From a virus, in IMG/VR virus record IMGVR_UViG_3300032241_002336, positions 17,656 through 81,655 of that record: a stretch of 64,000 nucleotides of DNA. One strand, given 5' to 3'. The position numbers were made by a program, and so were the translations under genes. Below the pieces are notes generated by a model that saw only the letters and a program-made list of their open reading frames with translations, had not been told where the DNA came from and did no database searches. The first letter of the stretch is position 1; each line of letters starts with the position of its first letter. Of this stretch, positions 1 through 64,000 are shown one piece after another.

Positions 1-33
1 ATTTTTGTATTTTAATATAAATATCACAGAAAA

Positions 34-1527
34 TTATAAAGATTTATTATTATTTAATTTTGATTCAATTACTTTTTGAATATCTTCAACATTTCTACCT
101 GTTATTTTAGCTATTTCAGTATAAATATTTTTAGAAATTACGGAATCTTTAGTTTTATGTGTTTTTACAACATTATCGACAGCTCCCTGACTACATTTGC
201 CATTTTGCGCTGCTTTGTTATTATTGAGTCTGACACATGGATCAAATTCAACCATTTCTCCATTAGGATACTGTGTTTTTTTATTACCAGCCCAATTTTT
301 TTTATCCTTAGCCCAAATAGCTGGCTGTGTATATTGTCCAGTACTCGAAGATTGTGGTGTACCACCAGCCGCAGCGGTTGTTTCTTTTACTAAAGCCTTT
401 TTGTCTTTTTTATTATTTTTGTTTTCTTTTTTAAGCCCAAATAATTCTTCCTCATCATTAATAATTTCACCGATTTGTTTTGATGGACTATTTTCTGATG
501 ACATATTTTTATTTTGAGGTGAAAATAAACCAGTAAATGAGCCAGAACTACTTGCTCCAGTTGTTTCGTCTACAGCATCCATAGAGTCTTTATCACTATC
601 GTTTAGGGCTTTTACAATATTTCTATCTTTTTGATATATGTCCAATAAATCATTTTTTAATTCATCATCTAATTTAATAAAATTTTCCTTGGATATATTT
701 TTAATATTATCATTTACATAGCTAGTTATATCTTCATCATTTAATTCATAACTAGTATTAGGGAGTTCTTCTCTGGGTATTTCGTCATAATACAAAACAT
801 ACTTACCGTCAGGTCCGTCAAGAATAGCTATTTCCATATTCATGGCTATTGTTTTGAACATTTTTGGTTTTTTGGAAACATATACTTCTGGTTCTTTTTT
901 AGAATATTTTGCTTCTGGACTATCTGGATGTGGTTCTACATTGTAATAAGCCTCATCCATTTCAGGATTCATGAGTTGTTGACCCTTTGGATCTTTTAAT
1001 TTATTTTTACTCCAAGGGGCTATTGGATCTTTTTCAATTTTGTCAGTAATTTTTTCAATTTCTTCTTTTTTCTCTATCATTTTTTTTGATGGATCATTGC
1101 TAAATTTCCTATTGAATAGATTTTTAATTTTATATATTCCACCACTAAGAACACCGACAACACCAACACCAGTCAAATAACTAATTATATCACCCCATGT
1201 AATACCATTTTCAACAAAAAATTTATCCAAATGTTTTTGTGATGGATTTAGCCAAATATTCTCAATAAGATTATGGATGGCTTGGTGTAACTCTGGACTA
1301 AATATATTTTCTTTTAAACTATCAGGAAGTGGATTTGGTTTAAATTTCTTATTCCCACCAGGCACATGAGTTTTTTTTAAGATACTCGCACCATTTTCTT
1401 TTATTTTTCTAAATTCGCCAGTAAAAGTCTTATCCACTCTGTTAAAACCACCTTTAACCCCAGTTGATTCATTTAGTTTTTTTAACATTACATTATACTG
1501 TTCCTGAGTTATTTTAATTTTTTTCAT
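34..1527 (-). CDS. Conserved phage protein of unknown function, possibly virion-associated
   Basis: I do not recognise a function. The 497-residue product begins with MKKIKITQEQYNVM, a lysine-rich opening of a kind I associate with accessory virion proteins of large phages (recollection, not a search). Around residues 105-135 there is a glycine/valine-rich hydrophobic stretch (YLTGVGVVGVLSGGIY) that could be one membrane-spanning or buried helix. The middle is highly charged and probably disordered. The last ~100 residues look like a compact domain with a distinctive signature: GQYTQPAIWAKDKKNWAG, then PNGEMVEFDPC and NGKCSQG. It follows the small gene at 1531..1767 with a 3-base gap, so the two are probably co-transcribed, with the promoter-like motif at 1793..1802 as candidate start. 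ATG start. The gene itself is confident; its role is open. Confidence 0.8.
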   Translation of the reverse strand: MKKIKITQEQYNVMLKKLNESTGVKGGFNRVDKTFTGEFRKIKENGASILKKTHVPGGNKKFKPNPLPDSLKENIFSPELHQAIHNLIENIWLNPSQKHLDKFFVENGITWGDIISYLTGVGVVGVLSGGIYKIKNLFNRKFSNDPSKKMIEKKEEIEKITDKIEKDPIAPWSKNKLKDPKGQQLMNPEMDEAYYNVEPHPDSPEAKYSKKEPEVYVSKKPKMFKTIAMNMEIAILDGPDGKYVLYYDEIPREELPNTSYELNDEDITSYVNDNIKNISKENFIKLDDELKNDLLDIYQKDRNIVKALNDSDKDSMDAVDETTGASSSGSFTGLFSPQNKNMSSENSPSKQIGEIINDEEELFGLKKENKNNKKDKKALVKETTAAAGGTPQSSSTGQYTQPAIWAKDKKNWAGNKKTQYPNGEMVEFDPCVRLNNNKAAQNGKCSQGAVDNVVKTHKTKDSVISKNIYTEIAKITGRNVEDIQKVIESKLNNNKSL

Positions 1528-1530
1528 AAA

Positions 1531-1767
1531 TTAACTTTTTTTATTGCTTAATCCACTTAACCAAGTGTTTCTTCTTGTCCATAATGTCTTATATAGTTGT
1601 GTAAGAACATTTTTATTAATTTCAACAACTTTGTCTTCCAGTTCTTTATTATTTCTGAGTCTATCGTTTACTATTCGTTCAATTTTAGTCTTAAACTCAG
1701 CACTACTCATATAGGTTTTTATACCCTTTTCTATATCACTTTTATTTAAATCTTCATTAATTTTCAT
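1531..1767 (-). CDS. Small charged hypothetical protein
   Basis: This is a 78-residue product with no recognised family. It is rich in Lys, Glu and Asn, probably alpha-helical, and has neither a signal peptide nor a transmembrane stretch. It is the first gene after a strong terminator (1806..1837) and has a late-type promoter motif 25 bases upstream of its ATG. It lies 3 bases before the next gene (34..1527). That spacing and shared orientation suggest a two-gene transcription unit. Confidence 0.7.
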   Translation of the reverse strand: MKINEDLNKSDIEKGIKTYMSSAEFKTKIERIVNDRLRNNKELEDKVVEINKNVLTQLYKTLWTRRNTWLSGLSNKKS

Positions 1768-1792
1768 AGTTACTAATAGAATTTTTAATATA

Positions 1793-1802
1793 TTATAAAT
1801 AT
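1793..1802 (-). promoter_or_regulatory. Putative late-type promoter motif (ATATTTATAA)
   Basis: On the minus strand this reads ATATTTATAA, 25 bases upstream of the ATG at 1767 and just after the terminator of the preceding unit. The same 10-mer, or a one-base variant, recurs upstream of at least nine other start codons in this window. Its promoter function is inferred from position only. Confidence 0.45.
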
Positions 1803-1805
1803 ATT

Positions 1806-1837
1806 AAAAAAAACAAAAAAAGAGACTTTCGTCTCTT
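1806..1837 (-). terminator. Rho-independent terminator after the lysis-like cluster
   Basis: On the minus strand the sequence forms AAGAGAC-GAAA-GTCTCTT, a perfect 7-bp stem closed by a GAAA tetraloop, followed at once by a T-rich run (TTTTTGTTTTTTTT). It lies about 30 bases past the stop codon at 1870, so it ends the leftward transcript that carries the endolysin and spanin-like genes. Confidence 0.9.
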
Positions 1838-1869
1838 AATGATTGAATATTATTAATTTAAAATAAAAA

Positions 1870-2319
1870 TTATAAAATTAAAATAAATGTTAAAATCCCA
1901 ATTCCTATGAATCCAATAATTTTTAATCTTTTTTGCTTTTTTATTTGTTTATTCTGGACGTTAATCGTATTTTCAAGATAGCCTATTTCATTTTTTTGAT
2001 TATCAATAATTTGCATTAAAAGTTCCATTTGGTTATCTTTATTTTGGCTAAGAATCTCTAGTTTTTTAATATCAATCATTTGTAGCATAATGATTGATTT
2101 ATAAATTTTTTCGTTTTCTTCATAAACATCTAAAATGCTATCTACATATTGTTTATCCAATAGATCAGAGAGGATTACCCTTGCATCCTTTACATTCATA
2201 ACTATCAAAGTGTCCCCTTTGGGGTTTATTAGCAACTTTACTTCTCCATTTGAGATAGTCTGAGAGTTGCCTAGCAACACCGTTAGCATCAAGGTCGTTA
2301 ACAATATTATGTACTTCAT
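1870..2319 (-). CDS. Exported coiled-coil protein with C-terminal membrane anchor, spanin-partner candidate
   Basis: The 149-residue protein has an N-terminal signal-like segment (MKYIILLTTLMLTVLLGNSQ), a middle region predicted helical or coiled-coil (around residues 60-130), and a strongly hydrophobic C-terminal helix (IIGFIGIGILTFILIL) ending in no tail. Its first 155 bases overlap the 3' end of 2165..2584 in a different frame, an arrangement typical of nested two-component spanins. A classical outer-membrane spanin would be a lipoprotein, and no lipobox cysteine is visible here, so the spanin label is tentative. The motif around residues 44-65 (KDARVILSDLLDKQYVDSIL) is well structured, which supports a real gene. 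It is the last gene before the terminator at 1806..1837. Confidence 0.6.
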   Translation of the reverse strand: MKYIILLTTLMLTVLLGNSQTISNGEVKLLINPKGDTLIVMNVKDARVILSDLLDKQYVDSILDVYEENEKIYKSIIMLQMIDIKKLEILSQNKDNQMELLMQIIDNQKNEIGYLENTINVQNKQIKKQKRLKIIGFIGIGILTFILIL

Positions 2320-2584
2320 GTCTTTTTTTATTTAAAACTTCTATAATTGAATCTTGGTCAAACACGTATTCAACATATTCATCAATGGCTGTATTACTTT
2401 CTTTAATTTGTGTTAATAAGCTATCATTACTTTTTTTAAAATTATTAACAAGATTCAATAATGAATCATTTTTTAAATTAATTTTATTTATTTCTTTTTT
2501 ATAATCATTTTTTTTAACTGTAAGTATAATTCCGTAAATGCTAATTAATAATAAAATTAATGATATAAAAACTTTTAATTTCAT
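2165..2584 (-). CDS. Inner-membrane coiled-coil protein, i-spanin-like
   Basis: The 139-residue product has a single N-terminal transmembrane helix (residues 4-23, VFISLILLLISIYGIILTV) followed by a charged coiled coil rich in Asn, Ser and Leu. This is the topology of an Rz-type inner-membrane spanin. The C-terminal tail contains a Cys-X2-Cys pair (ECKGCKGNPL). Its last 155 bases are shared in another frame with 1870..2319. It lies two genes downstream of the amidase endolysin and seven bases from 2591..3109, so lysis is the most economical reading. No sequence-family assignment was possible by eye. It could instead be an unrelated small membrane protein. Confidence 0.6.
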   Translation of the reverse strand: MKLKVFISLILLLISIYGIILTVKKNDYKKEINKINLKNDSLLNLVNNFKKSNDSLLTQIKESNTAIDEYVEYVFDQDSIIEVLNKKRHEVHNIVNDLDANGVARQLSDYLKWRSKVANKPQRGHFDSYECKGCKGNPL

Positions 2585-2590
2585 AAATTA

Positions 2591-3109
2591 TTATTTTATT
2601 TTATATTCATTGGTTAATTTAGTTGACCATTCTTTAATAAAATTTTGGAAATACCCATCTACTCTTTTCATCATATCAAGTAAATTAGAATCTAGGGGTA
2701 TTTTAACTGGTTCACTATTATTATCTGTTATAGATATAATTGCATTTTTTTCTTTTAATGAAAAATAAAAATTAAGACCCGTAAAACTTCTACATTCGAT
2801 TTCAACATCACTATCTCTTGGATATATTTTAAATTTAGTAATTTGAACTCTCGAATCAATAGTATCTTTTATTTTTTTTAATTCTTCTACATAATTTGGA
2901 TCATTTTCAGATGGAGTAATTACATCTTTTCCCTCATCATGAGGCTCAGCATTATAATCTATTTCAGCACTATTATTTGGTGTTTCATTATTAGATTCAT
3001 CATTAATATCCAACTGAGTTTCTTCTTTAATGATATTTTTTTTGCTATTTCTAATAGCATCAATCATTAATTTGGTATAATCGTGTTCGTTAATTAAATT
3101 TTTTTTCAT
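2591..3109 (-). CDS. Hypothetical protein in the lysis-like cluster
   Basis: This is a 172-residue protein of unknown function. The first third is polar and acidic (repeated Asn, Asp, Glu) and probably disordered. The second half (from about residue 75) alternates short hydrophobic strands and looks like a small folded beta-containing domain (ITKFKIYPRDSDVEIECRS). It has no signal peptide or membrane helix. Its ATG lies 20 bases inside the 3' end of the endolysin gene, so translation is probably coupled. The N-terminal MKKNLINEHDYTKLM resembles the opening of the 497-residue protein at the left edge, perhaps a shared targeting or processing signal (inference). Confidence 0.7.
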   Translation of the reverse strand: MKKNLINEHDYTKLMIDAIRNSKKNIIKEETQLDINDESNNETPNNSAEIDYNAEPHDEGKDVITPSENDPNYVEELKKIKDTIDSRVQITKFKIYPRDSDVEIECRSFTGLNFYFSLKEKNAIISITDNNSEPVKIPLDSNLLDMMKRVDGYFQNFIKEWSTKLTNEYKIK

Positions 3110-3716
3110 TGTTTTCTAATTTATATTTAAACATTTCAAAATCCCATGCTGGACTTAAATCGGTAAAATGTTTTTCTAAATTGCTCTTATATAAAATACC
3201 TGAAAAATTATCCAGATCATCAATCTTTGTATTATGTGATATGGCTACTTTTGGTATATAAAAATCCTCACACAATTTATTAACTAATTCTAATGTAGAA
3301 TTAAATTGTTCATTCGTATAAGGTGCCCAATAAAAATAGTTTCTCCACTTTTTTTCAACTATTTCTTCAGGTTTATTATAAATATAACCAATCCAATTAA
3401 TATACTTATTTTTCTCAAAATCTTTAATTAACCAACCATCGTTTTCCAATAAAATAACAATACTTTTTTTATCCAAATCATTATTTCCTAATATATTAGA
3501 ACAATAAATTGGATCGAAATGTTTATAAACATTACCCTTCTTATTTATCGTAAATGGAGCTGTTTTTGTATAATTACCATTGAGTCTATTCGTCCACTTA
3601 GCAAAATTATTTTTTTCATTTTCACTAATATGACCAATGACTATTTGCTTTTTAATAGTCTCAATTTGAATATAATTTTTATCACTAATAGGATATTTTG
3701 AATTATTAATAATCAT
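3090..3716 (-). CDS. N-acetylmuramoyl-L-alanine amidase endolysin (Amidase_2-like)
   Basis: Predicted to cut the amide bond between muramic acid and the stem peptide during lysis. The 208 residues match the Amidase_2 (T7 lysozyme-type) layout: an early zinc-ligand His (IVIGHIS, His29), a fold-typical NKKGNVYKHFDP segment, the SIVILLEN strand with its Glu, the helix WAPYTNEQFNSTLELV, and a C-terminal HFTDLSPAWDF that resembles the H-x-D-x-SPAFDF ending of Bacteroidetes amidases. The first zinc motif has a single His where many relatives have two. It has no signal peptide, so it needs a holin or export route. Its start codon overlaps the stop of the upstream membrane-protein gene (TAATG). The spanin-like genes lie downstream. 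Confidence 0.78.
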   Translation of the reverse strand: MIINNSKYPISDKNYIQIETIKKQIVIGHISENEKNNFAKWTNRLNGNYTKTAPFTINKKGNVYKHFDPIYCSNILGNNDLDKKSIVILLENDGWLIKDFEKNKYINWIGYIYNKPEEIVEKKWRNYFYWAPYTNEQFNSTLELVNKLCEDFYIPKVAISHNTKIDDLDNFSGILYKSNLEKHFTDLSPAWDFEMFKYKLENNEKKFN

Positions 3717-4930
3717 TATTTAAATCTTTTAATAATGTTATTTTTAGGATGTGGTATATTCATACTAAATCCACGATTTGTTTCTTTTATTTCTTTAATG
3801 TCGTTTAACTCTACTTTACCATTTGGTATGACAGGTTCGTTTTTAATAGGTATTTCAACAATTTCTTCAACATCTTCAATAGGCTCCTTATTAATTTCTT
3901 CAATTGTTTCTTCAACTACTATATCAATCGGTTCTTCAATTGATTCCTCAATTTCATCCTCAATTTCTTTTTGAGTACCTTCAATTATTTCTTCTTTATC
4001 ATCAAATACTTCAATTGATTTTTCAGTTTCTTTTTCTTTATGCTCAACTATTTTCTCTGGTTTTATATCTTCTTTAAATTCTACATTTTTTTCAGAAAAA
4101 GGAATAGTCGGAATTTCTGTATTATCAGTTTTTACATTTTCTTGTTCCAATTGCTGTACTTTGTTAAAAGCTATAACAAGCGCAACTGCTAATGGATCAA
4201 AAACAAATATAAGAAGTAAAATAAAATAGTTTACAACTTTATCCATCGGATATCCAGTTAATTGAGCGAGATATTTTAATGGCCCAATTTCACTATTTGT
4301 AGTACTTTTTGATTTAGCATCAATGGCTTTACTTGAATATAGATTTGAAGAATCTAATAATATACTATTTTTAGCATTTAAAGTATCAATATCTTTATTT
4401 AAATTCTGTATCTCAAGCGTTGATAAGGATATATCATTTCTAGCCCTATTTCTGTTAGCGTTACTAGTCGCAGCATCCAATCTTGATTCTTGATTATTTC
4501 TTAAACTACTGAGTTGTTCTAGTCTTTTTGATTTTGTATTTATAATATTTTGATTATCTAAAATATTTTTATCAAATAAAGCTTTTTTATTAGTCAATAC
4601 AGAAATTTCGTTCTCGCTTATTTGGTATTTATTAGCTGTTTTTTGATATGCATTTGATAGAAATCCATATATACCAGCAGATGTTATACAGACTAAAATA
4701 AAAACACCTATTGATAAATAAATTTTTAAGGAGTTTGAAATTTTATGCCAGAATCTTTGTAATAGACTTACACTTATAATTTTACTAAATTCGAGACTAG
4801 ATGCCATTATAATAACCGCCAAACTAGCTCCTGCGAATAATTGACTCAATCCGAAGACAGAATAATATGCAGCAGAAGAAGCAAGTAAAAATGCTGATAA
4901 TGCTACAATATAACTAAACCTTATTTTCAT
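3716..4930 (-). CDS. Multi-spanning phage membrane protein with coiled coil
   Basis: The 404-residue protein has three hydrophobic segments in the first 110 residues (around residues 8-25, 30-45 and 73-95, the last with the GIYGFLS motif). A long coiled coil of about 100 residues follows, then another membrane helix (VVNYFILLLIFVFDPLAVAL), then an acidic Glu/Ile-rich repetitive tail. I recall the N-terminal pattern (VFGLSQLFAGAS, then LEFSKI) from membrane proteins common in T4-like phages, where no function is known. Placed directly before the endolysin with a shared TAATG, it could be a holin or an envelope-modifying protein. It is much longer than ordinary holins, so this is only a guess. 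Confidence 0.75.
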   Translation of the reverse strand: MKIRFSYIVALSAFLLASSAAYYSVFGLSQLFAGASLAVIIMASSLEFSKIISVSLLQRFWHKISNSLKIYLSIGVFILVCITSAGIYGFLSNAYQKTANKYQISENEISVLTNKKALFDKNILDNQNIINTKSKRLEQLSSLRNNQESRLDAATSNANRNRARNDISLSTLEIQNLNKDIDTLNAKNSILLDSSNLYSSKAIDAKSKSTTNSEIGPLKYLAQLTGYPMDKVVNYFILLLIFVFDPLAVALVIAFNKVQQLEQENVKTDNTEIPTIPFSEKNVEFKEDIKPEKIVEHKEKETEKSIEVFDDKEEIIEGTQKEIEDEIEESIEEPIDIVVEETIEEINKEPIEDVEEIVEIPIKNEPVIPNGKVELNDIKEIKETNRGFSMNIPHPKNNIIKRFK

Positions 4931-4948
4931 ATATTTTATTAATAAATA

Positions 4949-5773
4949 TTATTCATTTATTAATGAATATAGATCATGAGAATTATGACGCAACTTTCTT
5001 AGACTTTTTTCTTTTATTTGTCTTATTCTTTCTTTTGTTAAATCATATTTTTCACCAATTGCTTCAAGCGTCATTGGTTCAGAATCCCTATTAATACCAT
5101 AATAAGATTGAATTATATCTCTTTCTCTTTCATCCAATATAGATAATGTCGTATTTAGTTGATTTTTTATTCTATCATCTATTATTGATTCTTCCTCTTC
5201 ATCAGAAGAAATTAAATCAATAATTTCATCACCATCTTCATTAATAATATCATTCAATGATGAGCATTTTGGAAAACTATATAATTCAATTGGTTCATTA
5301 TTGTCATCGAATAAATCACCATATATTGGCTCACGCTCATTTTCATTTTCAAATTTTTCAATTTCTTTTTTTAAAAATGATATTTTATTAATTATATTTG
5401 CTGGTAATCTTACTGTTCTAGCATTCTCATTAAGACTCTGAATTATGGATTGTTTAATCCACCAAACAGCATATGATATAAATCTAAATCCTCTAGTATG
5501 ATCAAATCTACTAGCAGCTTTAACAAGACCATAGTTTCCCTCGCTTATTAAATCAGAAAGAGATAATCCTTGGTTCTGGTACTCTTTAGCAATGGAGACA
5601 ACAAATTTTAAGTTCGCATTTATTAATTTTTCAATAGCTTTTTTATCACCATTTTGTATTTCTTGAGCTAATGTTACTTCTTCATCTGGTGTTAATAAAA
5701 TTGACTTTCTTACATCTTTAAAATACTTTGATAAACTATCTTGGCCATTCGAAATTACATTCTTTTTAATCAT
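4949..5773 (-). CDS. Phage-encoded sigma-70 factor of primary (RpoD) type
   Basis: Recruits host RNA polymerase to promoters. The 274 residues align end to end with short Bacteroidetes primary sigma factors. Region 1.2 starts near residue 12. Region 2 spans about 49-119 (INANLKFVVSIAKEYQNQG, then ISYAVWWIKQSIIQSL, the core-binding and -10/-7 recognition helices). Region 3 follows with VRLPANI. Region 4.2 lies around 237-264 (TLEAIGEKYDLTKERIRQIK, the -35/-33 helix-turn-helix). Region 1.1 is absent, as in the host family. Between regions 3 and 4 there is an acidic insert (NEDGDEIIDLISSDEEEES). The close likeness to a host housekeeping factor differs from T4 gp55. A Bacteroidetes-type promoter lies at 5820..5849. 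It probably directs a later gene class (inference). Confidence 0.93.
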   Translation of the reverse strand: MIKKNVISNGQDSLSKYFKDVRKSILLTPDEEVTLAQEIQNGDKKAIEKLINANLKFVVSIAKEYQNQGLSLSDLISEGNYGLVKAASRFDHTRGFRFISYAVWWIKQSIIQSLNENARTVRLPANIINKISFLKKEIEKFENENEREPIYGDLFDDNNEPIELYSFPKCSSLNDIINEDGDEIIDLISSDEEEESIIDDRIKNQLNTTLSILDERERDIIQSYYGINRDSEPMTLEAIGEKYDLTKERIRQIKEKSLRKLRHNSHDLYSLINE

Positions 5774-5819
5774 TTAAAACCTCATATTTGCATAAAATTG
5801 TTATTGTTCATAGAACATA

Positions 5820-5849
5820 CAAATATACTCAAAAAATGCTAAAAGTCAA
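5820..5849 (-). promoter_or_regulatory. Bacteroidetes-type promoter of the sigma gene
   Basis: On the minus strand a TTGAC box is followed, 22 bases later start to start, by TATATTTG, an exact match to the known Bacteroidetes -7 consensus TAnnTTTG. The predicted start gives a leader of about 40 bases before the ATG at 5773. The same two-box pattern with 23-base spacing occurs before gp47 and SSB. Confidence 0.75.
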
Positions 5850-5858
5850 GGTTTTAAC

Positions 5859-6377
5859 CTAGTTTATAGCTAATTTTTTTAATATTTTTTTATCGTATTC
5901 TGATAATTTACTCGGTCCTTTTTCTAATAATTTATTTAATAAAATTTCTTTTTCTTCAGAACTCATTTCATCAATATCCTCTAGAGAAATTTTATTTTTT
6001 TGTGGCTTTTTTTCTTTTATGTTTTTGAAATTATGAACTATTGTTGAGGATGTTAATTCTTGTATTAAGTCTTCTGTTTTTTGCTTTAAAAAACCCTCGG
6101 ATAAATTATCCAAAAAACCAAATAACCCCTTACTTATATCCTCTTTAAGAATATTAAAACCAGAGTAATCTTTATTTAAATCAAAAATTAAAAAATTGCG
6201 ATTCATATTTTTAAAAAAATCAGTTAATTCACTTGGTTCAGCATTTGACATAAATGTCGCAATTAATATACCCTTAGCATCTAAAATATTGGGACCTTTT
6301 TCAGCAATACTAGTTATTTCCTTTATAACACCATCTGTCTCACCCATAACAACAATACAATAATTTCTAAATTTCAT
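5859..6377 (-). CDS. Conserved phage protein of unknown function
   Basis: This 172-residue protein begins with a short strand (YCIVVMGE), followed by helices and strands suggestive of a compact alpha/beta domain (IATFMSNAEPSELTDFFKNM; RNFLIFDLN). It ends in a charged helical tail with Lys/Glu repeats. No catalytic motif is recognised. It lies one base after the stop of the gp46 gene, so it is probably part of the same leftward operon (gp47, two small genes, gp46, this gene). It ends just before the sigma promoter. The context suggests a role in DNA metabolism or its regulation, but nothing in the sequence proves that. Confidence 0.75.
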   Translation of the reverse strand: MKFRNYCIVVMGETDGVIKEITSIAEKGPNILDAKGILIATFMSNAEPSELTDFFKNMNRNFLIFDLNKDYSGFNILKEDISKGLFGFLDNLSEGFLKQKTEDLIQELTSSTIVHNFKNIKEKKPQKNKISLEDIDEMSSEEKEILLNKLLEKGPSKLSEYDKKILKKLAIN

Positions 6378-6378
6378 A

Positions 6379-8733
6379 CTATTTTAACGTTAATTTGGAT
6401 ATATTATTTTCTTTTTCCACCGTAACGATATTATCGGACCAATCTTTTATAAGATCATTATGTGTAATTAAAAATACAATTTCATACATATTCTTAATTT
6501 TATCAAATAATGTTTTTATCTTTTCAAGATTTTCATTAGCCACTTTTCCTAAAACTTCATCAAATGTGATGAAATTTGGCATAGGTAGAGTGGATAATTT
6601 ACCCAGAATACTTCTTAGTGTTAAACTAGCCGCAGTCTTTTCAAGACCACTACCAGATTTTAATAATTTTGTTATTCCATCCTTATTTAAATGGAATTGA
6701 ACATCATTCTTATCATCAATAAATATCTCAACCTCAAAATCAACAACATCATCTAAAAGCCTCTGTAATTCAGAATTAATAATTGGTAATACAGATCTGA
6801 GTACTAATTTACTAATCCCCTTTTTACCAACCAAGTCTATGTATATTTTATATATTTTTTCTAATTCTTCTTCTTTTTTTATTTCTTTAATTAGTTTTTG
6901 TTTTATAATTATTTCACTTTCATTATTTTTAATATCCTGAGTAATAGTCTGAATTTTGGATAAAAGATTTTCTTTACTATGATTTGCGACACTTAATTTA
7001 GTCTTAACTATATTAACATCGGCATCAGCTCTTCTATTATGCTCTATGGCTTCTTGATTTAATTTATATTTTTTTAAATCATTATTTTTTTCATAAATTT
7101 TATTCCTGAGGCCACTCATTTCTACTTCACCCCTATCTCTTTCAAGTTCAAGTTTATTTTTTTCATCTATATTTTTCTTAATACTATCAAGAGATTGTAA
7201 TTCAGTAACAATAATTACCAATTCTTTATCTAAATCAATAATTTCTTTTTCAATTTTATGAATTCTTTTTTTATGTGTCTCTATGTGTTCAGTATTATCT
7301 ACATCATCCAATTTTCTATTACACGCTTTACAAATACCACCATCTATTAAATCCTTTATTGTAGCTTCTAATCGTTTAACTTCAGCTTTTTTAAATAAAA
7401 TATTAGTAGTAACAGTATTTTTATTTTTTGTTAAATCATAATACCTATCCTCATTAAAAATAATATCTCCAAACTCAATAATTTTTAAATTGATATTATT
7501 TACCTTTTCTTTTATTTTTAACCCAGTACTAGTATATTCTTTTATTTCCGATTCTAATTTTGATGGATTTAATGAAATTATGCTGACATCTATAGTTATT
7601 TTACTATTAAGAAGTCTATCATTCTCATTATTCAAATCCTCTATTTCCTTCTTAACTTCTTCTAAAGAAATATTTAATTTTTCTTTAGCATCATTGCCCA
7701 TATTAATCTTCTCTTCATGATCCTGTATTTCATGCATAAGAGTAACTACGTCATAATCATTTGATTTTTTCTTTTTATCAAATTCATTATACATTTTTCT
7801 AACAACAACTTCCTTCATCTCTATTACCTCAAGACCTATTAATCTAGTTAATATTTTACCACTCTCAGTTGTTGTTAGACCAATTAAATCATCTAAATTT
7901 TTTTCAGTAGCTAATACAAGCATTTCAAAATCCTTTTCGCTACCTATGGTATTTCTTAGTTTAGCCGTTGTCTTTATTGCATCTTCATCATTTAATTGTT
8001 CTTCTTCACCATCTGGCAATAATTTAAAATAGTTAACTTTATTAGTAACAGTCCATCCGCCACCCTTTTTGGCGGTTCTTTTCATTCTGCGTTCTATGAT
8101 TAACTCTTCGTCAGAAATATCGATCATTCCCCTAACTGTCAATTCATTCTTATCTGAAAATGAATTAAATATTTCCTCATTCTTATCCGTCTTTGTTGTA
8201 CTGCCATGTAATAAAAATTTTAAAGCATCAATGGTTAAAGATGTTTTCCCACCTTGATTTGCGGGTAATGAATTTACTACTGTAAGCCCCTTTAATTTAT
8301 TAAACGGAAGATAATTTTTTTCACCAAAAGATAAAAAATTATCTATCATAAGCCATCTTATAGCCCAACTTCTGTGTTGGATATCATTATTTTCTATATT
8401 TAATTCAGCATTAATTTTTTCATCAAGATTTATAATTCTATTAAAATCAACAATCTTATTTTCTCTTTTAATCCATTCTTTCATGAGTTCACGCTGATAG
8501 TTCGTGTCCATGATATTTTCAATACTAGCACCATTAATTTCAATTATATTGCCATTTTCGGTAATTTTTATTGGTCTATATATAACATCAATATTATTCT
8601 TATTAAACCCATATTTCTTTGCAAAATGGCTTCTAATCTTATTCTTAGCTTCTTTACTATAGTTTTCAGGGACATCGTCCCAATATACCTTTACCTTAGC
8701 GTATGGCGATAATTTAATATCAAGATTCTCCAT
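6379..8733 (-). CDS. gp46: Recombination endonuclease subunit gp46 (SbcC/Rad50-like ATPase)
   Basis: The ATPase arm of the gp46-gp47 (Rad50-Mre11 type) complex that resects DNA ends for recombination-dependent replication. The 784 residues contain a P-loop (PANQGGKTS, about residues 157-165), long coiled coils, a zinc hook near the centre (GGICKACNRKLDD, Cys-X2-Cys), a second coiled coil, the ABC signature region (LKSGSGLEKTAASLTLRS), Walker B (FITFDEVLG) and the H-loop (IVFLITHND). T4 gp46 begins at the ATPase core, but here ~120 extra residues precede it (from YAKVKVYWDDVPENY to about residue 120), a small alpha/beta-looking extension I cannot name. It overlaps the upstream small gene by 14 bases, and gp47 lies two genes upstream in the same operon. 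Confidence 0.95.
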   Translation of the reverse strand: MENLDIKLSPYAKVKVYWDDVPENYSKEAKNKIRSHFAKKYGFNKNNIDVIYRPIKITENGNIIEINGASIENIMDTNYQRELMKEWIKRENKIVDFNRIINLDEKINAELNIENNDIQHRSWAIRWLMIDNFLSFGEKNYLPFNKLKGLTVVNSLPANQGGKTSLTIDALKFLLHGSTTKTDKNEEIFNSFSDKNELTVRGMIDISDEELIIERRMKRTAKKGGGWTVTNKVNYFKLLPDGEEEQLNDEDAIKTTAKLRNTIGSEKDFEMLVLATEKNLDDLIGLTTTESGKILTRLIGLEVIEMKEVVVRKMYNEFDKKKKSNDYDVVTLMHEIQDHEEKINMGNDAKEKLNISLEEVKKEIEDLNNENDRLLNSKITIDVSIISLNPSKLESEIKEYTSTGLKIKEKVNNINLKIIEFGDIIFNEDRYYDLTKNKNTVTTNILFKKAEVKRLEATIKDLIDGGICKACNRKLDDVDNTEHIETHKKRIHKIEKEIIDLDKELVIIVTELQSLDSIKKNIDEKNKLELERDRGEVEMSGLRNKIYEKNNDLKKYKLNQEAIEHNRRADADVNIVKTKLSVANHSKENLLSKIQTITQDIKNNESEIIIKQKLIKEIKKEEELEKIYKIYIDLVGKKGISKLVLRSVLPIINSELQRLLDDVVDFEVEIFIDDKNDVQFHLNKDGITKLLKSGSGLEKTAASLTLRSILGKLSTLPMPNFITFDEVLGKVANENLEKIKTLFDKIKNMYEIVFLITHNDLIKDWSDNIVTVEKENNISKLTLK

Positions 8734-9019
8734 ATATATCTTTTATTTTTTCTCTAATATCAATTTTTTTATTGAGTTCGATATTTTTATTCTTTTCTTC
8801 TAGTAATTCTTCATGTAACTTTTTAATTTCATCATCATTAGTGATGACTTTTTCCACTACTTTTTCTATTATTTGAGCTTTAGGCGTTGCACCATATTTT
8901 TCAACGGTAAACCCTTGCTTTATCATTTTTAAAATAAAACTATCAATATCTGTAATATTGTTTAACTTACAGTAATTAATTATTTCATTATTAAGTGCTT
9001 GTGGTATCTCCATATTCAT
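8720..9019 (-). CDS. Small protein between gp46 and gp47
   Basis: This 99-residue protein has an N-terminal helical part (EIPQALNNEIINYCKLNN, then DIDSFILKMIKQGFTVEKYG) and a C-terminal charged coiled coil (VVEKVITNDDEIKKLHEELL). From memory, similar small proteins lie beside gp46/gp47 in marine T4-like phages; their role is unknown. It overlaps its neighbours on both sides (29 bases upstream, 14 downstream), which indicates tight translational coupling within the gp47-gp46 operon. A start six bases later at the second ATG is equally possible. Confidence 0.75.
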   Translation of the reverse strand: MNMEIPQALNNEIINYCKLNNITDIDSFILKMIKQGFTVEKYGATPKAQIIEKVVEKVITNDDEIKKLHEELLEEKNKNIELNKKIDIREKIKDIYGES

Positions 9020-9257
9020 TAGAATTTAATACATCGTTTACGTCTTCCTGTGTCTGGTGAAATAGACAAATCTCTCTATCATTTTTATCAACATATAGAG
9101 CAATTATTGGTTTGTCAACACGATACATGACTTTATCATCATCTTTATCATTAGTGTTCTCAATGTCAAAATAACCAACTTCACCATTCACAACTGTGAA
9201 ATCGTTCATTTCTTCTGGAAGATTATTAATAAAATCTTTTAATTCTTTTAGTGTCAT
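8991..9257 (-). CDS. Small hypothetical protein, gp47-gp46 operon
   Basis: The 88 residues comprise a helical start (LKELKDFINNLPEEMNDF), a strand-rich middle (VVNGEVGYF, then MYRVDKPIIALYVD) and an acidic tail. The pattern 'short helix, DF/VVNGE, then D/E-rich, then IALYVD' is reminiscent of small conserved phage proteins without assigned function. Its ATG overlaps the gp47 stop in an ATGA arrangement (4 bases), and its end overlaps the next gene by 29 bases. No domain was identified. Confidence 0.72.
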   Translation of the reverse strand: MTLKELKDFINNLPEEMNDFTVVNGEVGYFDIENTNDKDDDKVMYRVDKPIIALYVDKNDREICLFHQTQEDVNDVLNSNEYGDTTST

Positions 9258-10078
9258 AAATTTGTAAGTATTTCTTTGTTATTATCTAAATCCTCTAGTG
9301 ATTTAATTTTAAAATTATAAAAAGGATTATTATTGTTTACATTGTGTTCTGTAAAAGTTCTGTTTTCGACATCCCATAACAAATAACCATGATTTTTAAC
9401 AGTCTCTCCAAAGTTCTGTTGTATTAGAGAACTTGGCATCATAATGGGTATATTTTTTTTACCCTGTTTTAAAGTAAACCCACCTCTTTTATGTATGTCA
9501 CCACATAATACCATATCGCAATCTTCAAATATTTCTAATTCAGCACCATTTTCAATAATATATCCTATATCAGTTTTTAGTCCTATAATTGGCCCATGAA
9601 ATAATCCAATATATGTTTTATCATCGCCAAATTCTTGTCTCGCACTTTCAATATTTGGTCTGCTATTTTCTTCAAAAATACTATATACACACCATACAAT
9701 ATTATCATCTAAATAACACCTACTTTCTTTGAAAAAATTAATATCACTATTTGGTAAAAATTGGACCATGGGTGTTATGCTATCAACACGATCTTTATTA
9801 TTCTCCAATAAATCATGATTTCCAGCTATAATAATAACTGGACCTATTTCTTCTAATTTTCTTAGAAACCAAGTTCCTAAGATTAATTGTTCATTTGAAA
9901 TGATAATTTTTTGATGTACCAAATCACCAACTAATACTATCCTAATTTCTTCTCTTTTATAATCCTTGAGTTGGTTTTTCAATTGATTTAAAAAAGTAAT
10001 AAAAACCTCTTTATATTCATCATGTAATCTATATGTACGTATATGAATATCGGCCAGGTGAACACAAATTCTTATCAT
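9254..10078 (-). CDS. gp47: Recombination endonuclease subunit gp47 (SbcD/Mre11-like nuclease)
   Basis: The metallophosphoesterase nuclease subunit that works with gp46. All calcineurin-type motifs are present within 274 residues: motif I HLADIHI (Asp10, His12), motif II GDLVHQK (Asp52), motif III AGNHD (Asn87-His88-Asp89), motif IV GLFHG (His161) and motif V LCGDIHKR (Asp194, His196). The length is close to short phage gp47 proteins, with only a small C-terminal cap. It is the first gene of a leftward operon and has a well-formed promoter at 10095..10125, between it and the divergent plus-strand gene. Confidence 0.95.
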   Translation of the reverse strand: MIRICVHLADIHIRTYRLHDEYKEVFITFLNQLKNQLKDYKREEIRIVLVGDLVHQKIIISNEQLILGTWFLRKLEEIGPVIIIAGNHDLLENNKDRVDSITPMVQFLPNSDINFFKESRCYLDDNIVWCVYSIFEENSRPNIESARQEFGDDKTYIGLFHGPIIGLKTDIGYIIENGAELEIFEDCDMVLCGDIHKRGGFTLKQGKKNIPIMMPSSLIQQNFGETVKNHGYLLWDVENRTFTEHNVNNNNPFYNFKIKSLEDLDNNKEILTNL

Positions 10079-10094
10079 AAGAAAAATTTTAATA

Positions 10095-10125
10095 CAAATA
10101 TACCAATTAATGTAATCATTTGCAA
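10095..10125 (-). promoter_or_regulatory. Bacteroidetes-type promoter of the gp47-gp46 operon
   Basis: On the minus strand TTGC is followed, 23 bases later start to start, by TATATTTG, matching the Bacteroidetes -33/-7 pattern. The ATG of gp47 lies 17 bases past the -7 box. It sits in the 79-base divergent gap before the plus-strand gene at 10158. Confidence 0.75.
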
Positions 10126-10157
10126 CTAATTAAAATATTTATTTTTATAATAAACTT

Positions 10158-11078
10158 ATGAAAATTTGGATTAAACAAAAATTAAGGGAAAATTTAGAAG
10201 GGGGGTGGAAAAATAACGCATTAGCCGCTATTTTAACCGTTTCTAATTTATTTGGCAATGCTAAGGCTTCTGGTACTAATCCTGAACCAAATGTTGGTAT
10301 TTCAAAAAAAATTGTAAATAATTCGTTTACATTGAATATAACTAATGCTTTTGCTAGCGGAAAATATAATTTTCATGAAAAGGAGATCGGTGTTTTACAG
10401 TCTGAATTAAAAAAATTTGGTTTTTTAATAGAAAAAAATCCAAATACAAACATACTCGTAGAAATTGTTTCAAGTGAATCTCAAGTACCAAACTATGATA
10501 ATGAAATAGGGACCAATATTAAATTGGATGTTGGCATATTAGCCCAAAAAAGAACCAATACAGCTAAATTTGCTATCTTAAAATTTATTGAGGATTTAAA
10601 AAATAAAAACGTATTTAGGGGTGGTCTTAAATTTACGGAACCTGTAATTAAAATTGGTAATGTTAAATGGGACCCCAAACTTGGTAAAGATAACCCAGTA
10701 TACACTAAAGATCAATTTGTAAAAGTACATATAAAATTTGTACCAATTAAAGATACAATTAATACTATTGATTTTAGCGCATATTCAGATAGGGGTGAAG
10801 TAATACGTTTGGGTAACAATACTTGGGGTATGATTTTCTATCCAACTAGAAAATCAAATACTGATACAGCTTCTGGTAATTTAAACACAGCATATCAAGA
10901 TGTTTTATTAAAAACTGTAAAACCAAACACACCATTAAGAGGCCTTAAAGATGAAAAAAATGTTTATTTAGATACATATCTCATACCATCAGAATGGTGG
11001 AATAAAAATGTCTCTAATAATACATTGACACCAGAACTTGTTAAAGTAATAACGAGTACTCCTGAATGGAAAAAATAA
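10158..11078 (+). CDS. OmpA-like domain protein, probable envelope- or virion-associated
   Basis: One of only three plus-strand genes in the window. The 306-residue product starts MKIWIKQKLRENL, then a short hydrophobic stretch (NALAAILTVSNLFGNAKASG) that could be an export signal with an atypical long basic n-region. Residues about 65-150 resemble an OmpA-type peptidoglycan-binding domain: FASGKYNFHEKEIGVLQSEL, then NILVEIVSSESQVPNYD, then LAQKRTNTAKFAILKFI, the last like the 'RA..V..YL' helix of that fold. The C-terminal half is unassigned. It is transcribed divergently from gp47 and runs convergently into 11082..11840 with a 3-base gap. A weak ATATTTAT-like box lies at about 10135. The OmpA call is by pattern only. 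Confidence 0.72.
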   Translation: MKIWIKQKLRENLEGGWKNNALAAILTVSNLFGNAKASGTNPEPNVGISKKIVNNSFTLNITNAFASGKYNFHEKEIGVLQSELKKFGFLIEKNPNTNILVEIVSSESQVPNYDNEIGTNIKLDVGILAQKRTNTAKFAILKFIEDLKNKNVFRGGLKFTEPVIKIGNVKWDPKLGKDNPVYTKDQFVKVHIKFVPIKDTINTIDFSAYSDRGEVIRLGNNTWGMIFYPTRKSNTDTASGNLNTAYQDVLLKTVKPNTPLRGLKDEKNVYLDTYLIPSEWWNKNVSNNTLTPELVKVITSTPEWKK

Positions 11079-11081
11079 AAA

Positions 11082-11840
11082 TTATTTATACTGTGTATTG
11101 TATTTATGTATTTCCATTAATTTTTTAGCCTCATGTTTTAGATACATGACTTGAATTTTAGTAAATGATTCAATTGCTTTATCCCAATACATAATAAATA
11201 TTTGTCTACATTTTCGACCAGTCTCCATTTCATACATTAACGCATATATACTCAATTGTATTGTATATATTGACCATTGACAGTTTTGAAGATGGTCAAA
11301 TGGTTTTAATAATGTCTCAAATCCATATGGATTATAATAATTAAAAACTCTATTCGTTTTATAATCCCCGACATCAAAAAATTTATCATCAATATCTATA
11401 ATTAAATCGCTCATTCCAGCTAATTCAAATTCTTCGGAAAACATGATTCTTTCTGGATGTATTCTTATACCCTCATCAATATTTAATTTATTATATTCGT
11501 CTATTACCTTCTTAGCTAATTCATCCTTAGGAAACCACCATTTATTAGCTTTTAAATATGTCTCCATGATGTCATGAACCTTGCTACCATAGATATTTGC
11601 CTCATCGTTTAACATCTGCCAATAGTCTAATATTTGCGTTACACTCATTTGAATATATTTCGGATCTTTGACTTCATCCAATTGATTGAATATAGCCTCT
11701 GCCACAGCAGGGGCATCAAAATGAGGTTCAATACTAGAAATAGTCTTAGTAACAGAACTATATTTTTTTCCTGTAATTTTATGAATATATGTATGGGAAA
11801 TTGGCTCTAAATATACGGGTGAAACTTCTTCTGCTAACAT
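11082..11840 (-). CDS. PD-(D/E)XK exonuclease, RecB/Cas4-like
   Basis: The 252-residue protein shows the RecB-family nuclease core: a helix with the motif-I His (GSKVHDIMETYL, His89), the Glu/Asp metal residues (FELAGMSDLIIDI, Asp145; FDVGDYKTNR, Asp159 and Lys161), and the Q-x3-Y helix (IQLSIYALMYE, about Gln195-Tyr199) typical of RecB and Cas4 nucleases. It has no iron-sulphur cysteine cluster and no helicase domain, so it is a stand-alone nuclease, probably used in recombination or DNA processing. It lies next to the primase and RuvC-like genes. A TAGATTTG box (11852..11859) fits TAnnTTTG, 11 bases upstream of the ATG. Confidence 0.85.
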   Translation of the reverse strand: MLAEEVSPVYLEPISHTYIHKITGKKYSSVTKTISSIEPHFDAPAVAEAIFNQLDEVKDPKYIQMSVTQILDYWQMLNDEANIYGSKVHDIMETYLKANKWWFPKDELAKKVIDEYNKLNIDEGIRIHPERIMFSEEFELAGMSDLIIDIDDKFFDVGDYKTNRVFNYYNPYGFETLLKPFDHLQNCQWSIYTIQLSIYALMYEMETGRKCRQIFIMYWDKAIESFTKIQVMYLKHEAKKLMEIHKYNTQYK

Positions 11841-11851
11841 AATTTTTAATA

Positions 11852-11859
11852 CAAATCTA
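11852..11859 (-). promoter_or_regulatory. Possible -7 box (TAGATTTG) before the RecB-like nuclease
   Basis: On the minus strand TAGATTTG matches the TAnnTTTG consensus 11 bases before the ATG at 11840. No convincing TTG box is found 19-23 bases further upstream, so this is weak evidence. Confidence 0.35.
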
Positions 11860-11870
11860 CAAAATTAATT

Positions 11871-12818
11871 CTAATAAAATACTGTTTTTTTTATTTTTTT
11901 TATATTATGTAAGTAATGTACAATTCCACTACTATTCCATTTTTCAAAAATTAAACTTGGGTCATACCCATCTGGTAATTTACAAATTCTAATACGACCA
12001 GATAAATCCCCAAAATCTAATTTAAAATATAATTTTTTAGCATCCTCATAAGCATCATTATCCAATAGTATAACAATATTGGACTTAGCGTTTTCATATA
12101 ATTTATATAATAATATATCTGGAATATTTTTGCCTAATAAAGGTATGGAGTTTGGAACAACAATGTGATCAAAAACACCTTCCACTAAATAAATTGTTGC
12201 GTCCCAATTTATTTTATATTCATTAAAAATAATATCCTGTTTTGAGGCATCTGGATTTAAATATTTTAACTTTGTAAATTGTTTATCAAACCATCTAGCT
12301 ATAAAATAATTTAAAAATCCTTCTTCATTATATGAAGGAATTATAATACGATTATGATATCTTCCAACAGTTGTATAACCAATATCAAATTGAGATATAA
12401 TTCTGGAATTTATACCACGTTGTGTCAAATAATACATGGCACGATTATATTTAAAATCTCTTGAATTACAATCTTTTAACAATTTAAATCCATCTGGAAG
12501 TGCAAGTATTTTAAAATTATCTCTTTCTTCTAATATTTTTTCAGGCTGTAATAATCTATAATTTGATAGAATTTTATTATTACCAAATCTCTTAATTAAT
12601 TTAGTAATACTGCCATGCATATCATTGGTATCTTTGCAGACCCAACAATTAAAAACATCTTTATAATAATTTAATTCAAGATTTCCCTTACCATCACCCT
12701 CAGGCATACCCTTCTCAGCTGAACAACTCGGACAATCCCATTTGCATTGACCAGAGTCTTCATTATGTCCTCTACACTCGCCTAAAAAACTTTCTAAAAT
12801 ATTTATTATATTCGTCAC
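11871..12818 (-). CDS. DnaG-type DNA primase
   Basis: Makes RNA primers for lagging-strand synthesis together with the gp41-type helicase encoded at 47514..48947. The 315 residues contain an N-terminal zinc-binding domain (Cys25, Cys29, Cys32 in CKWDCPSC, then Cys58 and Cys61 in FNCWVC) and a TOPRIM core: the catalytic Glu in YLVEGVFDH (Glu213) and the DxD-type pair in ILLDNDAYEDA (Asp253, Asp255). It is short compared with bacterial DnaG and close to T4 gp61 in size, with no helicase-binding extension. The start codon is GTG at 12818. An in-frame stop lies just upstream and the next Met is inside the zinc region. A TATATTTG box sits only 4 bases before the GTG, so the transcript may be leaderless. 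Confidence 0.92.
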   Translation of the reverse strand: MTNIINILESFLGECRGHNEDSGQCKWDCPSCSAEKGMPEGDGKGNLELNYYKDVFNCWVCKDTNDMHGSITKLIKRFGNNKILSNYRLLQPEKILEERDNFKILALPDGFKLLKDCNSRDFKYNRAMYYLTQRGINSRIISQFDIGYTTVGRYHNRIIIPSYNEEGFLNYFIARWFDKQFTKLKYLNPDASKQDIIFNEYKINWDATIYLVEGVFDHIVVPNSIPLLGKNIPDILLYKLYENAKSNIVILLDNDAYEDAKKLYFKLDFGDLSGRIRICKLPDGYDPSLIFEKWNSSGIVHYLHNIKKIKKTVFY

Positions 12819-12822
12819 AAGA

Positions 12823-12830
12823 CAAATATA
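12823..12830 (-). promoter_or_regulatory. -7 box (TATATTTG) immediately before the primase start
   Basis: An exact TATATTTG on the minus strand ends 4 bases upstream of the GTG start. At the spacing where TTG is found before gp47 and SSB, the sequence reads CTG, one mismatch. If used, transcription would start at or near the first codon. Confidence 0.5.
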
Positions 12831-12843
12831 CTAAAAATAAAAA

Positions 12844-13494
12844 TTATTTCCAGTAATTATTTTTTTTCATGTATCCAACAACTGAACAATACGCATCAGC
12901 GCAATCAAAGTTTTCTTTTTTAAGTTTATTCTTTTTATCATAAAACCAACTAATTTGAGGCTCTAAATCGGATACTAACTCCCAGATAATCATTTTTTTA
13001 TCAGCATCAAAATCATATGCCCCAAATAATACTGGTTCACTTTTGGCTATTTCCTTTTCATTACGAGGTGAGCCGTCTTTTTTAAACTTTCTGACACTAA
13101 TTAATTCTGGGAAAGCATATTTTCTAGCATCATGAGAGGAAATAAAATCAGGTACTATATTAAGTGTTTCGTAAACACTTCTGGCAATCATACCATTAAA
13201 TCTAAGAAGTGTTGCTATTGTATAAACATTATTAGATTGTAATAATGGCTCTTCAATTATTACCCTATTAATACCAACATCAGCATAATCATTGAGAAAT
13301 TCTTTCTCAAAAATACGAGCTTTTTCGAATAATTCTTCTAATTTTTTTTCTGGTTCTGGTTTGACTTTGGGGCTGACGTGATGTAATAATTTTAAATCTC
13401 CAACACCATTTTTATCCTCAAATAAAGCAATTCCAATTGTTTTTGTTGAAATGTCAAGCCCTAGAACTAAATTACTTTCATTATCTTTATCCAT
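12844..13494 (-). CDS. RuvC-like Holliday-junction resolvase / RNase H-fold nuclease
   Basis: Predicted to cut branched DNA in recombination or packaging. The 216 residues show the RuvC-type RNase H fold: motif LGLDISTKTIGIALFE with catalytic Asp14, then VIIEEPLL with Glu81/Glu82, then a C-terminal helix FDCADAYCSVVGYM with Asp197 and Asp200. It lies 25 bases upstream of the primase in the leftward direction and belongs with the replication and recombination genes. It follows the tail-fibre block (13540 onward), so it may have its own promoter; a T-rich region without a clear box lies upstream. The fold and catalytic residues are clear; the exact substrate is inferred. Confidence 0.87.
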   Translation of the reverse strand: MDKDNESNLVLGLDISTKTIGIALFEDKNGVGDLKLLHHVSPKVKPEPEKKLEELFEKARIFEKEFLNDYADVGINRVIIEEPLLQSNNVYTIATLLRFNGMIARSVYETLNIVPDFISSHDARKYAFPELISVRKFKKDGSPRNEKEIAKSEPVLFGAYDFDADKKMIIWELVSDLEPQISWFYDKKNKLKKENFDCADAYCSVVGYMKKNNYWK

Positions 13495-13539
13495 AAGTTT
13501 TTAAACATAATATAAAAACAATATATAAAAAATAAAGTC

Positions 13540-14736
13540 TTATACTGTAATTTTAATTGATAATGCAAAGAAATCATTAATATTTTTTAATATGTGCCTA
13601 TCAGTTTTGGCTATTGCTATAAGACTTCCATTAATATCATATAATCCAACTTCACTAATTCTTGGGGTATCTCCAGTACTAAATGTAGTATTTGTGGAAA
13701 TGGCAAATTCACCTCTATCAGCTATGCATGTAATATTCTGTGATACCGTACTAGATAGACTAGTCAATGTCACACTTGTTGCTGTTGATGATGTATTGAA
13801 GCTATTAACGATAGTCGGATGTGTTATGACACAGAATCCCTTATCTAAATAAGCAATACCGACAATAGTATCGGCTGTCTGACTTAGATTACTATTTGTT
13901 GTTAAATTATATAACTGTTTATTATTTTTGCTGAATGGTTTTACTGTATTATATCCAGTAGCCCAACTTAGACTTGGGTTTCCACTTGGTTTAGCTATAT
14001 TATCTGAGAACAGAAAAGCTATATTCGAGCCTAAAAATTGTGTATTTGTTGCTGTATCATTATTATTAGCATCCTGAACACTCAATGGAATACCAGTATT
14101 CTGATAAGTGCTATAAATTGTGTAACTACTAGCTGTTGTGCTTAAATTTAATTTTATTGATTTACCATCAATTAATTCACCATAATTATTATTATTAAGT
14201 CCAATAACCAATATATTAGTAGCATCAATGCCACTTAACGCTGTATTTGCATAACCACCAAAATTTGATGTTAATCCTGTAAATTTATAATCATCACTTG
14301 TTGATAATGGTAGATTAAAAGTATAATATAAATTAACTAACGGATCTGTATTAATATTGTTTCTATTAACTATATTCTGTGTAATATTCGCACCACTAAT
14401 TGTTGTTTGGCCATTTGATACATATACAAATGTTACACCACTTGATTGTGGCTCAACAGCTTTTGTCTTTGCGTTAGTACTATTAACAAATAAAACGCTT
14501 TTAATATTAACATTATTTCCAACACTATTTGAAATAGAATTATTTGCGCCTATATTTCCCCCATTTGTTGATACCTGACCCGCTGACAGAGGTAATGCTG
14601 CATTATAATTTGCATCAGAATCACCTAAGCTAAAAGTTGAAATTAATGTTGTATCATTCTGTAACAACATTGTTCTGCCGTATGGTGTTAATTTTGCCGT
14701 TAATGTTGTGGTACTACCACTGTTAATATATCCCAT
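13540..14736 (-). CDS. Tail-fibre-type protein, short paralogue
   Basis: The 398-residue virion protein shares two features with the next gene (14750..16891). It has an N-terminal motif (TAKLTPYGRTMLL, then SLGDSDANY) and a C-terminal element (RISEVGLYDINGSLIAIAKT), the latter similar to the 'EIGLYD.dGnLiAv' strand pair of P2-type tail-fibre and tail-collar proteins. The middle is Asn/Thr/Ser-rich beta-type sequence, as expected for fibres. It is the last gene of the long tail block. The 13-base gap to its upstream neighbour indicates co-transcription. Its exact position in the tail (fibre or baseplate spike) cannot be told. Confidence 0.8.
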   Translation of the reverse strand: MGYINSGSTTTLTAKLTPYGRTMLLQNDTTLISTFSLGDSDANYNAALPLSAGQVSTNGGNIGANNSISNSVGNNVNIKSVLFVNSTNAKTKAVEPQSSGVTFVYVSNGQTTISGANITQNIVNRNNINTDPLVNLYYTFNLPLSTSDDYKFTGLTSNFGGYANTALSGIDATNILVIGLNNNNYGELIDGKSIKLNLSTTASSYTIYSTYQNTGIPLSVQDANNNDTATNTQFLGSNIAFLFSDNIAKPSGNPSLSWATGYNTVKPFSKNNKQLYNLTTNSNLSQTADTIVGIAYLDKGFCVITHPTIVNSFNTSSTATSVTLTSLSSTVSQNITCIADRGEFAISTNTTFSTGDTPRISEVGLYDINGSLIAIAKTDRHILKNINDFFALSIKITV

Positions 14737-14749
14737 TAGTTTATTATAT

Positions 14750-16891
14750 TTAGAAATCCATTGATAATTCTAGCATTATTGTCTGACCAGCTATCAATGG
14801 AACTGGTTGACTTAATTTACCCACAACAACAAGATTATTATTAGAATCATATATTCCTACTTCACTAACCTTAATATTTGGCGGATTAGTTGATGCTGTT
14901 TGGCTTCTTGTTTTATTTGTCGTCTGTGTTAATTGAGCTGAATTAACCCTTATATCAAATAATGTTTTATAAATTGTTGCACCTATATAGGTATCCAAAT
15001 TACCATAAAAAAATCTTTCATCACCAAACTGTAAAATATTTGAATTTGTATTTGGTGCCATTCCCAATGGTATTGTTATATCATATGTCGTAGCAAGAGC
15101 ATCAATTGCATTTGTTAAAACAAAACCATTGACTATTGGTGTTTGATTTTCTAACAACAAAGGATCTATTGTCTGTCCTGCTGTATTAGTAATCAATGTA
15201 CTAGTAAAATCATAAGTCTTCCAATTATTTGGATCTGGTCTAGAATTTTCACTAGGAACAATTTGATATAATAACCTAAAATTATAGGCATTAAAACCAC
15301 GACCATCATATCCAACTTTTTCAATTTTTCTCATGAATGGTAGTAGACCAACATTACTAATTGAAAAAGCCACATCCTGTGCTGTAGGTGTATTATTTGT
15401 AAGAACTGTATAATATTGACATGGTAAAGATGAACCTAAACCAGAATATGGACTATCTAATGCATATGTTATATACATTGTTTCATTTACATCCAATATA
15501 CCAGTATCAGTTCCACCAGTAGGACTGCTTAAGACAGCACTCAATGGGGGTAAAGTCCAATTTCTATTTGATTTATATGACATTGCCGCAACTATTTCGT
15601 CATCACTTATTACTATTGTTTTAAGTTGTGGAAATACCTTACCAACTACATTTGGTGTTAAATTACCTATTAATGTTGGATCTTCGATTAAATCTAAATA
15701 TTGAATATTTGTATCACTTAATAATTGTATATTGCCAGTAGCAATAAAACTCATACCCATTGTTGTACCAGTAGAAGTACCATAATTGCTTCTGTGATAC
15801 ATCAAATCTGGTAATGTAATACGCACATTTTTATTATTTGTTGTATCTATATAAAAAAATTCTCCATATAGATTAGATATTGTATTATTTGTATAATGAA
15901 TAATAGATATAGATTTGCTAATATAATCTATATAACCGTAGCCTGGTCCACTACACTGATTAGTTACACTTGTACCGATAGATGCGCATAGATATTGAAA
16001 ATATGGATTTTTACTACCCAGATAATCAAATGAACCAAATTTTGTATAATCCTCATAATAAGCCGTTGTACTTAAACCAGTCATACCAGCTAAGTTTTCA
16101 CACCATACATTATTCATATTCCAAACCTTTACATCATTACATGTAATATTTGTAGCTGAATCAAACGATAAAGTTCCTGTATCCCAATAAGCTGTTGTTG
16201 TATTATAACCAAAAGCGGTAGCAACTTCTCCGCTGGGATATATAAAAACATATGAGTTACTTGAGCTTTGGCTTGAATTATTTGGTAATTTTCTATCCAA
16301 TGTCAATACCAATGTAGCTCCTGTTGATATTGATTGTACATTATACCATAAATTTGGCATAGGAGTAGCATTTTCAACAGCATTTGGGGTTGAAGTATTA
16401 TTCGTTAATTTAAGTCTGATAAAATCACCAACACTTACATTTGTTCCTAATGGAAGATTAAGGGTAGATGTTCCACTTATCGTTGTATTTGAGACACTTG
16501 TAACAGCTTTTACATATGTCGTACTTGTTAAACTTGTGTATGATAAGGATGAACCAGTAAAAAATCCTCTTTCTTCAGCTTGATTATTTACAATAGCTTG
16601 AACTACATTAATATTTGCTTGAGTCATTGGAAATAAGTGATTTCCATTAGAATCTATAATATATGATTCAAAATTTGGTTGTTGATCAACTGGTCTAAAT
16701 ACTCTACTTGTAGCTGAAAGTATTGGATCTGTAGGATTAGCATCTAAAATAGCTTCTCTTTCATAATTTAATTCAGAATCACCAATTGCCCAATTAGAAA
16801 AATTTAATTGACCAGATGCAAGTTGTTTTCTTCCAACTTCAGTTAGTTTGATGTTAATGTACGGACTCGTACTTTTTATAATGTAACTCAT
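14750..16891 (-). CDS. Large tail-fibre-type protein
   Basis: A 713-residue structural protein. The N-terminus (YINIKLTEVGRKQLASGQLN, then WAIGDSELNYE) resembles the attachment domain of the shorter neighbour. The C-terminus carries KVSEVGIYDSNNNLVVVGK, the P2-like tail-fibre element. In between are long Ser/Thr/Asn-rich beta regions with several isolated Cys. The two neighbours are probably paralogues that attach to the same tail site and differ in their receptor-facing middle (inference). It has a GTATTTATAA late-type motif 36 bases upstream of the ATG. Confidence 0.82.
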   Translation of the reverse strand: MSYIIKSTSPYINIKLTEVGRKQLASGQLNFSNWAIGDSELNYEREAILDANPTDPILSATSRVFRPVDQQPNFESYIIDSNGNHLFPMTQANINVVQAIVNNQAEERGFFTGSSLSYTSLTSTTYVKAVTSVSNTTISGTSTLNLPLGTNVSVGDFIRLKLTNNTSTPNAVENATPMPNLWYNVQSISTGATLVLTLDRKLPNNSSQSSSNSYVFIYPSGEVATAFGYNTTTAYWDTGTLSFDSATNITCNDVKVWNMNNVWCENLAGMTGLSTTAYYEDYTKFGSFDYLGSKNPYFQYLCASIGTSVTNQCSGPGYGYIDYISKSISIIHYTNNTISNLYGEFFYIDTTNNKNVRITLPDLMYHRSNYGTSTGTTMGMSFIATGNIQLLSDTNIQYLDLIEDPTLIGNLTPNVVGKVFPQLKTIVISDDEIVAAMSYKSNRNWTLPPLSAVLSSPTGGTDTGILDVNETMYITYALDSPYSGLGSSLPCQYYTVLTNNTPTAQDVAFSISNVGLLPFMRKIEKVGYDGRGFNAYNFRLLYQIVPSENSRPDPNNWKTYDFTSTLITNTAGQTIDPLLLENQTPIVNGFVLTNAIDALATTYDITIPLGMAPNTNSNILQFGDERFFYGNLDTYIGATIYKTLFDIRVNSAQLTQTTNKTRSQTASTNPPNIKVSEVGIYDSNNNLVVVGKLSQPVPLIAGQTIMLELSMDF

Positions 16892-16927
16892 ATTGTATAA
16901 ATATGTTTATTTTTTATTTTATTTTAC

Positions 16928-16937
16928 TTATAAATAC
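16928..16937 (-). promoter_or_regulatory. Putative late-type promoter motif (GTATTTATAA)
   Basis: On the minus strand, one base different from the recurrent ATATTTATAA, 36 bases before the ATG at 16891 and after the stop of the preceding gene. A second partial copy (ATATTTATAC) lies 5 bases before the ATG. Confidence 0.4.
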
Positions 16938-16951
16938 TAAATTGTCAATAT

Positions 16952-19600
16952 TTAATAAGAATTTATTGCATTACTCTGAATAGTAACCTTAACAGTCTCG
17001 CTATAAGCTGTACTACTGATAACATCACCACAAATTGAATTATAATTTTTAATATTTTGAACCCTATAATAATAATTACTTCCAGATAAACCAGTTAATA
17101 TCAAATTTCCTGTATAATTTGTGACTAATGGTACATATTGTACAGTGGAACTGATAGTATATGCAGTAAATGTATTATCATTGCTATATTGTACAGTAAA
17201 GTAGCCGTTATTAGACTGAGGTTGGTTCTGTATACTCCACCCAATTACAGTATTATTTTGAGTAATTCCATTTATTACATTTGCAAGTGGATAATAGATA
17301 ATTGTTAATATATCACCTGACATTATATATCCATTTAATATTATTCTATTTGGATTAGAAGTAGATGGATAAAAATCAATATTGCTCAATAATGTTATAC
17401 CATTTAATGTTAAAATTACATTTGTAAAATTTAAAATTTGATTCTGTGTGTAAATTTCATATTTTCCAGTACTTGTATTATAATAATATGTATTGGTACC
17501 TTGATTATTAGTTATTCCAGATGGAATTGGAGACCCCACATATATATTCTCTGAAATTATAGTTAATACAGAAGATCTAGTATAAATTATTGTTATAACA
17601 TCTCCGTTTACAATTGGTCTTGTAAATGTTAAAACAGTTCCATTAAGAGTATAATCTATGCCATTTGCTAATGTTAATCCACTTAATGTCACTACAATAT
17701 CACCGACATATGTACTGTTTAAAGTAAGTGTTGATCCAGTTCTTGTATAACCGCTTGGTGCTGCGTCATTTATTACAATTACATCTTGATACAATGGTAA
17801 TGTACCGTTTAAGGGTAAATTAATGACATTGCTCTGTTGAAATATAGGTGTATCCGCATTTTTTACAGCGACAAAATAAAAATCAGTGCTTGGTTCATAT
17901 AATTGAAATGAAGAACCCTGATTATAAATTGATGTATCAATTGTTTTACCCAATAATCCAAGATAAGTCGTACATGCTGCAGCATTATAATAACCCTTAA
18001 TTAAGTAATCACCATCTAATGATAGACTACTTATTGGTATATTTTGTAATAATTGATTAGTACTACTAAATTCACTATATGGTATATTAGCACTAGTATA
18101 TACAGGTGGAACCGTAAAAACATTTAAGCTAGTATTAAATTTATATATTTCATATTTAAAACTTGCATTATTTCCCGTAAAACTATGTGTATTACCTGTA
18201 AAATTAAATGTAAGGGGTATATTGGGTATTGTATTATTTACTAAATAAACACCAATACTATTTGCAGATATTGAATCAAAAGTCTGTGAACATATTGTAG
18301 TACAATTAGCACTGCATGATCCAGTACAACTAGTACCTCCAGTTGTTATAATTTGAGTACAGACATAACCATCACCACAGCCATCTAATGAATATCCAGA
18401 TGGACATGAATAACCAATACTAGAACCTATTTCCCATGTTTTACCAACAAAATCAGCTGTTGTAAAAATTGCATTGGCTTGTGTCGCTCCAATACTTGTA
18501 GCCCCAGTTAATATTTGATAATTAATTGGATTATATATTTCCGCACCAAAAGCTGAAACTGTTGAGGGAACATTTGAACCTAATAACTCAATTATATTTT
18601 TACCAGAATTTAAATAAAATGGAAATACGCTCCAATTTTTAAAATTTTCTTGTGTTGAACTTCCTGTAAAATTAACATATAATATTCCATTAAGATACAA
18701 TTCAGCATAATTATCTCCAGCAACTCCAACATAATAAAGACCGCTAGTTGGTATATCTAAACAATAAGTAAAACCCACGTATTCTGGACTAGTTGATGCG
18801 CTTAAACCAATATTATTTAATCTTCCACTAGTTAAATTGTGTGCGCTATTCGCCCAAAATGTATTTGAATTATTTATATTTAAAGCTGTTATTGTTCCGC
18901 CACTTTGATCCTTTAAAAAACCACTTCCATCATAATAAACTGGTAACGCACCATCATTTTGAATATTTGGATAAAAATAAGCTCCATTATCAGCATATAA
19001 ACCATCTTTATTTCCAGCAACAATTGGTATACTGCTGCCATTAAAAGTAGCACCAGTTGTGTTAATTTGAACACAAGCATCATTTGCTGGTGTTGGTGAA
19101 AACCCACTTGGGCAGCTAAGTTTTTTAAGATTAAATACAATACAGACATCTACCTCTAAATCAATCACGCCATATGGCTTATCAATAGTAAAATAAGCAC
19201 CATTTGATGTATACGAATATCCCAATGCATTGTAGGCACTGGCTACTGAATTTAGAAATAAATTATTTGATGGTGTATCTCCAGTTAGATTTGATGTATT
19301 ATAGAAAATACCAGTATATACAACTTCATTATTCGCAAGTATTACAGTCTCCCAAGAGGTTGATTCATAGCATGTACTTCCTGATGTAAAACAATTACTT
19401 GTAGCAGCACTGAGCATATTGGAAAAAGAATATCCAGTTAATATACATTCAACTGTATTACACTGTATTTTTGTAGCACCATTAACATTAAATGTTGGTG
19501 ACTTAAAAATACAGAAATCAGAAGACATATTTACATTATTAATAGCTCTATTTCTAACATAAATGTTACTCTGGTCATATATTGGTTCTTGGAATCTCAT
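16952..19600 (-). CDS. Large adhesin-like tail protein with PA14-like module
   Basis: The 882-residue structural protein has four parts. The N-terminal part (residues 1-155) is unassigned (RFQEPIYDQSNIYVRNRAIN). A PA14-like beta module follows at about 160-410, flanked by CPSGF...C and CPSGY...C motifs and containing NDGALPVYYDGSG, TSGLYYVGVAGDNYAELYLN and NIIELLGSN. Next is a short Cys-rich stretch (SCTGSCSANCTTIC). Fibronectin/Ig-like strand repeats fill the rest, ending NYYYRVQNIKNYNSICGD. The module is shared with the 1580-residue protein encoded upstream. PA14-type modules often bind carbohydrate, so receptor binding is likely (inference). It overlaps the next upstream gene by one base. 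Confidence 0.82.
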   Translation of the reverse strand: MRFQEPIYDQSNIYVRNRAINNVNMSSDFCIFKSPTFNVNGATKIQCNTVECILTGYSFSNMLSAATSNCFTSGSTCYESTSWETVILANNEVVYTGIFYNTSNLTGDTPSNNLFLNSVASAYNALGYSYTSNGAYFTIDKPYGVIDLEVDVCIVFNLKKLSCPSGFSPTPANDACVQINTTGATFNGSSIPIVAGNKDGLYADNGAYFYPNIQNDGALPVYYDGSGFLKDQSGGTITALNINNSNTFWANSAHNLTSGRLNNIGLSASTSPEYVGFTYCLDIPTSGLYYVGVAGDNYAELYLNGILYVNFTGSSTQENFKNWSVFPFYLNSGKNIIELLGSNVPSTVSAFGAEIYNPINYQILTGATSIGATQANAIFTTADFVGKTWEIGSSIGYSCPSGYSLDGCGDGYVCTQIITTGGTSCTGSCSANCTTICSQTFDSISANSIGVYLVNNTIPNIPLTFNFTGNTHSFTGNNASFKYEIYKFNTSLNVFTVPPVYTSANIPYSEFSSTNQLLQNIPISSLSLDGDYLIKGYYNAAACTTYLGLLGKTIDTSIYNQGSSFQLYEPSTDFYFVAVKNADTPIFQQSNVINLPLNGTLPLYQDVIVINDAAPSGYTRTGSTLTLNSTYVGDIVVTLSGLTLANGIDYTLNGTVLTFTRPIVNGDVITIIYTRSSVLTIISENIYVGSPIPSGITNNQGTNTYYYNTSTGKYEIYTQNQILNFTNVILTLNGITLLSNIDFYPSTSNPNRIILNGYIMSGDILTIIYYPLANVINGITQNNTVIGWSIQNQPQSNNGYFTVQYSNDNTFTAYTISSTVQYVPLVTNYTGNLILTGLSGSNYYYRVQNIKNYNSICGDVISSTAYSETVKVTIQSNAINSY
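18370..19125 (-). repeat. PA14-like module, copy 2 of 2
   Basis: Approximate limits. This segment of the 882-residue protein matches 22560..23310 of the 1580-residue protein in order and wording. Both have GATxNGS..IVAGxK, GAxFYPN, NDGALPVxY, GRLNNxGLSAST, YYxGxxxDNYAxxxLNG, NIIExxG and AAEIY or GAEIY, and both are bracketed by Cys-Pro motifs. This points to duplication or exchange of a domain between adjacent tail genes. Confidence 0.75.
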
Positions 19601-19842
19601 TAATAACTTATTTGTAAATTTTTAATTTTTAAATTAAACTGATTTTTTAAACCAAATGTCAATGGTTTATTTAGCGTAGTTAAACTCTGAACTTGTGTAA
19701 AATTCTGTAAATACGCTATATATCCATTTAAATTAATATAATCCTCAAATTGAATCTCAGATGATAATGTCGTATAATAAGACAAATTTGACATATAATT
19801 GTCTAGTATTACGGATTGTATGTTTTTTATTAAATTTGGCAT
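19600..19842 (-). CDS. Small tail-block protein
   Basis: The 80-residue protein (MPNLIKNIQSVILDNYMSNL...) is mostly helical and Asn/Gln/Leu-rich, without recognised domains. It sits between the two largest adhesin-like genes, its stop overlapping the ATG of 16952..19600 by one base and its ATG 18 bases after the upstream stop. Translational coupling and conserved orientation support a real gene. It could be a chaperone or connector for a fibre, but the sequence does not say. Confidence 0.7.
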   Translation of the reverse strand: MPNLIKNIQSVILDNYMSNLSYYTTLSSEIQFEDYINLNGYIAYLQNFTQVQSLTTLNKPLTFGLKNQFNLKIKNLQISY

Positions 19843-19860
19843 ATTAATAAATAGTTTTTA

Positions 19861-22800
19861 TTAAATTATTGGTGGACAATAATAAAATATTGTATTATCA
19901 CCACTATCAGCTAACAATAAAATATTAGTTGATTGATTATTAGTTACTGTAACAGAATATGGTAATGTTTCACAATATCCGTTACTCATAGAATCTTGGA
20001 ATTCAATATAATGAGTTGGGCTAGTAACACTTTGAACATACATAGTAACAATATTACCACTAGTTAATCCTGTTACTGTACCAAGTAATCCATATGTAGA
20101 ATTGGCTGGTACTGATGTTGTTTTAAGTAGTTTATAACTTCCACTATTAATTTTATAATATAATGAAGCAGTAGGTGTTGATACCATATTTCCATTATAA
20201 GCCCAATCTATTGTTAGAGAATAACCTGGCACGACACTTGTTGTCGCTGTACAACCCCAAAGTGTATCTGTTACTGTTACAGTGTAGGTCGTACCCGCAA
20301 CTAGACTAGTTGCTGTTGCAGTAGTTTGTCCATTACTCCAACTATAGGAATAAGAACCACTTCCTCCAGCTGGTATAGCAGTAGCTGTTGTATCCGTATG
20401 TGTTGTTGATACTGTTAAAGCACATGGTGTATTATTAACCGTAATACTAGGTGTAATGACGCAATTTAATGCATCTTTAATCGTTACAGTATATGTACTA
20501 GGTGTTAATCCTGTTGCTGTAGCTTTGGTCTGTACTGGGCTTGTATTCCAACTATATGTATATGGTGCCGTACCAGCTGTTACCGTGGCAGTTGCTGTGC
20601 CATTTGCAAACCCTCCGTGTGAAGTTGTTGAACTTAGGGTAGCATTGAGTGTACATGGTGTAGCACTTACTGTAACATTACCTGAATATGTACAATTCCA
20701 TATATCTTTAACAGTTACTGTATAAGTACTAGCTGATAATCCTGTAGCTGTAGCTGTAGTCTGTACAGGAACGGTGTTCCAAATATATGTATATGGCGAA
20801 TGTCCAGATAAAATAGTGGCACTTGCTGTACCATTATTTAAATTACCAGCTGTATTTGTTGAACTTAGATTAACAGTTAAATTACATGGTATATCTAAGA
20901 TAAAGGCACTATTTGTATAATTACAACCAGCATTATCTATTACAGTAACACTATAAGAAGTATTTCCAGATAAATTATTGGCAGTAGCTGTAGTCTGACC
21001 ATTGCTCCAACTGTATGTATATGGTGGTGTACCACCGCTAGCTGTAACAGTTGCTGAGCCGTTTGATAGATTACCCTGAGAATCAACTGTAGTTATTGTA
21101 CTTGTTAAATTACATGTTAAATTTGATACTGTTCCCCCTGTCGATGCGCTACATTGATAATAATCAGTAACAATAACACTAAAAGTACCACTTGTAATAC
21201 CAGTAATGGTCTGACCAGTATAAGATGTATTCCAAATATAAGTATACGGTGGAGTACCACCAGCTGGTATAGCTGTTATTGAACCATTTGAATTACCATT
21301 TGTACCATTTAATATATTGACATTGGCTGTCAATGTACATGGTATATCACCTACATTTACAGTCGTATCCGCTTGACAGAATACTGAGTCCGTTACTGTG
21401 ATAATATAATCCCCAGTTGTAAGACCCGTTGCTGTTGTTCCCGTTTGGATCGGACTTGTCCCCCATTCATAATAATATGGCGGTAATCCACCCGTGACGG
21501 TTACACTTGCTGTACCATTTGCTAATATATTATTTGCATTTGTTGATGTAGTTGTTAATGCTAAATCACATGGTAATTCTGTTAAATATATCTCTTGATA
21601 TGCTGTACAATTTGGCATACTTGTATCAGTAACTGTTACACTATATACTTCTGCTGGTATATTTGAAATAGTCTGTGTTGTGGCACCATTATTCCATAAG
21701 AATGTAACGGGTCCATTAGAGCCATATACATGTGCCGTAGCACTACCATTTGATTGATTATAACTAGGCTCTACTGTATCAATTATAACTTGTATTCCAC
21801 ATTCATTTATAGTATTTTTTAATGCTGGGGCATTTGGTCCAACTACACTAACAGTACCATAAAATTCAGAACCACTATTCATTTGGATTAAATATACATT
21901 AGAATAATCATTTGATTGTCCCTGTGTAAAAAATGATGCTGTGGCTAATGAGTTTCCTTCAATAACTTTAGTAGTAGCACTTACACTACATGAAATACCA
22001 CTTGCTGGATATGAATCAAAAGAAAATGAACCATCATATCCAAATAATGTACTATATGATTTATATTTAAATTTATTATTATCAAATATTGTATTTGTAT
22101 ATATTTTTGTAGAGCCCCATAGTGTTGTGGCTGGAATGACTTGTTCGATAATACTGACCCAATAGTTTCCTACTAAATTAGCAAACGAATCCATATTAAA
22201 ATAGTTAAACTCAGCACTCTTTAAGCCGCATAAATTGGTGCTATTCATATATCTATCATATAATAGTCTTAATGTAGGATATGAGCTAATTGTTTTTCTA
22301 TTCTTCGCATCAATTAATTCTGTAGTTAAATAGTATTCAAAATCCTCTATTGTAGATACAGCACTCAATGGCTGTGTCATTAAACTATTAATATCAACAT
22401 TTGCGTCCCCACAATATTCGCTACAGCAATAAATCTGTGGTGTACATATTATTGTTCCAGTATGAGCTGTTGTATATGTATATCCTGTAGTATAACCAAA
22501 TACAGTAGTTGTTCCTGTAGTAATCATTATAGGGACATTATCTATTTTACTACAAGTAGGTGGAGTGGCGCATGTATTTAAAGCAAAATTAGTCGGACAT
22601 GTATAACCCATAGTTGTGCCTAGATCAAAATTCATCCCTATTTTTTGAATTGTTGAAAATATGACATTAGCACCAGTAATTCCTGAACTAGTAGCACCAG
22701 TTAAAGTCGCAAAACTTGTGGGTTCATAAATTTCAGCAGCAAATGCAGTAAATCCACCCGCATTTTTACCTATCATTTCAATTATGTTTACCCCTGCGTT

Positions 22801-24603
22801 TAATTGAATTTCAAACACACTCCAAAAATAATAACTAGTGCCAGCTGTTGAACTACTAAAATCAACTATTAATGTTCCATTTAATGAAAATTGAGCATAA
22901 TTATCAGCACCAATTCCAAGATAATAAGTTCCACCAGTTTGGGCACTTATACATTCTGAAAATCCTAACCATTCTGTAGTTGATGCGCTTAAACCAGCAT
23001 TATTCAATCTACCATTAGCAATACTTCCTAATGAAGCCCAAAATGGACTAGTATTATTAATAACTATTGGTGAAATTGTTCCACCACTTTGGTCTACTAA
23101 AGTTCCCCCACTATAGGTAACTGGTAAAGCCCCATCATTCAATACATTTGGATAAAAAAAGGCACCATATGTTCCATAAAGAGTATTTTTATCACCAGCT
23201 ACTATAGTGCTTCCAGAACCATTATAAGTTGCACCTGTTACAATAATAGATTGACAAGAACTATTTAATGATGTCGCAGTATAACCAAGTGGACATGAGT
23301 ATATTGTTGTAGCTGAAGTTGTACTTGTTAATGTTAAAGTAGTTGATGTTATTACTGTATAATTTGGATAAAAATTTCCAGCTTCCTTTACACATAATGT
23401 AGTACCAATACTGACACCAGTTAAAATACAGGGATTATTAGATATAAAACTCCAGACATCTGTTTCCACGGCTTCAGCTAAGTTAATATCTAAATTAATT
23501 TCTTTTGTATTTATAGCTTGATTTGAATTATCTATATAATAATCTGTATATCTTATTGGATTATTGCCAAAAGCATCTGTTACTGAAAATGTACGCTGTG
23601 TTGTACTAGAATTCGCTATCCAAGATTTTTTATTATCTCTTACTCTGTCTAATTGAAAGCCTGGGGATTGTGTAAGAAATAATGTATTTTCTTTTACATC
23701 CACACAATTATGATTAAGTGTAATATTATCCAGTAAAACACAAGTATCAATACATATACCACTTACTTGAATTGATAATTTTATTTTTTGATTGGTCATG
23801 GCACTTATTACAGTTGGATCTGTAATATCTGTATGAAAATGCTGCCAATTTGCGCCAAATGCGTTTGCATTTATATTTTGCGTAAATGCTGTTAATTCTA
23901 AAACATTTAATCCAGATTCATCATATAATTGTGTTATAAGTTGATTAGCAACAATACCACAATTAATACTATTACCACTGGCATTTAAATTATATAAATT
24001 TAGGGGATGGCATGTAGTATCTGATGTATTAGTGACAGATTCCCCACAAATAAAAAAACCAGTATTTGTACCAGTTGTACTTAAATAATTATATAAATTA
24101 CCACTTCCTATTACATTAAAAAGTTTTTGTTCATATACTGTTTTAAAATTTGTTTGGGATTCTACTACATCTATTGATATAGAAGCTCCTATTGATTCAA
24201 AAACATCTATAATTGTGTTACAAGTTCCAGTAACAATACCAGAAGCAAGTTGTGTTAATGTAGCGCAATCAAATTTAAATAAATAATCAAAATCAACACT
24301 CAATGTACATGTCTGATCAGGATAAATTGCAAACATAGTACCATCATTTCCTCTTGTATTTAAGACTATATTAGGCGCAACCGAACAGTCTATATTAGAC
24401 CAGCGACATTGTTGTTTTGTAGAGTCCCAATATGCGTTAGTAATTCCCAGCGCATCACAACTAGATTTGACTAAAGATTGGGGGGCTAAATTTCCTGTGA
24501 TACTATTATAGGTATAAACAGAAATTGTCCCATCAGGATTTTGAATAACCTGTCCATTTGCATTTGTTATGTCTTGCGCTGATGGCCAACTTGTTTCTGT
24601 CAT
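19861..24603 (-). CDS. Giant tail adhesin with PA14-like module and seven SprB-type repeats
   Basis: The 1580-residue structural protein has several parts in order. The N-terminal ~430 residues are unassigned and contain scattered Cys (MTETSWPSAQDITNANGQVI). A PA14-like module between CPLGY...C and CPTNF...C motifs spans about 430-680. A further unassigned region follows to about 930. Seven tandem ~80-residue SprB-type repeats then run to about 1460, each with NGSATVT..GG.PPYTYxW and GxYTVTVTDxxxC signatures. A C-terminal beta domain ends NTIFYYCPPII. SprB repeats are named after the Flavobacterium johnsoniae gliding adhesin, so a surface-binding tail role is likely. It is by far the longest tail gene in the block. 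Confidence 0.85.
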   Translation of the reverse strand: MTETSWPSAQDITNANGQVIQNPDGTISVYTYNSITGNLAPQSLVKSSCDALGITNAYWDSTKQQCRWSNIDCSVAPNIVLNTRGNDGTMFAIYPDQTCTLSVDFDYLFKFDCATLTQLASGIVTGTCNTIIDVFESIGASISIDVVESQTNFKTVYEQKLFNVIGSGNLYNYLSTTGTNTGFFICGESVTNTSDTTCHPLNLYNLNASGNSINCGIVANQLITQLYDESGLNVLELTAFTQNINANAFGANWQHFHTDITDPTVISAMTNQKIKLSIQVSGICIDTCVLLDNITLNHNCVDVKENTLFLTQSPGFQLDRVRDNKKSWIANSSTTQRTFSVTDAFGNNPIRYTDYYIDNSNQAINTKEINLDINLAEAVETDVWSFISNNPCILTGVSIGTTLCVKEAGNFYPNYTVITSTTLTLTSTTSATTIYSCPLGYTATSLNSSCQSIIVTGATYNGSGSTIVAGDKNTLYGTYGAFFYPNVLNDGALPVTYSGGTLVDQSGGTISPIVINNTSPFWASLGSIANGRLNNAGLSASTTEWLGFSECISAQTGGTYYLGIGADNYAQFSLNGTLIVDFSSSTAGTSYYFWSVFEIQLNAGVNIIEMIGKNAGGFTAFAAEIYEPTSFATLTGATSSGITGANVIFSTIQKIGMNFDLGTTMGYTCPTNFALNTCATPPTCSKIDNVPIMITTGTTTVFGYTTGYTYTTAHTGTIICTPQIYCCSEYCGDANVDINSLMTQPLSAVSTIEDFEYYLTTELIDAKNRKTISSYPTLRLLYDRYMNSTNLCGLKSAEFNYFNMDSFANLVGNYWVSIIEQVIPATTLWGSTKIYTNTIFDNNKFKYKSYSTLFGYDGSFSFDSYPASGISCSVSATTKVIEGNSLATASFFTQGQSNDYSNVYLIQMNSGSEFYGTVSVVGPNAPALKNTINECGIQVIIDTVEPSYNQSNGSATAHVYGSNGPVTFLWNNGATTQTISNIPAEVYSVTVTDTSMPNCTAYQEIYLTELPCDLALTTTSTNANNILANGTASVTVTGGLPPYYYEWGTSPIQTGTTATGLTTGDYIITVTDSVFCQADTTVNVGDIPCTLTANVNILNGTNGNSNGSITAIPAGGTPPYTYIWNTSYTGQTITGITSGTFSVIVTDYYQCSASTGGTVSNLTCNLTSTITTVDSQGNLSNGSATVTASGGTPPYTYSWSNGQTTATANNLSGNTSYSVTVIDNAGCNYTNSAFILDIPCNLTVNLSSTNTAGNLNNGTASATILSGHSPYTYIWNTVPVQTTATATGLSASTYTVTVKDIWNCTYSGNVTVSATPCTLNATLSSTTSHGGFANGTATATVTAGTAPYTYSWNTSPVQTKATATGLTPSTYTVTIKDALNCVITPSITVNNTPCALTVSTTHTDTTATAIPAGGSGSYSYSWSNGQTTATATSLVAGTTYTVTVTDTLWGCTATTSVVPGYSLTIDWAYNGNMVSTPTASLYYKINSGSYKLLKTTSVPANSTYGLLGTVTGLTSGNIVTMYVQSVTSPTHYIEFQDSMSNGYCETLPYSVTVTNNQSTNILLLADSGDNTIFYYCPPII
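20230..21820 (-). repeat. Seven tandem SprB-type repeats in the giant adhesin
   Basis: Approximate limits. Units of roughly 75-85 codons share the wording NGTATATVTAGTAPYTYSW, then T(T/K)ATATGL, Y.VTV.D...C. The codons differ between units, so this is an old protein-level repeat, not a recent DNA duplication. The first and last units are the most diverged. Confidence 0.8.
22560..23310 (-). repeat. PA14-like module, copy 1 of 2
   Basis: Approximate limits. It corresponds to the module at 18370..19125 in the neighbouring gene. The DNA is still visibly similar in stretches (for example around the NDGALPV and GRLNN codons), which would permit recombination between the two tail genes. Confidence 0.75.
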
Positions 24604-24620
24604 TTTATTATTTTAGTTTT

Positions 24621-24630
24621 TTATAAATAG
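24621..24630 (-). promoter_or_regulatory. Putative late-type promoter motif (CTATTTATAA)
   Basis: On the minus strand, one base different from ATATTTATAA, 17 bases before the ATG of the giant adhesin gene and within the 40-base gap after the preceding stop. Confidence 0.4.
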
Positions 24631-24643
24631 CGAATATTACACT

Positions 24644-27600
24644 TTATATACAATTATTTGGTATACCCTTACTGTTATTTTCGCTTACTACAGTAATAAG
24701 TACAGGTACAATTTTAGTCCCAACAACAAAGCTATAATAATTATCAGATGGGCGAAATCCACAATAAGCATTTGTATCCCCATAAATGTAAAAACTAGCT
24801 ATATTATTATTTAAATCCGAAACACCAATATATACTGTTGTTCCAATAGCTACATTATCAATTTTTCCTATACTCATATAACTAAGTGACATGCCTTGTG
24901 GGTATACAGTAAAATATTTCCAATTTTTGCCATTATCAACACTATACCAAATATTAACGCCCATAACATTTTGTTGTATAGTTTGATTTAACTCAATAGG
25001 TACACTAACTGTATTGGATACATACGCAGTTGCTGTTACTTGACAACCAGTACTTAAATCAGTTACAGTAACATTATAAGTTCCAGTTCCTAAATTATTT
25101 ATTGTCTGTGTAGTAGCATTATTATTCCATAAATAAGTTATATTTGTATTAGAATTAACACCACCTACATTAGCCGTAGCTGAATTACTTGTTGTTGTTA
25201 TAGTTACTGTTAAATAACTACAATCAATTGATGGAACAGTAATTGGTAATGTATTTGAACAGCCAATACTATCTGTTACGGTTACTTTATAATTACCTGC
25301 TGATAAGCTACTTATAGTATTTGTTGTATTCTGTATTAAAATAGTACCATTATTATTGAGTGAATACCAAGTTATTGTATAGGGTCCCGTGGCATTATTT
25401 ACATTAATTTTTATGGAGCCATCACTTCCTGTACTACCCTTAACAGTAGGTGTTATTGTTAAATTACAAGATATTAAGGGTACATTTATGGCAGTAGTTA
25501 CTGAACAACCATTTGAATCATTAACGGTAATATTATATATACCATTAATTAAATTTGGTATTGTAAAAGTACCGACAATATTTTCATTCGTTGTTGTTGT
25601 ATTTCCTATATTCCAACTATAATTATATGTTCCATTACCACCAGCAGTTATTATTGAAATAGAGCCAGTTGGTGAACCATTAGTTGAACCAATGACATTA
25701 GTTGTTAGTTTTAATTTACAAGCTATACTGCTACAGCCTATAGTTCCACTGGATCTCTCATTATATGTAGAAATTATTATAGAATTAGCTGATAATAAAT
25801 CATTTAATCCTAATGATGTCAATTGACATCCATAACCAATATTATTAGTGATTGGATCGGTAATTTTTGTCGCTATTGTATAATTAGGAATACAATTACA
25901 TCCATCTACAGATACCGTTGTTGTTCCACCAGTTTCTGTATCAAATACCAAATATTTTTGATTATCCTGAGGATTTATAAGATATTCTGCGACATCTAAT
26001 TTCCAATTACATGTAACAAAGCAACCACATGTATTAGTTGTTTGGCAGCAAATATATCCGTTATTATATAAATTACCATTTGAATCTAATTCATTATAGA
26101 AGTATGGTATACTGCCGTTAAAATTACAGCATTTTTCATTAATAAAATAACTACTGTAATAAACTGGGGCGTTATTAACTTCATAAAGGCTACCATCCAA
26201 ATTATATTGATTAAAATTGAATATATAATAACCATACTGAGTATTTAAACTTGTACTAGCTATTTCTTCTTGACAACTTAATTCTATAACTTTATTACTA
26301 AGACAAACACTAAGACATTTTGAATCTGTTGGTATAACACAACCGCAATTTGTTAAATCTTGTCTATCCGCTGGATCTAATACGACACTTGATGTTATCA
26401 ATACACAATTACTAAAATCAGCGCCATCATCATTTGTTATGTCAACATATGTATTACCAGAATAACTGGTCATTGTGCCACCATTATAGTTATTGAATAA
26501 ATTTACACTACTTGTTGTTGTAGTCTGTGAACTTATAGTGACAGCTGAAAAATTAGGTATTAGGCTTTTAAATTGATTAATATAAGCATATCCACCATCA
26601 TATGGACCTAAATGTGGATTATTACCAGTTGTAATATCAAGATTTGCATTCGGACCTCCTGTTTCTCTATACCATAATCCATTACTCTGAAAATATAAAT
26701 TAGGAGTATTTGTTAATGGAGCTGGGTATCCACTTAGACTTACTGGATAATTTGTTAAATCAGGATTAGCATTATTTAATAGTAATGCTTCTTGAAAAAC
26801 ATTCATGTCTATTTGATTCTGTGCGACATAAACATATTCATTAAATGATATAAGACCCAATGGAGTACCTATAAATTTAAATAAAAATTCAACAGCTTTT
26901 CTTGTTCCCTTTGACTTCCATAACCATGGAGTATTTAAAATTAATCTTCTCCATAGCTCATTATCAGCCTCTTCAGCAGTAAATCCAACACTATGTCCAC
27001 TATATGTTGATTGATTAGGTAAGACATAATTTTTTAATAAATCTAATTCTAATACAGAAGATATTAAATCCCAACCTAGATTTTTAGCTAGATCTTTTAA
27101 ATATACATCTGGTGTATTATCATTTTTATCATAACTAACAACATGTGCAAAACTAATACCCTTTACGTATGTATTTAAATCATCATATCCCCTACCATAA
27201 ATGTTTAAAGTTTTTAACATTTTTTGGTCACTTGTATCTTGATCCTGCGGATCAGCATGTACTTCAGTCGTGTCAAAATCAGTAATAGAATTTGATACAA
27301 GGAATCTGGTCATTAAACTACTTGTTGTTAAATCATAATTTGAGCATATTCCAGATAATTTGGTAGCATAATTGATATATTGAACAGTATCAAAATCAAG
27401 ATTATAACCATCGGTTGTCGGCCATGTAACAGTATCGCTTATATATAATATATTACCCGTATCAGCCTTAACTGTATAATTAAATTTTGCGGTATATTTT
27501 GGATTTGAAAATCTATTTAATAGATATGCTTCAAAAGGTGGCAGATTATTAAAAAATAAATTTTCTTGTACGGTATTTGGTTTTATATAATATGTTAAAT

Positions 27601-28348
27601 AACCATTATTCGTTATTCCAGAAAAAACATTTCCCTGAACAACAAAATATAAATAATCATTAATTGTTTTTGTAGAACCAGTGAACCCAAATATATCATA
27701 TTCTTGATTATTATATAATATCGCATATTCTTGATAACTGTTAATTAAAACAGTTAATGGGTTGTTTGAAGCCGTTGTCTGTCCAGACATCCCATTATTA
27801 AAATAATTAAGTTGATATTGATTAGCAATTGTATTAACATTAACTCTAAAGGATGACTGATTACTAATGCTATTGTATATATAATTTTCAACTGTATATC
27901 CTGATTGTGTCAGATATACTGGAGGAATGGCATAAATTGGATTGACGTATAATGCCGCTGGCCAATTAATAATAATATCCTCTAGTGATACTCTAACTAA
28001 TTCAGTCAAGGAACCAAATAAAGCATAATTTGTTAAATCTGTAGTATCAAGATTTAATAAAACTGTAGCATTATTTAATAATAAATTTAAAGAATCTGCT
28101 AAATTTGTATTTAAATTAGTTAATGTTACAAAATTAGAAAAGTTCTTAGTTGTAAAAGTTTTAGTCGTTTTAGGACTATAATTTGTTGTTACAGCAAAAT
28201 TACCAAGCGTAAAAAGAGATGTTGAGCCTGATGAAACTAGCGATGGGCCAGCTAGATCAGGCATAAAATTTCTATATTCTATATTGTCATTATATACGAC
28301 CTTCTGGGCATATCCGACAACTTTTATTCTTGGGTTGCTACTTGTCAT
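24644..28348 (-). CDS. Large baseplate/tail protein with P2 gpI-like segment and SprB-type repeats
   Basis: A 1234-residue protein. Around residues 465-525 lies a conserved-looking stretch, DNELWRRLILNTPWLWKSKG then TRKAVEFLFKFIGTPLGLI. This resembles the 'RRL...lyr.KGT...le.ll...g' core of P2 gpI-like tail proteins, which sit at the baseplate periphery. A Cys-rich region with CGCVIPTDSKCLSVC and CCQTTNTCGCFVTC follows (about 690-870). Three SprB-type repeats (about 880-1110) and a C-terminal beta domain end the protein. I infer a baseplate component that carries fibres or adhesin repeats. Its ATG overlaps the stop of the upstream gene by one base. Confidence 0.8.
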   Translation of the reverse strand: MTSSNPRIKVVGYAQKVVYNDNIEYRNFMPDLAGPSLVSSGSTSLFTLGNFAVTTNYSPKTTKTFTTKNFSNFVTLTNLNTNLADSLNLLLNNATVLLNLDTTDLTNYALFGSLTELVRVSLEDIIINWPAALYVNPIYAIPPVYLTQSGYTVENYIYNSISNQSSFRVNVNTIANQYQLNYFNNGMSGQTTASNNPLTVLINSYQEYAILYNNQEYDIFGFTGSTKTINDYLYFVVQGNVFSGITNNGYLTYYIKPNTVQENLFFNNLPPFEAYLLNRFSNPKYTAKFNYTVKADTGNILYISDTVTWPTTDGYNLDFDTVQYINYATKLSGICSNYDLTTSSLMTRFLVSNSITDFDTTEVHADPQDQDTSDQKMLKTLNIYGRGYDDLNTYVKGISFAHVVSYDKNDNTPDVYLKDLAKNLGWDLISSVLELDLLKNYVLPNQSTYSGHSVGFTAEEADNELWRRLILNTPWLWKSKGTRKAVEFLFKFIGTPLGLISFNEYVYVAQNQIDMNVFQEALLLNNANPDLTNYPVSLSGYPAPLTNTPNLYFQSNGLWYRETGGPNANLDITTGNNPHLGPYDGGYAYINQFKSLIPNFSAVTISSQTTTTSSVNLFNNYNGGTMTSYSGNTYVDITNDDGADFSNCVLITSSVVLDPADRQDLTNCGCVIPTDSKCLSVCLSNKVIELSCQEEIASTSLNTQYGYYIFNFNQYNLDGSLYEVNNAPVYYSSYFINEKCCNFNGSIPYFYNELDSNGNLYNNGYICCQTTNTCGCFVTCNWKLDVAEYLINPQDNQKYLVFDTETGGTTTVSVDGCNCIPNYTIATKITDPITNNIGYGCQLTSLGLNDLLSANSIIISTYNERSSGTIGCSSIACKLKLTTNVIGSTNGSPTGSISIITAGGNGTYNYSWNIGNTTTTNENIVGTFTIPNLINGIYNITVNDSNGCSVTTAINVPLISCNLTITPTVKGSTGSDGSIKINVNNATGPYTITWYSLNNNGTILIQNTTNTISSLSAGNYKVTVTDSIGCSNTLPITVPSIDCSYLTVTITTTSNSATANVGGVNSNTNITYLWNNNATTQTINNLGTGTYNVTVTDLSTGCQVTATAYVSNTVSVPIELNQTIQQNVMGVNIWYSVDNGKNWKYFTVYPQGMSLSYMSIGKIDNVAIGTTVYIGVSDLNNNIASFYIYGDTNAYCGFRPSDNYYSFVVGTKIVPVLITVVSENNSKGIPNNCI
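25010..25730 (-). repeat. Three SprB-type repeats
   Basis: Approximate limits. The units contain GSPTGSISIITAGGNGTYNY, GSDGSIKINVNNATGPYTI and the shorter NITYLWNNNATTQTINNLG, each ending in a (Y/T)x(I/V)TVxD...C strand. They are more diverged than those of the giant adhesin. Confidence 0.7.
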
Positions 28349-29253
28349 TATACTGTTGTTATTGTTGTAAAGTTTTTAGTAAAATCAATATTGGTTCTCT
28401 GTTGTCTAATTTCAAATAATGGCAATCCAGTATATGCATCTTTAATTTCATACAAATCATACTGTGCATAAATTTGATTATTGAAATTGTATATTGTATA
28501 TATACCATCATCAATTGATTTAGACTGATTACCATACAATGCATAAGCAAGTGTATCAAAATCATTTGTAACAAGTTCTAGTTCAATCATTATTGGATTG
28601 AAAAATGTATTTGTTAAAATAACTGGCTGATTTGTCTGTCCTATAAATGGAAAAATATTTGGACTTACATTTGGTGCCGAATTAGGGGAAACAGTACAAA
28701 AAACAAGAGTGGAATTATCATTAAAACGATATCTTATAGCTTTTTGATTTGTATTTGTAAGATTTTGATTTACTGGTTCAGCTCTATTATTAGAGGTAAT
28801 TATAGTAAATGTATTATTTATCTTAGCGTCTGGCGCAGAAGGATTTAAATATTCAATTTTATAACCAATTAAGCCATTATTTTCAAAATATGTCAAAAAA
28901 TTAGTAGGAATTGTTGATAAATCAAATATTAACCCGTTAATATCTGGATATGCTGACAAAACACCGACATCAACAATATTTGTTCTTATTTCAACTGGTT
29001 TTATAATAATTGTATAAATTCCAGCTGTTGAAAATATATTTGTGGGTAGTTGTAGCGTATACATTCCACTAAACATTTCAAAACTATAGGGACTATTTGG
29101 ATTTTTAACTTTAACCAAAACATCACTAGAATTAGTTATTTTAGTCAATGTACTAGCTTGTACTGACCTATTAGACGCATAAGTATAAAAAATCTCTACA
29201 TCCTGTGGTGCTACATCAGCACTTCTTATATTACCATAGATACCACTAGCCAT
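28348..29253 (-). CDS. Tail/baseplate structural protein, unknown
   Basis: The 301-residue protein begins MASGIYGNIRSADVAPQDVE and is rich in beta-type sequence with repeated Asn and Thr (YTYASNRSVQASTLTKITNS). It has no signal peptide or membrane helix. It shares a TAATG-type one-base overlap with the next gene (24644..28348), so it belongs to the tail operon. I do not recognise the family. In this position, between baseplate proteins, it is likely a baseplate or tail-tube accessory. Upstream it is separated from the rest of the block by a stranded gene fragment and a plus-strand endonuclease. Confidence 0.75.
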   Translation of the reverse strand: MASGIYGNIRSADVAPQDVEIFYTYASNRSVQASTLTKITNSSDVLVKVKNPNSPYSFEMFSGMYTLQLPTNIFSTAGIYTIIIKPVEIRTNIVDVGVLSAYPDINGLIFDLSTIPTNFLTYFENNGLIGYKIEYLNPSAPDAKINNTFTIITSNNRAEPVNQNLTNTNQKAIRYRFNDNSTLVFCTVSPNSAPNVSPNIFPFIGQTNQPVILTNTFFNPIMIELELVTNDFDTLAYALYGNQSKSIDDGIYTIYNFNNQIYAQYDLYEIKDAYTGLPLFEIRQQRTNIDFTKNFTTITTV

Positions 29254-29313
29254 TTATTTTTTTTTTATTTTTTTTTATTATTTAATATATTTTACTAACT
29301 TAAAAAGTAAAAT

Positions 29314-29433
29314 TTATTGTTTTTTTAAATTAAAATATCCGTTACCGTAATTCTGTAATTCATCTATATTTGTAATTTCAGCCATTTTTAAATGACTTTC
29401 AAATACACTCAAAATTCCTCTATCTATAAATAC
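29314..29433 (-). pseudogene. Stranded 3' end of the tail gene at 30373..31206
   Basis: The minus strand here encodes FIDRGILSVFESHLK followed by MAEITNIDELQNYGNGYF and ends NLKKQ-stop. The last ~38 codons of 30373..31206 read FIDRGILSVFESHLK, then LSEITNLDELTKYGKGYF, ending KLIPQ-stop. The two copies are alike throughout but differ at many third positions and several residues. No start codon or body of the gene precedes this fragment. The plus-strand endonuclease lies exactly between the two copies. I read this as the original gene end, cut off when the endonuclease arrived with its own version. Confidence 0.85.
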
Positions 29434-29456
29434 ATGCAATTATTTATATATTTGAT

Positions 29457-29466
29457 ATATTTATAA
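29457..29466 (+). promoter_or_regulatory. Putative late-type promoter motif (ATATTTATAA), plus strand
   Basis: ATATTTATAA on the plus strand, 18 bases before the ATG of the plus-strand endonuclease. It is part of a palindrome (ATATTTATAAATAT), so it reads on both strands. Confidence 0.4.
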
Positions 29467-29484
29467 ATATGCAAAAAGTAATTT

Positions 29485-30387
29485 ATGTCTAAAAAAATAA
29501 CATCGGATGAATTCGTCAATAAAGCAAATGAGATTCATAATAATAAGTATGATTATAGTAAAGTAGAATATATAGATAATTATAGTAAGGTAAAGATTAT
29601 TTGTCCTATACATGGGGAGTTTGAACAAAAACCTAATAATCATTTAAAGAGAAAACAAGGTTGTGTATATTGCGGGGGAAGATATAAATTTACTATTAAT
29701 GATTTTATTTCCAAATCTTATAAAATTCATGGAAACAAATATGATTATTCTCTGGTTAATTATAGGAATGCTAGTTCAAAAATAAAAATTATTTGTCCCC
29801 TTCATGGTGAATTTGAACAAACCCCAAGTAGTCATACAGACCAACAAGCTGGTTGTCCAAAATGTTCAAAAAAATATAAATATACTAATGATGAATTTGT
29901 TAATAAAGCAAATGAGATTCATAATAATAAGTATGATTATAGTAAGGTAAAATATATAAATAATTATACTAAAATTGAGATAATATGTAAAATTCATGGG
30001 ATTTTTAGCCAAACTCCATCTAATCATTTATCTGGTAAGGGTTGTCAGGATTGTAGTAATTCAAAAAATGAAAATTTAATTAGTTTATTTTTGGATAAAG
30101 AAAAAATAAATTATGCTACGCAGCATAAATTTAATGATTGTATGAATATTAGGAAATTACCATTTGATTTTTATATACCAAAATATAATACTTGTATTGA
30201 ATTCAATGGAAAACAGCATTACGAACCAATAGATTTTTTTGGGGGGATCAGGGGATTTGAAAAACAGAAAAAAAGAGACAAGATAAAAATAAAATATTGT
30301 TTAGATAATAATATAAAATTAATAACAATTAAATATAACGAAAATATTTCAGAAATATTATCAAAACTAGTTTTATTGTGGGATTAA
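29485..30387 (+). CDS. Free-standing homing endonuclease with zinc-finger-type repeats
   Basis: A 300-residue protein on the opposite strand from its neighbours. It has three ~60-residue repeats (EFVNKANEIHNNKYDYSKVE, then VKIICPIHGEFEQ, then H...GC.YC). The Cys/His pattern C-x2-H ... H ... C-x2-C suggests zinc-binding DNA-recognition modules, resembling the DUF723-type repeats seen in phage endonucleases. A C-terminal Vsr/PD-(D/E)XK-like nuclease follows: FDFYIPKYNTCIEFNGKQHY, then KKRDKIKIKYCLDNNIKL. The likely metal-binding residues are the Asp of FDFYIP, the Glu of IEFNG and the Gln/His of KQHY. Its stop lies 15 bases inside the convergent tail gene, and a stranded copy of that gene's end lies before its start. 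It is a mobile gene by context. Confidence 0.87.
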   Translation: MSKKITSDEFVNKANEIHNNKYDYSKVEYIDNYSKVKIICPIHGEFEQKPNNHLKRKQGCVYCGGRYKFTINDFISKSYKIHGNKYDYSLVNYRNASSKIKIICPLHGEFEQTPSSHTDQQAGCPKCSKKYKYTNDEFVNKANEIHNNKYDYSKVKYINNYTKIEIICKIHGIFSQTPSNHLSGKGCQDCSNSKNENLISLFLDKEKINYATQHKFNDCMNIRKLPFDFYIPKYNTCIEFNGKQHYEPIDFFGGIRGFEKQKKRDKIKIKYCLDNNIKLITIKYNENISEILSKLVLLWD

Positions 30388-31206
30388 CTTAAAATAACCC
30401 TTTCCATATTTTGTTAATTCATCTAAATTTGTTATTTCTGACAATTTAAGATGACTTTCAAATACGCTTAAAATTCCTCTATCTATAAAAATATCACTTT
30501 TGACTTCTGGTTGAGAAATAATCCCTAATAAATATTCTTCTTTTGTCATCGCTGATAAAGAAATATTTGTCATATTAAATCCCTGACTTATATATGAAAA
30601 ATTTGTAACAATAGTTGATGTAAAATCTTGAAAAAATAAGCCGTTTTTCTGGTTTATTGTTCCAATATTTATATCATTTTTATCAGCATCAAATACATAA
30701 CTTATTGGTTCAATTAATTGTGTAACTCTATTTACGCCATTTACAGTATTACCCTGAAAATCAATATATGTATCAGTACTTGTATCGAAATTTAATGTAT
30801 ATTGTCCATTATTAATATATGATTGATTATCCTGTAATCTCGAATCACTTGTTCCAGTAACAATAATATTTGGATATTGATAATAAGCTGATACAGTTTG
30901 TCCTGTTACTCTTGTATCAATATTAACCATAGTTTGAGCACTTATAGGCATTTTTCCAAACATAAATGGAAATGTTATACCACTGGCTGATAGTTTTTCA
31001 ATTAAAATTGTATAATCAGGTGGTTGACTTATGCCAATAGTAGATGGTATATAATAGGTATCCGTAAAAATGCCTAAATCCTCAATATTTTTGGTTAAAT
31101 AAATGTTTACATAAAAAGTACTAGCCGTTAAAGTACCATAAGTTGGGCTATAATCATTCCTATCAATAAAAGGCTCAAGTGATATAGTTTTTTTTATAAT
31201 TTTCAT
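30373..31206 (-). CDS. Tail structural protein with an apparently replaced C-terminus
   Basis: A 277-residue virion protein of unknown family (MKIIKKTISLEPFIDRNDYS...). It consists mostly of beta-type sequence and is free of Cys. It shares a one-base TAATG-type junction with the upstream gene 31206..32060. Its last ~38 codons occur a second time, diverged, at 29314..29433 beyond the plus-strand endonuclease, so the present C-terminus was probably brought in with that endonuclease. Its stop codon overlaps the endonuclease stop region by 15 bases on opposite strands. The protein reads as intact. Likely a baseplate or tail accessory. Confidence 0.78.
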   Translation of the reverse strand: MKIIKKTISLEPFIDRNDYSPTYGTLTASTFYVNIYLTKNIEDLGIFTDTYYIPSTIGISQPPDYTILIEKLSASGITFPFMFGKMPISAQTMVNIDTRVTGQTVSAYYQYPNIIVTGTSDSRLQDNQSYINNGQYTLNFDTSTDTYIDFQGNTVNGVNRVTQLIEPISYVFDADKNDINIGTINQKNGLFFQDFTSTIVTNFSYISQGFNMTNISLSAMTKEEYLLGIISQPEVKSDIFIDRGILSVFESHLKLSEITNLDELTKYGKGYFKLIPQ

Positions 31207-32060
31207 TATAATGTCTGTATTTGATATAAATTAACAAAAACATTTGTATTATTTTGATTTTGGACATAACTTACATTAGTTGAATAAGTATTATCTATTT
31301 TGTAATAATATCCATTTGTGTTCTTATATAATGTATATTTTGTATATAATTTATTTACCAATGTATCTATACTATATACATTTGAATCTGTCATTAACTT
31401 TGTTACAGAACCATTTTTAGCATTATAATAAGAAGCATTCATATATAAATTTTTTGGCGTTTCTATGGAAACAGAATTTTTATAATCATAAATATAATAA
31501 CCCTCATAAAATGCTTTTGATATTAATAATGGATTAGATAATACAAAATCAACTGGAACTTGATTTGCTGGTTTTGATTCCCCCTTTAAATAATGAACAC
31601 CATTTAAGACACCTCCCTGTTGATATAAATCATCCTGTGTCAACATACTATATATGTTAATCTGTGTCACTAAATTCTGTGTTAGATTATTATCGGAATC
31701 ATAAAAATTTAACTCTAAATAACTCTGAGTAAAATAATTTGTTTCAGTCTGTAAATCAGTATCTGTCATTCCAATATCTGAATACATTGTAGTAATTGGA
31801 AAACTTCCATTAACTAAAAAAGATAAATTGTAATTTACATTAATTATTAAATTACCATTCATATTTACTGGTGTATATCTTACCTTTTCATAATCCAATA
31901 TTGGATTTATTGCATTGGCTACCTCAACATTTACAAAATTAGTCTGTATTATGTCAGCATTATCAACCATTTGATAATTCATGTTTATTGGTATATTAAT
32001 AGTACTAGCTGTAGTACCACTTAATAGTGTAAATGGATTTATATAATATTTAACAAACAT
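31206..32060 (-). CDS. Tail structural protein, unknown
   Basis: The 284-residue protein begins MFVKYYINPFTLLSGTTAST. It is rich in Tyr and Asn and probably all-beta, with no catalytic or membrane motifs. The start overlaps the stop of the upstream gene by 11 bases and its own stop overlaps the next gene by one base, so it belongs to the tail operon. No family recognised. Position among baseplate and fibre genes suggests a baseplate component. Confidence 0.75.
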   Translation of the reverse strand: MFVKYYINPFTLLSGTTASTINIPINMNYQMVDNADIIQTNFVNVEVANAINPILDYEKVRYTPVNMNGNLIINVNYNLSFLVNGSFPITTMYSDIGMTDTDLQTETNYFTQSYLELNFYDSDNNLTQNLVTQINIYSMLTQDDLYQQGGVLNGVHYLKGESKPANQVPVDFVLSNPLLISKAFYEGYYIYDYKNSVSIETPKNLYMNASYYNAKNGSVTKLMTDSNVYSIDTLVNKLYTKYTLYKNTNGYYYKIDNTYSTNVSYVQNQNNTNVFVNLYQIQTL

Positions 32061-33750
32061 TATTTACTTTATTTACTTTAAAATTATTGCTCATTGGATC
32101 ACCCAATGGATCTGCTGGAAATCCATAAAAATATAGATTCCAATTATCAAATGGATCTTGTCTTCTGACATTAAAACAATAGTTTTGATATAGATAATGA
32201 CATCCATTTAAAAACGGATAATCGGCCATTCCATACTTTATATCCGATTGACCAATATCCAAAAGACTTCTCCATAAATAAGTTCCATCACCCAAATTAG
32301 TAGCATAATCTGGTATATCTATAGTATTTAAATCACCCTGTTCTATATAACTTGAAAAAATTCTTATTGTCATTAGATTATGTGCTTTATAATAATAACC
32401 CTCTGGTCTCGGACCAGCTACAATAGAATCACCAGTAGTCTCTCTATTAATTGTATTAAACCTATGATATACATCTGATAATGAAATCTCTTGAACTGTC
32501 ATAATATTATATTCAACTACATCGCCATAAAAATATGAATTATTTATAGTTACATTTGTTTCTAATGGCGTAAACGTCTCACTAGGTGCACTGAGTACAT
32601 TATGTATTTTTTGTATTACTGGAATATTTTTTAAATATGTAAGTGTATTTCCATTATTTAATGTAGGAATAAATGGTGATTCTATTCCAGATGATATTTC
32701 TGAAAATATATTATTACTATCTGTTTTAATAGTAGTTAAATATAATTGACTCAATGGTCTACCTAAATTATCAACTAAATCGCTGACATCAATATCTTTA
32801 TTAAAAAGAAATTGCGTTATATCATCAGTAAAAATATTTTCTGAAAATCCTAATTTATATATTTCATAATCATTTGGTCCTAATACAGATGTCTCAGTAG
32901 TTTTAATTGGTTTGAATAGTCTAAAATAATATTTTGATGGAACCCCATTATATAATTTAATCATTCTTGAATTATCTCCAATTGATAATGTAGTTATATC
33001 TAAATTTATACAGAAATAATTATTCTGTAGACTTCCATCATCCAATCCAAGTCTTTTTATATCATAAGTCCCATCCATGTTTGTACCCGTGAGTATTATA
33101 CTATCACCGACATTGAGATTATGATTAACAGCTACGCTTAATGCTGTCATATTTTTACCACCAATAATTACTGAATTAGAATCCACAATTAATAAACCAT
33201 TATTAATCATTGGATGTTTTGTATCTGCACTAAATGGATAAGTAATTGTTATCTCCCAATTTTTTGTTGGTAAATTATTTTGATTTAAATTTGTTATATC
33301 TGGAATAAAAGAAAATCTTTCTCTTTTAGGCTCCATGTCAAAATAATTACATAATGAAGCATTTGTCAATACAGGATCAAAATATCCAAACCATCCATCT
33401 ATTTCCTTTAAATGATTTTGTATGCTCTGTGCAAAAGTATATGGAACTAGATTATTATTATAGCCAGTATCTGTAAATAATGGCGTACTTAATGATTTCC
33501 AAGAATATTCTATATCAGTTGTATTAAATAATGGATTACTTGTAATTGGATTTATAGTACCGAGTATTCTATAATAAGTACTATTTTGCCTTTCAGTATT
33601 AAATTGTTTATTTACATCAAGCATATAAGCATTATCATCAGAAGGCAAAAGTTTTCTACTACTTGTAATTTCAAAATTTGTATACAACTTCGGACTTGTA
33701 GCCTGTTTTGATGTACTTGATATTAATATTTGTCTTATTCTATTATCCAT
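32050..33750 (-). CDS. Tail structural protein, unknown (start placed at 33750)
   Basis: A 566-residue protein when started at the ATG at 33750 (MDNRIRQILISSTSKQATSP). A longer reading with a TTG start at 33777 would overlap the upstream gene by 25 bases and add MYCNSSIII. I prefer the ATG, which lies just after the upstream stop at 33753. The sequence is beta-rich with Tyr and Asn. It includes a stretch GGKNMTALSVAVNHNLNVGD then SIILTGTNMDGTYDI that resembles small beta-sandwich inserts in tail proteins. No enzyme motif. Likely a baseplate or tail accessory component. Confidence 0.77.
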   Translation of the reverse strand: MDNRIRQILISSTSKQATSPKLYTNFEITSSRKLLPSDDNAYMLDVNKQFNTERQNSTYYRILGTINPITSNPLFNTTDIEYSWKSLSTPLFTDTGYNNNLVPYTFAQSIQNHLKEIDGWFGYFDPVLTNASLCNYFDMEPKRERFSFIPDITNLNQNNLPTKNWEITITYPFSADTKHPMINNGLLIVDSNSVIIGGKNMTALSVAVNHNLNVGDSIILTGTNMDGTYDIKRLGLDDGSLQNNYFCINLDITTLSIGDNSRMIKLYNGVPSKYYFRLFKPIKTTETSVLGPNDYEIYKLGFSENIFTDDITQFLFNKDIDVSDLVDNLGRPLSQLYLTTIKTDSNNIFSEISSGIESPFIPTLNNGNTLTYLKNIPVIQKIHNVLSAPSETFTPLETNVTINNSYFYGDVVEYNIMTVQEISLSDVYHRFNTINRETTGDSIVAGPRPEGYYYKAHNLMTIRIFSSYIEQGDLNTIDIPDYATNLGDGTYLWRSLLDIGQSDIKYGMADYPFLNGCHYLYQNYCFNVRRQDPFDNWNLYFYGFPADPLGDPMSNNFKVNKVNNVC

Positions 33751-33752
33751 AA

Positions 33753-36700
33753 TTATAATTGAGCTGTTGCAGTACAAGCAACACTATCTGTTACTGTTGC
33801 TGTTATTAGATCACTACTTGGTGCTGTATAGGTATTAGTGCTATTAGTATCAACTGGTGAATAAATATATGGTGGTTGACCACCAGTTGCTGTATATGTT
33901 ATTACATTATTACTATCTCTAACACCACTTAATGTTAATGTAGCTGGTTGAGATACAACCACGGTTGCCGTAGTTTTCTGTCCATTGCTATCTGTAGCTG
34001 TCAATGTATATGTATCAGAACATAAATCATTAAATTGCATATTATTATATGAATATGTTTGATTATAACCCATAGTACCAACTAAATTAACATTATATGG
34101 CGGATAACCACCAGATATAATAGGATTAATACTTGTAGAACAATCAGTTGTTGAACAGGGAGCGTATTTTGGTAATATTGGCTGTGTTATTAATATTGGT
34201 GCTACTGTAGTTACATTCAATGTCGTAATACATTTATTTACTGGATTGCTACTGTCTGATGCTGTAATTACATATGTACCAACTCCAATATTGTTTATTG
34301 GTGAGTCGCTTAAAGAAGCATTAGTCAAATTAATATTTGTATTTGGACCACTTATATTTATACTATATGGATGGATACCTCCTAATAAATATTGTATGTT
34401 TATACTACCATTATTAGAAGTTGTTGTAGTTGGTGGATTTAATATTGAAAATGAGCATGTAAATGGCTGAGGACCAAATAAACTAACTTCTCTAATCATT
34501 ACAGTATTCAAAGCATCTGTAGCAGTAATTATATAGGGCTGTGTACTCGCTGGTAATCCAGTTATAGATCCAGAAGTATTTGTTGTTAATAAGCCACTAT
34601 TATAATTTATATTTGTTATAGTATATCTATATGGTGGTGTTCCACCCAAAAATGTAAATGATATACTACCATCCGTTGATGTCGTAGTAGTAGCATTTGT
34701 AACAGACACGATAATGTCAAATTCGTCTTTTACTTGATTAATACATGTAGTAAAGAAATTTTTTCTAAATAAATCTAATGCTGTATTATTTGGTACTATA
34801 CCAAAATAAAAATAATATGAATTACCTTTAGCTTGGGATGAAAAATCTAAACCAATATTACTATTATTTGAAAAATTTCTATAGAGTTTATAAGCATTTC
34901 CATCATTAAAATCTGGCGTTCCAACGTAATCTTGACCAGTTATACCAAATGACGTTCCATTTGCTATTGAATTTAATTGGGTTAAATTATTTGATGGATA
35001 TGTCTCTTGTGAGCCATTTATATTCAATAAATATAATGAATCTCTTAAATACTTATTTATACTAGTCTGTGTATCTATAGTATTAGTCTGTTCATAAATT
35101 TGATTTATTGAAACGGCATATGGTGGTGTGCTAGTACCTGTAGCTGAAGGTAAATCAACACCTATTTCTGAGAGTCTTCTTATATTTAAACATTTTTGTT
35201 CATTGGCACCTATACCAGCACAATCTATTGTGAAAAATAAACCAGTATATTGTCCTGATATATCAAAAATTCCAGTAACCGTTTCACCAATTGGTATTCC
35301 ATTAGACATATCCACTGGTTCTTGGATTAGTGGTGGCATTTTAAAAGATGAATTAGTTAAATATTGTATAATTTGTGGATATCCCTGCCAATCACAACTT
35401 AATATAGAACCTAAGTTAACTATATCTGTCGCAAATAGTTTATTATTATTATTATTTAATGTTAATGGTGGGTAGTATAAAATTTTATTATATTGAACTA
35501 ATAATCCATTTAACATGCTATCATAAAAAGAATCTGAAGTACTAGTATTACTTACATTTGAATTAGTACTATCATGTAATTGTATTGTATGACATTCGTT
35601 ATATGATGTTCCAGATATTCCATCTAATGGGCTAATTTCTTTACAATATGTTTCACAAAATCTTTCACTGCCACTAGCTTTTTTCTTATATTTTAATAGA
35701 TAATAATATAATGATCCATTAACCCAATCATTATAAAAATCAAATTGAAATATATCTAAATCTTGTGCTAAAATAGTTGCAATGCATGTATCAAAGTTTT
35801 TAGCCGTTTGTCCACAACCAGGCGTATAATCTTGTCCATTACAATTTAATTTAATCGGATTTATCCATCCAAATGGATGAACACCCAGAATAGATACGCA
35901 TACAATAGAATTTATAACACTAACAATAGCGGATATTATAGTTATTATTAAACATATTACCGTAAATAATATATTTTTTTGTGAATAAAATCTATTATAA
36001 GGAAAAGGATTTTTATTACCGACACATCCATCAACATCTTTTATACCTGTAAAATTGGTATTTGTTTGTCCAACACCACCTGAGGCTATTAATTCAGCTT
36101 TATTTATTATATTACCGACATTTGTTTCGGTTCTAGGAATAAAATTTTTAATTGTATATATTTTATTCCAATATAAATCAGTAAAACTATTATCATTTGT
36201 GGTTGAATCAAAATTGAAATCAATATCAGATATGGTATTTGGATTATGAGGCACTAAATATTTTCCATGTGTTCTTATTCTGCCTATATCAGATTCTTCA
36301 TCCATACTTATCCTAAATCTAACTCTAGACCTTGTTGGTATGCCTTTAGTTGTGTCTTTTGATGGTATTAATTCACCAGTCTCACTCGTTACTACATAAT
36401 CGAGATTCATTGGTATTTGATAAGCCCAATTTCCATTATCATCAATAACTCTACCGCCATTTACATTAAAACTTTCTATTTGATTGTTTAATGTTTTTCT
36501 AATCATTTCAATTGTTCCTTGTCCAGTTTCTTGTTCACAGAGTACGCCTAATTTTTTTCTCGGTATACAATTTTTATTTACGCTATTTTTTTTGCTATCG
36601 CCAAAAAGACTTCCAATGAATATTGCAGAAGGGGTTAAACTATAATTTAAATTTATTTCAACTCTATTTATTCCTATTTGGCAATTATCAGTATCTCCCC

Positions 36701-37376
36701 AGAATGGTAATACATTTACAGATACATTTGCTGATTTAATTTGAACTAAAGAATCTAAATTTGTCCCACCTTTAAACTTTGTTGAACTATAGAAAAATTC
36801 TTTTGGTGTACCTTGGCTTATTAAATCATATGGTTTCTGAGACGCAATACCAATATCTGATATATCCGCATCTACATGCAGTGTATATGTACCAAGTGGT
36901 ATCCCAAAAAGCATAAAATCACCAGCATAATTTGTTGTTGTAGTAAATTTATAATACTTACAGTATACATAAAGCATTTCATCATTATCCAATACCTCTC
37001 TTTTACTTGGAAATGTTCCGACTGGGGTATAACAGGGATTTTGATTATCTGGCTCAGATTTTAATAGGTTATATCTTATGCCATTACTATTTGTATCTGT
37101 TACAGTCTCAAATGGATAAAGACCGTATATTTGTGGGTTGGCTTTATCAACGTCATCAACTGGTATAAAAACGCTTACTTTAGCATTTGGTATACCAAAC
37201 CCATTATTAACTAATACACGACCAACAACAACACCATAATCAGAACAAAAATTTCGATAAGCATTTTCCTGACTTATATTTAAAGATAAAATTTTAATAA
37301 AATCAAAATCCTGTTCAATTTTAAAATTAATATACTGTGTTCCTTGATTTGCTGGTATTCTTATACTATCTGACAT
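33753..37376 (-). CDS. Large baseplate/tail protein with CarboxypepD_reg-like N-terminus, hydrophobic core segment and SprB-type repeats
   Basis: The 1207 residues comprise four recognisable parts. Near residues 48-75 is an Ig-like element, VVVGRVLVNNGFGIPNAKVS, like CarboxypepD_reg domains ('G.V.d..g.pi.gA.V'), and a related element, GDFMLFGIPLGTYTLHVDAD, follows at about 148-168. At about 475-510 is an unusually hydrophobic segment (ILFTVICLIITIISAIVSVI and on), long enough for one or two membrane helices, followed by a Cys-containing region. At the C-terminus are about four SprB-type repeats (GGTPPYRYTI, GGIHPYSINI, GGYPPYNVNL, GGQPPYIYSP). It overlaps the next upstream small membrane-protein gene by one base. 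Probably a baseplate protein that reaches the cell surface; the hydrophobic part may touch the membrane. Confidence 0.82.
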   Translation of the reverse strand: MSDSIRIPANQGTQYINFKIEQDFDFIKILSLNISQENAYRNFCSDYGVVVGRVLVNNGFGIPNAKVSVFIPVDDVDKANPQIYGLYPFETVTDTNSNGIRYNLLKSEPDNQNPCYTPVGTFPSKREVLDNDEMLYVYCKYYKFTTTTNYAGDFMLFGIPLGTYTLHVDADISDIGIASQKPYDLISQGTPKEFFYSSTKFKGGTNLDSLVQIKSANVSVNVLPFWGDTDNCQIGINRVEINLNYSLTPSAIFIGSLFGDSKKNSVNKNCIPRKKLGVLCEQETGQGTIEMIRKTLNNQIESFNVNGGRVIDDNGNWAYQIPMNLDYVVTSETGELIPSKDTTKGIPTRSRVRFRISMDEESDIGRIRTHGKYLVPHNPNTISDIDFNFDSTTNDNSFTDLYWNKIYTIKNFIPRTETNVGNIINKAELIASGGVGQTNTNFTGIKDVDGCVGNKNPFPYNRFYSQKNILFTVICLIITIISAIVSVINSIVCVSILGVHPFGWINPIKLNCNGQDYTPGCGQTAKNFDTCIATILAQDLDIFQFDFYNDWVNGSLYYYLLKYKKKASGSERFCETYCKEISPLDGISGTSYNECHTIQLHDSTNSNVSNTSTSDSFYDSMLNGLLVQYNKILYYPPLTLNNNNNKLFATDIVNLGSILSCDWQGYPQIIQYLTNSSFKMPPLIQEPVDMSNGIPIGETVTGIFDISGQYTGLFFTIDCAGIGANEQKCLNIRRLSEIGVDLPSATGTSTPPYAVSINQIYEQTNTIDTQTSINKYLRDSLYLLNINGSQETYPSNNLTQLNSIANGTSFGITGQDYVGTPDFNDGNAYKLYRNFSNNSNIGLDFSSQAKGNSYYFYFGIVPNNTALDLFRKNFFTTCINQVKDEFDIIVSVTNATTTTSTDGSISFTFLGGTPPYRYTITNINYNSGLLTTNTSGSITGLPASTQPYIITATDALNTVMIREVSLFGPQPFTCSFSILNPPTTTTSNNGSINIQYLLGGIHPYSINISGPNTNINLTNASLSDSPINNIGVGTYVITASDSSNPVNKCITTLNVTTVAPILITQPILPKYAPCSTTDCSTSINPIISGGYPPYNVNLVGTMGYNQTYSYNNMQFNDLCSDTYTLTATDSNGQKTTATVVVSQPATLTLSGVRDSNNVITYTATGGQPPYIYSPVDTNSTNTYTAPSSDLITATVTDSVACTATAQL

Positions 37377-37717
37377 TAATCTATTTTAACTATATCATAC
37401 TTATTGACCAATTCATAATCATCCTCATTAAATTCTTCATCAATTGGTTCTTCTAATTCTTCTTCTTTTGGAAATATTTTCCTACCAATATATAATAACA
37501 ATGGTGAGATATCAACTCCTTCTGATAATACAATAACTTTAAATAATATAACTACCAATATGGGTATTATAAGTGGTGTTAAAATAATTGATAATAATAA
37601 AAAAATAAAAAACTTTACAGTATAAAGTTTAATTTTTTGAGATGAGGTAAGAGGCTCATCAATTTTAGATATAATATCTTCGTATGAAGATTTTTTTTTG
37701 CAACTATTACAAGACAT
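37376..37717 (-). CDS. Small membrane protein with N-terminal Cys pair
   Basis: The 113-residue protein starts MSCNSCKKKSS (Cys-X2-Cys), has a strongly hydrophobic segment of ~40 residues (FFIFLLLSIILTPLIIPILV...), enough for two membrane helices, and ends with an acidic tail (EEELEEPIDEEFNEDDYE). It lies between the gp6-like gene and the large protein that itself has a hydrophobic segment, overlapping the latter's ATG by one base. A membrane role in the infected cell or a virion-linked role are both possible. No family recognised. Confidence 0.75.
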   Translation of the reverse strand: MSCNSCKKKSSYEDIISKIDEPLTSSQKIKLYTVKFFIFLLLSIILTPLIIPILVVILFKVIVLSEGVDISPLLLYIGRKIFPKEEELEEPIDEEFNEDDYELVNKYDIVKID

Positions 37718-37760
37718 AATTTTTTTATTTAAAATACTATTTTTTTATAAAAAGAAAACA

Positions 37761-39581
37761 TTATGCGGTTTTGGTACGAACTATTATGTCTGTATTTGGA
37801 AATTTTACCTCATACATGGTTTCAGGCTCTCCATATAATGTATATGCATCAGAAATATCAATTTGCATTGTTGATGCATCAATATATGGCTGTGTTATTT
37901 GATTTATTGAATAAACACCACCAACCATATTATATACTCTTATTTCAATTGTATTTAAAACACCATTAACACTATTAATTGTTTGATATAAACCGCCTAA
38001 ATAAATATTTTCACCCATATCAAAATTATTCACACTCATATGGCTAGTTATATCATTGACTACTTGGCTTATAATTTGTGATTGAGAATAATTATGATCT
38101 ACAAGTAAATCAACTTGAAATGATATATTAACTATTCTAGCATCTAATACTTCTATATAATCATTCATCATTCTATAATTAGACAAGTAAGTCGCTATAT
38201 TCTGTTGAAGTGTCGTATTTGAAGTATTATTTAATGTTCCGTCAGCATTAAGTCCTAATATATATACTTGAATTTTATTCTGATTTTCCTGAACACCGAC
38301 TCTAAATGGTATGCCATATTGACCTGGCATGTTGTTAATAATTGTCTGATAATCTTTAATTGTAACAGCTCTATTCTGAGCAGAAAAATTATATCTAATA
38401 TAATTTCTTATTTCTTCAATCGAAGGCGCATTTTTACCGCCTAAAGCAGGAATTGGATTATTAACAGTTAAGGAAGACTTGACGGAATTATTTGTAGCTG
38501 TATTACCACCATTAACAAGAATATTTGCTAAACCAACGCTATTTATGACTCCTTGTCCTATATTTGAAGATATACCACCACCTACTCTATATTTAACAAA
38601 TAATGTATTATTTGGTGATAATGTATAACCTAATGATAAATTATTTATAAAATCACCGATTTGATTAATTAAATTAGGATTAATTCCATAATTTGTTAAT
38701 GAACTAATATCCTGTGTACCACCGCCAAATATTAATTTTAAAAATCCTTTATCCGTATATTCTGTTATAAATTTATTGTTAACCGTAATGTACTTACCTG
38801 CTACAATACTAGGATTACTTGAAAATGAGTTATAATCAGGTACAAATACTAAATTTTCTGCTAATGCATCTACTCGATACCATTGATATGTTTCATCTAA
38901 AAATTGAGCATAAGTTGGATCTGCATTGTAATTTGTTCCTGGCAACAGTATAACGGATTCTATTGATAAAACGTTATTATCTGGTAAAACAACTTCTAAA
39001 AATGGAACTATATCAGCAGTAGTAATAACTCTACTATATGTTTTACTATATCCATTTGTTACAATTTCCCTCTTTGTAAGTGTATAATTAATTAGATTAC
39101 CATTGCTATCAAAATTTGGAATAATGAGCCTATTTGGTATACCACCAGCGCTAAATGGCTGGGAAAAATCAATATCATCTGTAGTCTCAAATACTTGACC
39201 ACTGCCATTTACTTGAGCACCAGCTTGAATAATTGGCGCATAAGAAATATCAAAACTACTTCCATAAACTGGTACTGTTACTGAAAAATCAACAATTGTG
39301 GCTGAAGCTCTATTACCAGCTACATTTAAGCCAAAAGTCCTTGCTAACGCCATTAATGAACTTCTTTGTTGAGCATAATCAATCTGAGTCTCTTGGAACA
39401 TCCTGTCAGTATTGAAAGAAATCATATCACCTACAGCCGCATTTAATTCTAGCAACATCATACCAACAGAGGAATCATTAAAATCGTTGAATATTGAAGG
39501 ATAGTATTGTTTTACATAATTTATTAGATCGGTTCTAATGTCGGAAAAATTTCTTGAAGTATAGTTTACATATTGTGCCAT
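37761..39581 (-). CDS. gp6: Baseplate wedge protein gp6-like (baseplate J family)
   Basis: Forms the inner baseplate ring that triggers sheath contraction. The 606 residues begin MAQYVNYTSRNFSDIRTDLI. The next stretch, FNDFNDSSVGMMLLELNAAV then GDMISFNTDRMFQETQIDYA, is the signature opening of T4 gp6 and baseplate J proteins. The C-terminal half contains RNYIRYNFSAQNRAVTIKDY and ARIVNISFQVDLLVDHNYSQ, matching the C-terminal dimerisation domain of gp6-like proteins. The length is close to T4 gp6 (660). It lies downstream of gp25, separated by the second plus-strand endonuclease. A late-type motif lies 10 bases before its ATG. Confidence 0.92.
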   Translation of the reverse strand: MAQYVNYTSRNFSDIRTDLINYVKQYYPSIFNDFNDSSVGMMLLELNAAVGDMISFNTDRMFQETQIDYAQQRSSLMALARTFGLNVAGNRASATIVDFSVTVPVYGSSFDISYAPIIQAGAQVNGSGQVFETTDDIDFSQPFSAGGIPNRLIIPNFDSNGNLINYTLTKREIVTNGYSKTYSRVITTADIVPFLEVVLPDNNVLSIESVILLPGTNYNADPTYAQFLDETYQWYRVDALAENLVFVPDYNSFSSNPSIVAGKYITVNNKFITEYTDKGFLKLIFGGGTQDISSLTNYGINPNLINQIGDFINNLSLGYTLSPNNTLFVKYRVGGGISSNIGQGVINSVGLANILVNGGNTATNNSVKSSLTVNNPIPALGGKNAPSIEEIRNYIRYNFSAQNRAVTIKDYQTIINNMPGQYGIPFRVGVQENQNKIQVYILGLNADGTLNNTSNTTLQQNIATYLSNYRMMNDYIEVLDARIVNISFQVDLLVDHNYSQSQIISQVVNDITSHMSVNNFDMGENIYLGGLYQTINSVNGVLNTIEIRVYNMVGGVYSINQITQPYIDASTMQIDISDAYTLYGEPETMYEVKFPNTDIIVRTKTA

Positions 39582-39591
39582 CTTTTTTTTA

Positions 39592-39601
39592 TTATAAATA
39601 T
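39592..39601 (-). promoter_or_regulatory. Putative late-type promoter motif (ATATTTATAA)
   Basis: Exact ATATTTATAA on the minus strand, 10 bases before the ATG of the gp6-like gene. If this is a -7/-10 box the transcript would start at or next to the start codon. Confidence 0.45.
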
Positions 39602-39650
39602 TAAGATAAAATTTTTATAGTTAAATGGTTAATAATTAAAATATTTTATG

Positions 39651-39658
39651 TATATTTG
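39651..39658 (+). promoter_or_regulatory. Possible -7 box (TATATTTG), plus strand
   Basis: An exact TATATTTG on the plus strand, 37 bases before the ATG of the second plus-strand endonuclease. There is no TTG at the expected upstream distance. It is a candidate early promoter for that gene. Confidence 0.35.
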
Positions 39659-39695
39659 TATTTATTAATATAATTATAGTGAAACATCTACTGGT

Positions 39696-41336
39696 ATGAT
39701 AAAAAAAAATACAAATGAATTTATTAAAGAGGCCAAAAAAGTACATGGCGATAAATATGACTATTCATTAGTTGAATATAAAAAAAATAATCTTAAAGTA
39801 AAAATAATATGTCCTATACATGGTGAATTTGAACAGTCTCCGTCTAAACATATAAATGCTAAACAAAATTGTCCTAACTGTAGTAATGAAAAAATACATA
39901 ATAAACAAAGAAAAAATATAAATGATTTTATTAAAGAAGCTAAAAAAATTCATGGAGATAAATATGACTATTTTTTATCAAAATATGTTAGTTATAACAA
40001 AAAGATAAATATTATTTGTCCAATACATGGTGAGTTTAATCAAACACCAAATAATCATTTAAATGGTAAAGGATGTAAATATTGTGGCGGTACTTCAAAA
40101 TTAGATACCAAATTATTTATTATTAACGCTAAAAAAATACATGGGAATAAATATGACTATTCTAAAGTAAATTATATAGACGCAAGAACAAATATAAAAA
40201 TTATATGCCCAAAGCATGGAGAATTTGAGCAATCTCCAAATAATCATATTTCAAAAAAACAAGGTTGTTATGATTGTTTGGGTAAAATCTATGATACTGA
40301 TAGTTTTATTAAAATTTGTTCTTTAATACATAATAATAAATATAATTATTCTTTAGTTGATTATGTAAATTCAAGTACAAAGGTTAAAATTATATGTTCA
40401 GAACACGGTGAATTTGAGCAAAGGTGTGATACCCATAGAAACGGAGCTGAATGCCCTAAATGTTTAGATATTGGACAATCAAAAAACGAAATAAATTTAT
40501 ACCAATATCTAATATCCATATATAAAAACGAAATTATACAAAAAGATAGAAGTATTTTAAGTAAACAAGAATTAGATATCTATATTCCAAATAATAATAT
40601 TGCCATTGAATATAATGGATTATACTGGCATAACGAATTAAATAAACCATCAAACTATCATCTTAATAAAACAAAATTATGTGAAGATAAAGGAATCAAA
40701 CTTATTCACATATTTGAAGATGAATGGATACATAAAAAAGATATCGTAAAAAGTAGATTAAAAAATATACTAGGATTAACATCTAATAAAATATATGCAA
40801 GAAAATGCATTATTAAAAATATTGATACTAAATTATCAAAAGAATTCTTAAATACAAATCATATACAAGGACATGTTAATTCAAGTATAAAATTAGGATT
40901 ATATTATAATGATGAATTGGTTAGTATTATGACATTTGGCTCTCTAAGAAAAACAATGGGCAAAAATAAAATAGACGGTTCGTATGAATTATTAAGATTC
41001 TGTAATAAATTAGATACTACAGTAATCGGAGGTGCTAATAAACTACTTAGTCATTTTATTAAAAATTATAATCCAAATGAAATAATAAGTTACGCTGATA
41101 GAAGATGGTCCAATGGTAATTTATATGAAAAATTAGGCTTTGAATTTAGTCATAATAGCAAACCAAATTATTGGTATGTTAAACAACTTAAAAGAGAATA
41201 TAGATTTAAATATAGAAAAAATATTTTAGTTAAAGAAGGTTATGATCCTACTAAAAGTGAGCATGAAATAATGCTTGAGCGTGAAATATATAGAATATAT
41301 GACTGTGGAAATAAATGTTATAAATTAACCATTTAA
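39696..41336 (+). CDS. Free-standing homing endonuclease (Hef-like) with four zinc-finger-type repeats
   Basis: The 546-residue protein lies on the plus strand between gp25 and gp6, both on the minus strand. It has four ~60-residue repeats (FIKEAKKIHGDKYDYS, IICPIHGEFEQ, H...GC..C) covering about residues 7-265, the same type as in the endonuclease at 29485. A Vsr/PD-(D/E)XK-like nuclease core follows at about 290-380 (LDIYIPNNNIAIEYNGLYWH, then FEDEWIHKKDIVKSRL). A C-terminal region (TNHIQGHVNSSIKLGL, VSIMTFGSLR, YADRRWSNGNLYEKLGF) matches my recollection of Hef-like phage homing endonucleases. Its stop codon shares TTAA with the stop of the convergent gp25 gene. Confidence 0.88.
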   Translation: MIKKNTNEFIKEAKKVHGDKYDYSLVEYKKNNLKVKIICPIHGEFEQSPSKHINAKQNCPNCSNEKIHNKQRKNINDFIKEAKKIHGDKYDYFLSKYVSYNKKINIICPIHGEFNQTPNNHLNGKGCKYCGGTSKLDTKLFIINAKKIHGNKYDYSKVNYIDARTNIKIICPKHGEFEQSPNNHISKKQGCYDCLGKIYDTDSFIKICSLIHNNKYNYSLVDYVNSSTKVKIICSEHGEFEQRCDTHRNGAECPKCLDIGQSKNEINLYQYLISIYKNEIIQKDRSILSKQELDIYIPNNNIAIEYNGLYWHNELNKPSNYHLNKTKLCEDKGIKLIHIFEDEWIHKKDIVKSRLKNILGLTSNKIYARKCIIKNIDTKLSKEFLNTNHIQGHVNSSIKLGLYYNDELVSIMTFGSLRKTMGKNKIDGSYELLRFCNKLDTTVIGGANKLLSHFIKNYNPNEIISYADRRWSNGNLYEKLGFEFSHNSKPNYWYVKQLKREYRFKYRKNILVKEGYDPTKSEHEIMLEREIYRIYDCGNKCYKLTI

Positions 41337-41719
41337 ACATTAATTATGACAAAATCATCAATATCAAATACATTATCAGATATTGTATATTTTAAAGTAA
41401 TTACAGCGGCATAATCGCTATTTGTGGCTGGTGTAACTGTTAAACTTGTAATTATTAGATTTGGTAGATACTTTTTAACTGAAGTTTTAACAGCATCTGT
41501 TATATCTGATAATGTTTTTGAATCATTTGGTTCAAATATAAATTTTAATAAATCTGTTCCAAAATCTGGATTATATAGTCTCTGGCCTTTTCTTGTTAAT
41601 AATAGATGCATGAGATCGGCTTTGATAGCTTTTTGGTTATCAGCATTTAGATTTAAAAAAAACCCCTGTGGACTATTTTTAAACGGATAATCAATATTTA
41701 TATATCTAGTATTTGACAT
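41333..41719 (-). CDS. gp25: Baseplate wedge protein gp25-like
   Basis: The 128-residue product belongs to the GPW/gp25 family, a lysozyme-shaped baseplate wedge component that with gp6 and gp53 starts sheath assembly. It shows DYPFKNSPQGFFLNLN at the start, the characteristic LLLTRKGQRLYNPDFGTDLL (the 'l.t..Ger....fG..l' signature), then FEPNDSKTLSDITDAVKTSV and the final strand pair. Full length. The gp6-like gene follows in the same direction after the plus-strand endonuclease. A late-type motif lies 13 bases before the ATG, and the terminator of the nrdJ unit lies just upstream. Confidence 0.94.
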   Translation of the reverse strand: MSNTRYINIDYPFKNSPQGFFLNLNADNQKAIKADLMHLLLTRKGQRLYNPDFGTDLLKFIFEPNDSKTLSDITDAVKTSVKKYLPNLIITSLTVTPATNSDYAAVITLKYTISDNVFDIDDFVIINV

Positions 41720-41732
41720 TATAACAATTTAA

Positions 41733-41742
41733 TTATAAATAT
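41733..41742 (-). promoter_or_regulatory. Putative late-type promoter motif (ATATTTATAA) of gp25
   Basis: Exact ATATTTATAA on the minus strand, 13 bases before the gp25 ATG and 34 bases downstream of the nrdJ terminator, where a new transcription unit is expected. Confidence 0.5.
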
Positions 41743-41775
41743 AATAGTAATTGTTTTTTAACATAAATAAATAAA

Positions 41776-41797
41776 AAAGGGCTCAAAAGAGCCCTTT
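41776..41797 (-). terminator. Rho-independent terminator after nrdJ
   Basis: Minus strand AAAGGGCTC-TTTT-GAGCCCTTT, a perfect 9-bp stem with a 4-base loop followed by TTTATTTATT. It lies 24 bases past the stop of the nrdJ C-terminal gene. The plus strand also has a T-run after the stem, so it may act in both directions. Confidence 0.88.
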
Positions 41798-41821
41798 ATT
41801 TTTTTTAAAAAAAATTAAAAA

Positions 41822-42622
41822 CTAGACTATTAAAACTTCACAACCACCACTTCCACAAGCTATTTCTCCGCTTAGATTTGTGGAATCAGTTACTTCAATA
41901 ACTTTAGTTAAATCAATATCTGATATATGTTCTATCATTTCTTCATACGTTTTTTTGGTACAATCAGTAAATGGAGCTTGGATATATGTTCCACCATCAT
42001 ATGGTAATACGGATATACCATTAAATGAGTTTCTATTATCCCACATCCATTTACCTACATTTGGCCATTCATTTATTTTAAAAATAATATTTTCCTTTTC
42101 ATCTTTTCTATCCTCCAAAATTGGAAATCCGTTAGAATCTATTATTGGTAATCCATCATCATTTAGTTTAGTTACCTTTTCTGATTCTTTTTTAATACTA
42201 ACTGTTACGCTGACATTATGTGTATTTTCACCATCCCTATGTCCGCCTCTAACCCATTCAATATTAAATCTTTTAACTCTCTCTAATAAATTCATTGGAG
42301 ATTCAAATCTTAAAATAGAACCTTCTGGTGCTTTAACTGGTAATGAAATAACGGCTTGGTCCTTTGGCTTAAAATATTCATCTTCAACTAATTCTGGATG
42401 ATAAATTGATAAATATGTATAAATTGCTTCATTCTTACCTACACGTATCCTTCTAATATAATAATCATTATGCCAAGCATGAATTCCTGATGCCGTACCT
42501 AGAACGAGAGAACTTGTATTATGTACTACAGCTTTATTTTCTAATTGATAAGAGTGTGTTTCGTTAACCTCAATATCTACAGTAAACTTAGCTTCTCCCT
42601 TTTTAATTGATTTAATTTTCAT
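41822..42622 (-). CDS. nrdJ: C-terminal half of class II ribonucleotide reductase, preceded by the C-part of a split intein
   Basis: A 266-residue gene. Residues 1-35 are a C-terminal intein fragment (MKIKSIKKGEAKFTVDIEVN, then ETHSYQLENKAVVHN). Residues 36-266 are the reductase C-terminus, opening TSSLVLGTASGIHAWHND, then YYIRRIRVGKNEAIY, and ending with the redox pair CGSGGC (Cys256 and Cys261, five apart, as in the class II enzyme of Lactobacillus). After protein trans-splicing with the product of 43833..47501, the Thr at +1 joins the Gly of TVKPSG to rebuild the conserved KPSGT loop. Its ATG overlaps the stop of the endonuclease gene upstream (ATGA). It ends before the terminator at 41776..41797. 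Confidence 0.93.
   Translation of the reverse strand: MKIKSIKKGEAKFTVDIEVNETHSYQLENKAVVHNTSSLVLGTASGIHAWHNDYYIRRIRVGKNEAIYTYLSIYHPELVEDEYFKPKDQAVISLPVKAPEGSILRFESPMNLLERVKRFNIEWVRGGHRDGENTHNVSVTVSIKKESEKVTKLNDDGLPIIDSNGFPILEDRKDEKENIIFKINEWPNVGKWMWDNRNSFNGISVLPYDGGTYIQAPFTDCTKKTYEEMIEHISDIDLTKVIEVTDSTNLSGEIACGSGGCEVLIV
42518..42622 (-). mobile_element. Split intein, C-terminal fragment (35 residues)
   Basis: It contains intein block F (VDIEVNETHSYQL) and block G (AVVHN) with the penultimate His and terminal Asn needed for cleavage, directly followed by Thr as the C-extein nucleophile. It starts with its own ATG. Its length is typical of natural C-inteins. The partner is at 43836..44168. Confidence 0.93.
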
Positions 42623-43767
42623 TTTTTTAAATTTTTATTTATAAATACTATTATGTTTTCTAAAACATTATTTTTATTTGAAATATATTCTGCCTCTTTA
42701 ACTCTTTTAACTATTAGATTATTATCATTATATATTTTATTTTTTAATTCATCACGTATAATTGTATTCGGTAAAGAGTGCCAATAATCACCATCAAATT
42801 CTATTATTATATTACATATTTTTATATCTGGAACAACACAATATGTTCCATATTTATCATAATCAACATTAATATAAAATGGTTTAGTTATTGGCGAACC
42901 GTGAAATTTTTCCTTAATATCATCAGAAATTAAATTATAAATACTCTGATTAAATTCAAGTTCAATATTTGAAGAAAAATCGGGAAAATTTGAAAGTTTG
43001 GATTTTAATATTTCTTGATATTTTATTTTACCTTCCGCTTCACCATATTTTTCTATAAAATAATCTAATCGCCCACCATTACCTTTTTTATAACAAACAT
43101 CTTTATATTTTTCCAACCCCAAAATTTGACCATACTTTTCAATATAATATTGTTTAGTGTTTTTAAAAGCACGAGTTAAATTAATATTATTAAATTTTTC
43201 TCTTCCGTCTTTTTCACCATATTTTTTAATAAAAAAATTTAAATCTCTAATTTGTCTTTTACTAACAATATTTTTAGCTTCTTCCTCAGAAATATTATGA
43301 TGTTTCATCACTGACTCATATTTAAATGGATTATAATGTTTTTCCATCTTATTTTTATGTTTTTTAACACCATTATCAAAACCATATTTATGAATCATAC
43401 TATTTAAATCTGTTTTTGAGTTATCTCTATGTTTTGTGCGTATTTTAATGATTTCATCATCTGAATATCCATTAGATTTAAGACTATTAACACTTACAGA
43501 TAACCTACTATTTTTATCATAATAACGCTTAGTTCCTTCTTCCTGACCGTATCTTTTAATAAATCCATCTAATGTATTTTTAACTTTATCAATTTCTCTA
43601 AGTTCATTATATCGTTTAACACCATTTTCATAGCCAAATTTAAATATTAGTACTTTTAATGATGATCCTCTCATAAGATTCCCACATCTCTTTTTACCTT
43701 TTTGTTCACCGTACAAATGAATTAAAAATCTTCTTAATCTATTAATTTTTTCCATGTTTTTTTTCAT
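42619..43767 (-). CDS. Free-standing Vsr/EDxHD-like homing endonuclease between the split-intein halves
   Basis: The 382-residue protein carries at least seven short repeats over residues ~15-255 of the form F(I/Y)xKYGxExGxxKY: LIFKFGYENGVKRYNE, FIKRYGQEEGTKRYYD, MIHKYGFDNGVKKHKN, FIKKYGEKDGREKFNN, YIEKYGQILGLEKYKD and FIEKYGEAEGKIKYQE, plus one at the start. They are probably modular DNA-contact units. A Vsr-like nuclease follows (YCVVPDIKICNIIIEFDGDY then WHS, and RDELKNKIYNDNNLIVKRVK). The Asp of VPDIK and the E-x-D-G-D-x-x-H string are the likely catalytic residues, like the EDxHD family typified by I-Bth0305I. Its stop overlaps the start of the nrdJ C-terminal gene (ATGA). A GGAGG ribosome-binding site 7 bases before the ATG is buried in a hairpin (43770..43823). 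Confidence 0.9.
   Translation of the reverse strand: MKKNMEKINRLRRFLIHLYGEQKGKKRCGNLMRGSSLKVLIFKFGYENGVKRYNELREIDKVKNTLDGFIKRYGQEEGTKRYYDKNSRLSVSVNSLKSNGYSDDEIIKIRTKHRDNSKTDLNSMIHKYGFDNGVKKHKNKMEKHYNPFKYESVMKHHNISEEEAKNIVSKRQIRDLNFFIKKYGEKDGREKFNNINLTRAFKNTKQYYIEKYGQILGLEKYKDVCYKKGNGGRLDYFIEKYGEAEGKIKYQEILKSKLSNFPDFSSNIELEFNQSIYNLISDDIKEKFHGSPITKPFYINVDYDKYGTYCVVPDIKICNIIIEFDGDYWHSLPNTIIRDELKNKIYNDNNLIVKRVKEAEYISNKNNVLENIIVFINKNLKK
42639..42648 (-). promoter_or_regulatory. Putative late-type promoter motif (GTATTTATAA) before the nrdJ C-terminal gene
   Basis: On the minus strand, inside the 3' end of the endonuclease gene and 16 bases before the ATG at 42622. It would allow the C-terminal half of the reductase to be expressed without the upstream genes. 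One base differs from ATATTTATAA, and the location in coding DNA weakens it. Confidence 0.35.
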
Positions 43768-43769
43768 AA

Positions 43770-43823
43770 TTAAACCTCCGTTTATATTATAAATATAAAG
43801 TATTTATATAAACGGAGGTTTAA
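43770..43823 (-). promoter_or_regulatory. 18-bp inverted repeat sequestering the endonuclease ribosome-binding site
   Basis: Arms 43770..43787 and 43806..43823 are perfect 18-base inverted repeats (TTAAACCTCCGTTTATAT and its complement) with an 18-base loop. In the leftward mRNA the 3' arm contains GGAGG, 7 bases before the endonuclease ATG, and the 5' arm contains the pairing CCUCC. The hairpin begins 9 bases after the stop codon of nrdJ-N. There is no T-run, so it is not a terminator. A late-type promoter motif (43787..43796) sits in the loop. Confidence 0.9.
43787..43796 (-). promoter_or_regulatory. Late-type promoter motif (ATATTTATAA) in the hairpin loop
   Basis: Exact ATATTTATAA on the minus strand in the loop of the hairpin at 43770..43823, 19 bases before the endonuclease ATG and 7 bases before GGAGG. 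A transcript starting just downstream would contain the ribosome-binding site but not the arm that blocks it. Confidence 0.5.
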
Positions 43824-43832
43824 TGGTAAAAT

Positions 43833-46800
43833 TTATAAGTTATAGTCAATAATATCATCATCAATTGTTAGTTCATCGGCTCTAACCCAATCTCTATTTT
43901 TTGTTAAAAATTTATGATTACCAGTTACAGATACAACTAAACCATCTTCAAATTCTATATCATAAGTTTCTTCAACTCCATTAATGAATAATTTATCAAT
44001 TTGTTGCCATTTATTATCCTTATCTTTAACTTTAATATCATCATTAACACCTAAAAATATTTTATTCTTATCTTTAAATTCATTTAAATTATAACCATTA
44101 ATTTTAAAAATTTCCTCTAAAGATAAAATACCTTTATTAGTAATAATTTTAGTCTCTGGTACGACACAACCGCTTGGTTTAACTGTTGTAGCTCTAGCCG
44201 CTTTATTAACACCAATTAATTTAGCTACTCTAGCGTTTTCTTTAAGAACAACTTTAGACGCTGATTCTAAATCATATTTTAATATCTCACCACTACCAAT
44301 ACCAGTCATACCGACACCAATTAATGCTTCTTTTTCTGTTGTTCTTCTCCAAATATCTCTTAGGTAATGAAAATTAGTATAACTAGCTTGTAGAGTACCA
44401 ATAAATGATGCGGCTTTTACTCTTTCTTCTAAATCTTCTTGTGAAATAATATCTGAAACATTTACCTCACATAAATTACAGAATTGAAATGGTCTTAAAC
44501 CAATTTCGCAGCATGGATTAGTGCCATAATCTTTATCATTACTGAAATAAACGCCTGGTTCACCACTACCGCTATCTTCAATTTTTTTCCATAATTGTAA
44601 AAATTTATCTTCAGTAATTTTATGCCTAAGAATAACGGCTGAATTATTTGCTCTTCCTCTTTGTGGATTTAATTCCCACCAAGCACCAGATTTACATGAT
44701 AACATTTCTTCATCATCCATTGAAAATAATGAAATCAATGCTGCTCTACGAATACCACCAGTTAATACAGCATCAGCTATAAAACAATTATGGGCTATAC
44801 CAGACATTGTTTTAAAATTATGATTGTCCTCTACATCAATACAGTACGATGTTTTATATTTTCTAGCGTTTGATTCATCCATTGATTCTATCATTAATAC
44901 TCTAAGGTATAAAGGTATCTTTTCATAGTTTAAAATATCCAACTCAAAATCACTAATATTAGTATCGATTTTATCATTAGAAATCTTATATCGCATACAT
45001 TTTGGTATGTATTTACTAATTAAAGATATAAATTTTTTTGTGTTTTCAACATTTAATCTTAGCCTGTAATGTATCGTTGAATATTGCTCATATTCAATTT
45101 TATCAATAACAGAAGAAATATTAAATTTGTTTAACAACATATTAGAAATTTTTTCAACATCACTATAGGATAAATTATATGTTGAGAATGTAATATAGGG
45201 ATGTCTATTGCCTGTTGCAGAATGTAAAGAACCGTCATCCATATACCAAAAAGCCAGTCCAATTGGATTAAGTCTTTTTAGCCACTCTTCTGTGATTGAT
45301 TTAACGCCATCCACATAACAATAATTATATAGTTCAGAAATAGCATACGTTGATTTACTTCTTACCGTATTTAGATTAGTATTATACTTCCTTTCAGATA
45401 TAACAGTATTTCTTTCATAGGAAAACTTATTTCCCAATAAATCTCGATTACTTAATATTTCAGCTATATAATCAACATATTCTTTTTGCTTATCTGTATG
45501 TGATGTTACAAAATATGCTGTTCCCTGTTTAATTATCGACCCATCACCCAATGTCGATCCCAAAATCATTTGTTCTAATAATGTATCATTTCCATATTCA
45601 CCAATGTTGATATAGTCATTATTTGTTAGATCTTGAATCTCTTTATATCCCTCTTTGGTTAACATTTTATGATTATGAGTAAACCATCCACCTAAAACAC
45701 CATGTTTTCCATTTCGTTGATGTTCGAAGTGAATTTTTTTCCAATCTCCTTCTTCATATTTATTTTTATACCATCCAGTGATTTTTTTAGGTTCAAAACT
45801 ATTAGTATCCTCATTAAATGACATAACCTCACAATCCAATTTATTTTTTACAACGTTTCCAATCTTTTCCCAACTTCCATCTGCTAACAAAATTAAATTA
45901 TCGTGATGTAGACAAACAATATCATGAGCTTCTATTGGCTGTAATTTAGAACCATCTTCTTTTGTATCCAATATTTTTTTAATATTATGAATACAGTCTT
46001 TTAGTGGCTGCGGACCTGGTGCTCTACCACCGCTAGTTACCAATAATGCACCTTTTTGTCTAATGTCTGAATAATCAAATTCTGGAGTCGATAAGCCTTC
46101 AAAATACGCTCTCATTAGTATTTTGATAGCATCAGCCCATCCTTCAATACTATCGCCAACAAGAAACCTTCTTGTACGTAATGGATTTGGTTTTCTTATT
46201 TCAGGTAATTGTTCGACATGATGTTTCTGTACTGAAAATCCAACACCAGTACCTCCCAATAATAAGAACATAGTCTCACTGAATGCTCTATAATCATCAA
46301 CTGGTAAATATGCGCAATTCCCAGTCACAATACCTCCACCCAAAACAAAACTTTTATCATCTTCAACCTCAAGACACCAAACTGGTTCCATATGATGCGT
46401 TTCTTTTATTTCAGATGCAGACCATGATGTGTTTGGTCTGCTTCCTATATTATTGGTTATACTATATTTATATGTTTCTGGCCTTTCCCCATAATTAGTT
46501 ATTTGACCAGTTAAATCTTCTTTATTTGTTATATAATAACCACAAACGTCTAAATGATCTTCTAAAAATTTTTGATGAATTAAATCAGAAGATTGGATTT
46601 GTTTATATTTAGATAAGGTATTATTTTCATACCAATCAGGATTTTTATATGCATCTGCACATAGATATCCATCCATAAATGCTTTAACCATTTCCAAACC
46701 ATCTTCTTTAATTGATGGGGCAGTTTTTAAATATTTACCAGTATATACCATAATATCTCCCTGAATACTATTGGGTTCTGATGACTCAAAACCCATTTCT

Positions 46801-47501
46801 TTAAATCTATAAAGATATTTCATTGCTTCATCACCGCATAGCCTAACCATTGAATATTTCGGTTCCCCGTCTTTTCTTAATATTGAGCCGTCTCCAAACA
46901 CATAACCATAGCACCAATATAATCTTTCCATCGGACTTGCGGAATTATAATCAAAATTTTGATTTCTTTTTGTTGGATATAATGGTTGATTAATTTGCAA
47001 ATCCAACGTTTCCGTACCATCAAATAATATCCACCTATGATTCGCAGTTGCCCTTATTTTTTTTATGCTTTTTCCTCTTTTAAATGTGATTATATTTAGT
47101 TGCTGATTACCATAATTTCTAACCACGGCTTTTTTAAATAAACCCTTATGTGTTAAAACGGTTACTTCATCACCATCTTTAAAATCATTAAATGATTTTA
47201 AACCCTCACTTGTTATAAATTCAGTTTCTACACCGAAACAATTGAAAATTCTATTTGGGCTAATTTCAATTGGTTTTCCTCCGAATTGGAGTGATCTCAT
47301 TGATGGTAATACTTTTTTTTCGTAAACTAATTCATAAGCTTTTTCAATTTCATCAATTAAATTTGGAAATTTTTTAATGTGCATTTCCTTGTTTCTCGTT
47401 ACTAATTCTTCCCATGTTTCTCTTCTTTGCAATTCGGGGATATACTTGGCGTATTTCATATACACGGTAATATCCGACAAAATCTTTGTTGATAAATCCA
47501 T
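43833..47501 (-). CDS. nrdJ: N-terminal part of class II (B12-dependent) ribonucleotide reductase with two full inteins and an N-intein
   Basis: The enzyme reduces ribonucleotides to deoxyribonucleotides for phage DNA synthesis with adenosylcobalamin. Of 1222 encoded residues, only 427 are reductase: 1-87, 396-529 and 906-1111. The remainder is intein 1 (88-395), intein 2 (530-905) and the N-part of a split intein (1112-1222). Catalytic cysteines fit the monomeric Lactobacillus-type enzyme: Cys396 (FN|CAYLP), the thiyl-radical Cys997 in GTNPCCEIGL and Cys1008 in FQFCNL, 11 apart as in Cys408/Cys419. The other redox pair is in 41822..42622. Spliced exteins total 658 residues, a little shorter than the Lactobacillus enzyme (739). 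It follows the helicase gene by 12 bases in the same unit. Confidence 0.95.
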   Translation of the reverse strand: MDLSTKILSDITVYMKYAKYIPELQRRETWEELVTRNKEMHIKKFPNLIDEIEKAYELVYEKKVLPSMRSLQFGGKPIEISPNRIFNCFGVETEFITSEGLKSFNDFKDGDEVTVLTHKGLFKKAVVRNYGNQQLNIITFKRGKSIKKIRATANHRWILFDGTETLDLQINQPLYPTKRNQNFDYNSASPMERLYWCYGYVFGDGSILRKDGEPKYSMVRLCGDEAMKYLYRFKEMGFESSEPNSIQGDIMVYTGKYLKTAPSIKEDGLEMVKAFMDGYLCADAYKNPDWYENNTLSKYKQIQSSDLIHQKFLEDHLDVCGYYITNKEDLTGQITNYGERPETYKYSITNNIGSRPNTSWSASEIKETHHMEPVWCLEVEDDKSFVLGGGIVTGNCAYLPVDDYRAFSETMFLLLGGTGVGFSVQKHHVEQLPEIRKPNPLRTRRFLVGDSIEGWADAIKILMRAYFEGLSTPEFDYSDIRQKGALLVTSGGRAPGPQPLKDCIHNIKKILDTKEDGSKLQPIEAHDIVCLHHDNLILLADGSWEKIGNVVKNKLDCEVMSFNEDTNSFEPKKITGWYKNKYEEGDWKKIHFEHQRNGKHGVLGGWFTHNHKMLTKEGYKEIQDLTNNDYINIGEYGNDTLLEQMILGSTLGDGSIIKQGTAYFVTSHTDKQKEYVDYIAEILSNRDLLGNKFSYERNTVISERKYNTNLNTVRSKSTYAISELYNYCYVDGVKSITEEWLKRLNPIGLAFWYMDDGSLHSATGNRHPYITFSTYNLSYSDVEKISNMLLNKFNISSVIDKIEYEQYSTIHYRLRLNVENTKKFISLISKYIPKCMRYKISNDKIDTNISDFELDILNYEKIPLYLRVLMIESMDESNARKYKTSYCIDVEDNHNFKTMSGIAHNCFIADAVLTGGIRRAALISLFSMDDEEMLSCKSGAWWELNPQRGRANNSAVILRHKITEDKFLQLWKKIEDSGSGEPGVYFSNDKDYGTNPCCEIGLRPFQFCNLCEVNVSDIISQEDLEERVKAASFIGTLQASYTNFHYLRDIWRRTTEKEALIGVGMTGIGSGEILKYDLESASKVVLKENARVAKLIGVNKAARATTVKPSGCVVPETKIITNKGILSLEEIFKINGYNLNEFKDKNKIFLGVNDDIKVKDKDNKWQQIDKLFINGVEETYDIEFEDGLVVSVTGNHKFLTKNRDWVRADELTIDDDIIDYNL
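43836..44168 (-). mobile_element. Split intein, N-terminal fragment (111 residues)
   Basis: It begins with Cys after TVKPSG (block A, CVVPETKIITNKGILSLEEI), has block B (VSVTGNHKFLTKNRDWVRAD with the Thr-x2-His motif) and ends after DDDIIDYNL at a stop codon. It contains no endonuclease domain. With the 35-residue C-part at 42518..42622 it makes a complete ~146-residue minimal intein. Confidence 0.93.
44787..45914 (-). mobile_element. Intein 2 in nrdJ (376 residues, LAGLIDADG)
   Basis: Residues 530-905 of the nrdJ-N product. It starts CLHHDNLILLADGSWEKIGN and ends SGIAHN before Cys (FIADAVLTGGIRR), with block B GGWFTHNHKMLTKEGY. Two LAGLIDADG-type helices are visible, MILGSTLGDGS and LAFWYMDDGS, with the metal-binding Asp retained in both, so the endonuclease may be active. 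It is inserted between HDIV and CFIADAVLTGG of the reductase. Confidence 0.93.
46317..47240 (-). mobile_element. Intein 1 in nrdJ (308 residues, LAGLIDADG)
   Basis: Residues 88-395 of the nrdJ-N product. It starts CFGVETEFITSEGLKSFNDF, has block B IRATANHRWILFDG and ends FVLGGGIVTGN before Cys396. The penultimate residue is Gly instead of the usual His, a variant known in some active inteins. LAGLIDADG-type helices are CYGYVFGDGS and VKAFMDGYLCAD. The +1 residue is the conserved redox cysteine of the reductase (N|CAYLPVDD). Confidence 0.92.
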
Positions 47502-47513
47502 TTTTTTTATTTT

Positions 47514-48947
47514 TTATAAATTATTATTATTTCCTGAAACATTATTTAATTGTTCTAAAACATTTCTTCTTTTATTTTTTTCATTTAAATGTCTGGCGAT
47601 AATATTTTTACTCTCAGCACTAATCGCATCATTATGTTCCGTTCTTGTCCTAATATTGCTATGAGGATTCATTTCTATTTGTATTTTACTATTATCAAAT
47701 ATTATATTCTCAAACATAACACCGCTTTTACCAAATCTAGATTTTATTATAGCCATATTAGCTGTATTATTATCTTTCTGCTCAAGACCCTTAGCTATAG
47801 AGACTATAAAGTGCCCAATTTGGGCTTTTTTAATTGACCCACCCATTTGGTCACCTTCAACAATTTCAGCCCTAATACTGCTGCGATTACCTTGTACAGC
47901 TGTCCAACCAACCATATCATATTCAGATAGCATTGACTCAAATTCCCTCATTACTTTACCCTCACCTACATTAGGATCATCTACCTTTTTGGAGGGTTCA
48001 ACACAATCAATATAATCCAATAATATTATATCTGGTTTAAAACCCTGTGCTATTTGTTTTCTAATGTATTTTTTAATTGTTGACATTGTTGTACCATCAC
48101 TAGGAAATCTTTTTAGTTTTAGTAACCCACTTTCTTTACTCTTTTCTTCAACAATTTTTTTAATTAAATCTTTATGATATGATAATTCATTTAGTTCAAT
48201 TCCAGACCAACAGGAAAAATGTTTTCTTTGTATTATTTTTTTATCATCTTCAAAAAATATTTGAAGAACATTTTTACCCATATTTTTAGCTGTATTGGCT
48301 ATTTTGGTAATCATTGTGGTTTTTCCAACCCCTGTTGCGGCAAGTATAATCCCCAATTCACCCTTAGACAAGCCACCATCCATTATTTCATCTAATCCTT
48401 TAATACCCGTTGGTATTGGATCTCTATAATCATCACACAATACAGAATCTAAATTTTCAAAAACATTTATACTATCATCTTTGTTAGTACCATGATCTAA
48501 CGCTTTTCTGAGAATTTGTTCACACTCATCATATTTAGTAATATCATTTTTTTCTATGATAGTATGAATTTCTCTGACAGCTTTTTTTAATTCTTGGGTC
48601 TGACAAAATTTCATACCCATTTTTTGAACTTCTAAACAATCATTAAGTTCAGCATTCTTAATTTTTTCAACAAATTCTATATTGAATTTATTTTTTAATT
48701 CAGTTAAACCATTATTTTTTATTCTAAACTCAAGACTTCCAATATCTGGAATTATATTATCTTCTTGATACGCTTCTTTAATCGTAGCTAAAATTAACTT
48801 AAAAGCATTTTCGCCAAAATAATCTGGTTTTATAATATCAATAATTGATTCGCCAAATTTTTTATCCAATAAAATTTGTGCTATCAATCTTAATTTAAAA
48901 TTTTCCCCCAAATAATCTAAACTAGCCTTTTTCGAATCATTTGACAT
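47514..48947 (-). CDS. gp41: Replicative DNA helicase (gp41/DnaB-like)
   Basis: Hexameric 5'-3' helicase that unwinds DNA at the fork and works with the primase (11871..12818). The 477 residues have a DnaB-type N-terminal helical domain (residues 1-150) and a RecA-like motor: GLSKGELGIILAATGVGKTT with the P-loop at about 204-211, the Glu after strand 2 (QIFFEDDK), Walker B DIILLDYID, and the Gln/Arg region WTAVQGNRS, then AKGLEQ and SRFGKSG. No intein is present here, although gp41-type helicases are known intein hosts. It is followed 12 bases later by nrdJ. A late-type motif lies 30 bases before its ATG. Confidence 0.94.
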   Translation of the reverse strand: MSNDSKKASLDYLGENFKLRLIAQILLDKKFGESIIDIIKPDYFGENAFKLILATIKEAYQEDNIIPDIGSLEFRIKNNGLTELKNKFNIEFVEKIKNAELNDCLEVQKMGMKFCQTQELKKAVREIHTIIEKNDITKYDECEQILRKALDHGTNKDDSINVFENLDSVLCDDYRDPIPTGIKGLDEIMDGGLSKGELGIILAATGVGKTTMITKIANTAKNMGKNVLQIFFEDDKKIIQRKHFSCWSGIELNELSYHKDLIKKIVEEKSKESGLLKLKRFPSDGTTMSTIKKYIRKQIAQGFKPDIILLDYIDCVEPSKKVDDPNVGEGKVMREFESMLSEYDMVGWTAVQGNRSSIRAEIVEGDQMGGSIKKAQIGHFIVSIAKGLEQKDNNTANMAIIKSRFGKSGVMFENIIFDNSKIQIEMNPHSNIRTRTEHNDAISAESKNIIARHLNEKNKRRNVLEQLNNVSGNNNNL

Positions 48948-48977
48948 AACACACTTTTTTTTTAAAAACTTGGATTT

Positions 48978-48987
48978 TTATAAATAT
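48978..48987 (-). promoter_or_regulatory. Putative promoter motif (ATATTTATAA) before the helicase
   Basis: Exact ATATTTATAA on the minus strand between the preceding stop (48990) and the helicase ATG (48947), 30 bases upstream. It would also drive nrdJ. A replication gene behind a late-type motif suggests that the motif may also serve middle genes. Confidence 0.42.
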
Positions 48988-48989
48988 CT

Positions 48990-49469
48990 TTAAAGCTCTA
49001 TATCGCCATAGCTAAATGTATATTTTTTTTGGCTTAGAGTATCCTTAATTTCGGATATAATATTGGGAATGAGTTCCTTAATATCAACTTGATATCTTAC
49101 TTGTGGCGGAAAAAAATTTCCTGAAAACGTGCTTTGGGCTACGACTTCTTTGTCAATTTTAATTTCAAAATCAAAAATATCTTCTTTTTCAAAAATATCT
49201 TTATACGGCTCTTCTTTTGGCGGATTATATGGATTATAAAATTTCCATAAATAATCAATTGCTCTCTTTTTAAAATGATCTGTAATCATTCCCATACTTC
49301 CAAAAGAGTTATTATTTAACCCAACAATTCTATCCATTAATTCTTTTAATTCTAATGAATAAATTGATTCTTCATTAAAATCCTTGATACTAAAGTATCT
49401 TTGGCAAATAATGTGATTGTTAATGTAAAACAAAAATTCAAATCTCTGTTCTTCAATTTTTTTAATCAT
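48990..49469 (-). CDS. Conserved phage protein of unknown function
   Basis: The 159-residue protein has two similar halves. Both contain a strand pair ending in a helix: EFLFYINNHIICQRYFSIKD early, and FEIKIDKEVVAQSTFSGNFF then PPQVRYQVDIKELIPNII late. I recall similar sequences beside replication genes in other large T4-like phages, without known function. It lies 19 bases downstream of the FEN-type nuclease and directly before the helicase, so it may be a replication accessory. No catalytic motif is seen. Confidence 0.75.
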   Translation of the reverse strand: MIKKIEEQRFEFLFYINNHIICQRYFSIKDFNEESIYSLELKELMDRIVGLNNNSFGSMGMITDHFKKRAIDYLWKFYNPYNPPKEEPYKDIFEKEDIFDFEIKIDKEVVAQSTFSGNFFPPQVRYQVDIKELIPNIISEIKDTLSQKKYTFSYGDIEL

Positions 49470-49488
49470 AATTAGTTTTTTTATTTTT

Positions 49489-50532
49489 CTATCTTATTTC
49501 CCTCTGTATTAATTTTTTAAAGGGCATTAAATATTGAGCATATCTCTCCGTGCCAATAGTTTTATCTAAGCCATCTCTTTTCATCATGAATAAAACATTT
49601 TTAATACTATTATCATTAAAATTAAATTCAGCTTCTTTTAATTTATTAAAAGAATCAATGGCATCATCTGTCATCATTGGATTTTTTAAATTAACCAATG
49701 CTGAATTTATTTCATAAAATTTTTCCCCCTGTACACCATCGGTTATTCCACTGATAATATTATTTAAGGCTTTTAACGGTTTTTGTTTATTTTCAATTCT
49801 TTTTTCTTGAAGTTCTTTAGCTTTTTTAATTATTTCATCAAGAGTTACTTTTTTTTCCCTTATTTCAGGGAATAAATTTAATAATGTAGTTTCTTTTATT
49901 CCCTTTATACCCCTTATACTATCGCTATAATCACCAATAATAGTCTTAATTAAAGCAGCATTAGATTGATCATGAGAAAAGTATGTGGAATAATTATTAT
50001 TATCGACATAATCTTTTAAATCACAAAAGTAAATTTTTACATCCTGAGATATTAATTGACACATGTCTCTATCATTGGTGCATATAGTTATTTTCTCATT
50101 TTCTTCATGATTTAAACAATAATATGCAATAAAATCATCGCTTTCAACTAAATCATGTCTTAATTGCTTAATACCTAATTCATTAAGATATTCCCATATT
50201 TTTTCCTTTTGACTTTTTTCAGATTCATCCTGTGGTTGAGTACCATTGATATAATCCTTACCTCTTCCGCTTTTATATGGTGAATATATTTCGTATCTCA
50301 ACTTACCACTAAACAATCCGTCCCAAAAAACAAAAACTCTATGATATAAATTTTCATTTAATAATTTACGAAGAATAGTAATAAATTGATAAAGACCGCC
50401 TACATGTTCTCCATGATGATTATATTCATTCTTAGCACCAAAAAAGCCTACCTTAAATAAAGCATTTCCATCTACTAAAAGTGTATTTATAATTTGTACA
50501 CGTTCACCATTTTTAGGCGGTCTTCTATTCAA
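49489..50532 (-). CDS. FEN-type 5'-3' exonuclease / RNase H-like primer remover
   Basis: Removes RNA primers and 5' flaps on the lagging strand, the role of T4 Rnh. The 347 residues carry all FEN-family acidic motifs: LLVDGNALF (Asp21), VFVFWDG (Asp71), YKSGRGKDY, ESDDFIAYY (Glu130, Asp132, Asp133), TNDRDMCQL (Asp154, Asp156) and IIGDYSDSIRGIKGIKETT (Asp201, Asp204, with the helix-hairpin-helix). The only usable start in this frame is TTG at 50532. The N-terminal MNRRPPKNGERVQII precedes the first core strand and has no alternative ATG. It lies 26 bases downstream of uvsX in the same orientation. Confidence 0.9.
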   Translation of the reverse strand: MNRRPPKNGERVQIINTLLVDGNALFKVGFFGAKNEYNHHGEHVGGLYQFITILRKLLNENLYHRVFVFWDGLFSGKLRYEIYSPYKSGRGKDYINGTQPQDESEKSQKEKIWEYLNELGIKQLRHDLVESDDFIAYYCLNHEENEKITICTNDRDMCQLISQDVKIYFCDLKDYVDNNNYSTYFSHDQSNAALIKTIIGDYSDSIRGIKGIKETTLLNLFPEIREKKVTLDEIIKKAKELQEKRIENKQKPLKALNNIISGITDGVQGEKFYEINSALVNLKNPMMTDDAIDSFNKLKEAEFNFNDNSIKNVLFMMKRDGLDKTIGTERYAQYLMPFKKLIQREIR

Positions 50533-50558
50533 AACAAAAGAATTATACTGTTAAAAAA

Positions 50559-51692
50559 TTAAATTGAAATATCGTTAGGGGTTAGTTTTTCAACTACTTC
50601 AGTTGTGACATTAATATCATCATCCATGCTAATATTAGCATCGTCATAAGTTGCTGTCAACTGTTCTATAATAAATTTTTTGTGTGTTTTTTTATACTCA
50701 TCAATTTTATCAGGATTCCAATAACCATGTGAAGTAGATAATATTTTACCCATTTGTTCGATGCCAGTTACTTGGTTCTTTTCACATTTAACATCGGCCT
50801 CGACACCAAATTGATATTTATATTTAATTCCTTGATGAGTAATCTCAGCATTCTTTTTCTTTGTTCCATGTGTAAGTATGCCACCAAAGTGTATAATGAG
50901 CCTAGCCCCAAAGAAAAACGCCTCACCGCCTTTATGCTTAACAACAAAATTCATATTATCGAACCAAATTTTTTGTACAGCAAAGAATGTATTTGTATAT
51001 GGACAGTCCTCTCTCTGTGTATCTGGTATTCTAAAATTAAGAATAGATTTAAAAGATCTCTCCAATGCACCAGCATTCCATTGTGCGTTCTTACTTTTAG
51101 ATACAACTGACTTAAAACAGTCCAATGAACCAATAGAATCCCAGAAAAAAGCAACACTTCTGGGTAATTTACCAGATTCTTGGTCATCCATAATTTCATC
51201 CATAAAACGAGCAATATCTTCAATTACTGGTTGATTTCTGACAGGTTCGGCTTTTTCTTGAGCATCATCATAATGCCAATTACTATATAAATCAACAAGC
51301 ATTCTATTGCTTACGAATATAAAATCACCATCATAACTAATTTCACCCGTTTCTTTATCAACAACTTCATTAAATTGTACACCAACATTTCTTGCGTGAT
51401 CCCATTGAAAATTATTTTCTGTATCAAATATTATAGGAAAATCACCAATTTTTTGTGCGCCAGCAATTGCTTCATAAATACCAGTAGATTTACCAGTATT
51501 TGAATATCCTCTAGCTAGACTTGTAAATCCACGTGGAATGCCAGGTATCCTAAGCGCATCTTGAAATGCTTCAGACAATGGAATCCAACTTAATTCTTTA
51601 TTTTTTATTTTTCTTGTTAATCCTTTTGATTCTTTATATGATTGTGCATCAAATGATTTCTTTTCTATATTTTTTGCAGGTTTTTTAGCCAT
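50559..51692 (-). CDS. uvsX: UvsX/RecA-like recombinase
   Basis: Forms filaments on ssDNA and drives strand exchange in recombination-dependent replication. The 377 residues contain Walker A RGYSNTGKST (61-70), a strand ending IIFDTENNFQWD (the catalytic Glu at the RecA position), Walker B SVAFFWDSIGSL (Asp185) and the C-terminal core KGGEAFFFGARLIIHFGG then IKYKYQFGVEADVKCEKN. It ends in an acidic tail (DDANISMDDDINVTTE). The length is close to T4 UvsX (391). It is separated from SSB by a terminator hairpin, which may tune its level relative to SSB. Confidence 0.94.
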   Translation of the reverse strand: MAKKPAKNIEKKSFDAQSYKESKGLTRKIKNKELSWIPLSEAFQDALRIPGIPRGFTSLARGYSNTGKSTGIYEAIAGAQKIGDFPIIFDTENNFQWDHARNVGVQFNEVVDKETGEISYDGDFIFVSNRMLVDLYSNWHYDDAQEKAEPVRNQPVIEDIARFMDEIMDDQESGKLPRSVAFFWDSIGSLDCFKSVVSKSKNAQWNAGALERSFKSILNFRIPDTQREDCPYTNTFFAVQKIWFDNMNFVVKHKGGEAFFFGARLIIHFGGILTHGTKKKNAEITHQGIKYKYQFGVEADVKCEKNQVTGIEQMGKILSTSHGYWNPDKIDEYKKTHKKFIIEQLTATYDDANISMDDDINVTTEVVEKLTPNDISI

Positions 51693-51708
51693 AACTTATA
51701 ATTTAGAG

Positions 51709-51742
51709 AAAAAAATTGGGCAGTATGATACCACCCAATTTT
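51709..51742 (-). terminator. Terminator/attenuator between SSB and uvsX
   Basis: Minus strand AAAATTGGG, a 13-base loop, then CCCAATTTT followed by more T. The stem of 9 bp is AT-rich with three G-C pairs, so termination may be partial. It lies 17 bases past the SSB stop. Confidence 0.7.
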
Positions 51743-51758
51743 ATTTATTTTAGTAATT

Positions 51759-52658
51759 TTAGAACGGTAAATCAGAATCCTCTTCATCATTATCATCCTG
51801 TGCAACAACTGGTAATGCAGCTTTAGTCGAAGTTTTAATATTTGATTTTACATTAGGAGTACCGAATGTAATTTCTTCTTTACTATCATTGTTCTCATTT
51901 TCCTTTAAAGAAACTTTATCAACAAATTTCTTCTCATTTTTATCCCAAGCTGGAACACCGCCTTTAACAATAATCTCAAGATATTCATATGGTTTAACAC
52001 TATAGACATCTTTCCATGTTCTTTCATCTGCCAACCATTGATTAGCCAACTCTTTATCATCACTCAATGGAGTTGGATCCATATGAGTAATTGTCTGTAC
52101 AGCTGGTCTACCATTTTGATCTCTAGCTAAAAGAACCAACAAATCACGGCCTGTTTCTGGATCTGTAATGTCTTTACGCACAGCCTGTAATACACCATAA
52201 ATTTTATCCAATACTCCTTGTTTGCGATAATCGTGATTAAACCTCCAGAATTTAACACCATGGTCTTCGTTATCCCTATCGATAACCTTTACAACATACA
52301 TTTTTCTTGGGCTGTATTTTTTTGCCAATTCTTTTTGTGCTTCTTTACCAGTAGCACGTAAAGCATCGTATGCTTCACAAAATGGACAGTCTTCTTGCAT
52401 TTCATGTTTCAAGCATGTAAATGTTTTCCATTCACCCTCAACTTGAACTTTGTGCCCATAGACTTGTTTAAATGGGGTACTTTCATCATTTGTAGGGAGA
52501 ATGCGAATTCTTTTTGTCGAATTTTTTTCCTTATCAGATAAGTGAGTAGTAAAATAATTTTTTAAATCATACTCTTTAGCTGAATTGTTTTTACTGAAAG
52601 AGTTTGAACTATTTTCATACTGTTCCAGCATTGCACTAAGTGCGTCTTTTTTACTCAT
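51759..52658 (-). CDS. gp32: Single-stranded DNA-binding protein (gp32-like)
   Basis: Coats ssDNA during replication and recombination. The 299 residues have the gp32 plan: a short basic N-terminus for cooperative binding, then an OB-fold core (KRIRILPTNDESTPFKQVYG) with a zinc site (FTCLKHEMQEDCPFCEAY: Cys82, His85, Cys91, Cys94). An acidic C-terminal tail ends DDNDEEDSDLPF, resembling the bacterial SSB tip used for partner recruitment. The length is close to T4 gp32 (301). It is transcribed from a strong Bacteroidetes-type promoter (52773..52803) with a leader of ~108 bases, and followed by the terminator at 51709..51742. Confidence 0.94.
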   Translation of the reverse strand: MSKKDALSAMLEQYENSSNSFSKNNSAKEYDLKNYFTTHLSDKEKNSTKRIRILPTNDESTPFKQVYGHKVQVEGEWKTFTCLKHEMQEDCPFCEAYDALRATGKEAQKELAKKYSPRKMYVVKVIDRDNEDHGVKFWRFNHDYRKQGVLDKIYGVLQAVRKDITDPETGRDLLVLLARDQNGRPAVQTITHMDPTPLSDDKELANQWLADERTWKDVYSVKPYEYLEIIVKGGVPAWDKNEKKFVDKVSLKENENNDSKEEITFGTPNVKSNIKTSTKAALPVVAQDDNDEEDSDLPF

Positions 52659-52772
52659 AAAATTTGTAATTTAATATGTATATGTTATTGTTTACTTCTT
52701 TAATTATATAGTATAATATAATAAAAATTCATAAAAAGTCAAATTTAGATTGACCATATTTTCTAATACTAT

Positions 52773-52803
52773 CAAATATACAAATGAAAAATTGAAAATG
52801 CAA
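52773..52803 (-). promoter_or_regulatory. Bacteroidetes-type promoter of SSB
   Basis: Minus strand TTGC, then TATATTTG 23 bases later start to start, identical in spacing to the gp47 promoter. The leader to the ATG at 52658 is about 108 bases, almost all A/T with no obvious strong hairpin. That is unusually long for this window. Confidence 0.75.
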
Positions 52804-52822
52804 GTAGGTTTTAAGATAAATT

Positions 52823-52850
52823 AAAAAGGGAGCAAATTTGCTCCCTTTTT
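52823..52850 (-). terminator. Rho-independent terminator after the baseplate-hub unit
   Basis: Perfect palindrome GGGAGCAAATTTGCTCCC flanked by A- and T-runs, starting directly after the stop codon of 52851..53621. It can work on either strand. On the minus strand it separates the hub-containing unit from the SSB promoter. Confidence 0.88.
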
Positions 52851-53621
52851 TTAATAAACATCTTCTTCGTCATAATCCTCTGGACTGTCTAATGATTTCT
52901 TAATTGAAACATCTGTGAAACCAGAATCTATATCATCCTTTGTTAAAACAAATTCTTTCGGTTCTTTTTCACCCTTAGTATCATAACCATCAACATCTTT
53001 CCAATAATCATTTATTTTTATATTGAACGGAAACGAATCTAACGATCTCATTTCCAATCTTTCTACTGGAGTAGGATTTCTTTTAATAATTTCTTTTTCT
53101 AATTTTTCTATTTTATTAGTTAAAGAATCCATTTTTGAAATTCTTTTTTCAAGTTCATCAAATTTGGACAATAGTTCACTTGTTTTTTGGTTAGCATCTG
53201 AAGCGGCTCTTGTAGCTTCTTCACTTCCCTTAACTAATTGTGTTACATCAACTTCAACGTCTTCATTACCAGTTTCTGGCATCTCTTCAGCCCCTTGGTT
53301 CATATCCACATTTGCACCTGTATCTGCTGAATCATCATTTACGTCAAATAAATTGTCATCATCATTTTCAGGTGTTTCTGGAGAATTATCAACATTTGTC
53401 TCTGGGGGAGTATCCGCATTTATTTCTGGAGCGTTATCGGCATCTGGTGTGGCTTCTGGTTCTTCATCAGCTTCTTCAAGTCCGTTTCCTCCTGAACCCA
53501 AAATCAAATTATCTTCTTTTTCTTTATCATTATTTTCTCCTGTATAGAAAGAATATTCAGATAATAATTTAAATTTTTTTAGTTCTTCTTGTAAAAGAGC
53601 TGGATTTAATTTTTTTGCCAT
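52851..53621 (-). CDS. Acidic coiled-coil protein, possibly virion- or scaffold-associated
   Basis: The 256 residues start MAKKLNPALLQEELKKFKLL, an opening I recall from families of virion-associated proteins in large phages (from memory, unchecked). The middle is a very acidic Pro/Glu/Asp/Asn repeat region (about residues 45-125) that is surely disordered. A coiled coil follows (SELLSKFDELEKRISKMDSL, about 145-175). The last ~70 residues may fold (NIKINDYWKDVDGYDTKGEK). No enzyme motif. It lies one base from the next upstream gene and directly before the terminator, so it is the last gene of the hub unit. Confidence 0.75.
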   Translation of the reverse strand: MAKKLNPALLQEELKKFKLLSEYSFYTGENNDKEKEDNLILGSGGNGLEEADEEPEATPDADNAPEINADTPPETNVDNSPETPENDDDNLFDVNDDSADTGANVDMNQGAEEMPETGNEDVEVDVTQLVKGSEEATRAASDANQKTSELLSKFDELEKRISKMDSLTNKIEKLEKEIIKRNPTPVERLEMRSLDSFPFNIKINDYWKDVDGYDTKGEKEPKEFVLTKDDIDSGFTDVSIKKSLDSPEDYDEEDVY

Positions 53622-53622
53622 A

Positions 53623-53817
53623 TTAGATTAATAGTTGTCTACCGTCTTCAATTATTATTTTTTTATTGATTCTTTCTTGGATGCTTTTATCTCCTTTAAT
53701 AATGCAGACCCCTGATGAGCAATCCATTTCTGGATTTTCTTCATTAATTTTAGGTTTTTCATCCAAAAAACTTTCAAGAGCTTTTTTGTAATCTTTATCA
53801 GATTGTTTAATATTCAT
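53623..53817 (-). CDS. Small Cys-containing hypothetical protein
   Basis: The 64-residue product has a central MDCSSGVCIIKGDKSIQERI with two Cys four apart, followed by a helix and the ending EDGRQLLI. Unknown family, although short phage proteins with a similar 'C..GVC' and 'GRqLL' ending are familiar to me from large phages. It lies one base upstream of the acidic protein gene and has its own late-type motif 24 bases before the ATG. Confidence 0.68.
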   Translation of the reverse strand: MNIKQSDKDYKKALESFLDEKPKINEENPEMDCSSGVCIIKGDKSIQERINKKIIIEDGRQLLI

Positions 53818-53841
53818 AACATTAAATTTTAAGTGTGTTAC

Positions 53842-53851
53842 TTATAAATAT
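53842..53851 (-). promoter_or_regulatory. Putative late-type promoter motif (ATATTTATAA)
   Basis: Exact ATATTTATAA on the minus strand in the short gap between 53861 (stop) and 53817 (ATG), 24 bases before the start codon. Confidence 0.45.
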
Positions 53852-53860
53852 CTCATTTTT

Positions 53861-54262
53861 TTAAAAAATACGCTTGATATTCATAAGTTTTAGTTCTTTA
53901 TTATCAATAAGAATAAGTTTATTTTGATATTCGTCCCAATTAATTCTATGTGATTTATAATCAATATTACCAATTGTATCGCCTAAATTTTCTTCTATTA
54001 ATTTATTTAAAGCGTTTATGGTATATAATGCATTACCCTTTTTATGAATAATAATAGCATTTGGAAATAGATTTTTTAGATCTAAATGCTTATTTTCTGA
54101 TAAGATTATCTTAAATGTTACTATAATTTTAGATTCGTCATCCAAATTTTTATAACAAAATACTTTGTTTCTTGATATATTGAATTTTGTCTCCAGATAA
54201 GTCATGAACCAATCAAGTCTTTCGGGAAATAAAAATGATGCTAATAATATTGTTTTATCCAT
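53861..54262 (-). CDS. Conserved hypothetical protein
   Basis: The 133-residue protein is alpha/beta in character: LLASFLFPERLDWFMTYLET, KVFCYKNLDDESKIIVTFKI, then FPNAIIIHKKGNALYTINAL, INWDEYQNKLILIDNKELKL. The HKKGNALYTINALN stretch looks strongly conserved in style. No function known to me. It overlaps the upstream gene by 8 bases. Its neighbours are a hub protein unit and small virion-type genes, so it may concern tail or head assembly, or RNA/DNA handling; the sequence does not decide. Confidence 0.72.
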   Translation of the reverse strand: MDKTILLASFLFPERLDWFMTYLETKFNISRNKVFCYKNLDDESKIIVTFKIILSENKHLDLKNLFPNAIIIHKKGNALYTINALNKLIEENLGDTIGNIDYKSHRINWDEYQNKLILIDNKELKLMNIKRIF

Positions 54263-54866
54263 TTTTTATAGTGTATAAGTAGGGTATGTATTTAACTTGA
54301 TTATCAAGAAAATCGATACCTTTTTTGTACTCTATAAATATGTTATTTTGTTCTAAAAAGACTTTAGTATTTTTACTAATTCTATCTAAAATTTTATTTT
54401 TATTAAATCCAATGTATTCGAGCAAATTTAAATCTATTCCATATATAACATTATCCATGTATATATAGGCCATATCAATGTTTTTTATTAATTGTTGGTG
54501 TCTATATGTTATAGATTTGTTATTATAAAATATATATAAAAATTTTTTAACATTTGATTTTTTTAAAGAAATGAAATCTAAGAAATAATATTTGACATTT
54601 TTAATTAAATTTTTGTAGACATTTAGCGAAAAGTTGTAAATATCCTCATCATGTAATTCTCTATTTTCTGTCTTTTTGAAGGTCCAGAATAAATTATTAT
54701 CTAATTTTCTATCTATTATGCTATAATTTGGGTAATTATTCTTAATATATTCCCAGCCAATGATTAATGTGGGTAATCCTTGGATAATATCATCCAAGGA
54801 TTTTACCACATTAAAATCGTCAGAAACGTTCTCTTTGGTGTTTGAAACAATATTGGCTATCTTCAT
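54255..54866 (-). CDS. Conserved hypothetical protein (start placed at 54866)
   Basis: The open frame reaches TTG at 54911, which would overlap the hub gene end. I place the start at the ATG at 54866 (MKIANIVSNTKENVSDDFNV), giving 203 residues. It contains GLPTLIIGWEYIKNNYPNYS, an acidic/aromatic stretch WTFKKTENRELHDEDIYNFS, and a hydrophobic-rich second half (YIYMDNVIYGIDLNLLEYIG). The GWEYIKNNYP and WTFKKTE wording is distinctive but unassigned. A TATATTTG box lies 6 bases before this ATG, inside the hub gene's 3' end, so the transcript may be nearly leaderless. Confidence 0.72.
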   Translation of the reverse strand: MKIANIVSNTKENVSDDFNVVKSLDDIIQGLPTLIIGWEYIKNNYPNYSIIDRKLDNNLFWTFKKTENRELHDEDIYNFSLNVYKNLIKNVKYYFLDFISLKKSNVKKFLYIFYNNKSITYRHQQLIKNIDMAYIYMDNVIYGIDLNLLEYIGFNKNKILDRISKNTKVFLEQNNIFIEYKKGIDFLDNQVKYIPYLYTIKNG

Positions 54867-54872
54867 TATAGA

Positions 54873-54880
54873 CAAATATA
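54873..54880 (-). promoter_or_regulatory. -7 box (TATATTTG) before 54255..54866
   Basis: Exact TATATTTG on the minus strand, 6 bases before the ATG at 54866 and just after the stop of the hub gene. No TTG at the usual upstream distance. Similar placement to the primase promoter. Confidence 0.42.
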
Positions 54881-54888
54881 CAAAAAAA

Positions 54889-57800
54889 TTATGTAATATT
54901 TGATATATCAAGTAAAGTTGTTGTATCTGTTATGTTCACATTACCTATATGAATAAAATAATTAATAATTGCATTAGTATAAGATGTTGGATCTCCTGTT
55001 TGATATACTGAAGCATATTGAAATAATGTAGTTAGTGGACTATAGTGTCTTGATGTTCCGTTAAGAGCTGGTTCTATAATTTGAACATACTGCGCCCTAA
55101 TACCATCGTCTAATGTAGGAAATATTTGAGTACTATTTGGATCAATACCTGGTGCCGTATTACCTACATTACCAGGGTTATTAGTTTTATATGCTTTACT
55201 AGTAGGATAGAATCCTTCTATTTTTGTTTGTGCTTGAAATAAAAGACTAATGCCTTTGGTTATAGCTGATGATCCATTTGGTAAACTAGGGTTTTTAGAA
55301 TTTATCACCCTATTTAAAGCTGGGATATATTCTTCTTGTATATATTTAGGTATTGTTATTTTATAGTTTACTAAACCACCATAAACACCACGACCCACTG
55401 CTGTTTCACTGGCAATTATTGAAAATTTTCTACCCTTATAATAATATTGATATGTTTTTTTCATTATTAATAAATAAAGCCCAGTATTAGTGTCATCTGT
55501 AATAGTTCCGTCACTATTTAATGTTAATAAAGTTGATTTTACAGTACCTTCTGAATCATCGGGAGCGTTAGTACCAGTATTTAAAGTATTTATAGCACTT
55601 GTTTCTGGAACCATTCCTCTATTACCTCCAATTAAACTAGCCACATTATTTTCAATTTTCCAAACAATATTACCATGTGATGCTGTATATTCACCCTTTC
55701 TAGGCATAATCATTATGTCACCAATTTCCACTTTTATAGTTAACCCAGCCTTTAATGGAAATAATTCATAACCATTATTACTATCCAAGGCTGCCGTTGC
55801 ATAACTATAATGACTAGATGCTGCTGGAAAATTATTATCACCAAAGGTCATAATATAAGATACAAATACTGCGCTCCAAGGTTTATTATATGTAACCTGA
55901 CTAAAATTATAAACACCTTGTTTATTATTATATTGATTAATATATTTTATACCTGTTGGTGAATTTTCTTGAAGTGTTCCGCCACCCCAGTTATCTAATT
56001 CAATCTTAGCGTGATCGCTAATTTTAGTTGGATCGAAGCCTGGTGTAATAATAGCTTGAGCTGGTTTATTTGCTGACGGAGTAATTACTGATGTAATAAA
56101 GTTTGTAGCATTAGTAGTTAGAGGTGGTGGTGCTGTTGGTGGAACATTTTCAAGGCTAAATGGTCCGTTGGTTGATGGTCTTTGTATTATTTTATTAACT
56201 GGTAAATTTTGTTTTAATACATCTTGATATTTAAATACATAATTTGTATAATTTGAATTAATGCCAGATGTACCAGCTTTTGGTAATTGATATCCATCTA
56301 AAAGGGATGTGTATAGGCTTGCAGCGTCAATTAATGGTGTAGCTGTTTTTTTAATCCTTACGCCAGTAAAAACAGTAGACATATTATTTGGAACAATATG
56401 ATGTTTTACACCAATTATTAAATAAGCACCACGAAATAGCGGTATATTATTTAATTGAAAATACATCATTGGCTGAATCATAGCATTGCCCATCATTGTT
56501 ACTTCCGCTTTATAGCTTCTAGCAGAATATACATTATATAAATTTTGACCTACATAACTTTGACTTGTTTGAGAATATGTATTTGCTATAGCATCTGTAA
56601 TTTTTAAAGACTCATTAGTTTCTGTAAATTCAGACTGATCTAACACTATATCTTTAAAAATATTTTGATTTTGTTGACCATAGTTAACAAGAAAAGCAGC
56701 TGTTGGTGTTTCCCAATCTTTTATTGGTGATACTAAATCACTTGGAATTGTTGATTTATCGTTTAAATTAATCCCATCATTTGGATAATCAGAATTTGGC
56801 CCTAGATCTAATTTTGTAGATGTCTGACCAACATACATACAAACAAAAGATGGACCAGATACTGGTAACGTTTTTGCTTGATAATATGGATACGGTGTGA
56901 AAATATTTTGAACATCGTCATTATTTGTATAATCAATGTATGTTGGCAACGGAACAAATAACATATTATTATCTGTTAATAATCTACCAAATAAATCATA
57001 AAAACTACTATCACTACTATCGGCTAATATTTTAGAAAATTGTACAGGATTAATTGGTAAAGTATCTCCTATGTCAACAAATGCTCTATTTATAAATCTA
57101 AAGCTATCTATTAAATTTAAACTACTACCATTGCCACCAAGATGTATATTCATTTGAGTATCGCCATCTAATCTTGTAGGATTATCCCCAATAGAACCTT
57201 TTGTACAACATTGAAATGTACTTTTTGTTGGGCTATCGGTATTTGCTATCCATTTATCATATATTTTTTTTAATGTTCTATAAATTTCAAATTTTATTTC
57301 TATTAAATTTTTATTATTAAAATATTGTTTATCATTTTCATCTTTAGCCCCTTTAATTTCCGCAGTAAAAGTGCTTATATATGTATTAAGATCAGTTGAA
57401 GAAATACTAACTGGTAAATTACACGGTACTATATAATTATCAAATTCAGCGTCAAAAAATTGATTTGCTGCCCATAATCTCCAAGAACAATTAGCAATAT
57501 ATTTATAATTAAAAAAAAGATTTTTTAAAGTATTATCTATGTTTCCATTTTGTTTATATTCAATTACATAATTATTTGGTACATCCTGAAAATAAGAAAA
57601 AACAACATAATCAGATACGTTTAAAGATAAAAATTCTACTATGTTATTTATATTATTCATACCATTTTTTGTGGTAGCACTTATTGAATTATATGCTTTT
57701 ATCCAATTAGCATCATTTGATATTGTTTGACTTGTTAATTGATTCGTAGTTAAAATATTCTCTGGTGAAAATAAATTACTACTATTAGACGGTACAAAAC

Positions 57801-60800
57801 TAAGAAGACCATTATTAGTATTATTAGTAGTTGATGTTTGATTAATTACAGATATTTCAAAAATTTTTTTTAATTCTGGAAAACCATTAGAATTATTAAA
57901 ATTATTAGTGCCATTTACAAAACTTAAAAATTCATTCAAGAATGTTTGTTTTACTGGACTTGGTAAATTTATAATAATGTTTTCAATATTAGCATTTCCG
58001 CCATAACCATATCCAAAACGCATTGAATATGGCATACTAGCCTCTTTATTACCAGTAAATAAACAATATTGATATGTAGTAGGTATATTATATTTTTTAC
58101 TATCCGTATAAGACCAATAGTGTATATCATTATAATTTTTAATTGTATTATTATTATTTAGAATTATGTCACTAGGATTTTGAACTATATTATTAGGATA
58201 AATTAAACTAGAATTCGAACTGTCTGTAAATAAAATTGGATCTTTACCTAAAATATTGTATATATAATCCTCAAATGTTAATAATGATGTAAAAGAACTA
58301 TTATTTGTTTTTAACCCACCTTTTTCGTATCTCCATATTAACGCTCCAATAAATGCAGGTAGTAATAATGGAACTTGAATAAATCCACTTCTATATTGAA
58401 ATATATTCAAAATACTTGATAGATTAAACATACCTCTATTAACATCGGCAATTTCCTCACCTATCAATCCATTCCAAGGGAAACAATGTAAAAAAAGATA
58501 TGCTTTAGCTTCATTTGATGTTTGAGCATTATAAAATCTGGAACCAAATAAATTTTGAAAATTATAATTTTCAGCATTTTTTGTTTCCCAAGAAAATCCA
58601 AAAAATGGAAAACTTATATCTGAATTATTCTGATTTTGTCTATTATTAATAAAAAAAGGTAAATTCTGTCCATTATTATTTTGATTTTTAAATAAATCAG
58701 TAATACTAAATTTTTTTGAATGTTCTTTATTTCTAACATAAAAAACATTAAAATTATTTATACTATTATCAGCGTTATAAATATCCCAATAACCTAATAC
58801 AGTATTAGTTCTACCACTTGTTAAATTTAATGCGTTTGGATTATTTGAATTATAATAAAAAAGACTATATAACGGTTCTATATCATTTAACCCTAAGCCA
58901 TTAGCCCCATCATAATTAATTGAACTAAATTCCTGTATACCATATTTTCCATTTATAGTATTAAATCCATAATTTTGAATTATTTTAGGATCTATTACAG
59001 ATTTATATTCTATAATAGCAACATCAGCATAGTCACTAGTAGTCGTAACCTTTTTTTCAACTATTGCATTTTTTAATAAATTTATATAATTAATTGCATT
59101 AGTAGTCTGTGAATAAGTACTTGGTGATGTTATTTTAGTATTTTCATAAAGATTTTTTTCTACAACATATATATATGATGCATTATCTGTATAGGCAGTC
59201 AAATCTGGAGAATCACACACCCTACTACTTAATAAATAAGTAGACGGTTCTGTATTAATTGTTGAATTTTTTGAGTTTGGTGAATAAATCGCAGAAGTAC
59301 CAAAAAAGTTTTTATCTGTTGGCAACAACCATCTTTCTGGTATGCCTTCATTTAAATAATTATATGTACATGGATTATTATTTATAAAAATAGTTGTATC
59401 TTTACCATTAATATTAGCAATAGTACCGCTATAATCAGTAATAGTTTTATAATTATTATATAATCCATTAATAATATTAAAATTATTACCAAATTTAGTA
59501 ATAACATTTCGTGCTTCTGCTGTAGCAAAAGCTTTTATTTCATCATCACTCAAATAATTATTTGAAAACCCTAAAAAACCAAATGCTCTCATCATAACAT
59601 AAGCTGCTAAGTCTTTAGGTCCTGTTGATGATGGCAATCTTTCGTATGGGCTTGTTGTTTGATACAAGTATGAATCAATTGGATTCATAGAATTCCAAGC
59701 AGATGGTCCGTTTACACTATTATTAATATCCTGTAAAATTTTATTTCCAATTAACATTCCATCATATAATTGATCTACTAATTGTATTTCTGGAACTTGT
59801 TCTGGATTTGTAAGAATTCCTGATTTTCCTAAATATTCTTCTTCATCATTTATATTATGATATTCTGGAAATGGAAAAATAATATTTTTATTTATATTTT
59901 TTTTATTAATATCAATATTAACCTCACCATTAACATTTTGAAATTTTGAAAATTGTGCAAGTCTTGTTGAATCTTTCCAATGTGTTGCCGTTTCATAAAT
60001 CAATTGTAAAAATATTTCAATTGCTGTTGTAAAAATATTTGTAATATTTCTAATATTAGGGTCAAATTTTAATACTGTTTTTATTTTTTGATATAAATCT
60101 TGACCAATTTGTTTTTCAAGAATTTGTTGTTGTGATGTTATACTGGTTAATTGATTATTTAATGCTGTTAACACATCTGTAACATCTATAAACATTAATT
60201 GACTATTACCGCTACTTATATTTTTAATAGAAATATTGAATCTAGTAACTATACTATTAATCTGTGATATATCACTTATACCATAACGTTGATAGGCCTT
60301 TTGTATATTTGTTTGTACATTATTGGCTATTGGTTGTTTTAAATCATTAGTTGAGAATTGAGTAATAATAGCTCCTAAGTTATTAATTAAATTAAGATTT
60401 TGATTTTGAGTTATACCATTATATATAGAAAGTTCTTGTTGAAATGTTGTATTAAAATCTCCTACACTTTTATTTACATCATTCATTACATTAGCGATAT
60501 TACCTATAGCAACAATGTCATTATTTGAGGTGTCTGATGCAAGATTTGCACTAAAGTTATTTTTTAAATTTTGTATGAATTTATTTACATCATTAATTAA
60601 ATTATTTAAACTAGTTTCAGCCTGTTGATAAGAACTTAATGTAGTTGCGTTTTGATTACTATTAGTAAGTTGGTCTTTAATAGCCTGATCTATTAATGGT
60701 ATTGCTTGTAAAAATTGATTTATTGATAAAATATTAGGACTACCACTTTTTTTTGAAGAATTAATATTTTTTAATATATCTATTCCTCGTGGTGTTTCTT

Positions 60801-61482
60801 CTGCAGCTTTTATTAATCCAACTATCATATCTGATAATAATGCATATGTATAACCTACAAAATGTGTTGTAATTTCAAAATTACCAGTCTGAGAGTTAAA
60901 TCTACTATTGAATTTTGTTAGATGTAAACAATAAATTACTGGTTTTCCATAATACCCCTTTATTTTTAATTGAAATAATGGATATGGTAAAGTAAAAAAA
61001 ACATTATATTTAGATTGACCATCTTGTTGAAAAATAGCACCACCACGTATATCAACAAAATTAATTGTAACCATTGGAGTATATGATGAATTAAAATCAA
61101 TATCAATACTAGTTAACCCTAACGATTCATCTATAGTATCTAAACTTGTTGATAATTCAGTATATTTTGTTGTTAAATTTGGTTTATTAGCAGTTGTCGC
61201 ATCACTAGTAAACGTCATTAAATTAATAATTTCATTATTATTGAAATTAATATTAATTTTTTCATTAGTAACATTTGTACTTGAATTATTTTTACTCGAT
61301 ACTAATAATGTTCTACCTTTAGCATAAGTACTTAGCTCAACAATAATTGATAAATCTTCTGGTGGAACAGACATATTAAATTTATTATCTGAAAAAATTC
61401 CGCCATTATATTGATTTGTAAAATCATTAGGATCTATTAATTTAATTCTTTTTATATCATTATTAATATTTTTATCCCCCAT
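54889..61482 (-). CDS. Giant baseplate hub protein with DUF2272-like and lysozyme-like domains
   Basis: The largest gene in the window (2197 residues). The N-terminal ~250 residues look like a tail-hub region: VTINFVDIRGGAIFQ, then FFTLPYPLFQLKIKGYYGKP and FEITTHFVGYTYALLSDM. A long Asn/Ile-rich middle follows. Near residues 1820-1960 is a DUF2272-like domain (WSAVFVSYIM, SSHYSYATAALD, HGNIVWKIE), related to CHAP-type peptidoglycan hydrolases. The C-terminal ~110 residues look lysozyme-like (FQAQTKIEGFYPTSKAYKTN, then NPGNVGN, FPTLDDGIRAQYVQ), as in muramidases with a 'TNNPGNI' loop. It may combine the roles of T4 gp27 and gp5: hub plus wall-cutting needle. It overlaps the gp53-like gene by 11 bases. 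Confidence 0.85.
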   Translation of the reverse strand: MGDKNINNDIKRIKLIDPNDFTNQYNGGIFSDNKFNMSVPPEDLSIIVELSTYAKGRTLLVSSKNNSSTNVTNEKININFNNNEIINLMTFTSDATTANKPNLTTKYTELSTSLDTIDESLGLTSIDIDFNSSYTPMVTINFVDIRGGAIFQQDGQSKYNVFFTLPYPLFQLKIKGYYGKPVIYCLHLTKFNSRFNSQTGNFEITTHFVGYTYALLSDMIVGLIKAAEETPRGIDILKNINSSKKSGSPNILSINQFLQAIPLIDQAIKDQLTNSNQNATTLSSYQQAETSLNNLINDVNKFIQNLKNNFSANLASDTSNNDIVAIGNIANVMNDVNKSVGDFNTTFQQELSIYNGITQNQNLNLINNLGAIITQFSTNDLKQPIANNVQTNIQKAYQRYGISDISQINSIVTRFNISIKNISSGNSQLMFIDVTDVLTALNNQLTSITSQQQILEKQIGQDLYQKIKTVLKFDPNIRNITNIFTTAIEIFLQLIYETATHWKDSTRLAQFSKFQNVNGEVNIDINKKNINKNIIFPFPEYHNINDEEEYLGKSGILTNPEQVPEIQLVDQLYDGMLIGNKILQDINNSVNGPSAWNSMNPIDSYLYQTTSPYERLPSSTGPKDLAAYVMMRAFGFLGFSNNYLSDDEIKAFATAEARNVITKFGNNFNIINGLYNNYKTITDYSGTIANINGKDTTIFINNNPCTYNYLNEGIPERWLLPTDKNFFGTSAIYSPNSKNSTINTEPSTYLLSSRVCDSPDLTAYTDNASYIYVVEKNLYENTKITSPSTYSQTTNAINYINLLKNAIVEKKVTTTSDYADVAIIEYKSVIDPKIIQNYGFNTINGKYGIQEFSSINYDGANGLGLNDIEPLYSLFYYNSNNPNALNLTSGRTNTVLGYWDIYNADNSINNFNVFYVRNKEHSKKFSITDLFKNQNNNGQNLPFFINNRQNQNNSDISFPFFGFSWETKNAENYNFQNLFGSRFYNAQTSNEAKAYLFLHCFPWNGLIGEEIADVNRGMFNLSSILNIFQYRSGFIQVPLLLPAFIGALIWRYEKGGLKTNNSSFTSLLTFEDYIYNILGKDPILFTDSSNSSLIYPNNIVQNPSDIILNNNNTIKNYNDIHYWSYTDSKKYNIPTTYQYCLFTGNKEASMPYSMRFGYGYGGNANIENIIINLPSPVKQTFLNEFLSFVNGTNNFNNSNGFPELKKIFEISVINQTSTTNNTNNGLLSFVPSNSSNLFSPENILTTNQLTSQTISNDANWIKAYNSISATTKNGMNNINNIVEFLSLNVSDYVVFSYFQDVPNNYVIEYKQNGNIDNTLKNLFFNYKYIANCSWRLWAANQFFDAEFDNYIVPCNLPVSISSTDLNTYISTFTAEIKGAKDENDKQYFNNKNLIEIKFEIYRTLKKIYDKWIANTDSPTKSTFQCCTKGSIGDNPTRLDGDTQMNIHLGGNGSSLNLIDSFRFINRAFVDIGDTLPINPVQFSKILADSSDSSFYDLFGRLLTDNNMLFVPLPTYIDYTNNDDVQNIFTPYPYYQAKTLPVSGPSFVCMYVGQTSTKLDLGPNSDYPNDGINLNDKSTIPSDLVSPIKDWETPTAAFLVNYGQQNQNIFKDIVLDQSEFTETNESLKITDAIANTYSQTSQSYVGQNLYNVYSARSYKAEVTMMGNAMIQPMMYFQLNNIPLFRGAYLIIGVKHHIVPNNMSTVFTGVRIKKTATPLIDAASLYTSLLDGYQLPKAGTSGINSNYTNYVFKYQDVLKQNLPVNKIIQRPSTNGPFSLENVPPTAPPPLTTNATNFITSVITPSANKPAQAIITPGFDPTKISDHAKIELDNWGGGTLQENSPTGIKYINQYNNKQGVYNFSQVTYNKPWSAVFVSYIMTFGDNNFPAASSHYSYATAALDSNNGYELFPLKAGLTIKVEIGDIMIMPRKGEYTASHGNIVWKIENNVASLIGGNRGMVPETSAINTLNTGTNAPDDSEGTVKSTLLTLNSDGTITDDTNTGLYLLIMKKTYQYYYKGRKFSIIASETAVGRGVYGGLVNYKITIPKYIQEEYIPALNRVINSKNPSLPNGSSAITKGISLLFQAQTKIEGFYPTSKAYKTNNPGNVGNTAPGIDPNSTQIFPTLDDGIRAQYVQIIEPALNGTSRHYSPLTTLFQYASVYQTGDPTSYTNAIINYFIHIGNVNITDTTTLLDISNIT

Positions 61483-61795
61483 ATAAACTATTATAATTAT
61501 TAACTGATGTTATATATCTATCAATGGCTGATTCTAGCGGATATGGAATAACAATAATTGATTGATCTGGAATTAAAAACTCTAACCCACCATATTGTTG
61601 ATTTGCTAGCATTATTAACCAACCATAATATGGACTATTATAGTATGTATTACTTAATATGTCAAGCCTTGTCTGACCTAATTTATAAATAACACTTATG
61701 TCAGTTGTGTAGACATTTAAACTTAAACCAGGTATGACGTTCATACTTCCATTATTCCTAAAATTCTGATATCTATCGTAATATCTTGTTGCCAT
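61472..61795 (-). CDS. Baseplate wedge gp53-like / LysM-like protein
   Basis: The 107-residue protein has a core TRLDILSNTYYNSPYYGWLI then MLANQQYGG, then LIPDQSIIVIPYPLESAIDR. This is the LysM-like 'D.lA..yY....yw..i..aN' and 'l..G..i.iP' pattern found in gp53-type baseplate wedge proteins and tail protein X. It lies 6 bases downstream of the OmpA-domain protein and overlaps the hub gene, so a baseplate role is well supported by context. The exact T4 equivalent (gp53) is probable but not proven. Confidence 0.75.
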   Translation of the reverse strand: MATRYYDRYQNFRNNGSMNVIPGLSLNVYTTDISVIYKLGQTRLDILSNTYYNSPYYGWLIMLANQQYGGLEFLIPDQSIIVIPYPLESAIDRYITSVNNYNSLYGG

Positions 61796-61801
61796 AGTCT
61801 A

Positions 61802-64000
61802 TTATTTGAATATTTTATTTATATTAGCTTTTAAGTTTATAATTGAATTGTCTTTTACTCCAGTTAAGACTACATTCAAAAAATAATTATTTGAATCTGA
61901 TATTATTTGAATTGGTAATACTGGAGTAAAATTACTCAATGGTGCAAATACAATTGTATTTTTTTGAGCATAACCAATATATGTAGTTGTTGGTTGATTA
62001 AATACAACGGTCTTATTTTGGTCAAATACTTGGGTTGTGACACTATAACTCTGTGATAAATTATTAATTGAATTATTTACAATATTGTATGTCAAACCAC
62101 TAATTCCACTAGATAATGTGAAATATATTTGTGAGACTGGCATATATAATACACTAGCATCTTGAGTACTACCAGTTAATGTAGTAGTTTCTGTTTTATT
62201 ACTTGCAGCTGCAGTTGCTGTTTGATTAACAACTACACCATCATTTGTCGTATTTGTTGGTACTATTTTAGAATCTTTTTCATAAGATGTTGTTGTCGGA
62301 TCTAATCCTAATACCAAACCGTAATTATTCTCCAATGAAGTAGTGCCAATTGTATTTCTTTTATCAGCAAAATTATTATTGTTATTAGTAGCATTTACAT
62401 TACTAGTTCTTGCAACATAATCAGATCTTGGGTCATATACTTGTGTATTAGCAAAGAAATTAAATGATAGTGCATTCTGTAATTTATTTATTGGACTCAA
62501 TAAACTTGAACCACCAATATATTTAAAAGACATATTTACATTTGCTATCATAGGCTGCACACCAATTCCTTCTGGGTTTAAATCCCATTGTGGTTCTTGA
62601 AAATCAAAATTTACACTATCTATCATTATTTTTGTATTATAAAAATCACCAATTCTTAAAATACATACTGGGGGTGGCCCAAATGCTAAATTACTTGGCG
62701 TTGCTTCTTGTATTGTAGGGCCCTGTCTTGTACATTGCAATAAAAATGTAAGTCTTGAATTAAACCCTTCTGGTGTCATACTATGAAACGCTGGATGAAA
62801 ATATTTAATTTTTTCACGTATTTTATCAAATACAAACGGATCTGTTCTTTTTAATTTTTCAAAAAATAACGCTTCATTGTAAAACCTTTGTCTTATTGAA
62901 CTATTTAAGCTTACACTATTTGCATTATTATTTGTATTAGTATTATTATTTGATGTTTCTACTGGATTATCAATTTTTGTTTTAGATTGATCTATACTAA
63001 ATGAAATTGATGCATATCTATCTTTTTTTGGCAATAGCTCTGATTGAGGAGTTTTTTTGGGATCATTACTATAGCCTTTGTTATTTTGACCTATTGAACT
63101 ATCATTTACTTCTGCACCTTTATAAATAATTCTATCACCAAATTCAGCAAGTAAGAATTTTAAATATGTGATTGTATTATCTCTTCTTTGTTTTGCTAAA
63201 ATTATATTTTGATCTGGACATCCTTGACTACTAGCAAAACCAGCTACAGTTATAGCTATAGTGTAATTTTCAAACTGAGGACTTGCCAAATAACTTATTA
63301 AATGGTCTTGAAAATCTGGTGTAACCCAACCATCAAAAGTATTAGTATCAATTGTTATTTTTTGATTAATAGAATTCAATTTGAAATTTGTTCCAGCAGC
63401 CCATGGACCAGTATATTTCCCATTTATCTTTGTACACGAACCATTTGTCTGTAATTGATAAGTTATCTCAAAATCACTAGAATAATCACTAATATTTGCA
63501 TTCCCCTCATAATCACTGTTTACATATACACAATCATTTCCAAAATAAATATTAAAACCATTTGGATTTACATCTGATTTTATATTAATTGTTGGTGCTG
63601 TTACTGTTGTTTTATTAACATTTAGAGGTGCTCTATTATTTATAAAATCTATGTTTTCTTGTGTTAATAAATTTGACCATTTTGAATTATCTAAATCTAA
63701 ACAACCCGAAAGCCATGAGTCAATAAACTCATCAGTAGCTGTGTTTTTACTATCAATACCAAAAGCATTCATTATACTTGGATGATCGACAATTACTTTA
63801 AACGATAAATTACCAGTTCTTTCGGTATTATTATAAGTATATAATGGCTCACCTCTACCAATAAAAAGATTTGATTCTATACTAACATTACTTGTTTCAT
63901 TAAAAGATAAATCATATGGCGGAAACCACATTATTCTACCAAATTTACCAGTCAATAAATCACCTGGTCCTTGTTCAACTTTTGGTAAATTTACAGCAGG
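61802..64000 (-). CDS. Large baseplate/tail protein with OmpA-like domain (5' end outside the window)
   Basis: The frame is open to the window edge. Residues PAVNLPKVEQGPGDL precede an internal TTG at 63955, so the true start lies beyond 64000, and at least 732 residues are present. An N-terminal beta region is followed by an OmpA-like domain (QDHLISYLASPQFENYTIAI, then GFASSQGCPDQNIILAKQRR and DNTITYLKFLLAEFG), a peptidoglycan-binding fold. A DPFVFDKIREKIKYFHPAFH then SMTPEGFNSRLTFLLQCTRQ region follows, then PPVCILRIGDFYNTKIMIDS, similar in style to LysM/hub-adaptor proteins. The C-terminus is Asn/Thr-rich. It leads the hub unit, so it probably joins tube, hub and cell wall. Confidence 0.8.
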   Translation of the reverse strand, partial: PAVNLPKVEQGPGDLLTGKFGRIMWFPPYDLSFNETSNVSIESNLFIGRGEPLYTYNNTERTGNLSFKVIVDHPSIMNAFGIDSKNTATDEFIDSWLSGCLDLDNSKWSNLLTQENIDFINNRAPLNVNKTTVTAPTINIKSDVNPNGFNIYFGNDCVYVNSDYEGNANISDYSSDFEITYQLQTNGSCTKINGKYTGPWAAGTNFKLNSINQKITIDTNTFDGWVTPDFQDHLISYLASPQFENYTIAITVAGFASSQGCPDQNIILAKQRRDNTITYLKFLLAEFGDRIIYKGAEVNDSSIGQNNKGYSNDPKKTPQSELLPKKDRYASISFSIDQSKTKIDNPVETSNNNTNTNNNANSVSLNSSIRQRFYNEALFFEKLKRTDPFVFDKIREKIKYFHPAFHSMTPEGFNSRLTFLLQCTRQGPTIQEATPSNLAFGPPPVCILRIGDFYNTKIMIDSVNFDFQEPQWDLNPEGIGVQPMIANVNMSFKYIGGSSLLSPINKLQNALSFNFFANTQVYDPRSDYVARTSNVNATNNNNNFADKRNTIGTTSLENNYGLVLGLDPTTTSYEKDSKIVPTNTTNDGVVVNQTATAAASNKTETTTLTGSTQDASVLYMPVSQIYFTLSSGISGLTYNIVNNSINNLSQSYSVTTQVFDQNKTVVFNQPTTTYIGYAQKNTIVFAPLSNFTPVLPIQIISDSNNYFLNVVLTGVKDNSIINLKANINKIFK

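What the first reader, a model, noticed from the sequence alone, without database searches (positions are those of the whole stretch)
41822..47501. Fractured nrdJ: a split intein divides the reductase into two genes with an endonuclease gene in between
Seen in sequence: the gene 43833..47501 ends in a 111-residue N-intein starting at Cys after TVKPSG. The gene 41822..42622 starts with a 35-residue C-intein ending VVHN and followed by TSS. A Vsr/EDxHD-like endonuclease gene lies exactly between them. Established: this arrangement is the 'fractured gene' type known from metagenomic phage data for nrdJ, gp41 and IMPDH genes. The insertion site here is the KPSG|T loop. As I recall, the described NrdJ-1 split intein sits at the NPC motif, which is uninterrupted here (NPCCEI). 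So this may be a separate, natural trans-splicing split intein at a new site in nrdJ.
Basis: partly seen in the sequence, partly recalled or inferred. Interest (0 to 1): 0.9.

Follow-up and report, generated by a model that had tools for sequence, protein, structure and literature searches.

The report
Split-intein cassette breaking phage nrdJ
In this Bacteroidota-type phage the ribonucleotide reductase gene is broken into two genes whose proteins should glue themselves together through a split intein; a DNA-cutting homing enzyme gene sits in the break, and relatives show that the whole unit jumps between phages and carries its own translation switch.

Summary
The N-half gene (43833-47501, -) ends in a 111-aa N-intein after VKPSG. 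The C-half gene (41822-42622, -) starts with a 35-aa C-intein ending HN|T. An EDxHD/Vsr-like endonuclease gene (42619-43767, -) lies between. Both refutation routes fail: three relatives encode an intein-free, gapless NrdJ, 81-85% identical, and the same break recurs in about 30 phage contigs, so it is not an assembly error.

New here: (1) the KP[SAE]G|T site carries an intein in 38 distinct phage N-halves (a few contiguous, some split without a gene between, most split around an endonuclease gene); the homologous APTG loop of class I NrdA is used too. (2) In one phage pair the exteins are saturated at synonymous sites while N-intein, endonuclease and C-intein are close: the cassette moved as a unit. 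(3) A covarying hairpin hides the endonuclease's Shine-Dalgarno, as for T4 I-TevI. (4) The endonuclease stop overlaps the C-half start. (5) Some relatives have nrdJ broken twice.

The window nrdJ also holds two contiguous inteins. The kind ('fractured gene') has been known since 2009; novelty of the site could not be checked because that paper is not held. Trans-splicing and cleavage are inferred.

The parts
43833..47501 (-). nrdJ N-half gene (1222 aa): N-extein in three pieces, two contiguous inteins, terminal N-intein
   Evidence: phrog_367 ribonucleotide reductase E 3e-76; TIGR02505 RTPR
46317..47240 (-). contiguous intein 1 (308 aa) at RIFN|CAYLP
   Evidence: 83% identical intein in L207, 73% in L194-L198
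44787..45914 (-). contiguous intein 2 (376 aa) with LAGLIDADG domain at HDIV|CFIAD
   Evidence: PF03161 LAGLIDADG_2 E 3e-27 and PF14890 intein splicing domain
43836..44168 (-). N-intein (111 aa), Cys1, block B TGNH, after VKPSG
   Evidence: TIGR01445 match 1112-1200; Cys1, Thr82, His85 invariant in 8 sequences
43762..43831 (-). RNA hairpin (arms 43762-43787 / 43806-43831) sequestering the SD of the endonuclease gene and reaching its start codon
   Evidence: strongest inverted repeat of the window; z -5.0; covariation in 6 sequences
43775..43779 (-). Shine-Dalgarno GGAGG of the endonuclease gene; the only one of 44 window genes with GGAGG upstream
43786..43795 (-). TATTTATAAT promoter-like motif in the loop/right arm of the hairpin
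   Evidence: TATTTAT in 34 of 75 upstream regions of endonuclease relatives vs 3.5 expected, 1 of 71 at C-half starts
43801..43808 (-). TATAAATA (T4-late-promoter-like) in the loop
   Evidence: not conserved in the closest relatives
42619..43767 (-). free-standing EDxHD/Vsr-like homing endonuclease gene (382 aa): helical YG..G..[KR]Y repeats plus C-terminal nuclease domain
   Evidence: dN/dS about 0.17 in relatives L087/L088
42619..42622 (-). ATGA overlap of endonuclease stop and C-half start
   Evidence: overlap conserved in most split relatives with an intervening gene
41822..42622 (-). nrdJ C-half gene (266 aa)
42518..42622 (-). C-intein (35 aa), ends VVHN
   Evidence: Met1, His34, Asn35 and Thr+1 invariant in 9 sequences
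41825..42517 (-). C-extein (231 aa) TSSLVLG...CGSGGCEVLIV
   Evidence: matches NrdJ of phages from its first residue on

Best explanation
The element is a mobile split-intein cassette inserted at the KPSG|T loop of a phage class II (NrdJ) ribonucleotide reductase. It consists of an N-intein coding part, a leader with a hairpin switch, an EDxHD/Vsr-type homing endonuclease gene and a C-intein coding part. The two nrdJ genes are translated apart, the 111-aa and 35-aa intein halves fold together, and class 1 trans-splicing (Cys1, TxxH, penultimate His, Asn, Thr+1) joins the exteins into an intact reductase; the two contiguous inteins splice out in cis. The endonuclease cuts empty nrdJ alleles near KPSG|T, and repair copies the whole cassette in. 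In transcripts read through from nrdJ-N the hairpin hides the endonuclease's Shine-Dalgarno, so little enzyme is made; transcripts starting inside the hairpin loop lack the left arm and free it, which delays endonuclease synthesis. Shown from sequence: anatomy, splice residues, empty alleles, unit transfer, hairpin covariation, purifying selection. Inferred: trans-splicing, cleavage, promoter activity and timing.
For: Anatomy. Intein halves: TIGR01445 over exactly the N-half tail; the joined halves match solved inteins including NrdJ-1 8ubs, E 7e-5. Splice residues invariant in relatives. Empty alleles with gapless 81-85% identical NrdJ. About 30 other split loci at the same residue plus contiguous versions. 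Transfer as a unit: L131/L087 vs L088 third-position identity 0.26-0.52 in exteins but 0.77-0.88 in the windows holding the N-intein, 0.78-0.95 in the endonuclease, 0.94 in the C-intein. On the C-extein tree the window nests with intein-free L006-L008 (99*), and the state changes at least 10 times. Endonuclease under purifying selection. Hairpin: z -5.0, 95% paired with 13 double changes, 0 of 500 shuffles; SD unpaired 0.00 in read-through RNA vs 0.67-0.80 in RNA starting in the loop; same logic documented for T4 I-TevI and Aeh1 mobE (PMC2988022).
Against: No splicing or cleavage data. The EDxHD assignment rests on a weak sequence match (E 0.004) and a fold match with prob 0.96 but E 0.58, from a model of pTM 0.44; no Pfam or NCBIfam family is hit. 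The homing site is unknown. Covariation rests on six sequences with arms placed by hand. The promoter motif is AT-rich and unmapped, and in the folded short RNAs the start codon itself stays mostly paired.
Confidence: 0.87

Rival explanations
1. Gene in pieces without splicing: the two NrdJ halves work as a non-covalent complex and the intein halves are relics, as in Aeh1 nrdA split by mobE without an intein.
For: Precedent of a functional split reductase (PMC3653736). Split states without an endonuclease gene exist (L131, L203, L222).
Against: All splice residues are invariant across 8-9 divergent sequences; dN/dS in the N-intein is about 0.13 between L087 and L088; contiguous versions at the same site exist and must splice (L190, L208, L219).
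Confidence: 0.06
2. Dead locus: nrdJ is a decaying pseudogene interrupted by selfish elements.
For: Four invading elements in one gene (three inteins and one free-standing endonuclease gene).
Against: All frames open; extein 85% identical to intact relatives without gaps; catalytic NPC and C-terminal CGSGGC motifs intact; low dN/dS of intein and endonuclease in relatives.
Confidence: 0.04
3. The hairpin is a transcription terminator of the N-half gene or an endonuclease-binding operator, not a translation switch.
For: Stable stem just after the N-half stop. T4 I-TevI also binds an operator overlapping its promoter (PMC2988022).
Against: No T-run follows the stem; the right arm contains the SD and runs to the start codon in the closest relatives; the C-half lies downstream on the same strand and its start lacks the promoter-like motif in relatives.
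Confidence: 0.25
4. Assembly or chimera artefact.
For: Metagenome-derived contig.
Against: Same arrangement at the same residue in about 30 other contigs, and at the homologous loop of class I NrdA in record LR756500.
Confidence: 0.01

Closest known systems
Fractured genes with split inteins (Dassa et al. 2009, cited in PMC3653736 and PMC12350094)
   Same: Conserved phage enzyme gene broken in two by a split intein with a free-standing, often Vsr-related endonuclease gene between; nrdJ among the targets.
   Different: Insertion at KPSG|T; two further contiguous inteins in the same gene; could not be compared with the paper's own list because it is not held.
NrdJ-1 split intein (PDB 8ubs; insertion at the NPC motif, own knowledge)
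   Same: Split class 1 intein in a phage NrdJ, split at the usual place between blocks B and F.
   Different: Different site and low similarity (E 7e-5, best stretch 59 residues). An intein of this type at NPC co-occurs with the KPSG one in L087 and L092.
I-Bth0305I (EDxHD homing endonuclease, PDB 3r3p)
   Same: C-terminal catalytic domain by profile and fold.
   Different: Different N-terminal helical-repeat region; lies between split-intein halves instead of in a group I intron.
T4 I-TevI / Aeh1 mobE translational switch (PMC2988022)
   Same: Hairpin hides the RBS in upstream transcripts; promoter-like motif inside the hairpin.
   Different: Between split-intein halves; the motif conserved here is TATTTATA, not the T4 late TATAAATA, and the phage carries a full RpoD-like sigma gene.
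Salmonella phage S16 uvsW (HQ331142)
   Same: Split intein plus endonuclease gene breaking a phage gene (DE|C ... HN|CH).
   Different: Helicase target and another endonuclease type; but cultured, so usable as a test bed.

Membership tests
Fractured-gene arrangement | Conserved enzyme gene split into two ORFs that align as one intein-free protein | tested here: met
   gapless 85% identity to L007 over 656 aa
Fractured-gene arrangement | N-intein at the 3' end of gene 1 and C-intein at the 5' start of gene 2 | tested here: met
Fractured-gene arrangement | Free-standing endonuclease gene between the halves | tested here: met
Fractured-gene arrangement | Protein trans-splicing | not testable with these tools
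   needs expression and mass spectrometry
Class 1 intein | Cys/Ser1, block B TxxH, penultimate His, C-terminal Asn, Cys/Ser/Thr+1 | tested here: met
   C1, T82 and H85, H34, N35, T36 invariant
NrdJ-1 intein allele | Insertion at the NPC motif | tested here: not met
   NPCCEI uninterrupted; insertion at KPSG|T
EDxHD/Vsr homing endonuclease | Catalytic domain of the 3r3p type | tested here: met
   hmmsearch E 0.004; Foldseek prob 0.96, TM 0.61 of target, E 0.58; P313, D314, E323, H330, D339 invariant. Modest strength
EDxHD/Vsr homing endonuclease | Site-specific cleavage of the empty allele | not testable with these tools
   indirect only: unit transfer signature
I-TevI-type hairpin switch | RBS sequestered by RNA structure in read-through RNA | tested here: met
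   by prediction and covariation
I-TevI-type hairpin switch | Promoter inside the hairpin giving shorter late transcripts | tested here: inconclusive
   motif enriched 34/75 vs 3.5; no transcript data
Monomeric class II reductase (RTPR) | Similarity to the L. leichmannii enzyme and NPC/C-terminal Cys motifs | tested here: met
   1l1l E 6.5e-35 over the spliced extein; TIGR02505 is below its whole-protein cut-off on the separate halves

The most novel reading that the evidence does not exclude
The cassette has become a control device of the phage reductase. Because the endonuclease stop overlaps the C-half start (ATGA) and the endonuclease start is locked by the hairpin, synthesis of the C-half, and so of active NrdJ, may depend by translational coupling on the same switch. 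In doubly fractured relatives (L087, L092) one reductase would then be built from three separately controlled polypeptides by two orthogonal split inteins.
Probability: 0.12. Interest if true: 0.8.

Novelty: new member of a known kind. Interest (0 to 1): 0.55.

Why it matters
It points to a widespread intein family (38 distinct N-halves at KP[SAE]G, more at the homologous APTG loop of class I reductases) from which protein-ligation tools could be drawn. The set holds contiguous, split-empty and split-with-endonuclease states at one site, plus a near-identical phage pair that differs by cassette parts, so the open question of how split inteins arise and move becomes directly testable. The synonymous-site data support movement of an intein encoded in two genes plus its endonuclease as one unit.

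Tried and rejected
Dassa 2009 and Carvajal-Vallejos 2012 are not held, so novelty of the site stays open; a text search for KPSG plus intein gave nothing. The idea that TATAAATA is a general late promoter here was not supported (4 of 44 genes, shuffled mean 2.0); TATTTATA did better (8 of 44, mean 1.5, max 6 in 300 shuffles). The other two endonuclease genes (29485, 39696) were checked for the same hairpin: no comparable perfect stem. A predicted structure of the joined intein was not attempted because joined sequences are not accepted by that tool. In L131 no ATG, GTG or TTG opens the endonuclease remnant ahead of its nuclease part, so strict coupling of the C-half to it is unlikely there. 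L092 was left out of the covariation count because its loop misaligned.

Full report
Observation. The window is part of an 81,655-base virus record. Its proteins fit a myovirus of Bacteroidota: gp25 baseplate protein and DnaB-like helicase, and a recombinase (50559-51692) whose only matches among cultured-phage records are the Flavobacterium immuto phages (35%). On the minus strand nrdJ is encoded as two genes with an ORF between. The first ends in a 111-aa N-intein right after TVKPSG, and TIGR01445 matches residues 1112-1200. The second starts with a 35-aa C-intein ending VVHN, followed by TSS. Two further contiguous inteins (308 and 376 aa) lie inside the first gene. With all three removed the protein is 658 aa.

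Intein-free relatives L007, L008 and L006 encode NrdJ as one frame, 85.2, 85.3 and 81.2% identical to the 658-aa extein, in one ungapped alignment through all three intein sites. Their sequence reads VKPSG|TSSLVLGTASG. The adjacency claim therefore holds. An assembly error is excluded by recurrence (next paragraph).

A family at this site. Searches with the C-half, the endonuclease and the N-intein gave 38 distinct N-inteins that follow KP[SAE]G in phage contigs. Three are contiguous inteins (L190, L208, L219). About nine are split with no gene between; in L203 the two ORFs overlap by 4 nt. In a few the C-half lies beyond the sequence held or was not found. The rest are split around an endonuclease-like ORF, either of the window's type or another of about 170-280 aa. 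The same split occurs in class I NrdA at the homologous APTG|[ST] loop (L125, L254, and record LR756500 with both halves and a relative of the endonuclease). Relatives of the endonuclease also lie between split-intein halves of helicase and other genes (the gene identities were read from motifs, not tested). In L087 and L092 nrdJ is broken a second time, at NPC|CEI, by a split intein at the NrdJ-1 site, so that the reductase is encoded by three genes.

Evidence for mobility. L087 and L131 are 98.6-99% identical over their shared parts except the first 1.4 kb (93%). L087 carries an NPC cassette of about 770 bp that L131 lacks, and L131 has lost most of the endonuclease gene at KPSG while keeping both intein halves; its C-half protein is about 100% identical. 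Comparing these with L088, third codon positions are at 0.26-0.52 identity in the exteins. They are at 0.77-0.88 in the windows holding the N-intein, 0.78-0.95 in the endonuclease and 0.94 in the C-intein, with a drop to 0.52 in the first extein window after the C-intein. This is what transfer of the whole cassette between two diverged nrdJ genes predicts. On the C-extein tree the intein state changes at least 10 times (3 forced by well supported branches), and the window sits among intein-free alleles (quick tree, many weak inner branches). The endonuclease (dN 0.053, dS 0.32) and N-intein (0.051, 0.40) are under purifying selection between L087 and L088.

The endonuclease. No Pfam or NCBIfam hit. 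It has helical YG..G..[KR]Y repeats and a C-terminal domain. A profile of seven relatives matches I-Bth0305I 3r3p at E 0.004 (profile positions 323-376), below three designed helical-repeat proteins that match the repeats. Foldseek finds 3r3p with prob 0.96, TM 0.61 of target, E 0.58 from a model of mean pLDDT 80, pTM 0.44. P313, D314, E323, H330 and D339 are invariant. EDxHD/Vsr-like is thus likely, not certain.

The switch. The strongest inverted repeat of the window spans the leader of the endonuclease gene and pairs its GGAGG, the only GGAGG upstream of 44 genes. Folding z is -5.0. In six sequences the stem keeps 95% of pairs with 13 double changes, above all 500 shuffles and all slid registers; six sequences are few and the arms were placed by hand. 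The SD is unpaired with probability 0.00 in read-through RNA and 0.67-0.80 in RNA starting inside the loop, though the start codon itself stays mostly paired in the model. The loop holds TATTTATA; TATTTAT is found upstream of 34 of 75 relatives' endonuclease genes (3.5 expected) and 1 of 71 C-half starts. In the window TATTTATA precedes 8 of 44 genes, gp25 among them. PMC2988022 describes the same logic for I-TevI, I-TevII, I-TevIII, segB and mobE. Hairpin leaders also precede other endonuclease ORF types at the KPSG site.

Coupling. The intervening ORF's stop overlaps the C-half start, mostly by 4 or 11 nt, in nearly all such loci. Translational coupling is plausible but not shown, and L131 keeps its C-half without an obvious start for the endonuclease remnant upstream.

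Verdict. A real, well supported member of the fractured-gene kind at the KPSG|T loop. My own recollection is that the 2009 abstract also mentions gene-control elements brought in with the endonuclease, so the switch may be known in outline. Novelty of the site is open: one 2013 paper credits the 2009 work with two nrdJ cases, and I could not read it.

Noticed in passing
L087:4552-8819 and L092:4024-8807: nrdJ fractured twice: a split intein at NPC|CEI (the NrdJ-1 site) and the KPSG|T one, so three genes encode one reductase, with ORFs in both gaps.
   Followed up: partly
L087 vs L131: Near-identical phages that differ by a whole NPC cassette and by deletion of most of the KPSG endonuclease gene: a natural plus/minus pair.
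   Followed up: partly
window 39696-41336 and 29485-30387 (+): Two more endonuclease genes with DUF723/DUF4379 (CapR-like) repeats inserted, on the opposite strand, between structural genes; PMC12350094 describes such repeats with EDxHD/Vsr-like nuclease domains.
   Followed up: partly
Salmonella phage S16, HQ331142 104626-107352 (L313): uvsW split by a split intein (DE|C ... HN|CHLATG) with an endonuclease ORF between, in a cultured phage; annotated as separate helicase and hypothetical genes.
   Followed up: partly
window, upstream of 14750-16891, 19861-24603, 37761-39581, 41333-41719, 47514-48947: TATTTATA motif upstream of several genes (within 70 nt of the start); candidate phage promoter element.
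   Followed up: partly
L138-L165 (several): Relatives of the endonuclease follow very short N-halves ending soon after RQSGKC and precede long C-halves, as in atypically split terminase inteins.
   Followed up: no
window 19861-28348, 33753-37376: Large structural proteins with SprB-like GG.PPYTY.W repeats, pointing to a Bacteroidota host.
   Followed up: no
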